DNA from: an uncultured Acetobacteraceae bacterium
GTDB taxonomy: Bacteria; Pseudomonadota; Alphaproteobacteria; Acetobacterales; Acetobacteraceae
Reading direction: 5' to 3'
Assembly: GCA_902805625.1 (NCBI GenBank)
Contig: CADCTL010000265.1
Span: 1 to 34,095, forward strand
Length of the DNA stretch: 34,095 nucleotides
Part shown: piece by piece, positions 1 to 34,095 of the stretch
How the letters are laid out: each line of letters starts with the position of its first letter
How positions within the stretch are numbered: the first letter of the stretch is position 1
Notes under the pieces: generated by a model
The model's input: only the letters and a program-made list of their open reading frames with translations
Databases searched by the model: none
What the model was told of the DNA's origin: nothing
Translations under genes and position numbers: made by a program

Positions 1-890
1 CGGAAAGGCCCATCACCACGCCGGGGAAGCCGTTCTTGTCCACGTAGTCGCGCAGGCCGAGCACCATCGCGCGGTAGACCTGCTCCAACCGCGGCACGGC
101 AGGCGGCAGCGGCCGTTGCGGCGCGCAGACCAGCCGCCCGCCTTCGCGCCGCCACTCGGTGAGCAGCGTCGCCTCTTCGAACATCGGCATCTGCGCCGCC
201 AGGCTCCGGTCCGGGTTCAGCACGAAGCTCGCCCCGTCGAAGACCAGTTCGTCCTGCCCGCAAACCTGGTTCAGGAAAACGAAGCCCAGCCCAGTTTCCA
301 CCACGCGGCCGACCGCGAGGTCCACGCGCGACGCCGCCTTCTCGGCCTCGAAGGGGCTGCCGTTGACGGAGATCAGCACCTCGGCGCCGCTCTCGGCCAG
401 GGTCTCGGACACGGCGGGGAACCACCAGTCCTCGCAGATCATCAGGCCGAGGCGGAAGCCGCGGAAGGCGACCGGGCCCGGCGCGGGGCCGGCGTCGAAC
501 ACGCGCTTGTCGTCGAAGACGCCGTAGTTGGGCAGCTCGTGCTTCGCGCGGCGGGCCGCCACCCGGCCTCCGTCGAGGACGAACAGCGCGTTATGGAGCT
601 TGCCGGCCTCGGCGTCGAACCACGGCCCGCCCACCACCAGGCCCGGCCCGCCGTCCGCGGTCTCCGCCGCCAGCTCGGCGATCCGCGCGGCGCAGTCGGC
701 GAGGAAGGCGGGCTTGCGGACCAGGTCCTCCGGCGGGTAGCCGCCGACCGAGAACTCCGGCGTCACGACCAAATCCGCGCCCATGGCCGCCGCTTCCGCG
801 CGGGCGCGCCGGATGCGGTCCGCGTTCTTGTCGAGCGCGCCCACGTGCGGGTTGATCTGCGCGAGGGCGATGCGGAGCGTTTCGGCCATT
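1..890 (-). CDS. nadE: glutamine-dependent NAD+ synthetase, 3' part cut by window edge
   Basis: It makes NAD+ from deamido-NAD and ATP, using ammonia released from glutamine by its N-terminal nitrilase-type domain. About 296 residues are visible, starting from ATG at 890. The glutaminase triad is recognisable: Glu in TPEFSVGGYPPEDL, Lys in KHELPNYGVFDDKR and Cys in LGLMICEDWWFP. The synthetase domain begins near LEQVYRAMVLGLRDYV, and the window ends at VVMGLS, just where the SGG(I/V)DS PP-loop should follow. Full-length homologues have roughly 550 residues, so nearly half lies outside. It is the last visible gene of a leftward run with pncB, which feeds the same pathway, and begins 11 bases after the EamA stop. 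Family assignment is firm; completeness of the gene cannot be judged. Confidence 0.95.
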
Positions 891-901
891 GCCCTCCGAA
901 G

Positions 902-1837
902 CTAGGTACGCGGCTCCAGGGGGTCAACGCGCCCGGCCGGCCCCGCGACCCCGAGCACCATGCCCGCGGACACCAGCAGCACCGCCAGCAGGCCGAGCGG
1001 CGGCAGCGCCTCGCCCAGCAGCGGCCAAGCCGCCAGCGCCGACAGGGCCGGCACCACGGCGCCGATCATCGTCGTCGGCCCCGGCCCGATCAGCGTCACC
1101 GCCTTGGTGTAGAGCAGGCCGGCCAGGATGGCCGCGAAAGCGCCCTGGAAGATCGTTTGGAACAGAACGGCGGCCGCCGGAGCCTGCTCGATGGTGGACG
1201 GCAGCACGAACCACCAGACCGGCAGGTACACCGGCGCGGCCGCGAGCCCGACGGCGAGCATCGTGTCCAGGGCCGGCAGCCGCCAGCGCTGCACCATCAC
1301 GGTGTAGACGGACCACGACAGCACGGCGCCCAGGAACAGCAGGTCGCCTTTCCAAGCGCCCTCCCAAGCCCCGCCGGTGGCGACCGCCAACAGCACGCTG
1401 CCCGCCACCACGACGCACAGGCTGAGGGCGCGGCGGCCGCCTATCCGGGCCAAGCCGAAGGCCGAGCCGAGCAGCGCCGTGCCCACCGGCAGCCCGGCCG
1501 CCATCACGGTCGCGCCGTGCGCCGCCGGCGCCAACTGGTAGCCGGCGAAGGCGCCGAGCGGGAAGCCGAAGCCGGCGAAGACGAGCACGGCCAGCGCCCG
1601 CCCCGGCGCAATCCGCGGCGGGCCCCGCCACAGCACGATCGGCAAGACGGTGAAGAAGGCGCCCGCGAAACGGAGCGCCGCCACGTCCCAGGACGTCATC
1701 GCCTGCGCCGTGGAAAAGCGCGACACGAGGTGGAAGCTGACCCACACGAACAGGAGCAGCACCGCGCACGTCCAGCCCAGGATGCGCTCGCGCCGCCGCA
1801 GGTCCCCGACATTCGCCTCGGCGGCGATGCTTGTCAG
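902..1837 (-). CDS. EamA/DMT-family inner-membrane transporter
   Basis: A hydrophobic protein of about 311 residues with roughly ten membrane segments in two EamA-like halves (first half from WTCAVLLLFVWVSFHL, second from DLLFLGAVLSWSVYTVMVQ). This is the drug/metabolite transporter pattern; the substrate cannot be read from sequence. The start is unusual: no ATG, GTG or TTG lies in frame ahead of the first membrane segment. The best candidate is CTG at 1837, which overlaps the pncB stop as CTGA and has GGGGA about nine bases upstream. Its position between pncB and nadE, with coupled starts, makes a role with a pyridine compound possible, but that is inference. The start coordinate is the weak point; the family is clear. 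Confidence 0.8.
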   Translation of the reverse strand: MTSIAAEANVGDLRRRERILGWTCAVLLLFVWVSFHLVSRFSTAQAMTSWDVAALRFAGAFFTVLPIVLWRGPPRIAPGRALAVLVFAGFGFPLGAFAGYQLAPAAHGATVMAAGLPVGTALLGSAFGLARIGGRRALSLCVVVAGSVLLAVATGGAWEGAWKGDLLFLGAVLSWSVYTVMVQRWRLPALDTMLAVGLAAAPVYLPVWWFVLPSTIEQAPAAAVLFQTIFQGAFAAILAGLLYTKAVTLIGPGPTTMIGAVVPALSALAAWPLLGEALPPLGLLAVLLVSAGMVLGVAGPAGRVDPLEPRT

Positions 1838-3003
1838 GCGGGGCCGTCCCCGCCGTTGCGCCGCCGCTGCCCGTTGGGGCGGAGCAGGAATTCGCGCCCG
1901 ACCTTCACCCGCGCCTCGCCGTCGTAGGAGACGATGTCGGCGGTGGCGTAGGTTTCGCTCCAGCGGTCGGGGATGAAGCTGCCGGTGCCGACGGTGTTGA
2001 TCGGCGCCTTGGCGTCGGCCATCACCCGGCACTTGTCCACGCCGAAGCCGGACGAAACGACGATGCGGACAGGCTCGAAGCCCGCGTCGTCCAGGGCTTC
2101 GCGCATCCGCCAGATCGCGGCGGCGGAGACGCCGGTGCCGACGAGGTAGCGCAGCTCGGCCTCGTTGCGGTAGTGGCGGATGGCACCGGGCACGTGGCGC
2201 TCCAGCGCCGCGTAGCTCTCGCCGGGGTCCAGTCCTTCGAGGAAGCGGCCGCCGTGCGTGTCGAGCCGCACCGCAAGCCGCCCGGCCGCCGCCAGCTCGG
2301 GGAAGCGGCTGCAGACCTCCAGCCCGTCGGTGATCTCGCGCCCGAAGTAGTCCACCAGCACCGTCAGGTCCTGGTCGGGGTAGGTCTCGTGGAACATCTC
2401 GGCGGCGCGGAGCGTCGACCGCGCGTAGCCGATCAGCGCGTGCGGCATGGTGCCGTAGCCGGCCGGGGCGCCGAACCAGTGGGCGGTGGCGTCCGTCGCG
2501 TTGCCGATGAAGCCCTTCGCCCCTTCCCGCCTGGCGGCATTTCCGCCGACGCTGGCCGCGTAGGCCATCATGTCCTGCATTTCGAAGCCGGCGCAGTGGC
2601 GCGCGTCCATCGCCAGGAAGCCGACATGGGGCAGCGCGAGGCACATCTGGTAGGCGTTGTGCGCGGCGACGCAGGGCGGGCCGATCTTCTGGAGAAACAG
2701 CGTCTCCAAATCCGCGATCTGGCGGAACGAGCCCGACAGGTAAAGAATGGGGTCGCCGGCGCCGACCCAGGTGCCTTCAGGGTGGACCAGGTCGATGCCG
2801 AAGGAAGTTCCGCGCGACTCCGCGACGGCTTCCAGCCACTCCACCATGAGGCGCGGGGCGCTGATCACGGGCCTGCGGAGGAACACGGCGTAGGTCACGC
2901 GCGCGTCGCCGAAGCGCTCCACGACGGCGCGGGTGCGGTTGAAATAGGCGTCCGTGCGTTCCGGGACGCAGGCGTCGAGGCAACCGTTGGTTTCGTCGGT
3001 CAC
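1834..3003 (-). CDS. pncB: nicotinate phosphoribosyltransferase
   Basis: It converts nicotinate and PRPP (with ATP) to nicotinate mononucleotide, the entry step of the Preiss-Handler NAD salvage route in the cytoplasm. The 389-residue protein has normal length. Visible family signatures are GTMPHALIGYA around residues 184-194, whose His188 sits where the family carries its reactive histidine, VLVDYFGREITDG around 215-227, and the phosphoribosyl-binding stretch SSGFGVDKCRVMADAK around 317-332 followed by APINTVGTGS. The start is GTG at 3003, four bases after the DAHP synthase stop, so the two are probably co-transcribed. The product, once adenylylated by NadD (not in the window), is the substrate of the NadE encoded two genes downstream. 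Confidence 0.95.
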   Translation of the reverse strand: MTDETNGCLDACVPERTDAYFNRTRAVVERFGDARVTYAVFLRRPVISAPRLMVEWLEAVAESRGTSFGIDLVHPEGTWVGAGDPILYLSGSFRQIADLETLFLQKIGPPCVAAHNAYQMCLALPHVGFLAMDARHCAGFEMQDMMAYAASVGGNAARREGAKGFIGNATDATAHWFGAPAGYGTMPHALIGYARSTLRAAEMFHETYPDQDLTVLVDYFGREITDGLEVCSRFPELAAAGRLAVRLDTHGGRFLEGLDPGESYAALERHVPGAIRHYRNEAELRYLVGTGVSAAAIWRMREALDDAGFEPVRIVVSSGFGVDKCRVMADAKAPINTVGTGSFIPDRWSETYATADIVSYDGEARVKVGREFLLRPNGQRRRNGGDGPA

Positions 3004-3007
3004 GGCG

Positions 3008-4387
3008 CTACTGCGCCGCCTGCGCCGATTGGGCGCCGGCGGGCGCGCGCCGCGCCTTCAGCTCCTCCGCCAACAGGAAGGCCATCTCCAGCGACTGCTC
3101 GGCGTTGAGGCGCGGGTCGCAGAACGTCTCGTACCGCAGCGCGAGGTCGGACTCGGACAGGCGGTGGGCGCCGCCGAGGCACTCCGTCACCTCCTGCCCC
3201 GTCATCTCGACATGCACGCCGCCGGGCTGCGTGCCCTCGGCCGCATGGGCGTCGAAGAAGCGCCGCACCTCCGTCAGCACGGCATCGAAGCTGCGGGTCT
3301 TGTAGGCGCCGACCGTGGTGGTGTTGCCGTGCATCGGGTCGCAGAGCCAAGTGACGTTGCGGCCGGCGCGGGCGACGGCGCGCAGCAGCGGCGGCAGCTT
3401 CGCCTCCACCGACCCGGCCCCCATGCGGGAGATGAGGGTGAGCCGGCCGCCGGCGTTCGCGGGGTTCAGGATCTCCGTGAGGCGCACCAGTTCGCCGGCG
3501 TCCGTGCTCGGCCCGACCTTCAGGCCGATCGGGTTGCGGACGCCGCGCAGGAACTCGACGTGCGCGCCGTCCGGCTGGCGGGTGCGGTCGCCGATCCAGA
3601 GGAAGTGCGCCGAGCACGCGTAGCTGTCGCCGGTGGTGGAATCCACGCGCGTCAACGCTTGCTCGTAGGGCAGGAGCAAGGCCTCGTGGCTGGTGTAGAA
3701 CTCCGTTTCCCGCACCTGCGGCAGGTCGGACATGCCGCAGGCCTGCATGAAACCGAGCGTCTCGTCGATGCGGTGCGCCAGGTCGGCGTAGCGCGAGGCG
3801 AGCGGGCTGCGCGCCACGAAGCCGAGGTTCCAGCGGTGGACCTGGTGCAGGTCGGCGTAGCCGCCGGTGGCGAAGGCCCGCAGCAGGTTCAGCGTGGCCG
3901 CCGACTGCATGTAGGCGAACTCCATCCGCGACGGGTCAGCGGTGCGCGCCTCGCGCGTGAACTCGGGGCCGTTGACGATGTCGCCGCGGTACGAGGGCAA
4001 GGCCACGCCGTCGCGCGTCTCGATGTCGGAGGAGCGCGGCTTGGCGAACTGCCCCGCCATGCGCCCGAGCTTCACCACCGGCAAGCCGCCGCCGAAGGTG
4101 AGCACGACGGCCATCTGCAAAAGCACGCGGAAGGTGTCGCGGATGATGTTGGCGGTGAAGTCGGAGAAGCTTTCCGCGCAATCGCCGCCCTGGAGGACGA
4201 AGGCCTTGCCCTCCCCTGCGGCGGCCAGCGACGCCTGCAACCGCCGCGCTTCGCCGGCGAAGACCAGTGGCGGCCAAGTCGAGAGCCGCTTCTCCGCCGC
4301 GGCCAAGCCGGCCGCGTCCGGGTAGTCGGGCACCTGCCGTATCGGCATGTCCCGCCAACTACCGGGGTGCCACGCGCGCGCCTCCAT
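3008..4387 (-). CDS. class II 3-deoxy-D-arabino-heptulosonate-7-phosphate (DAHP) synthase
   Basis: It condenses phosphoenolpyruvate with erythrose 4-phosphate, the first step of the shikimate pathway. The plant/actinobacterial-type class II family is recognised from GGDCAESF (metal-binding Cys), [39 protein letters not shown] and [10 protein letters not shown], in the expected order over about 459 residues. Two Met codons are possible, at 4405 and 4387. The second is preferred because AAGGA lies nine bases upstream and the protein then begins [15 protein letters not shown], close to the usual N-terminus. No separate regulatory domain is visible. It heads a tight leftward group with pncB, the EamA permease and nadE; gor lies 77 bases upstream. 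Confidence 0.93.
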
Positions 4388-4464
4388 GCTCCGCAATCCT
4401 TCCATGGATCGGGCAGCTTAGCCCGTGATCCGTTCCGCCGTGCAGGTGCAAACCGCGCGGCCGT

Positions 4465-5841
4465 TCATTCCGCCGCCGCGCGCACGCCCGCTTCCCGGGT
4501 CCGGGTGCGGAGCGTGACGAACTCCTCCGCCGCGGTCGGGTGGATGCCGACCGTGCGGTCGAAGTCCTCCTTGGTCGCCCCCATGGCCACCGCGATGCCG
4601 ATGCCCTGCATGATCTCGGGCGCGTCCTCGCCCAGCATGTGTGCGCCCAGCACCCGCCGCGTGCGCTGGCACACCACCAGCTTCATCAGCGCCTTCCGCC
4701 CCTCGCGCCGGCTGATGCCGTGGCGCATGGGGGTGAAGCGGGTCGCGTAGATGTCCACCGGCCCCAGCGCCGCCGCGTCCGCCTCCGTCATCCCCACCGT
4801 GCCGATGGGGGGGTTGGTGAAGACGGCGGTGGGCACGTCGCGGTAGCTGGCGCGGCGGGGGTTCTTGCCGAACAGCGTGTCGGCCAGCGCGTGGCCCACG
4901 GCCGTCGCCATGGGCGTGAGGTTCAGCTTATCCGTGACGTCGCCGATGGCGTAGACGCTGGGCACGGTGGTGCGGTGGTCCTCGTCCACCTCGACCGCGC
5001 CCATGGCGGTGCACTCCACCCCGATCGCGTCGCACCCCAGGCCGTGGAGGTTGGGCGCCCGCCCCGTCGCCAGCAGCACCGCGTCCGCCTCGATGCGCGC
5101 CCCGTCGTCGAGCGTCACAAGCACACCGTCCCCGGCGCGGTCCAGCCGCGCGAGCTGGCGCGGCGCGTGCTGGCGGATGCCCTGGACGGCCAACGCCTCC
5201 TTCAAGGCGGTGCGGATGTCGTTGTCGAAACCGCGCAACGGCAGCTCGTTGCGGTAGATCAGGTCCACCTCGGAGCCGAGGCCGTGGAAGAGGCAGCCGA
5301 ACTCCAGGCCGATGTAGCCGCTGCCCACCACGGCGAGGCGCCGGGGCAAAACCTCCAGGTCGAACACGTCGTCGGACAGCATCCCGAGTTCGGCGCCCGG
5401 GATCTCCGGCCGCACCGACTTGCCGCCCACCGCTAGGACGATGCGCTCCGCCGTGACCCGCCGGCCGCCGACCTGGACGGTGTGCGGATCGACCAGCGTC
5501 GCCCGCGCCTCGAAGACCGTGCAGCCGGCGCCGCCGAGGAGCTTGCCGTAGACGCCGTTCAGCCGCGCCACCTCGGCGTCCCGCGCCGCCTTGAGGCGGC
5601 CGAGGTCGAAGCCCAGCTTCCGCACGGTCCAGCCGAAGGCGGGCGCGTCGTCGATCCACCCGCCGTACTCGGCGGCGTTCACCATGATCTTCTTCGGCAC
5701 GCAGCCGACGTTGACGCAGGTGCCGCCCCAGAACCGCTCCTCCGCGATCGCCACCTTGGCGCCGTGGGTGGCGGAGACGCGGGCGCAGCGCACCCCCGCC
5801 GAGCCGCCGCCGATCACGAAGAGGTCGTAGTCGTAGGGCAT
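4465..5841 (-). CDS. gor: glutathione-disulfide reductase
   Basis: A cytoplasmic flavoprotein that reduces glutathione disulfide with NADPH. The roughly 458-residue protein has an FAD-binding GGGSAG near the N-terminus, the redox-active pair in GGTCVNVGCVPKK, the second dinucleotide fold at GSGYIGLEFG, the FAD motif YAIGDVTD, and the dimer-interface active-site stretch GIHPTAAEEF. The two arginines in IYRNELPLRGFD match the positions that favour NADPH over NADH in this family. A GTG at 5844 directly precedes ATG at 5841; ATG is chosen because GGAG lies seven bases ahead of it. It follows gabD by 24 bases on the same strand, so both are likely on one transcript. Confidence 0.93.
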   Translation of the reverse strand: MPYDYDLFVIGGGSAGVRCARVSATHGAKVAIAEERFWGGTCVNVGCVPKKIMVNAAEYGGWIDDAPAFGWTVRKLGFDLGRLKAARDAEVARLNGVYGKLLGGAGCTVFEARATLVDPHTVQVGGRRVTAERIVLAVGGKSVRPEIPGAELGMLSDDVFDLEVLPRRLAVVGSGYIGLEFGCLFHGLGSEVDLIYRNELPLRGFDNDIRTALKEALAVQGIRQHAPRQLARLDRAGDGVLVTLDDGARIEADAVLLATGRAPNLHGLGCDAIGVECTAMGAVEVDEDHRTTVPSVYAIGDVTDKLNLTPMATAVGHALADTLFGKNPRRASYRDVPTAVFTNPPIGTVGMTEADAAALGPVDIYATRFTPMRHGISRREGRKALMKLVVCQRTRRVLGAHMLGEDAPEIMQGIGIAVAMGATKEDFDRTVGIHPTAAEEFVTLRTRTREAGVRAAAE

Positions 5842-5865
5842 CACGTCACTCCAACGGCGCGCCGT

Positions 5866-7344
5866 TCACGTACCGATGCCGCCGATGGCCAGGTACTTGA
5901 TTTCGAGGTACTCATCGATGCCCTGGTGGCTGCCTTCGCGGCCGAGGCCGCTCTCCTTCACGCCGCCGAAGGGCGCCACCTCGGTCGAGATCAGCCCCTC
6001 GTTGATGCCGATCATGCCGCTCTCGATCGCTTCCGCCACCCGGAAGATGCGGCCCACGTCGCGGGCGTAGAAGTAGGCGGCGAGGCCGAACGGGGTGTCG
6101 TTGGCGAGTTGCACGGCCTCCTCCTCCGTCTTGAAACGGAACAGAGGCGCCACCGGGCCGAAGGTCTCTTCGCGGAACATCATCGCTTCGTGCGGGACGT
6201 CGGCGAGCACCGTCGGCTCGTAAAAGTTCCCGCCGCGGCTGTGGCGCTTGCCGCCCGTCACCACCTTCGCCCCGTGCGCCAAGGCGTCGGCCACGTGCTC
6301 CTCGACCTTGGCCACCGCGTCGGCGTTGATGAGCGGGCCTTGCGTCACGCCCTCCTCCGTGCCGGGGCCGACCTTGAGCGCCTCCACCGCCGCCTTCAGC
6401 TTGGCGGCGAAGGCGTCGTAAACGCCCTCCTGCACCAGGATGCGGTTGGCGCACACGCAGGTCTGCCCGGTGTTGCGGTACTTGGACGCCATGGCGCCCT
6501 GCACCGCCGCGTCGAGGTCGGCGTCGTCGAACACGATGAAGGGCGCGTTGCCGCCCAACTCCATCGAGGTCTTCTTGATGGTGGGCGCGCACTGCGCCAG
6601 CAGCACGCGGCCGACGTCCGTGCTGCCGGTGAAGGTCAGCTTGCGGACCAGCGGGTTGGAGGTCAGCTCCTTGCCCGTCTCGCCCGAAGGCCCGGTGATG
6701 ACGTTGCAGACGCCCGGCGGCATCCCCGCGCGCTCCGCCAACACGGCGATGGCCAGCGCCGAGAACGGCGTCTGCGACGCCGGCCGGATCACGCCGGTGC
6801 AGCCCGCCGCCCAGCCCGGCCCGGTCTTGCGGGTGATCATCGCGGCCGGGAAGTTCCAGGGCGTGATGGCGGCGAAGACGCCGATCGGCTCCTTCGTCAC
6901 GATGATGCGCCGGCCCTTGGCGTTCTGCGGGATGGTGTCGCCGTAGACGCGCTTGCCCTCCTCGGCGAACCACTCGATGAAGGAGGCGGCGTAGGCGACC
7001 TCGCCCTTGCTCTCGGCCAACGGCTTGCCTTGCTCGGCGGTCATGATGGCGGCGAGGTCGTCGGTGTTCGCCAACATCAGCTCGAACAGCTTGCGGAGCA
7101 CGGCGGCGCGGTCCTTGGCCAGCATCGCGCGCCAGGCCGGCTGCGCGGCGTGCGCCGCTTCGATCGCACGGCGGGTCTCGGCCGCCCCCATGGCGGGCAC
7201 CTCGCCCACCGGTTCCCCGGTCGCCGGATTCCGCACGGTGATGGTCTTGCCGCTGTCCGCCCGCACCCACTTGCCGCCGATGTAGTTGGCTTGGCGGAAC
7301 AGCTCGGCGTCCTTCAGCGGCAGTGTCGCAATCGCGTCCAGCAT
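5866..7344 (-). CDS. gabD: succinate-semialdehyde dehydrogenase (NADP-type aldehyde dehydrogenase)
   Basis: It oxidises succinic semialdehyde to succinate, the last step of GABA breakdown. The 492-residue protein aligns with E. coli GabD through its whole length as far as memory allows. It has the catalytic Asn164 in TPWNFP, general base Glu262 in SMELGGNAPF, and nucleophile Cys296 in GQTCVCANR. The stretch around residues 175-190 is odd: it reads GPGWAAGCTGVIRPASQT, so the nearly invariant cofactor-contacting Lys of the V(L/I)KPAS motif is Arg187. The gene opens a leftward run with gor and is divergent from a tricarboxylate-type binding protein. A related semialdehyde could be the true substrate. 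Confidence 0.9.
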   Translation of the reverse strand: MLDAIATLPLKDAELFRQANYIGGKWVRADSGKTITVRNPATGEPVGEVPAMGAAETRRAIEAAHAAQPAWRAMLAKDRAAVLRKLFELMLANTDDLAAIMTAEQGKPLAESKGEVAYAASFIEWFAEEGKRVYGDTIPQNAKGRRIIVTKEPIGVFAAITPWNFPAAMITRKTGPGWAAGCTGVIRPASQTPFSALAIAVLAERAGMPPGVCNVITGPSGETGKELTSNPLVRKLTFTGSTDVGRVLLAQCAPTIKKTSMELGGNAPFIVFDDADLDAAVQGAMASKYRNTGQTCVCANRILVQEGVYDAFAAKLKAAVEALKVGPGTEEGVTQGPLINADAVAKVEEHVADALAHGAKVVTGGKRHSRGGNFYEPTVLADVPHEAMMFREETFGPVAPLFRFKTEEEAVQLANDTPFGLAAYFYARDVGRIFRVAEAIESGMIGINEGLISTEVAPFGGVKESGLGREGSHQGIDEYLEIKYLAIGGIGT

Positions 7345-7403
7345 GGGACCGTCTCCTACCCGGTGGATGCCAAGATAGGTTCCGGCGCCCCTGATGTCAT
7401 CGC

Positions 7404-7423
7404 GTTGCTCCCGCGGCAGCAAC
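7404..7423. promoter_or_regulatory. 20-bp near-perfect palindrome, candidate operator
   Basis: The sequence GTTGCTCCCGCGGCAGCAAC has nine of ten matching pairs across its centre. It lies in the 126-base divergent gap between gabD (start 7344) and the binding-protein gene (start 7471), 60 bases from the former and 47 from the latter. Position and symmetry suit a dimeric repressor or activator acting on both promoters. No regulator gene is adjacent, so its identity is unknown. Confidence 0.4.
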
Positions 7424-7470
7424 CCGCCTACCCTGCCCCGCAACGAAACGGGCTCCGGAGGAAACTGTAC

Positions 7471-8415
7471 ATGCGCCCTGCGGCAGCAGCCCTGCTCACT
7501 TTCCTCGCCGCCGCGCCCGCCGCAGCGTTCCCGGACCGGCCGATGACCATAGTCCTGCCCTACTCGCCGGGCAGCGCGGCGGACGCTTACGCCCGCGCGC
7601 TCGGCGAGCACATGGCGCGCGTCCTCGGCCAGAGCGTGGTGGTGACGAACCGAGACGGCGGCTCCGGCGTGGTCGGGATGCGCTCGGTCGCCGCCAGCCC
7701 GGCCGACGGCCACACCCTCGGCCTCACGCCCATGACGGCGATCGTCGTGCAGCCGCACCTCGTCCGCAACCTCGGCATCGGGCCGGACAGCTTCGCGCCG
7801 GTCTGCGGCACGAACGAGAACGTCATCGGCGTGGTCGTGCGCGCCGACAGCCCGGTGCGCGACCTGCCCGCGCTGGTCGCCCTGGGCCGCGAGCGCCAGC
7901 TTTCCTTCGGCAGCGCCGGCCCCAACTCCTTGCCGCAGCTCGCGGTCTGGCGCGTGCAGCGCGCCGCCGGCAACGTGGACTTCACCCACGTTCCCTACCG
8001 CGGCGACCCGCCGCACCTGAACGAGTTGCTGGGCGGCCGCCTCGACTTCTCCTCCACCGTGGTCGCCTCCGCCAGCGAGCTGATCGACTCCGGGCGCCTG
8101 CGGCTGATCGCCGTGTTTTCCCGTCGTCGCCATCCCGATTACCCCGGCGTGCCGACCGCCCGCGAGCAGGGCCTGGACGCCGAGCAGTTCAGCCAAGTCG
8201 GCATCTACGCGCCCCGCGGCACGCCGGAGCCGGTGCTCGACCGCTTGGAGGAGGTGTGCCGCACCGGGCTGGACGACCCGACCTTCCGCCGCGTCGCCGC
8301 CAGCGGTCGCGTGGTGGTGAACTTCATGCCGCGGACCGACTTCGCCCGCATGGTGCAAGACGAGTTCACCAATTACGCCCGCATCCTGCGCGACCTCGGC
8401 GTGCGGGCGGAGTAG
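7471..8415 (+). CDS. tripartite tricarboxylate transporter (TctC/Bug family) periplasmic binding protein
   Basis: A 314-residue exported solute-binding protein. It starts with a short signal peptide (cleavage expected after AAPAAA, residues 14-19) followed directly by FPDRPMTIVLPYSPGSAAD, the typical Bug-family opening. Further family features are NRDGGSGVVGMRSVAASPADG, FTHVPYRGDPPHLNELLGG and the C-terminal GTPEPVLDRLEE. The ATG at 7471 is preceded by GGAGG with a suitable gap. Such proteins usually deliver small carboxylates or amides to TctAB membrane partners, but no tctA or tctB gene is nearby, and orphan copies are common. The divergent gabD hints at a C4-dicarboxylate-related ligand, which is speculation. 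Confidence 0.9.
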   Translation: MRPAAAALLTFLAAAPAAAFPDRPMTIVLPYSPGSAADAYARALGEHMARVLGQSVVVTNRDGGSGVVGMRSVAASPADGHTLGLTPMTAIVVQPHLVRNLGIGPDSFAPVCGTNENVIGVVVRADSPVRDLPALVALGRERQLSFGSAGPNSLPQLAVWRVQRAAGNVDFTHVPYRGDPPHLNELLGGRLDFSSTVVASASELIDSGRLRLIAVFSRRRHPDYPGVPTAREQGLDAEQFSQVGIYAPRGTPEPVLDRLEEVCRTGLDDPTFRRVAASGRVVVNFMPRTDFARMVQDEFTNYARILRDLGVRAE

Positions 8416-8463
8416 CAGGCGACCCGGCCCGGTGCCGGACGCCGAGCTCTTCCCACGCACGTG

Positions 8464-8469
8464 TATAAT
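8464..8469 (+). promoter_or_regulatory. candidate -10 box ahead of bphO
   Basis: A perfect TATAAT occurs within a short AT-richer patch (about 8461-8530) in otherwise GC-rich DNA, 143 bases before the chosen bphO start. No good TTGACA-like box lies 16-18 bases upstream, so assignment as a promoter rests on the -10 match and on the local base composition. Confidence 0.3.
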
Positions 8470-8611
8470 TGCAGTCGCCTATGGCAACTAAATGGGGAAT
8501 GCCTTAAGGTGTGTACGATTGAAAATTTCGAGTAGCTCGGCGTTCGCCCCAGCGGGCGCCTCGGTTACGCTCGCCTCGACGCAGTTACAGGAAGCGGCTC
8601 GACCCCTCCGC

Positions 8612-9232
8612 ATGGATCTACCCAGCAGCGACCACGCTCGGCCGCCCGCGACGACCATGCGCCAGCGGCTCAGGACGGGGCTCGCGCCGTTGCACGAACG
8701 GCTCGACGCGCGGATCACCGCCACTTGCCTTTCGCCGCGGACCGATGTCCGGCGCCTGCTCGCAATCCACGCCTACGCCTTCCCGCCGGTCGCCGCCGGC
8801 CTCCGCGCGGCGGGCGCGGCGCGCTTGTGGCCGGACTGGGACGGCCCCGCGCGGCTCGCCGCCCTTTCGGCGGAATTGGAGCCCGGCCCGCTGCCCGGGG
8901 AGGCGTTTCCGCCGGAACGGTTCGCAACCGAGGGCATGGCTTGGGGAGGGCTCTACGCCCTGCTCGGGTCGCGCCTTGGCAATCGAGTGATCCTGCGGCG
9001 TCTTGCCGAGGCCGGCGAACCCGCGGACAGTGCCTTCCTGCGCCCCGGCGCCGACGACGCATCGGAATGGCGGCGCTTCCTGGACCGGCTGGAAGCGGCG
9101 CTCGGCCGGGCCGAGCCGGTTGCGTGCAGCGGCGCGATCGAGGGGGCCGCGCTGGTCATGGAACGGTACTTGGACGCGGCCGAGCGGCTCGGCCGCCGCG
9201 CGGCGGCGCGCATCGGAGAACGCCTTCATTGA
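8612..9232 (+). CDS. bphO: bacterial heme oxygenase, biliverdin-forming
   Basis: It opens heme to biliverdin, the chromophore of the phytochrome encoded next. The 206-residue protein has normal length for the family. The N-terminal helix LRTGLAPLHERLDARI carries the expected proximal heme-ligand His, and GMAWGGLYALLGSRLGNRVI matches the glycine-rich distal helix region of heme oxygenases. The frame is open back to 8492, but the extra 40 residues have unrelated composition; ATG 8612 is preferred and ATG 8657 is also possible. Its TGA overlaps the bphP start as TTGA, so translation of enzyme and photoreceptor is likely coupled. Confidence 0.85.
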   Translation: MDLPSSDHARPPATTMRQRLRTGLAPLHERLDARITATCLSPRTDVRRLLAIHAYAFPPVAAGLRAAGAARLWPDWDGPARLAALSAELEPGPLPGEAFPPERFATEGMAWGGLYALLGSRLGNRVILRRLAEAGEPADSAFLRPGADDASEWRRFLDRLEAALGRAEPVACSGAIEGAALVMERYLDAAERLGRRAAARIGERLH

Positions 9233-11829
9233 GCACGCACCCGGCCGCCTCGGCGCGAGAACCCGATTCGGGCGGACTGGACCTCGGGAGTTGCGACCGC
9301 GAGCCGATCCACCTCCTGGGCACGGTGCAAGGCTTCGGCTTCCTGCTCGCCGCCGGCCCGGACGGGACCGTCCAGCACGCGTCGGCCAACGTCGCGGACC
9401 ACCTGGGCGTGCCGCTTAAGGACGCGATCGGCCGGCCGCTGTCGGCCTTGTTGCAGCGCGAGGCGATGCACGACATCACCGGCGCCCTGCAATCCTTGCA
9501 CGGCCATCACCAGACGGAGCGCCTGTTCGGCCTGGACCTGGTCGCCGGGCGGCCGCCCTACGACGTCGCGGTGCATATGGCACCGGGCGGAGACGCGCAG
9601 CTCACGGTGGTCGAGGCCGAGCCCTCGGCCGCCGAGCCGCGCTTCGACCCCGTGGCCACGGTCAAAGGCATGATGGCGCGGCTGCTGTCCGGGTCCACCC
9701 TGGAGGACATGCACGAGCGCGCGGCCCGCCAGCTCCGCACCGTGCTCGGCTTCGACCGCGTCATGGTCTACCGCTTCGACGAGGACGGCAGCGGCGAGGT
9801 GGTGGGGGAGTCCGTCGCCTCGCACCTGGAGCCCTACCGCGGGCTGCGCTACCCGGCCTCCGACATCCCGAAGCAGGCCAGGGCGCTCTACTGCCGCAAC
9901 TGGCTGCGGCTCATCGCCGACGTCGGGGCGGAGCCCGTGCCGGTGCTGTCCGCGCCGGCGGAGCCGGGCGCCTCCGCGGAGCCGCTCGACCTCTCCTCCT
10001 CCGTGCTCCGCAGCGTCTCGCCCGTGCATGTCGAGTACCTCCGTAACATGGGGGTCGGCGCCTCGCTCTCGGTCTCCATCATGCGGGGCGACGAGCTCTG
10101 GGGGTTGCTCGCGTGCCACAACTCCTCGCCGAAGGTGCCGAGCTTCCAGCGCCGCAGCGCCGCCGAGCTGTTCGGGCAGCTCTACTCCTTGCAGGTGGAG
10201 AGCGCGGAGCGCACGCAGGCCTCGCGCTACGAGGCCGAGGCCCGCGCCGCCCACGACCGGCTGCTGGCCTCCGCGACCGAGAAGGACGACGTGATCGGCA
10301 GCCTGGCCCGCGTCGCCGACGAGCTGCGCGCCCTGGTCCCTTGCGACGGCGTGGCCGTCTGCACCGGCGACCGCATCGAGACCTCGGGCGACGCGCCGGA
10401 CCGGCAAGGCATGCTCGAACTCCTGCACGCCCTGCACGACATCGACACGTCGCGCGTGTTCGCCGTCGACAGCATCGCCGCCTTCCACCCGCCCGCGGCG
10501 CGCTACGCCGACCGCGCGGCGGGGATGCTGGTCATCCCGATTTCCAGGGCGCCGCGCGACTACCTGGTCTTCTTCCGCAAGGAGCTGGTCCGGACGGTGG
10601 TGTGGGCCGGCGACCCGGCCAAGGTCGCCGAGCCCGGCGCGACCCGCCTGCACCCGCGCCGCAGCTTCGAAGCTTGGCGGCAGACGGTCCGCGACCGATG
10701 CACGCCCTGGACGGCGCCGGAGAAGCGCGCGGCGGAGTCCCTGCGCGTCACGCTGCTGGAGGTCGTGGTGCGCCTGACCGGTGCCGCGGCGGAGCAGCGG
10801 CGCACCTCGCACGAGCGGCAGGAACTGCTGATCGCGGAGCTGAACCACCGCGTCAGGAACATCCTCGCGCTGATCCGCGCCCTCGTGTCCCGGAGCCAGG
10901 AATCCGCCGAAACGCTGGAGAGCTTCGTGGGTGTGCTGAACGGGCGCATCCAGTCCCTGGCGCGGGCGCACGACCAGCTCACCGACGACCGCTGGGGCCC
11001 CGTGGCGCTGCGGGGCATGTTCGAGAGCGAGTTCCGCGCTTATCTCGGCGAACGCCAACAGGAACGGACGCGGCTGTCCGGCCCCCCTGTCCTGATCGAG
11101 CCGCAGGCGCTGACGGTGCTCGCCCTCGTGGCGCACGAGCTGGCCACCAACGCCGCGAAGTACGGCGGGCTTTCGGACCACCACGGCAACGTGGAGGTGG
11201 AATGGCGCTTCGCGGAGAACGGCGACTTGGAGCTGTCCTGGCGCGAGTCCGGCGGGCCGGCGGTGGTGGCCCCGAACCGGCGCGGCTTCGGCACCACCAT
11301 CATCGAGCGTTCCGTGCCCTTCGAGCTGCAAGGCCGAGCGGCGCTGCGCTACGCGCCGACCGGCGTGGAAGCGGACTTCGCCATCCCCGCCCGCTTCATC
11401 CGGGCCGGCGAAGACAAGAAGGTTTCTGCGCCGGCGCCGCGGCGCGCCGCCGAAGCGCCGCAGCTCTCCGGCACCGCCCTGCTGGTCGAGGACAGCACCC
11501 TCCTCGCGCTGGACGCCGAAGAGATCCTCCTGAAGCTCGGCTTCGACCGGGTGGAAGTGGCGAGCACTGTGACGGGGGGGCTGGACGCTGTCGGGCGCGC
11601 GGGCGGCGGGTTCGGGTTCGCCCTGCTCGACTTCAACCTAGGGGACGAAACCAGCCTCCCCATCGCCGAAGAGCTGCACCGGCTGGGCGTCCCCTTCGCC
11701 TTCGCCACGGGCTACGGCAAAGGCCTCCAACTGCCGCCCGCCTTGGCCGGGACCGCCCCCGTGATTGCCAAGCCCTACCGGGCCGGCGACATCGCCAAGC
11801 TGGTCAGCCGCACGCTCGAAAAGGCCTGA
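9229..11829 (+). CDS. bphP: bacteriophytochrome with HWE histidine kinase and C-terminal receiver domain
   Basis: An 866-residue red/far-red photoreceptor. Order of domains: PAS (about 20-130) with the biliverdin-attaching Cys22 in SCDREPIH; GAF (about 140-310) with YPASDIP (Asp212), His267 in SPVHVEYL and His297 in ACHN; PHY (about 320-520) with tongue motif PRRSFEAW; HWE kinase with phospho-accepting His540 in ELNHRVRN, N-box HELATNAAKYGGL and WRESGGP; receiver (about 745-866) with Asp801 in LLDFNLGDE and Lys in IAKPY. The TTG start at 9229 overlaps the bphO stop and has GGAGA nine bases upstream. Odd points: QGFG replaces the usual QPHG near residue 34, and CHN replaces CHH. No separate output regulator is adjacent. 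Confidence 0.93.
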   Translation: MSTHPAASAREPDSGGLDLGSCDREPIHLLGTVQGFGFLLAAGPDGTVQHASANVADHLGVPLKDAIGRPLSALLQREAMHDITGALQSLHGHHQTERLFGLDLVAGRPPYDVAVHMAPGGDAQLTVVEAEPSAAEPRFDPVATVKGMMARLLSGSTLEDMHERAARQLRTVLGFDRVMVYRFDEDGSGEVVGESVASHLEPYRGLRYPASDIPKQARALYCRNWLRLIADVGAEPVPVLSAPAEPGASAEPLDLSSSVLRSVSPVHVEYLRNMGVGASLSVSIMRGDELWGLLACHNSSPKVPSFQRRSAAELFGQLYSLQVESAERTQASRYEAEARAAHDRLLASATEKDDVIGSLARVADELRALVPCDGVAVCTGDRIETSGDAPDRQGMLELLHALHDIDTSRVFAVDSIAAFHPPAARYADRAAGMLVIPISRAPRDYLVFFRKELVRTVVWAGDPAKVAEPGATRLHPRRSFEAWRQTVRDRCTPWTAPEKRAAESLRVTLLEVVVRLTGAAAEQRRTSHERQELLIAELNHRVRNILALIRALVSRSQESAETLESFVGVLNGRIQSLARAHDQLTDDRWGPVALRGMFESEFRAYLGERQQERTRLSGPPVLIEPQALTVLALVAHELATNAAKYGGLSDHHGNVEVEWRFAENGDLELSWRESGGPAVVAPNRRGFGTTIIERSVPFELQGRAALRYAPTGVEADFAIPARFIRAGEDKKVSAPAPRRAAEAPQLSGTALLVEDSTLLALDAEEILLKLGFDRVEVASTVTGGLDAVGRAGGGFGFALLDFNLGDETSLPIAEELHRLGVPFAFATGYGKGLQLPPALAGTAPVIAKPYRAGDIAKLVSRTLEKA

Positions 11830-11854
11830 CGCGCGAAACGCCGACCGCGGCCGA

Positions 11855-13690
11855 TCACCCCTCGGCCCCGGCCCTCGTCGCGTCGTCGGGCACGCTGTTC
11901 GTGGCCAGCGTGTCCCGGAGCCGGCGTCGGCCCAAGGGCCGGAGGTCCGCCCCCGGCACGTCGGCGCGGACCTGGCGCTGAAACTCGGCCCGCTTCTCGT
12001 GGATCGAGGCGATGACCGGCCCCATGGGGATGCCGACATCGACCAGCACCGCCTCGGCCAGTTGCAGGCTCGCCTCGATGGTTTCGGGCACCGCGTCGGT
12101 GGCGCCGACCCCATAGAGGTGCGCCGCGTGCGCGGCGTCCCGCGCGCGTGCCACGATCAGAAGGTCCTGCCGCTCCCGCCGGGCCGCCGCGACGAGGTCG
12201 TCCACCGCGTCACGGTCGTTCATCGTCACCACCAGCGCGCGCGCGGTGTCCAGGTGCAGGTGGCGCACCAGCGCGGGGTTGGTGACGTCCCCGTAGTAGA
12301 CCGGCTTGCCCTTCTTGCGCTGCCGGGCCACCTCGTCGGCGTCGCTGTCGAGCGCCAGGTAGGGCACCCGGTGGACTTCGAGCATGGAGGCCACGGTCTG
12401 CCCCACCCGGCCGAAGCCCGCGACGACGACGCGGGGGCCGGCCTCCGGCGGCGGCAGGACAGCCGGATCGACGGCCGCCCTCGCCGCGCGCCTCGGGGCC
12501 AGCCGGCCCCCGAGTGTCGAGAGCAGCGGGATGGCCGCCATGGTGAGCGCGGCGAGGATCACCGCGAAGCCCGCGGCCTCGGGCGACACCAGGCCCAACG
12601 CCGCGGCGGGGGCGAGGATGACGAAGGTGAATTCGCCGCCGGGCCCCAACAGCAGCCCCGCCCGCACGCCCGTGGTCCAGGGCAACCGGAACGCCCGCGC
12701 GAGGCAGGCGATGATGGCCAGCTTGCCGCCGACCAGCGCCGCCGCCGCGCCGAGGACGAGGAGCGGCTGCGCGGCGATCCGGGCGAGGTCGAGGCCCATC
12801 CCGATCGAGACCAGGAACACGCCGAGCAGCAGCCCTTTGAACGGCTCAATCGTGACCTCGATCTGCCGCCGGTACTCGGTCTCGGCCAGCAACAGCCCGG
12901 CGATGAGCGCCCCCATGGTCATGGACAGGCCCGCGGCGGCCGTCGCAACGCCGGTCGCGATGACCACCAGCAGGCAGGCCGCCATGAACAGCTCCGGGCT
13001 GCGGGTGCGCGCCACGCTCCGGAACAGCGGCCTCAGGGTCAGGCGGCCCAAGGCGATCACGGCGAGGACCGCCAAGGCCGCCTTTCCGATCGCGAAGAAG
13101 AACGCCGCGACGCCCGCTTCGGCCGGCCCCGCCTCCAGCACGCCCACACCGAAAAGGACCGGGACCACGGCGAGGTCCTGCAACAGCAGCACCGCGACGC
13201 TGGTGCGCCCGACGGCCGAGGCCATCCGCTTCTCGTCCGAGAGGACCTGGACGACGATGGCGGTCGAAGACATGGCCAACGCGACGCCGAGCACGGTGGC
13301 GGCGGCGGGCGGCTGGCCCAAGGCAAGGGCGGCGGCGACGAGGGCGGCCGTGCACAGGACCACTTGCAAGGAGCCGAGCCCGAACACCAGGCGCCGCATG
13401 AGCAGCAGGCGTTCGAGGGACAGTTCGAGCCCGATCATGAACAGCAGCATCACGACGCCGAGTTCCGCGACGAGTCCGATCGAGGAAGCGTCCGTGATGG
13501 TGACGGCCGACAACCAGGGGACGTCCCGCGCCAAAGCGCCCAGGCCGGACGGCCCGACCGCCATGCCGACGGCCATGAAGCCGAGCACCGGGCTCAAGCG
13601 GAGGCGGTAGAACAGCGGGACCACGACGCCCGCCGCCCCGAGGATGATTAGGGCTTCTTTGAAATCGGACGGGTGGACCGGACTTGCCAT
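11855..13690 (-). CDS. CPA2 (KefB/KefC-type) monovalent cation:proton antiporter
   Basis: A 611-residue inner-membrane protein. The first 400 residues form about 12 membrane segments with the CPA2 signatures LGFMAVGMAVGPSGLG, GVVMLLFMIGLELS, and AVLLLQDLAVVPVL, whose QD pair matches the ion-binding segment. From about residue 430 a TrkA-N (RCK) domain follows, with nucleotide-binding VVVAGFGRVGQTVA and an acidic end of the second strand in ALDSDADEV. This is the Kef layout of glutathione-gated potassium efflux, but the glutathione-site residues cannot be checked by eye, so the transported ion is left open. It converges with bphP, 25 bases away. Confidence 0.88.
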   Translation of the reverse strand: MASPVHPSDFKEALIILGAAGVVVPLFYRLRLSPVLGFMAVGMAVGPSGLGALARDVPWLSAVTITDASSIGLVAELGVVMLLFMIGLELSLERLLLMRRLVFGLGSLQVVLCTAALVAAALALGQPPAAATVLGVALAMSSTAIVVQVLSDEKRMASAVGRTSVAVLLLQDLAVVPVLFGVGVLEAGPAEAGVAAFFFAIGKAALAVLAVIALGRLTLRPLFRSVARTRSPELFMAACLLVVIATGVATAAAGLSMTMGALIAGLLLAETEYRRQIEVTIEPFKGLLLGVFLVSIGMGLDLARIAAQPLLVLGAAAALVGGKLAIIACLARAFRLPWTTGVRAGLLLGPGGEFTFVILAPAAALGLVSPEAAGFAVILAALTMAAIPLLSTLGGRLAPRRAARAAVDPAVLPPPEAGPRVVVAGFGRVGQTVASMLEVHRVPYLALDSDADEVARQRKKGKPVYYGDVTNPALVRHLHLDTARALVVTMNDRDAVDDLVAAARRERQDLLIVARARDAAHAAHLYGVGATDAVPETIEASLQLAEAVLVDVGIPMGPVIASIHEKRAEFQRQVRADVPGADLRPLGRRRLRDTLATNSVPDDATRAGAEG

Positions 13691-13705
13691 GCCGCGAGGG
13701 TACTC

Positions 13706-13744
13706 GGGCGCCGGGGCGAGGGCACGCGCCGATTCCCGGCGCCC
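13706..13744 (-). terminator. GC hairpin after glmS, possible terminator
   Basis: A perfect 10-base inverted repeat (GGGCGCCGGG / CCCGGCGCCC) with a 19-base loop fills most of the 63-base gap between the glmS stop and the antiporter start. No T-run follows, so it may act as a weak or Rho-assisted stop, or as a processing hairpin. Confidence 0.35.
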
Positions 13745-13753
13745 CGTCCGCCG

Positions 13754-15576
<1,823 letters not shown>

Positions 15577-15577
<1 letters not shown>

Positions 15578-16905
15578 TACGCGCCGCTCCTGTCGCTGCC
15601 CCTCGGGGCCTTGGGCTTCACGCCCCTGCCCGGCTTGTTCACCTGCCGCCCGCGCGCGAGCGCCATGGCGTCGTCCGGCACGTCTTCCGTCACGACGCTG
15701 CCCGCGGCCACCAGGGCGCGCGCGCCGACCCGCACGGGCGCGACCAGGGCGGTGTCGCTGCCGATGAAGGCGCCCTCGCCGATCTCGGTGCGGTGCTTCG
15801 CGGTGCCGTCGTAGTTGCAGGTGATGGTGCCGGCCCCGATGTTGGCGCCGGCGCCCACCACCGCGTCGCCGAGGTAGGACAGGTGGTTGGCCTTGGCCCC
15901 CTCGCCGAGCAGCGAAGCCTTCATCTCCACGAAGTTGCCGACGTGCGCCCGCGGCCCGACCTCCGCCCCCGGCCGCAGCCGGGCGAAGGGGCCGACGCTG
16001 GCGCCGCGGCGCACCACGCAGTGGGTCAGGTGGCTGAAGGGGTGGATCTCGGCCCCGTCCTCCACGACCACGCCGGGGCCGAAAACCACGTTCGGGCCGA
16101 CGGTCACGTCCTGGCCGAGCCGCGTGTCCCAGGAAAAAAACACCGTGTCCGGCGCGACGAGGGTGGCGCCGCCGGCCATGGCCGCCGCGCGCAGGGCGGC
16201 CTGCGCCGTCCTTTCCGCCTCGGCCAACTCGGCGCGGCTGTTGATGCCGCGGAGTTCCGCTTCCGGCGCCTCCTCGGCCACCACCCGCCGGCCGTCGGCG
16301 CGGGCGAGCGCGACCGCGTCCGTCAGGTAGTACTCGCCCTTCGCGTTATCGTTGCGGAGGGCGCGGAGCCAGCGCAGCAGGTCGGCGGCCGGGGCGCAGA
16401 CGACGCCCGCGTTGCAGAGGCCGATCCCGCGCTCCGCCGCGTCGGCGTCCGCCCATTCCACCACGCGGAGCACCTCGCCCGACGGCTCTTGCACCACCCG
16501 GCCGTAGCGGCCCGGGTCGGCCGGCCGCATCGCCAGCAAGGCGAGGTCGGCCTCGGCGCGGCGGGCGAGGAGCCGGCGCAGGGTCGCCACGGAGATCAAG
16601 GGATTGTCGGCGTAGAGGACCGCCGCGTCGCCCCCGAAGCCTTCCAGGAGCGGCGCCGCTTGGAGGGCGGCGTGGCCGGTGCCGAGCCGCTCGGCCTGCA
16701 CGGCCGTGGCGTGCGGCGCGGCGGCGCGCTCCAGCGCCTCCATGCCCGGCCCGACCACGACCACGACGCGGTCGAACACCGCCTCGCAGGCGGCGATCAG
16801 GTGGCTGAGCATGGGCCGGCCGGCGATCGAGTGGAGCGCTTTCGGCAGGGAGGACCGCATCCGGGTGCCGAGACCGGCGGCGAGGATTATGGCGGCTGCG
16901 GGCAT
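15577..16905 (-). CDS. glmU: bifunctional UDP-N-acetylglucosamine pyrophosphorylase / glucosamine-1-phosphate acetyltransferase
   Basis: It acetylates glucosamine 1-phosphate and joins it to UTP, giving UDP-GlcNAc. The 442-residue protein has the nucleotidyltransferase opening ILAAGLGTRM with LPKALH, ERLGTGHA and YADNPLI, then GEYYLTD and a linker near residue 225. From about 245 a left-handed beta-helix of hexapeptide repeats follows, with HVGNFVEMK, KANHLSYLGDA and TITCNYDG, where acetyl transfer occurs. It lies directly upstream of glmS. glmM, the enzyme between the two steps, is not in the window. The ATG at 16905 has only a weak ribosome site. Confidence 0.96.
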
Positions 16906-17020
16906 CCCCGCTTCGGTATCCGCTGCGCCCCGCCGACCGCAAGCCCGGTCTGCCGGGCAGCGCCGTCACCTCCTGTTGCCGCGTGTGACCGACGGCGGCG
17001 GCGAGCCGAAACCGCGCCGC

Positions 17021-17052
17021 CTTACCACCTTACTGCCTTACCATCTTACTTT
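17021..17052. repeat. two imperfect 16-bp tandem copies
   Basis: CTTACCACCTTACTGC is followed at once by CTTACCATCTTACTTT, with 13 of 16 bases equal. It lies in the 238-base gap (16906-17143) upstream of glmU and downstream of the small secreted-protein gene. The same gap holds a 6-bp-stem hairpin at 16943-16958. No clear promoter or coding sequence was seen there. The role of the repeat is unknown and may be none. Confidence 0.35.
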
Positions 17053-17143
17053 CCGGCACCGAGCGCCTTCGGACAAATGGCCCGGCCGGGGCGTCGGCGG
17101 GTCGAATGTACCTTTTCCGTTCCGCCGGCGCGAGCGCTTCGGG

Positions 17144-17344
17144 TTAGATCGGCGTTTCCCGCGGCTTGTTCGCTTCGCAGCGCCAGCGGGTCAGGGTGTA
17201 GGCCGGGTGCTCGTTCAGCCAGCGGGCGGCGATGAATTGGCCCTGGGTGGCGCAGGCGAGAAAGGAGCCCTCGAAGAACGGGCGCTCCTCCTTGCAGGTG
17301 GTCGGGGCGGACGCGAGGCAAACGGTGAGGACTATCGCGATCAA
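17144..17344 (-). CDS. small secreted four-cysteine protein of unknown function
   Basis: A 66-residue protein beginning at TTG 17344, chosen because a strong GGAGG lies eight bases upstream (the frame runs open to 17419 but with no such site and a non-signal-like N-terminus). The mature part should follow a short signal peptide (MIAIVLTVCLASA). Four cysteines are visible, at residues 9, 17, 31 and 56, with CKEE after the leader and HPAYTLTRWRC near the end. This CxEE...HP...RWRC pattern resembles small alphaproteobacterial hypothetical proteins, as far as I recall. It lies 111 bases after the SoxYZ-like gene on the same strand, so it may be the last gene of the PQQ run or independent. Confidence 0.65.
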   Translation of the reverse strand: MIAIVLTVCLASAPTTCKEERPFFEGSFLACATQGQFIAARWLNEHPAYTLTRWRCEANKPRETPI

Positions 17345-17455
17345 AGGGTTCGGCCTCCGGTCGGGCAGCGGGGCGTGCCTGGACTTTTCCCTACGTGCGT
17401 CCGGCCGGGTTTTCCACAACCGAATGCGCCGGCATCGAAGGACGGCGGCGGCCCC

Positions 17456-18295
17456 TCACCCCGAGGCGCCGACGGTCCAGGCGGAGGCGAAGCGGCGGTC
17501 GCGGTTGTCTTCCGCTTCCACCCGCAGCTCGCCGCCCGCTTCCCCGGCCAGGGCGAAGCCGAAGGTGGGGTTCTCGGCGATGGAGATGTCGCATTCCACG
17601 CGCAGCACCTCGGCGCCGCGGTAGAGCACGCGGAGGGCGCGGACGAATTCCGCCGGGATGTTGAGGCGGGAGAGCTGGTCTATCTGCAGCCCGGAGGTGT
17701 TGGGGTGGCTGACCGCGATTTGGACCGGCACGGCGCGCTCCGGCCCTGTCGGCGGGCCTTCGGGGAGCGCCATCCGCATGCGGCCCATCCGCTCGCGCGC
17801 GGCGCGGAGGTCGGTGCCCACGGGCGCGGAGCAGCCGCCGGCGGCCTTCACGAACTGCGCCGTTTCCAGGAGTCGGCCGTCCCCGAACTCCGCCACGGCG
17901 TGCATCCAGGTGTAGGCGTCCACCCTCACGCGGGCGGAGAGCGCCCGCAGGTCGCCGGCCGGGCCGGCGCGGAACACGGCGGCGACGGGCGACGGGTTCT
18001 CGTCGATGACCAAGTGGATGGCTCGCACCCGCGGCGCGGCGTCGGCGGAGAGGGACAGCGAGATCGGCACTGCGGCGGCGTCGAGCGCGCGGGTTGGGGC
18101 GACCAGGGTGAGGGCGTCGCCCGCGGGCTCGGTGGGGCGGCCGTCGAAGATGGCTTCCTTCAGGTCGCGCCAGCGCTCGGCGCGGCGGGGGGTTTCGGCC
18201 GGTTCGATGCCTTGCGCCCGGCCGATGGCGGGCGCGAGCCAAGGGAGGCTGAGCGCACCGGCGAGCAGGGGACGCCTTGCGAGGGGTCGAACCAT
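17456..18295 (-). CDS. quinoprotein-associated SoxYZ-like fusion carrier protein
   Basis: A 279-residue periplasmic protein with a Tat-like leader (RRPLLAGALSLPWLAPA). An N-terminal SoxY-like half (about 40-150) ends in AAGGCSAPVG, and a C-terminal SoxZ-like half (about 175-279) follows. Cys155, flanked by glycines, stands where SoxY carries its substrate-binding cysteine on a swinging arm, but here it is internal because the two halves are fused. The family is known as SoxYZ-like carriers next to PQQ dehydrogenases; no function is proven. ATG 18295 is favoured over 18310: it has GGGAG eight bases upstream and avoids overlap with the preceding metallohydrolase stop. No other sox gene is present. 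Confidence 0.85.
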   Translation of the reverse strand: MVRPLARRPLLAGALSLPWLAPAIGRAQGIEPAETPRRAERWRDLKEAIFDGRPTEPAGDALTLVAPTRALDAAAVPISLSLSADAAPRVRAIHLVIDENPSPVAAVFRAGPAGDLRALSARVRVDAYTWMHAVAEFGDGRLLETAQFVKAAGGCSAPVGTDLRAARERMGRMRMALPEGPPTGPERAVPVQIAVSHPNTSGLQIDQLSRLNIPAEFVRALRVLYRGAEVLRVECDISIAENPTFGFALAGEAGGELRVEAEDNRDRRFASAWTVGASG

Positions 18296-18300
18296 GGCGG

Positions 18301-19227
18301 CTACTCCCATTCCAGTTCGCGGTAGGCAGTGGACACGTTGCGGCCGTGGTAGCTTTCGGCGAGGCGCCAGCGGGCGGCTTCCGTTGTCGCAACGCGCGCG
18401 GGCGCTTCCGCGATGCCGAGGCCGGACGCGATGGCGGCGCGGGTGCCTTCGCGCAGCGCTTCCAGGTAGCCTGCCAGCGCCATGCCAGCGGTGGGCCAGG
18501 GCACCGCCGGCGGGCCGTGGCCGGGCACCGCGCGTGCCGCCGGGCAGTCGCGCAGCGCCGCCAGCGCGCGCATCCAGCCGGAGAGGCTGCCGTCGAGCGA
18601 GGGGATGCGCTCCACGAAGAGCAGGTCGGACAGCCAGAGCGTGGACGTGGCGGAGTCGAACAGGCTGAGGTCGGCATCCGTGTGCGCCGGGCCGTGGGCG
18701 GCGATGGAGAGCGCGCGGCCGCCGCCGAGGTCTAAGTCGAACCGATCTTCGACCAGCCGGGTCGGCGGGAGCGCGTCGCTGCCGGCGGCGGCCGGGCCCA
18801 TCTCGCGCTCCAACATGCGTAGGTAGCCCTCACGCCGCTGCGCCAGGGCTTCGGGCAGGCGGGCGTGGCCGATCACCTCCGGGCGGAGGTCGGCGAAGGC
18901 GGCGGCGCCCATGACGTGGTCGGGGTGGGCGTGGGTGAGGACCAAGTGCCGGATCGGCAGCGGCGTGGCAGCCTCCACCGCGCGGCGGAGCCGTTGCCCG
19001 TGCGCGAGGCTGCCGCCGGGGTCCACCACGGCGACCGAGGCGCCGCCGACGATGAAGCCGACGTTGGCGATGGCGTTGCCATTGGTGGGCGAGGCGTCCT
19101 CGTGGACGCCGGGCAGGACGAAGACGCCGGGGGCGATTTGCGTGGGCTGTTCCGCGGGCGCAGCGGCGGCCAGCAGCGCCCCTCCGAGGCCGAGCAGCGC
19201 GGAGCGGCGGCCGGCGGAGGGGGCCAC
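18301..19227 (-). CDS. quinoprotein relay system zinc metallohydrolase (metallo-beta-lactamase fold)
   Basis: A 308-residue exported metal hydrolase. The N-terminus has a Tat-like leader (GRRSALLGLGGALLAAAAPA). The binuclear metal site is complete: HAHPDH at 99-104, His182 and Asp184 in HTDAD, Asp201 in LSDLLF and His237 in PGHGP. The family resembles SoxH-like hydrolases and occurs beside PQQ dehydrogenases, PqqE and SoxYZ-like proteins; its substrate is not established. Start GTG 19227 lies seven bases after the pqqE stop, and the SoxYZ-like gene starts five bases after its own stop, so all three are one operon. A glyoxalase II-like thioester or persulfide substrate is possible but unproven. 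Confidence 0.87.
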   Translation of the reverse strand: MAPSAGRRSALLGLGGALLAAAAPAEQPTQIAPGVFVLPGVHEDASPTNGNAIANVGFIVGGASVAVVDPGGSLAHGQRLRRAVEAATPLPIRHLVLTHAHPDHVMGAAAFADLRPEVIGHARLPEALAQRREGYLRMLEREMGPAAAGSDALPPTRLVEDRFDLDLGGGRALSIAAHGPAHTDADLSLFDSATSTLWLSDLLFVERIPSLDGSLSGWMRALAALRDCPAARAVPGHGPPAVPWPTAGMALAGYLEALREGTRAAIASGLGIAEAPARVATTEAARWRLAESYHGRNVSTAYRELEWE

Positions 19228-19234
19228 CGTGCGG

Positions 19235-20353
19235 TCAGCCCGCCGCCGGGGCGGGGGCGCGGCCCATCTCGCGGTAGGTGAAGTCGGGCGTGGCCTCGGC
19301 CGCTTCGCGCACCGCGAGGTCGAGCAGGGCGTGGTGCGGCGACAGGGCGCAGGCCGGGTCGGTGTTCGCGGCGTCGCCGGTGAGGGCGAAGGCTTGGCAG
19401 CGGCAACCGCCCCAGTCCTGCTCCTTCCGCGCGCAGCCGCGGCAGGGCTCGGGCATCCAGGCGGTGCCGCGGAAGCGGTTGAAGGCTTCGGAGTTGTTCC
19501 AGGCGTCCTGGAGCGACGTGGTCCGCAGGTCCGGGAAGGTGAAGCCGGGCAGGCTTTCCGCGGCGTGGCAGGGCAGCGCTAGGCCGGTGGGGGACACGGC
19601 CAGGAACTGCCGGCCCCAGCCGCCCATGCAGGCCTTGGGGAGCGTCGCGTAGTAGTCCGGCACCACGTAGTCGATGACCAGGCGGCCCTTCAACTCGTCC
19701 CGCGCCCGGTTCACCGTGTCCGTGGCGGCGTCGAGCTGGGCGCGGGTCGGCAGCAGCGCGGCGCGGTTGCGGAGGGCCCAACCGTAATACTGGACGTGCG
19801 CCACCTCCAGGCGGCCGGCGCCGAGGGCCAGGGCCAGTTCAATGAGGTCGGGCAGGCGGTCCAGGTTTTGCCGGTGGACCACGGCGTTGAGCGTCAGCGG
19901 CAGGCCGGCGGCGCGCACGATCGGGGCGAAGGCCAGCTTGCGGGAATGGCCGCCGGCGTAGCCGCCGATGCGGTCGGCGCTGCCCGCTTCCGCGTCCTGG
20001 ACGGAGAGCTGCACGTGGTCGAGGCCGGCTTCGACCAACTCGTTGAAGCGCCGCTCGTCCGTCAGCACGCCGGAGGTGATGAGGTTGGTGTAGAGCCCGG
20101 CCGAGACGGCGTGGCGGATGATGGCGGGGAGGTCGCGGCGCGCGGTGGGCTCGCCGCCCGACAGGTGGACCTGCAACACGCCGAGCGCCGAGGCTTCGGC
20201 GAAGATGCGGCCCCAGGTGGCGGCGTCCAACTCGCGCGAGGCACGGTGCAGCTCGGTGGGGTTAGAGCAGTACGGGCAACGCAGAGGGCAACGATGGGTA
20301 AGTTCGGCCAGGAGACCGAGCGGCGGCTGGGCGCGCATTTCGTCACCGGTCAT
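19235..20353 (-). CDS. pqqE: PqqE, radical SAM peptide glutamate-tyrosine ligase of PQQ synthesis
   Basis: It forms the carbon-carbon bond between Glu and Tyr of the PqqA peptide, the first step of PQQ synthesis. The 372-residue protein has the radical-SAM cluster cysteines 22, 26 and 29 (CPLRCPYC), the SAM motif GGEP near 67, and a SPASM domain with Cys242, 262, 304, 307, 317, 319 and 335 in CMGGWGRQF, LPCHAAE, PCRGC and GGCRCQ. Length and motif spacing are normal. It lies 76 bases downstream of a pqqA gene in the same direction. The usual companions pqqB, pqqC and pqqD (PqqD is the peptide chaperone for PqqE) are not here and must be elsewhere or fused elsewhere. Confidence 0.95.
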   Translation of the reverse strand: MTGDEMRAQPPLGLLAELTHRCPLRCPYCSNPTELHRASRELDAATWGRIFAEASALGVLQVHLSGGEPTARRDLPAIIRHAVSAGLYTNLITSGVLTDERRFNELVEAGLDHVQLSVQDAEAGSADRIGGYAGGHSRKLAFAPIVRAAGLPLTLNAVVHRQNLDRLPDLIELALALGAGRLEVAHVQYYGWALRNRAALLPTRAQLDAATDTVNRARDELKGRLVIDYVVPDYYATLPKACMGGWGRQFLAVSPTGLALPCHAAESLPGFTFPDLRTTSLQDAWNNSEAFNRFRGTAWMPEPCRGCARKEQDWGGCRCQAFALTGDAANTDPACALSPHHALLDLAVREAAEATPDFTYREMGRAPAPAAG

Positions 20354-20386
20354 GCGGGCGCCCTAATGCGCCGAGAAAGGCTGGCC

Positions 20387-20419
20387 GCCGCGGGGCGGGT
20401 CGAAACCGAACCCCGCGGC
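20387..20419 (-). terminator. hairpin between pqqA and pqqE, possible attenuator
   Basis: GCCGCGGGG pairs perfectly with CCCCGCGGC across a 15-base loop, starting 10 bases after the pqqA stop and ending 33 bases before pqqE. No T-run follows. Stem-loops after pqqA that raise pqqA message over downstream genes are known from other PQQ operons, so a similar role is plausible here. Confidence 0.45.
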
Positions 20420-20429
20420 GCCCGGTAGA

Positions 20430-20507
20430 TCAGACGGTCGCGCTGGCGTAGCAGTTGATCTCGAGCGCCAAGCAAACTTCCATCACGCGGGGCTTCGTCC
20501 AGGACAT
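20430..20507 (-). CDS. pqqA: PqqA, precursor peptide of PQQ
   Basis: A 25-residue peptide, beginning MSWTKPRVMEVC and ending INCYASATV. Glu16 and Tyr20 are spaced E-x3-Y as required, because these two side chains become PQQ after cross-linking by PqqE. The W-x-K-P opening is typical of PqqA. GGAGGAAAGT directly precedes the ATG at 20507, a strong ribosome site. The gene lies between fdhA (stop at 20592) and pqqE, both on the same strand. It is short enough to be missed by routine gene calling. Identification is firm because motif, ribosome site and neighbouring pqqE agree. No convincing promoter was seen in the 84 bases upstream. Confidence 0.96.
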   Translation of the reverse strand: MSWTKPRVMEVCLALEINCYASATV

Positions 20508-20591
20508 ACTTTCCTCCAAGCGATACGAACGGCAGGACACCGTCGCATAGGAATTGGGCGACGCGGGCGCGGTGCATCAAGCCCGACCCGC

Positions 20592-23372
20592 TCACGTTAT
20601 CGCGATCATTGGCGCGGCGGCGGCGGTGCTCCGTTCGGCGGCTTCCACCCGCACGGCGCAGTATTTGAACTCCGGGATTTTGCCCCAGGGGTCCAGCTGC
20701 GGGTTGGTCAGCAGGTTGGCCGCCGCTTCGCGGAAGGCGAAGGGCACGAACACCATGCCTTCCGGCAAGGCGGGGTCGGCGCGGGCGTCGAGTTCGATGG
20801 CGCCCCGGCGCGTGGCGAGCCGCAGGCGCTGGCCCGGCAGGAGGCCGAGGCGGGCCAGGTCGCGCGGCGACAGGGAGGCTGTGGGGCCGGGCTCCAGGGC
20901 GTCGAGGGCGCCGGCGCGGCGGGTCATGGTGCCGGTGTGCCAGTGTTCGAGCTGCCGGCCGGTGGTGAGCACGAAGGGGTAGTCCCCGTCCGGCATCTCG
21001 GCCGGGTCGGTGAGGCCTGCCGGGACGAAGCGGGCGCGGCCGTTCGCGGTCGGGAAGGCGTCGCCGAAGACGATCTCGTCGCCCGGCGCGTCGGGGGCGG
21101 CGCAGGGGTAGGTCACGCTGTTTTCCCGCTCCAGCCGGTCCCAGGTGATGTTGGCGAGGGAGGGTGTCGCTAGGGCCATCTCGGCGAAGACCTCGCGCGG
21201 GCCGGCGTAGTCCCAAGCCAGGCCGAGGCGGCGGGCCAAGTCTTGGATGATCTCCAGGTCCTGGCGCGCGTCGCCCGGCAAGGGCACGGCGGCGCGGCCC
21301 ATCTGCACCTGGCGGTTGGTGTTGGTGGCGGTGCCGTCCTTTTCCGGCCAGGCGGAGGCGGGCAGGATCACGTCGGCCAGGGCCGCCGTTTCCGTCAGGA
21401 ACAGGTCTTGCACCACCAGGTGGTCGAGGCGCGCTAGCGCCTTGCGTGCGTGGTTCACGTCCGGGTCGGACATGGCCGGGTTCTCGCCCATGACGTACAT
21501 GCCGCGGAGGTCGCCGCGCTCCGCCGCGCCCATGATCTCCACCACCGTCAGGCCGGGCTTCGGGTCGAGAGTCGCGCCCCAGAGCCGTTCGAGGTGTCCG
21601 CGCGCTTCGTCGTCGCCGGTCGGGCGGTAGTCCGGGAACATCATCGGGATCAGGCCGGCGTCGGAGGCGCCCTGGACGTTGTTCTGGCCGCGGAGCGGGT
21701 GCAGCCCGGTGCCGGGGCGGCCGACCTGCCCGGTGAGCAGGGACAGCGCGATCAGGCAGCGGGTGTTGTCCGTGCCGTGGGTGGATTGCGAGATGCCCAT
21801 GCCCCACAGGATCATCGCCGTGCGGGCCCGCGCGAACATGCGCGCCACGCGGCGGATCTGCTCGGCGGGGACGCCGCAGAGCGGTGCCATGGCTTCGGGG
21901 GCGTAGGCGGCGACGTGGTCGCGGATGAGTTCGAAGTCCTCGGTGTGGGCGGCGACGTATTGCCGGTCGTAGAGCCCCTCCCCCACCACGACGTTGAGCA
22001 TGGCGTTGAGCAGCGGCACGTCGCGGCCGGGGGCGAAGCGGACGACCTCGGCGGCGTGGCGGTCGAGCGCGCTGCCGCGCGGGTCCATCGTGACGAGCTG
22101 CGCGCCGCGCGCGGCCGCGTCTTTCAGGTAGGTGGCGGCCACCGGGTGGTTCTCGGTCGGGCGGGCACCGATCACCACGATCACCTCGGCGTCCTTCGCC
22201 GCCATGAACGGGGCGGTGACGGCGCCGGAGCCGATGCCTTCCAGCAACGCGGCGACGGAGGCGGCGTGGCAGAGGCGGGTGCAGTGGTCCACGTTGTTGG
22301 TGCCGAAGCCGGTGCGGACCAGCTTCTGGAACAGGTAGGCTTCCTCGTTGGAGCCCTTGGCCGAACCGAAGCCGGCCAGCGCGTTCGGGCCGACCGTGTC
22401 GCGGACGCGGGCGAGGCCGGCGGCGGCGCGGTCCAGCGCCTCTTCCCAGGACGCTTCGCGGAACTTGGCGCGGGCGCGGCGCGGGTCGAGGCAGTCGGCC
22501 GGGTCCTTGGTTGCGCCTTCGACGCGGATCAGGGGCCGCGTCAGGCGGTCCGGGTGGCGGAGGTAGTCGAAGCCGAAGCGGCCTTTCACGCAGAGGCGGC
22601 CTTGGTTCGATGGCCCGTCGCGGCCGACCACCTCCTCGATGGCGCCGTCGCGCACGCGGAAGCCGACTTGGCAGCCGACGCCGCAGTAGGGGCAGACGCT
22701 GGCCACTTCCTTCACGGGCGGCGCGGCGCGGCGGCCGGTCTCGTCCAGCACGGATTTCGGCAGCAGCGCGCCGGTCGGGCAGGCCTGCACGCACTCGCCG
22801 CAGGCGACGCAGGAGGAGGGGCCCATGGGGTCGAGGAGGTCGAAGGAGACCGTCACCTCCATGCCGCGCCGGGCCATGCCGATGACGTCGTTGTGCTGCA
22901 CCTCGCGGCAGGCGCGCTCGCACAGGCCGCACTGGATGCAGGCGTCGAGCTGCACCGCCATGGCGGGGTGCGAGAGGTCGGGCGCGGGTTGCTCGGCTTC
23001 GGGCGCGAAGCGGGAGGCTTCGAGGCCGAGGTGGCGGGTCCAGCGCGCGAAGCCGCCGGTGTCGTCGCGTGCTCCGGCGTCGGGTTGGTCGGCCAGCAGC
23101 AGCTCGAACACCATGCGCCGCGTCTGCTTGGCGCGCTCGCTCGCCGAGCGGACCACCATGCCTTCGCGGGGCGTGCGGATGCAGGAGGCGGCGAGGACGC
23201 GCTCGCCCTCGACCTCGACCATGCAGGCGCGGCAGTTGCCGTCCGGGCGGTAGCCGGGGCGCGGCAGGTGGCAGAGGTGCGGGATTTCCACGCCTTCGCG
23301 CTGCGCCACGGTCCAGATCGACTCGCCGGGCGCTGCCTCGACCTCGCGGCCGTCCAGGGTGAAGCGGATCAC
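20592..23372 (-). CDS. fdhA: NAD-dependent formate dehydrogenase, catalytic alpha subunit (Mo/W-bis-MGD)
   Basis: It oxidises formate to CO2 and passes electrons through iron-sulfur clusters to FdhB. The 926-residue protein has a 2Fe-2S domain (Cys34, 47, 50, 64), two 4Fe-4S sites (Cys145/148/151/155 and Cys188/191/194/198), a further 4Fe-4S site (Cys227/230/234/261) and the active site HCTRLCHAAS, where Cys368 should bind the metal and His369 assist. A C-terminal molybdopterin-binding domain starts near TTGRQLEHWHTGTM. The extra His/Cys cluster of some homologues (DHP plus cysteines) is absent, reading ADQPDAG instead. GTG 23372 overlaps the fdhB stop as GTGA; the frame runs further upstream but inside fdhB. 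Cytoplasmic; it completes methanol oxidation begun by XoxF. Confidence 0.94.
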   Translation of the reverse strand: MIRFTLDGREVEAAPGESIWTVAQREGVEIPHLCHLPRPGYRPDGNCRACMVEVEGERVLAASCIRTPREGMVVRSASERAKQTRRMVFELLLADQPDAGARDDTGGFARWTRHLGLEASRFAPEAEQPAPDLSHPAMAVQLDACIQCGLCERACREVQHNDVIGMARRGMEVTVSFDLLDPMGPSSCVACGECVQACPTGALLPKSVLDETGRRAAPPVKEVASVCPYCGVGCQVGFRVRDGAIEEVVGRDGPSNQGRLCVKGRFGFDYLRHPDRLTRPLIRVEGATKDPADCLDPRRARAKFREASWEEALDRAAAGLARVRDTVGPNALAGFGSAKGSNEEAYLFQKLVRTGFGTNNVDHCTRLCHAASVAALLEGIGSGAVTAPFMAAKDAEVIVVIGARPTENHPVAATYLKDAAARGAQLVTMDPRGSALDRHAAEVVRFAPGRDVPLLNAMLNVVVGEGLYDRQYVAAHTEDFELIRDHVAAYAPEAMAPLCGVPAEQIRRVARMFARARTAMILWGMGISQSTHGTDNTRCLIALSLLTGQVGRPGTGLHPLRGQNNVQGASDAGLIPMMFPDYRPTGDDEARGHLERLWGATLDPKPGLTVVEIMGAAERGDLRGMYVMGENPAMSDPDVNHARKALARLDHLVVQDLFLTETAALADVILPASAWPEKDGTATNTNRQVQMGRAAVPLPGDARQDLEIIQDLARRLGLAWDYAGPREVFAEMALATPSLANITWDRLERENSVTYPCAAPDAPGDEIVFGDAFPTANGRARFVPAGLTDPAEMPDGDYPFVLTTGRQLEHWHTGTMTRRAGALDALEPGPTASLSPRDLARLGLLPGQRLRLATRRGAIELDARADPALPEGMVFVPFAFREAAANLLTNPQLDPWGKIPEFKYCAVRVEAAERSTAAAAPMIAIT

Positions 23373-25048
23373 GGCACGGCCTCCGGGAAATGGCGCAGGA
23401 AGGTCAGAACGGGGTTCATCGCCGCTTGGCCGAGGCCGCAGATGGAGCCGTCGGCCATGGCCGCCGCCAGCTCCTTCAGCAGCGCGCGGTCCCACGCCGG
23501 GGCGTCGAGCATCCGCACGGCTTTGGCGGTGCCGACGCGGCAGGGGGTGCACTGGCCGCAGGTCTCGTCCTTAAAGAAGTGGACGAGGTTGCGGACCGCC
23601 TCCGGCAGGTCGTCCTTGTCCGATAGGATCACCACGGCGCCGGAACCGACGAAGCAGCCTTCCGCGTCCAGGGTGCCGAAGTCGAGCGGCAGGTCTGCGA
23701 GGGCGGCGGGCAGGATGCCGCCCGAGGCGCCGCCGGGCAGGTAGGCCGCGAAGCGGTGGCGGGGCAGCATGCCGCCGGAGAACTCCTCGATCAGCTCGCG
23801 CGCCGTGACGCCGGCGGGCGCGAGCTTCTCGCCCGGTTCCCGCACGCGCCCGGAGACGCTGAAGAAGCGCACGCCGTGGCGGCCGCGGCGGCCCATCGAC
23901 GCGTGGCGGGCGGCGGCGGCTGGCTCGGACAAAATTTCCGGGAGAAGCCAGAGGGTTTCGACGTTGTGGATCAAGGTCGGGCGGCCGAAGAGGCCGGACT
24001 CGCCCGGGAAGGGCGGCTTGTGGCGCGGGTAGCCGCGCCGGCCTTCGAGGCTTTCCAGCAGCGCGGTTTCCTCGCCGCAGATGTAGGCGCCGGCGCCGCG
24101 GCGCAGGTGGATGGGCTTGTCCGCGAGGCCGGCGGCGGCCAGCGCCGCGATCTCGCGCTCCAGCATGCGGCGGAGGTGCGGGTACTCGTCACGGAGGTAG
24201 ATCCAGCAGGCTTCGGCTTCGATGGCGTGGGCGGCGACCAGCATGCCTTCCAGCATGCGGTGCGGCTCCTTCTCCAGGCAGTAGCGGTCCTTGAAGGTGC
24301 CGGGCTCGCCCTCGTCGGCGTTGACCACCAAGTGGCGCGGGCCGGGCTGCGCCATGACCAGGCGCCACTTGCGGGCGGCGGGGAAGCCGGCGCCGCCCAG
24401 GCCTCGCAGCGCGCCCGCTTCGAGGGCGGCCAGGATCGTGTCGCGCGCGCCTTCCTCGTTCCGGCGGGCGGTTCGCAGCGCGGCGTAGCCTCCGCGCGCG
24501 AGGTAGCTTTCGAGGTTGGGCGGATCGGGGAGCGGCGGCGCGCCGTGGGCTACCGCGTCGGCGACCGAGGCGGGCGTCGCGCGTTCGATCAGTTCGTGGC
24601 CGAGGGCACAGGCAGGGGCGCGGTGGCAGGCGCCGATGCAAGGGGCGGACACGACGCGCACCCCGGCCGTCGGCGGCTTGGCGCGCAGGGCGGCGATCAG
24701 CTCGTGCGCGCCGGCCAGGGCGCAGGGCAGGCTCTCGCAGACGCGCACCGTGACGGGTCCGGGCGCCGGGGCCGCGTCCTCCAGCACCTCGAAGTGGTGG
24801 TAGAAGGTGGCCACCTCGAAGACCTCCACCGGCGCCAGGCGCAGGCGCTCGGCGAGGGCGACGAGGTGGCCGGCGCGGAGGCAGCCGTGGCGGTCTTGCA
24901 GCGCGTGCAGGTGCTCGATGAGCAGGTCGCTCCGCGGGGCGAGGCCCGCGGTCGCCTCGGCCACCGCTTCGCGCGCTTCCGCGTCCGCCACCCGGCCGCG
25001 CGGGCCGTGCCGCGGCCCGCGCCGGGGCGGGGTCGCCATGATCGTCAA
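23369..25048 (-). CDS. fdhB: formate dehydrogenase beta subunit, NuoE-NuoF fusion (diaphorase)
   Basis: It transfers electrons from FdhA to NAD+. The 559-residue protein joins a NuoE-like 2Fe-2S domain (about 25-165, with CESLPC and CIGAC cysteines) to a NuoF-like domain (about 190-559). The latter has FMN-binding LGGAGFPAARKW, NADEGEPGTFKDR, GAGAYICGEETALL and the 4Fe-4S motif CGQCTPCR with a later Cys in SICGLG. Such fusions are known in Methylorubrum-type tungsten FDH1. Start TTG 25048 is preferred because GAGGA lies seven bases upstream; ATG 25039 would remove three residues. It lies 10 bases after a small cysteine protein and overlaps fdhA. Confidence 0.93.
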   Translation of the reverse strand: MTIMATPPRRGPRHGPRGRVADAEAREAVAEATAGLAPRSDLLIEHLHALQDRHGCLRAGHLVALAERLRLAPVEVFEVATFYHHFEVLEDAAPAPGPVTVRVCESLPCALAGAHELIAALRAKPPTAGVRVVSAPCIGACHRAPACALGHELIERATPASVADAVAHGAPPLPDPPNLESYLARGGYAALRTARRNEEGARDTILAALEAGALRGLGGAGFPAARKWRLVMAQPGPRHLVVNADEGEPGTFKDRYCLEKEPHRMLEGMLVAAHAIEAEACWIYLRDEYPHLRRMLEREIAALAAAGLADKPIHLRRGAGAYICGEETALLESLEGRRGYPRHKPPFPGESGLFGRPTLIHNVETLWLLPEILSEPAAAARHASMGRRGRHGVRFFSVSGRVREPGEKLAPAGVTARELIEEFSGGMLPRHRFAAYLPGGASGGILPAALADLPLDFGTLDAEGCFVGSGAVVILSDKDDLPEAVRNLVHFFKDETCGQCTPCRVGTAKAVRMLDAPAWDRALLKELAAAMADGSICGLGQAAMNPVLTFLRHFPEAVP

Positions 25049-25058
25049 TGGTTCGTCC

Positions 25059-25406
25059 TCATTGGAAGCAGCGCAGGGTGGCCTCCGCCTGCGCCCGGCG
25101 GAGGTCCTCCACCGCGGCGCGGACCCCGGGCGGGTCGCGGAACATGGCGGAGCGCTCGCCGAGGTTGCCGGCCTGCATGCGGAGCGCGGTGTCGGCCGCC
25201 TCGTACTTGGCGTAGGGCACCTGCTCGGCGATGGCGTCGAGGCTGCACGAACAGCGCTCCAGCGCCAGGCGCGAGTTGCCGTTGGCCGCCATGCAGCCGA
25301 GCACGTAGTCGGCGCGCGCCGCGGTCGGGAAGTCGTTCGCCGCCGCGCCGCGGAGCGCGCCGCCGAGCAGCAGGGCGGCCAAGGCGGCGGCGCGCCCCGA
25401 CGTCAT
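25059..25406 (-). CDS. secreted small cysteine protein of unknown function
   Basis: A 115-residue protein with a signal peptide (cleavage expected near GAAA, residues 20-23). The mature part is helical in character and has four cysteines: 38, 52, 54 (CSC) and 113. The segment DYVLGCMAANG...RCSCSLDAIAEQVPY seems the conserved core; I recall similar hypothetical proteins beside PQQ dehydrogenase genes but know no function. Its ATG at 25406 overlaps the stop of the upstream unknown gene as ATGA, and fdhB begins 10 bases after its own stop, so the three are translated from one message. Periplasmic location contrasts with the cytoplasmic formate dehydrogenase; XoxF or its cytochrome is the likelier partner. 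Confidence 0.75.
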   Translation of the reverse strand: MTSGRAAALAALLLGGALRGAAANDFPTAARADYVLGCMAANGNSRLALERCSCSLDAIAEQVPYAKYEAADTALRMQAGNLGERSAMFRDPPGVRAAVEDLRRAQAEATLRCFQ

Positions 25407-26092
25407 CCGGCGCCCTCCGCCAACCGGGCGGTTCCCGCGAAGGCGATGCTTTCCACCACCGCGCCCGCCTCGCCCGTGGCGGGGAGTTCCGCGCGGATGG
25501 CGTGGACGGAGCCCGGCACAGCTTCGGACAGCGTGAAGGCGTAGAACCGGTGCTGGTAGCGGCCGGCGCGCGCCTCGCCCTTGTAGGGGGAGAGCGTGAT
25601 GACGCTGGCGGGCACGCGGCGGCCGTCGTGCTCGATCTCGGCGGGGCGCAGTTCGGCGGCGGTGGCCAGCGCCTGCCGGAAGCGGTTGCGGAACCAGGTC
25701 GGCGTGCCGCCCGTGGCCGCGCTCAGTTCGCGGGTGTCGCGGTCGAGCGCGAAGAGCAGGAGCGGGTTGCCGCGGAAGTTCGACGCCGGCGGGTACGGGA
25801 GGGCGCGCGGGCCGGTCAGGAACTCAGGCGACACGTGGCAACAGCCGTTCCCGTCGGCCAGGGCGCGGACCGCCAACCGGATGGTGTCGGAGACCGGATC
25901 CTTGCCCGCCTCCTCGCGGCGGAAGGCGTAGTCGAGCCGTAGCGGCGGTCGGAGCGAGGCGAGGTGGGGGGTCTCGAACAGGGCGAGTTGCGCCGGCGAC
26001 ATGGCGGCGCGCGCGTCCTTCGCCGCGTCCTCCGCGCCGCCGAGCAAGGGTGCGGCCGCGGCCGCGGCGAGCACGCTCCGCCGCTGGATCAT
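25403..26092 (-). CDS. secreted protein of unknown function with vicinal cysteines
   Basis: A 229-residue protein. The start at ATG 26092 gives a Tat-like leader (MIQRRSVLAAAAAAPLLGG) and has GGGAGG about 12 bases upstream; the frame extends to 26155 with no such features. The mature part (from about 22) shows DYAFRREEAG, an adjacent cysteine pair Cys84-Cys85 in GNGCCHVSPEFLTG, and NPLLLFALDRDTREL. No family is recognised. It is the first gene of the leftward FDH/PQQ run and is divergent from xoxF, 288 bases away. Adjacent cysteines also occur in XoxF itself (disulfide ring), which may be coincidence. Function unknown. Confidence 0.72.
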   Translation of the reverse strand: MIQRRSVLAAAAAAPLLGGAEDAAKDARAAMSPAQLALFETPHLASLRPPLRLDYAFRREEAGKDPVSDTIRLAVRALADGNGCCHVSPEFLTGPRALPYPPASNFRGNPLLLFALDRDTRELSAATGGTPTWFRNRFRQALATAAELRPAEIEHDGRRVPASVITLSPYKGEARAGRYQHRFYAFTLSEAVPGSVHAIRAELPATGEAGAVVESIAFAGTARLAEGAG

Positions 26093-26380
26093 CCCTGGAC
26101 TTCCCTCCCTGCCTGCATTGTCCTGAAACTTAGTGCGCTTGGGCGCGCCGCGCATCCCGCCGCGGCTCCCGATCGGGCTGGCGGCCTGGCCATCTCATAT
26201 TCGTGAGCACATTTTTCTTTCTCGCGGCATGCTTGTGTTCGGACGATTTCGCCCGATACCGTCCATTGCAGGCGAGCGGGGCTTCACCCGCGACGCGTCC
26301 TCTGCGAAGGTCGGCACCGCTTGCCGGATGCGCCAGGGGACGATTGCGGCCACGGCGCCGGCGATGGAGGAACGAACAAA
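26093..26380. promoter_or_regulatory. divergent control region between xoxF and the FDH/PQQ run
   Basis: This 288-base gap must hold the promoters of both operons. An AT-richer patch lies at about 26199-26230. A weak rightward pair TTGTGT...GATACC (near 26233-26260) is the only sigma-70-like pattern I could find, and I do not rely on it. The last bases (GGAGG, 26366-26370) are the xoxF ribosome site. No coding sequence was recognised within it. Confidence 0.5.
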
Positions 26381-28174
26381 ATGGTGAGACGGTTTGCCTT
26401 GGCGGCAATGGCCGCCCTGGCTCTCGGGGCGGGAAGCGCCTCCGCCAACCAAGAGTTGCTGCAGATGCAGCGCGACCCGAACCAGTGGGTCATGCCGACC
26501 GGCAACTATGCCAATTGGCGCTACAGCGAACTCAACCAGATCAACCGCGAGACCGTGCGCAACCTGCGCCCGTCCTGGCAATTCTCGACCGGCGTGCTGC
26601 GCGGCCACGAGGGCGGCCCGCTCGTCGTCGGCGACATGATGTACATCCACACGCCGTTCCCGAACCGCGTGTTCGCCATGGACCTGAACACGCCCGGGCG
26701 GGTCATCTGGCGCTACGAGCCGCAGCAAGACCCGACCGTCATCGGCGTGATGTGTTGCGACACCGTGAACCGCGGCCCGGCCTACGGCGACGGCAAGATC
26801 ATCCTCAGCCAGGCGGACACCACCCTCGTCGCGCTCGACGCCAAGACCGGCAAGGAAATCTGGAAGGTCAAGAACGGCGACGCCGCCAAAGGCGAGACCT
26901 CGACGATGGCGCCGATGATCTTCGGCGACAAGGTCCTGGTCGGCATCTCCGGCGGCGAGTACGGCGTGCGCGGGCACGTCACCGCGTACAACCTGCGCGA
27001 CGGCTCGCAGGCGTGGCGCGCCTACTCGGTCGGCACGGACGAGGACATCAAGGTCGATCCGCAGCGCACCACGCACATGGGCCAGCCGGTGGGCGCGAAC
27101 AGCTCCATCAGTTCCTGGCAAGGCGACCAGTGGAAGCTGGGCGGCGGCACCACTTGGGGCTGGTTCTCCTACGACCCCGAGTTGAACCTGATCTACTACG
27201 GCACCGGCAACCCCGGCACCTGGAACCCGTCGCAGCGGCCCGGCGACAACAAGTGGTCCATGACCATCATGGCGCGTGACGCCAACACCGGCGTGGCGCG
27301 CTGGTTCTACCAGATGACTCCGCACGACGAGTGGGACTACGACGGCGTCAACGAGATGATCCTCGTGGACAACCTCACCGTCCGCGGCCAGCGGGTGCCC
27401 AAGGCGCTGGTCCACTTCGACCGCAACGGCTTCGCCTACACCATGAACCGCGAGAACGGCGCGTTGCTGGTGGCGGAGAAGTTCGATCCGGCGGTGAACT
27501 GGGCTTCGCACGTGGACATGCAGACGGGCCGCCCGCAGGTGGTGCGCGACTTCTCCACCCGGGCCGGCGGCGAGGACAAGAACGTCCAGAACATCTGCCC
27601 GGCCGCGCTCGGCACCAAGGACCAGCAGCCGGCCGCCTTCTCGCCGCGCACGGGCATGTTCTACGTGCCGACGAACCACGTGTGCATGGACTACGAGCCG
27701 TTCCGCGTGTCCTACACCGCCGGCCAGCCCTTCATCGGGGCGACGCTGTCGATGTACCCGCCGAAGGGCGAGCAGAACCTGGGCAACTTCATCGCGTGGG
27801 ACGCCGCCGCGGGCAAGATCGTGTGGTCGCGGCCGGAGCGCTTCTCGGTGTGGTCCGGTGCTCTGGCGACCGCGGGCGACATCGCCTTCTACGGCACGCT
27901 TGAGGGCCACCTGAAGGCAGTCGATGTGCGCGACGGCAAGGAGCTGTTCTCCTACCGCACGCCGTCCGGGATTATCGGCAACATCAACACCTTCACCCAC
28001 CGCGGCAAGCAGTACGTGGCGGTGCTGTCGGGCGTGGGCGGCTGGGCCGGGATCGGCATGGCGGCCGGGCTGGAGGGGTCCAGCGAGGGCCTCGGTGCGG
28101 TCGGCGCCTACCGGGCGCTGTCCGACTACACGCAGCTCGGCGGCGTGCTGACGGTGTTCGCACTGCCGGACTGA
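26381..28174 (+). CDS. xoxF: lanthanide-dependent PQQ methanol dehydrogenase XoxF
   Basis: A periplasmic quinoprotein that oxidises methanol, in some cases further to formate, passing electrons to cytochrome XoxG. The 597-residue protein starts at ATG 26381 after GGAGG, with a signal peptide ending near SASA (22). Eight-bladed propeller tryptophan motifs recur. The vicinal disulfide Cys125-Cys126 ([10 protein letters not shown]), metal ligands Glu193 (GGEYG) and Asn277 (GTGNP), catalytic Asp319 and the extra Asp321 in [10 protein letters not shown] are all present. Asp321 is the residue that marks lanthanide-using XoxF; calcium-type MxaF has Ala there. No mxaI-like small subunit gene is present. 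Substrate might include other short alcohols, but XoxF identity is firm. Confidence 0.97.
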
Positions 28175-28186
28175 CGCTTGGGACTC

Positions 28187-28210
28187 GGGCGGCCCCGGAC
28201 GGGGCCGCCC
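28187..28210 (+). terminator. first of two hairpins after xoxF
   Basis: GGGCGGCCCC and GGGGCCGCCC pair perfectly over 10 bases with a GGAC loop, 12 bases after the xoxF stop. No T-run follows. With the next hairpin it forms a tandem structure likely to stop part of the transcripts or to protect the xoxF message 3' end. Confidence 0.6.
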
Positions 28211-28214
28211 TGAC

Positions 28215-28238
28215 GGGCCGGCGCCCCGGCGCCGGCCC
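28215..28238 (+). terminator. second of two hairpins after xoxF
   Basis: GGGCCGGCGC and GCGCCGGCCC pair perfectly over 10 bases with a CCCG loop, only four bases after the first hairpin, and are followed by GTTTCC. The xoxG start lies 55 bases downstream, so read-through would allow lower expression of xoxG and xoxJ than of xoxF. Confidence 0.6.
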
Positions 28239-28293
28239 GTTTCCGTTCCGGCTCCGCTTTCCGGCGGTGCCGGCAGGAGGGAATGCAGAACCG

Positions 28294-28719
28294 ATGAACA
28301 CCAGACTTGTCGTTGCAGCAGCAGGCGCGCTGTGCCTCGCGCTCGCCGCCCCGCCGCCGTCCGCCGTGTCGGCGGAGGAGGAGAAACCCTACAAGGTCGT
28401 GGACGGCAAGGTGGACCGCGAGACCTTCAACGGCTACCGCCGGTACGGCAATTCCTGCCTGCAATGCCACGGGCCGGACGGGTCGGGCAGCTCTTACGCG
28501 CCGAACCTGACCGAGTCGTTGAAGCACATGGACTACGTCGCGTTCTCCGACGTGGTCATCAACGGCCGCCAGAACGTCACGCAATCGCAGCAGAACGTCA
28601 TGCCGTCCTTCGGCCACGTCGAGGACGTCGCGCTCTACATCAACGACATCTACGGCTACCTGAAGGCCCGCTCCGACGGCGCGCTCGGCCGCGGCCGGCC
28701 GCAGCGGCTGGACAACTAG
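28294..28719 (+). CDS. xoxG: XoxG-type cytochrome c, electron acceptor of XoxF
   Basis: A 141-residue periplasmic class I cytochrome c that takes electrons from XoxF. After a signal peptide (cleavage near SAVSA, 23-27), the heme site CLQCH (Cys55, Cys58, His59) is seen, and Met103 in VMPSFG is the likely sixth ligand. The sequence after the heme, GPDGSGSSYAPNLTESLKHM, fits methanol-dehydrogenase cytochromes rather than respiratory cytochrome c. ATG 28294 gives a clean leader; GGAGG lies 13 bases upstream, farther than usual. It stands between xoxF and xoxJ in the normal order, but shorter than some XoxG proteins, with no second heme motif. Confidence 0.92.
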   Translation: MNTRLVVAAAGALCLALAAPPPSAVSAEEEKPYKVVDGKVDRETFNGYRRYGNSCLQCHGPDGSGSSYAPNLTESLKHMDYVAFSDVVINGRQNVTQSQQNVMPSFGHVEDVALYINDIYGYLKARSDGALGRGRPQRLDN

Positions 28720-28722
28720 GCG

Positions 28723-29544
28723 GTGCGCCGCGCGCTCCTCGCCGCCGCCGCGGCTCTGGCGCTCATCGCCGCGCCCGCGGCTCGGGCGCAGACGGGCGAG
28801 CTGGTCGCGGCCGACGCGCTGCGGGTGTGCGCGGACCCGGCCAACCTGCCCTTCTCGAACGAGCGCGGGGAAGGCTTCGAGAACCGCGTCGCCGCGCTGC
28901 TCGGCCGCGCGCTGGACCGGCCGGTGGAGTACGTGTTCTTCCCGCAGGTGCAGGGCTTCGTGCGGAACACGCTCCGCGCCGGCCGCTGCGACCTGGTGAT
29001 GGGGACGGTCGCAGGCGACGACCTGATGCAGAACACCAACCCCTACTACCACACCTCTTACGTGCTGGTGTTCCGCCGCGGCGCCGCCGAGCCGCCGCCG
29101 GAGCGGCTGGACGACCCGCGCATGCGCTCCCTCCGCCTCGGGGCGGTCGCGCGCACGCCGCCGGTGGACCTGCTGGTGCGGAACGGCTTGGTGGAGAACA
29201 CGCGCTTCTTCCGCTTGGCGGTAGACACGCGGGTCGAGGCGCCGGGCGCCGACCTGGTGCGCGCGGTGGCGGAGGGCGAGTTGGACGCGGCGCTGGTCTG
29301 GGGGCCGATCGCCGGCTACCAGGCGAAGGTCAAGAACCTGCCGATCGAGCTGCGCGCGCTGCCGACGGAGCCCGGCGCGGCGCGCATGGACTTCCGCATC
29401 ACCATGGGCGTGCGGGGGCAGGAGCCGGAATGGCGCCGCCGCATCAACGCCGCCATCCGCGACAAGCAAGGCGAGATCGACGGCATCCTGCGCGAGTACG
29501 GCGTGCCGTTGCTGGACGCGCAAGGGCGTTTGCGGGAGCCGTGA
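28723..29544 (+). CDS. xoxJ: XoxJ, quinoprotein-associated periplasmic binding protein
   Basis: A 273-residue periplasmic protein of the solute-binding fold, in the family of binding proteins associated with quinoprotein dehydrogenases. The GTG start at 28723 lies three bases after the xoxG stop, and the leader ends near ARAQ (20-23). Characteristic stretches are LRVCADPANLPFSNERGEGF, YVFFPQVQGFVRNTL, CDLVMGTVAGDD and NTNPYYHTSYVLVF. XoxJ/MxaJ proteins are thought to help mature or activate the dehydrogenase rather than to serve a transporter, and no membrane partner is adjacent. Its TGA shares one base with the ATG of the next gene (TGATG). Confidence 0.93.
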   Translation: MRRALLAAAAALALIAAPAARAQTGELVAADALRVCADPANLPFSNERGEGFENRVAALLGRALDRPVEYVFFPQVQGFVRNTLRAGRCDLVMGTVAGDDLMQNTNPYYHTSYVLVFRRGAAEPPPERLDDPRMRSLRLGAVARTPPVDLLVRNGLVENTRFFRLAVDTRVEAPGADLVRAVAEGELDAALVWGPIAGYQAKVKNLPIELRALPTEPGAARMDFRITMGVRGQEPEWRRRINAAIRDKQGEIDGILREYGVPLLDAQGRLREP

Positions 29545-30098
29545 TGCCCCGGCGCCGGCTCGCCTTCCTCGCATCGGCCCTGCTGCTGCTCGCGGGCGCC
29601 GGGGAGGAGGTCGGCTGGCCGGAAGGCGGAGGCTTCCGCACGGACGACTACCGCGCGCCGACACCCCTGACCGTGCCCGGCGGGCGCACCATCGACACGC
29701 AGGAAGCGCGGGCGCTGTTCGAACGGCGCGGCGCGGTGTGGATGGACGTGCTGCCCGCGGCGCGCCGGCCGGAGGGGCTGGCGCCGGGCGCGCTTTGGCG
29801 GCCGAGCCCGCGCCTCGGCATCCCGGGGAGCTTGTGGTTGCCCGAGGCCGGCGGGGGGGCGCTGTCCCCCGCGGTTGAGGCTTGGTTCCGCGACACGCTT
29901 GCGGGCGCGACCGGCGGCGACCTCGGCCGGCCCGTGGTATTCTACTGCCTGGCCGATTGCTGGCGGAGCTGGAACGCCGCGAAGCGCGCCGCTGGCTGGG
30001 GCCACCGCGAGGTACTGTGGTACCGCGACGGCACCGACGGGTGGGAAGCGGCCGGCTTGCCTACCGAGGTGTTGCATCCCGCCCCTGGCGGGCCGTGA
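29544..30098 (+). CDS. PQQ-catabolism-associated CxxxCW motif protein, rhodanese-like
   Basis: A 184-residue exported protein with a signal peptide (RRRLAFLASALLLLAGAG). The fold looks rhodanese-like, and the defining motif is YCLADCWRSWNAAKRA: Cys135 and Cys139 followed by Trp140, near the usual position of the rhodanese active loop. This family accompanies PQQ-alcohol dehydrogenases and their ABC transporter; its role is unproven, with redox or persulfide chemistry suggested by the cysteines. GGGAG lies five bases before the ATG, which overlaps the xoxJ stop by one base. It ends 10 bases from the end of the convergent transporter operon. An earlier rhodanese-type Cys is absent, so sulfur transfer is not assured. 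Confidence 0.88.
   Translation: MPRRRLAFLASALLLLAGAGEEVGWPEGGGFRTDDYRAPTPLTVPGGRTIDTQEARALFERRGAVWMDVLPAARRPEGLAPGALWRPSPRLGIPGSLWLPEAGGGALSPAVEAWFRDTLAGATGGDLGRPVVFYCLADCWRSWNAAKRAAGWGHREVLWYRDGTDGWEAAGLPTEVLHPAPGGP
30078..30092. terminator. short hairpin at the convergent junction
   Basis: CCCGCC and GGCGGG pair over six bases around a CCT loop, inside the last codons of the CxxxCW gene and 17 bases before the stop codon of the convergent gene. A weak bidirectional terminator is possible. Confidence 0.25.
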
Positions 30099-30108
30099 GG
30101 GCGCCGCC

Positions 30109-30708
30109 TCAATCGTTCGGCAGCGCCGCGGCCAGCGCGCGGGCGTAGGCGCCGAGCCGGCCTTCCAGCCGCACCGGCGCTTCGCAGGCGTAGCGCATCG
30201 TGCGCTCCGCGTCCGTGAAGGATTTCGCGGCGAAGGCGTGGCGCTGTTCCAATTCCGTGCGGGCAGCGCCGGCGTCGGCCGGCGTCGCGCGCAGTTCGCC
30301 CTCCAAGCGGCGCACGCCTTCGGCCAAGTCGCGTTGCCGGCGGGCGAAGCGGCGGATCTGCTCGAGCAGCGCGTCGCGCTGCTTGTTCGTTTCCTCCAGC
30401 ACGCCGGCGAAGGCCAGGGGCAGCAAGCGCCGGCGGGATGCGGGGTCGAGCGGCGCGGCGAAGGCCTCGATTGCGGCCGTCCCTTCCTCCTCCGGCACCG
30501 CGCGGGGCGCGATGCGCCCGACCAGCGCCGCCACGCCTTCGGCCGCGCGCCATTCGCCTTCCGGCGGCGGGCCGGGCCAGAGCGCCGCCGCCGCCAAGCG
30601 CGGCACGAACCGTTGCACGCAGGGCCAGTCCGCATCCGGCGAAGGTCCAGCGGCGGCCAGCGCCAGCGCGGCGGCGAGGGCTGCGGTCCGGCGCAGGCGG
30701 GCGTTCAC
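30109..30708 (-). CDS. secreted coiled-coil protein of unknown function in the ABC operon
   Basis: A 199-residue protein with a signal peptide (LRRTAALAAALALAAAG). The mature part contains Cys30 in DADWPCVQRFVPRL and Cys175 in RYACEAPV, which could form one disulfide, and a charged helix from about 105 to 172 (ETNKQRDALLEQIRRFARRQ onward) likely to form a coiled coil. GTG 30708 overlaps the permease stop as GTGA, so it belongs to the ABC-transport operon. Methylorubrum lut clusters also encode small exported proteins next to the permease; equivalence is only a guess. No enzymatic motif is seen. Confidence 0.75.
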   Translation of the reverse strand: MNARLRRTAALAAALALAAAGPSPDADWPCVQRFVPRLAAAALWPGPPPEGEWRAAEGVAALVGRIAPRAVPEEEGTAAIEAFAAPLDPASRRRLLPLAFAGVLEETNKQRDALLEQIRRFARRQRDLAEGVRRLEGELRATPADAGAARTELEQRHAFAAKSFTDAERTMRYACEAPVRLEGRLGAYARALAAALPND

Positions 30709-31511
30709 GCCGCGGCGGTCCGGCGGGCGAGCATGCCGCGCTGCGGGTCGTAGCCGAGCACGGCGAGCGCGCCGAAGGCGAGCAGCGCCACGGACACCAC
30801 GGCGAAGGAGAGGGGGTCGAAGCGGAGGTAGAGCGCGAAGCGGACCAGCTCCACCGCGTGGGTGAAGGGGTTCGCCATGCAGGCCCAGTAGAGCGGCAGG
30901 CTCGCTTCCCGCACCCGCCACAGGGGGTAGAGGGCGGAAGAGGCGAAGAACATCGGGAAGATCACGAAGTTCATCACGCCGGCGAAGTTCTCGAGCTGCT
31001 TGATCCAGGACGAGAGCAGCAAGCCGAGCGCGCCCAGCATCATGCCGGCGAGCACCAGCGCCGGCAGCGCGGCGAGATAGCCGAGCGCGGGCGGCTCGAC
31101 CTCCCAGAAACGGGCCAGGGCCAGAAACACGTAGCACTGCAGCACGCCGACCAGCACGCCCGCGAGCAACTTGGAGAACAGCAGCCACCAGCGCGGCAGC
31201 GGGCTGGTCAGCAGCACGCGCATGGAGCCCACCTCGCGGTCGTAGACCATGGAGAGGCTGCTCTGCATGCCCTGGAACAGCAGGATCATGCCGAGCAGGC
31301 CGGGGGCGATGTAGGTTTCGTACAGCACGTAGGTCTCGTAGGGCGGGCTGATGGACACGCCGAGGACGAAGCGGAAGCCGGCGGCGAAGATCGCCAGCCA
31401 CACCAGCGGCCGCACCAGCGCCGACAGGAAGCGGCCGCGCTGGTGGACGAAGCGCAGCGCTTCCCGCCGGGCGATGCCGGCGAAGCAGCGGAGGTAGGCG
31501 GCGGCGGTCAT
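30705..31511 (-). CDS. ABC-2 type permease of the PQQ-alcohol dehydrogenase-linked system (PedC/LutF-like)
   Basis: A 268-residue inner-membrane protein with six expected membrane segments and the ABC-2 signature region around SSLSMVYDREVGSMRVLLTS (about 85-105). The ending segment NPFTHAVELVRFALY is also typical. The family is the permease of the system linked to PQQ-dependent alcohol oxidation; homologous Pseudomonas PedA1A2BC and Methylorubrum Lut systems have been tied to lanthanide uptake. ATG 31511 overlaps the ATPase stop as ATGA and has GGAG eight bases upstream. The exporter-type fold beside a binding protein is unusual for an importer. Confidence 0.88.
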   Translation of the reverse strand: MTAAAYLRCFAGIARREALRFVHQRGRFLSALVRPLVWLAIFAAGFRFVLGVSISPPYETYVLYETYIAPGLLGMILLFQGMQSSLSMVYDREVGSMRVLLTSPLPRWWLLFSKLLAGVLVGVLQCYVFLALARFWEVEPPALGYLAALPALVLAGMMLGALGLLLSSWIKQLENFAGVMNFVIFPMFFASSALYPLWRVREASLPLYWACMANPFTHAVELVRFALYLRFDPLSFAVVSVALLAFGALAVLGYDPQRGMLARRTAAA

Positions 31512-32296
31512 CGTTCGCGCTCCGGGGCGGCGGTCAGACGCGCGAAGGCCTCGCCCATCGTGGCCGCGTCGTCGGCTTGCGCCAGCACCTCCGGCACGGC
31601 GCCGTCCGCCCGCACCTCGCCGTCCCGCAATACGACCACGCGCGCGTCGTCCCCAACCTCGTCGATCAGGTGCGTGGCCCAGAGCACGGCGAGGCCCTCG
31701 TCCCGGCACAGGCCGCGCACGTGGTCCAGCAGGAAGGCGCGGCTCGCGGCGTCGAGGCCCACGGTCGGCTCGTCCAGCAGCAGCAGCGAGGGGCGGGTGA
31801 GCAGGGCACGGGCGATCTCCGCGCGGCGGCGCTGCCCGCCGGACAGGTTCCGTGCCCGCTCCGCCGCGCGGTCGCCGAGGCCGACGCGCTCCAGCTCGCG
31901 CCCGGCGCGCGCGCGCGCCTCGGCCCCGGGCAGTCCGTGCAGCGCCGCGTGGTAGAACAAGCTTTCCCGCACCGAGAGGTCGGGGTCCAAGGTGGGTTGT
32001 TGGAACACCACGCCGAGCGCGGCGAGCGCGCGCCCCGGCTCGCGGCGCAGGCTGGCGCCGAAGACGCGGATGTCGGCCTCGCCCGGGGCGTCGAACAGCC
32101 GGGTGACGAGGGCGAAGAGCGTGCTCTTGCCCGCGCCGTTGGGCCCGAGCAGCACCGTGAACTCGCCCGGCAGGATGCGGAAGCCCACGCCTCGCAGCGC
32201 CGGGCGCTTGCCGTAGGCGAAGGACAGGCGCTCCACTTCGAGCGCCGGCGCTTGGCTGGCGGTGGCCATCGTCGGGCGCGGCATGGCGACGGTCAC
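31508..32296 (-). CDS. ABC transporter ATPase of the PQQ-alcohol dehydrogenase-linked system (PedB/LutE-like)
   Basis: A 262-residue ATP-binding subunit. Walker A is GPNGAGKST, the Q-loop VVFQQPTLDPDLSV, the signature LSGGQRRR, Walker B LLLLDEPTVGLD and the switch histidine WATHLIDEV, all intact and correctly ordered. GTG 32296 is chosen because it overlaps the beta-propeller stop as GTGA, like the other junctions of this operon; ATG codons at 32284 and 32269 are alternatives without good ribosome sites. It energises the permease encoded directly downstream. Confidence 0.9.
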   Translation of the reverse strand: MTVAMPRPTMATASQAPALEVERLSFAYGKRPALRGVGFRILPGEFTVLLGPNGAGKSTLFALVTRLFDAPGEADIRVFGASLRREPGRALAALGVVFQQPTLDPDLSVRESLFYHAALHGLPGAEARARAGRELERVGLGDRAAERARNLSGGQRRRAEIARALLTRPSLLLLDEPTVGLDAASRAFLLDHVRGLCRDEGLAVLWATHLIDEVGDDARVVVLRDGEVRADGAVPEVLAQADDAATMGEAFARLTAAPERER

Positions 32297-33267
32297 GGCC
32301 GCACCACCACACCCCAGGGCGCCTGCCCCACGGGCACGGAGCGCACCACGCGCAGCCCCGCGGTGTCGATCACCGAGAGGTCGTTGCTGACGCCGTTGGT
32401 GGTGTAGAGCCGCGAGCCGTCCGGCGAGAGGGCCAGGTTCCAAACGCGCTGGCCGACCAGAAGGTAGCGCTCGACGGCCAGGCTGCGCGTGTCCACCACC
32501 GCGACGCGGTTGGCGGGGCCGAGCGCCACGAACAGCCGCGCCCCGTCGCGCGACAGGGCCATGCCCACCGGCTGGATCGCCTCGGGCGGCACGCCGGGGA
32601 CGGCGAAGGACACGGTGGCCGCCGCGCGCCAAGTGCCGGTCTCGACCACGGTGAGCGTGCCGCCGATCTCGGCGGACACCCAAAAGCGCTTGCCGTCCGC
32701 GTCCCACACCGCCGCGCGCGGGCGGGCGCCCACCAGGACGTTCGCCGTCACCGCGCCGGTGTCCGCCTCGATCACGTGCGCCATGTTGGTGGTTTCGGAG
32801 GTGTTGACCACGTAGCGGCCGTCCGGGCTGATGCCCATGCCCTCCGGCTCGACGCCCACGGGTATCTCGTTGAGCACGACGCCGCGTTCCACGTCCACCA
32901 CCGTGACCATGTTGTCGTCCTCGTTGGCGACGAACAGGCGGCGGCCGTCCGGGTGCAGGGCGGCCAGCTCCGGGTCGGAACCGGCGGGCAGGTGGCGCAC
33001 TACCTGCCAAGTCTCCAGGTCGAGCACCTCAACCCGGTCGCTGTCGCCGGCGCAGACGTAGAGGTGCCGGCCGTCGCGGGACAGCGCGATGCCGCGCGGC
33101 CGCTCTCCCACCGGCACCGTGCGGAGCACCCGGAGCGTGGCGCCGTCGAGCGCCGTGACCGTGTTGTCCTTCTCGTTCGAGACGAGGACCAGTTCGGCCC
33201 TCGCGGGGCCGGCCGCGAGGGCGAGCGCTAGCGCCGCGGCGCGGAGGGGAGTCAGCGGAAGCGGCAT
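32293..33267 (-). CDS. PQQ-catabolism-associated YVTN beta-propeller protein
   Basis: A 324-residue periplasmic protein with a signal peptide ending near GPARA (about 19-24) and some seven repeats of the YVTN type, for example LVLVSNEKDNTVTALDG, RLFVANEDDNMVTVVD and RLYTTNGVSNDLSVID. It should fold as a beta-propeller. The family travels with PQQ-alcohol dehydrogenase genes and corresponds in place to PedA2 or LutD of lanthanide-linked operons. Acidic loop residues (NEKD, NEDD) recur at equivalent repeat positions, which could bind metal; this is inference. ATG 33267 lies inside the end of the upstream gene with GGAGA four bases before it, a 16-base overlap. Confidence 0.9.
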   Translation of the reverse strand: MPLPLTPLRAAALALALAAGPARAELVLVSNEKDNTVTALDGATLRVLRTVPVGERPRGIALSRDGRHLYVCAGDSDRVEVLDLETWQVVRHLPAGSDPELAALHPDGRRLFVANEDDNMVTVVDVERGVVLNEIPVGVEPEGMGISPDGRYVVNTSETTNMAHVIEADTGAVTANVLVGARPRAAVWDADGKRFWVSAEIGGTLTVVETGTWRAAATVSFAVPGVPPEAIQPVGMALSRDGARLFVALGPANRVAVVDTRSLAVERYLLVGQRVWNLALSPDGSRLYTTNGVSNDLSVIDTAGLRVVRSVPVGQAPWGVVVRP

Positions 33268-34095
33268 CGGGTCTCCGGCTTGTCGGTGCCGAGCGTGTCC
33301 AGCTCGGAGAACTGGTGTTGGAAGCCGGGCTGCGGCGATACGGAAACCAGTTCGCGCGGGCCGGCGAGCAGGACAGGTTGGCGCAACTGTCCGTCCCAAT
33401 CGCGGAAGGACAGGCGCGTGCCCTTGAAGCCGGCCAACTCGAATTCCGACCCGCGCAGGTAGGCCGCGACCGCCGCGGGTTCGGTGGAGCGCGCGCGCGT
33501 CGCCGCTTCGCCGACCGCGCGCACCGCCAGCCACGCGGCGTGGTCGCGCGGCGTCATCCAGCGGTTGGCGCGGGCGCGGAAGCGGCGCTGGAGCTGGGTT
33601 GCGCCCCACAGCTCGTGCGGACGGGCCCAGAGCGTGGGCGTCAGGCCGTGGGTGCCGGCCACGGGGCGCGGGTCCGTGGTGCGCCAAGCGAGGCCATCGC
33701 CCCAGAAGCCCGCCTCGTCGGCCACCACAAGCACGTCGTGGGAGGGCGCGCCCTGGGTGAAGCGCGCGGCTTCCGCGGCGATCGAGACGTGGCCGGTGTC
33801 GGTGCGCTGGGCGCCCGGGTCGTGGGTCCAGGGCTTGTCGGCGACGACGCGCAGGCCGAACTTGCGCGCCGCGCGGCGGATCGCCTCGGCGTAGAGGCGG
33901 TCGCCCTCGCCTGGGCCCACGGCCAGGAACAGGTTCCGCCAGCGCTTGACCGCGAGGAACTGCGCCAGGGCGTCGGTCAGCATGGCACGGGACGGCGGGA
34001 GGTGCAGCAGGTTGCGCCGGCAGTCCTCGTTTCGCAGCGCGTCGTCAGGCGCGGCGGCGTTGAGCAGCGTGGCGGGGGCCGCTTCCGGCAGGTCG
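33252..34095 (-). CDS. periplasmic binding protein of the PQQ-linked ABC system (PedA1/LutA-like), 5' end outside window
   Basis: About 280 C-terminal residues are visible; the N-terminus and leader lie past 34095. The visible part starts DLPEAAPATLLNAAAPDDAL and continues with CRRNLLHLPPSRAMLTDALA, AVKRWRNLFLAVGPGEGD and the C-terminal stretch FRDWDGQLRQPVLLAGPREL. This fits the type I periplasmic-binding family tied to PQQ-dependent alcohol dehydrogenase systems. It is the most upstream visible gene of the operon with the beta-propeller, ATPase and permease. The ligand is not readable; for homologous systems a lanthanide or its chelate has been proposed. Confidence 0.88.
   Translation of the reverse strand, partial: DLPEAAPATLLNAAAPDDALRNEDCRRNLLHLPPSRAMLTDALAQFLAVKRWRNLFLAVGPGEGDRLYAEAIRRAARKFGLRVVADKPWTHDPGAQRTDTGHVSIAAEAARFTQGAPSHDVLVVADEAGFWGDGLAWRTTDPRPVAGTHGLTPTLWARPHELWGATQLQRRFRARANRWMTPRDHAAWLAVRAVGEAATRARSTEPAAVAAYLRGSEFELAGFKGTRLSFRDWDGQLRQPVLLAGPRELVSVSPQPGFQHQFSELDTLGTDKPETRCRFR

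Follow-up and report, generated by a model that had tools for sequence, protein, structure and literature searches.

What do three exported proteins reminiscent of periplasmic sulfur chemistry contribute around a methanol dehydrogenase? The question is raised by the window, a 34,095-nucleotide stretch of DNA that was analysed in full and that forms a lanthanide methanol-oxidation island in an Acetobacteraceae-like metagenome genome (3.77 Mb, 77% complete); among named genomes, the closest SoxYZ locus belongs to a Craurococcus MAG (76% identity). The first-pass annotation proposed a thiol or persulfide relay that forms, repairs or protects the vicinal Cys125-Cys126 disulfide of XoxF or that handles a thiol adduct of formaldehyde.

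The first two proteins are encoded at the coordinates first annotated, on the minus strand, by ORFs that overlap by 10 bp: a fused, exported SoxYZ-like carrier (17456..18310) and a SoxH-like binuclear metallohydrolase with a GTG start (18301..19227). The carrier contains Pfam SoxY and SoxZ domains and matched TIGR04557 at 227 bits (cut-off, 140) over profile positions 1-225 of 226. Its arm, KAAGGCSAP, contains the annotated Gly-Gly-Cys155, which is Cys155 when counted from the second Met and Cys160 when counted from the first ATG. The hydrolase matched TIGR04559, the quinoprotein relay system zinc metallohydrolase 2 family, at 348 bits (cut-off, 280), and the binuclear site described as intact does retain all seven metal-site positions. 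The third protein, the PQQ-associated CxxxCW rhodanese-like exported protein (29547..30098, plus strand), matched TIGR03865 at 200.7 bits (cut-off, 128), with a weak Rhodanese Pfam match and a match to the YgaP rhodanese in the PDB, and keeps C134, C138, and W139. In alignments built on 80 SoxYZ loci from named genomes, which were gathered with alignment A2 and are thus biased towards XoxF-clade SoxYZ, the arm Cys was invariant (79 of 79 aligned sequences, the window included), H99, H101, D103, H104, H182, D201, and H237 of the SoxH-like protein were kept in 71 to 72 of 72, and the two cysteines and the tryptophan of the CxxxCW protein were kept in 53 of 53.

The AF2 model of the SoxYZ-like protein (mean pLDDT, 85.5) consists of a SoxY domain and a SoxZ domain, each with a TM of about 0.8 to its Paracoccus counterpart, and places the arm, at low confidence, in an internal loop before the SoxZ domain. 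The likeness to true SoxYZ therefore extends to both folds and to a carrier Cys after Gly-Gly, but the window encodes one fused chain with GGCSAP in an internal loop rather than at a free GGCGG end. Scores against the true-Sox families fell below cut-off (50.6 versus 125 bits for TIGR04488 and 47.2 versus 76 bits for TIGR04490). Thus, the resemblance to Sox proteins that was first remarked upon is real, but these proteins belong to dedicated quinoprotein-associated families, each matched above its NCBIfam cut-off. Family scores and co-occurrence together identify the trio as members of known quinoprotein-associated families. Earlier publications already describe the trio, connect it with PQQ alcohol dehydrogenases, and raise the disulfide idea (PMC12997753, PMC11237559, PMC11582611).

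The soxH-like and soxYZ-like genes end a co-directional minus-strand run that contains, in order, genes for an exported Orf7 homologue without conserved Cys (25403..26155; identified by the orf6-orf7-pqqE synteny in Methylorubrum), an exported Orf6 homologue of 115 amino acids with four invariant Cys (25059..25406; identified by synteny and genome distribution), a formate dehydrogenase specified by two ORFs, and PqqE (19235..20353; TIGR02109, 555 bits). The formate dehydrogenase ORFs encode a NuoE/NuoF-like fused subunit (23369..25048; NuoF and NuoE family matches, both under cut-off) and an alpha subunit whose start codon is uncertain (20592..23552; TIGR01591, 705 bits). Divergent from this run, the plus strand encodes the lanthanide-type methanol dehydrogenase XoxF (26381..28174, in an ORF that opens at 26321; TIGR03075, 727 bits, and motifs), a XoxG-like cytochrome c (28267..28719; best match TIGR03874 at 145 bits, slightly under the cut-off of 161.75), a XoxJ-like periplasmic binding protein (28723..29544; TIGR03871, 286 bits), and the CxxxCW protein. 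Past the CxxxCW gene lies an ABC system on the minus strand, composed of an ABC-2-type permease that is PedC-like by position (30705..31530), adjoins the ATPase, and belongs to a permease family recurring in 22 loci; a PedB-like PQQ_ABC_ATP ATPase (31508..32350; TIGR03864, 322 bits); a PedA2-like PQQ_ABC_repeats beta-propeller (32293..33327; TIGR03866, 469 bits); and a PedA1-like PQQ_ABC_bind substrate-binding protein (33252..34095; TIGR03863, 343 bits), a fragment that leaves the window. PedB, PedA2, and PedA1 are parts of a transporter described as essential for lanthanide-dependent PedH growth (PMC12997753). Adjoining the permease gene is a minus-strand gene (30109..30711) for an unannotated protein with conserved C31 and C176, which had no Pfam match and has homologues in 29 of the 80 loci; it is possibly an uncharacterised component of a PedA1A2BC-type transporter.

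We asked where the trio occurs among 150 Pseudomonadota genomes (sample 1) and among 185 genomes mostly of other genera (sample 2). Fused SoxYZ occurred in 16 genomes of sample 1, all 16 of which encode a PQQ alcohol dehydrogenase (PQQ-ADH) relative to a background of 30 of 150 (Fisher p=1e-13), and in 21 genomes of sample 2, 20 of which have a PQQ dehydrogenase (p=4e-17), with the proviso that genomes in these counts and p values are not phylogenetically independent. The one genome in which a PQQ dehydrogenase was not found is 75% complete. The other two families followed the carrier: in sample 1, CxxxCW proteins above cut-off were found in 15 genomes, every one with fused SoxYZ, and SoxH-like proteins above cut-off were found in 11, all among the same 16, with a lower-scoring SoxH-like gene adjoining SoxYZ in the other five. 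In sample 2, fused SoxYZ and unfused SoxY-SoxZ pairs showed no association (p=0.29). SoxB was present in 6 and missing in 10 of the 16 trio genomes of sample 1, a weak and non-significant excess among PQQ-ADH genomes (6/16 versus 1/14; p=0.09). We likewise did not find SoxB in the whole host genome at its 77% completeness, in line with the annotated absence of thiosulfate-oxidation genes. These co-occurrence counts in two samples link the trio with PQQ dehydrogenases rather than with thiosulfate oxidation, so that co-occurrence independent of PQQ dehydrogenases, the pattern that would have spoken against the proposed relay, was not observed. This coupling agrees with published statements.

The partner enzyme is not restricted by metal type. 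The trio adjoins Ca-type enzymes with a DFS motif in two genomes (G054 and G143 C1) and lanthanide-type enzymes elsewhere, and it is absent from seven genomes with lanthanide-type enzymes; we therefore rejected a lanthanide-specific role. The trio was also absent from all seven sample 1 genomes that have quinohemoprotein-type enzymes only.

Related arrangements have been described in two other systems. Pseudomonas putida PP_2677, PP_2678, and PP_2666 belong to TIGR04557, TIGR04559, and TIGR03865 above cut-off and are linked to PQQ alcohol dehydrogenases, as in the window, and both clusters place the rhodanese-like gene next to PedA1A2BC-type genes. The partners differ, being PedE and PedH in P. 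putida but XoxF with formate dehydrogenase, PqqE, and the Orf6 and Orf7 homologues in the window. The arm differs as well between GGCSAP in the window and GGGCTxP in a second SoxYZ subgroup that lies beside several PedH/ExaA-type enzymes. In Thiodiazotropha, SoxYZ-S4/SoxYZ-S2 are, like the window protein, fused SoxYZ adjoining soxH, formate dehydrogenase, and xoxF, and a role in carbon metabolism or methanol dehydrogenase protection has been proposed for them; Thiodiazotropha also encodes SoxB, however, which was not found in the genome of the window (PMC11237559).

The vicinal cysteine pair at the center of the original proposal is present in XoxF, with Cys125-Cys126 confirmed when counted from the Met at 26381, together with a second pair (Cys406/435) and the metal motif DYD. 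Vicinal Cys-Cys is found in nearly all PQQ alcohol dehydrogenases that we examined, whereas the second pair is found in MDH-clade enzymes (XoxF and MxaF) and is absent from PedH, ExaA, and quinohemoproteins. A function of the trio in installing or repairing the vicinal disulfide has already been proposed, beside a PQQ-protection alternative (PMC12997753), and is favored by the co-occurrence of three thiol-capable exported proteins with vicinal Cys-Cys enzymes and by the presence, in 10 of the 80 loci, of a thioredoxin-like gene next to the trio. However, the trio is missing from 14 of the 30 PQQ-ADH genomes of sample 1, the enzymes of all of which keep Cys-Cys, and, across the samples, from three XoxF genomes (G070, G174, and G314). 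The metallohydrolase, moreover, has no evident part in disulfide formation. Genetic data point in the same direction. A published transposon selection in Methylorubrum extorquens that recovers mutants not making formaldehyde via XoxF returned 28 recurrent genes, including xoxF1, xoxG, xoxJ, pqq genes, lut genes, orf6, and orf7, but not META1p1703-1705, the trio homologues of this species (PMC12997753); genes hit at least four times are listed, with which a weak requirement for the trio remains compatible. Because Cys-Cys enzymes occur without the trio and the screen did not list it, the trio does not appear to be a general disulfide installer: it is unlikely to be generally required for disulfide formation, and we regard installation or repair of this disulfide as quite improbable. 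Of the relay first proposed, then, the link to PQQ dehydrogenases stands, and the formation or repair of the XoxF disulfide is weakened. By its distribution, the trio is thus set apart from Sox as well as from any lanthanide specificity or general disulfide requirement.

Two further explanations bear on the chemistry of the carrier arm. In an aldehyde relay, a tethered counterpart of the glutathione route, formaldehyde from XoxF would be bound to the SoxYZ arm as an S-hydroxymethyl adduct, the quinoprotein would oxidize this adduct to S-formyl, and SoxH would then release formate by hydrolysis for use by the neighboring formate dehydrogenase. In favor of this relay, SoxH shares the metallo-beta-lactamase fold with its relative hydroxyacylglutathione hydrolase, formate dehydrogenase lies within the same gene run, and a formaldehyde-consuming system would escape a selection for formaldehyde loss. 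Few loci, however, have formate dehydrogenase near the trio (7 to 8 of 80), the rhodanese-like CxxxCW protein is left unexplained, and ExaA-type ethanol dehydrogenases are also accompanied by the trio. Glutathione-dependent formaldehyde dehydrogenase was neither complementary to the trio nor enriched with it (12 of 16 trio genomes versus 12 of the 14 other PQQ-ADH genomes), and we rejected any dependence of the trio on that enzyme, no relation being evident within PQQ-ADH genomes. We consider the aldehyde relay unlikely. Ordinary Sox function, with the trio as a side branch of thiosulfate oxidation, could draw on the retained SoxY and SoxZ folds and on SoxB in the 6 of 16 trio genomes noted above, but SoxB is missing from the remainder and was not found in the host of the window, SoxY-SoxZ pairs show no association, and the carrier scores lie far under the true-SoxY and true-SoxZ cut-offs. 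Furthermore, in canonical carriers the arm forms a free tail at the C terminus, and canonical Sox enzymes are therefore unlikely to act similarly on the internal loop of the SoxYZ-like protein. This explanation is disfavored as very improbable.

We tentatively favor, at somewhat less than an even chance, a model where the trio serves soluble PQQ alcohol dehydrogenases as a periplasmic module for sulfur clearing or repair that acts conditionally. The SoxYZ-like protein would use its Cys160 arm to remove nucleophilic sulfur species (sulfite, thiols, or sulfane sulfur) from PQQ or from the active-site disulfide, the SoxH-like metallohydrolase would cleave the carrier-bound adduct by hydrolysis, and the CxxxCW rhodanese-like protein would hand on or resolve leftover sulfane sulfur; the trio would be neither a general installer of the vicinal disulfide nor a component of thiosulfate oxidation. 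We favor sulfur clearing or repair because the carrier Cys and the hydrolase site are strictly conserved, sulfur adducts of PQQ have been reported, and growth of Hyphomicrobium denitrificans on methanol, but not on formate, is reportedly inhibited by thiosulfate (PMC12997753). H. denitrificans itself has a clade-4 SoxYZ (PMC11237559), and protection by the trio must therefore be incomplete there. The module is presented as conditional rather than required because the trio is unlisted in the XoxF-loss screen and has a minimal effect in P. putida RB-TnSeq, the latter under lanthanide-free conditions (PMC12997753).

If XoxF has a specific thiol partner, the Orf6 homologue is a better candidate for it than the trio. 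In sample 1, it was found in exactly the 12 XoxF-type genomes, including the trio-less G070, and in sample 2 it was found in 19 genomes, all with XoxF as called by bit scores against a XoxF alignment and by motif checks of fetched loci. One sample 2 dehydrogenase that scored in the XoxF range (G215) proved to be MxaF-type, and its genome is without an Orf6 homologue. Over both samples, the homologue is present in 30 of 30 distinct XoxF genomes and in 0 of 30 with other PQQ dehydrogenases only, a correlation that would also arise from clade membership alone. Because the Orf6 gene lies far from xoxF or on a different contig in several genomes (G279, G219, G159, G004, and G059), the coupling is more than physical linkage. 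This strict tracking of XoxF across two samples is the new observation of this analysis. In sample 1, the Orf7 homologue was confined to XoxF genomes and occurred in 6 of these 12 (6 of the 150 genomes overall).

The gene at 25059..25406 corresponds to orf6 by synteny, since the Methylorubrum order xoxF, xoxG, xoxJ, Orf6 gene, Orf7 homologue, pqqE (L278 and L280, and in part L279, where xoxF is outside the fetched stretch) matches META1p1740-1742 and 1746-1748. Through these three Methylorubrum genomes, 25059..25406 and 25403..26155 are equated with M. extorquens AM1 orf6 (META1p1746) and orf7 (META1p1747), both of which have lanthanide-specific methanol growth defects (PMC7391723). On methanol with La3+, growth rates were 0.16 per hour for the wild type, 0.03 for the orf6 deletion, and 0.04 for the mutant in xoxF1 and xoxF2; the orf6 defect was seen only when La3+ was supplied (PMC7391723). 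The literature searched gave no mechanism for orf6 or orf7. C38, C52, C54, and C113 of the Orf6 homologue are invariant in 49 of 49 aligned sequences; the protein had no Pfam or NCBIfam match and no convincing PDB sequence match, and its all-helical AF2 model (pLDDT, 84) had no PDB fold match with an E below 0.001. Considering the two cysteine pairs of XoxF, Orf6 may plausibly act in the folding or disulfide chemistry of this enzyme. The fuller proposal, in which Orf6 serves XoxF alone as a thiol-disulfide or folding factor and the trio is a separate conditional repair module serving soluble PQQ alcohol dehydrogenases of either metal type, is possible but doubtful. If this reading of Orf6 is true, lanthanide methanol dehydrogenases have their own private maturation protein, and Orf6 offers a concrete target for the study of their maturation.

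Other neighbors of the trio vary among the 80 loci. YeeE-type sulfur importers are reported to adjoin the trio in H. denitrificans, but we recognised none among the recurrent neighbors in these loci and rejected such an importer as a constant partner. In 20 loci, SoxYZ has as recurrent neighbors an NMT1-type binding protein and a permease that belong to an ABC importer, for example in Bradyrhizobium (L122, about 12.3 kb; L137, about 11.4 kb). In 10 loci (L104, L105, L109, L111, L115, L121, L129, L135, L141, and L167), mostly from Methylobacterium/Methylorubrum and other methylotrophs, a thioredoxin-fold protein bearing a CPAC motif is encoded after SoxYZ and CxxxCW near 11.3 kb. Finally, the genome of the window contains a second fused SoxYZ-like gene (G000:C77:17351-18037; L071 8322-9242, minus strand) that is 58% identical to the first, has lost the carrier Cys, the only such loss found, in an arm reading SRGFSAP, and lies near an obgE-like gene, distant from PQQ genes.
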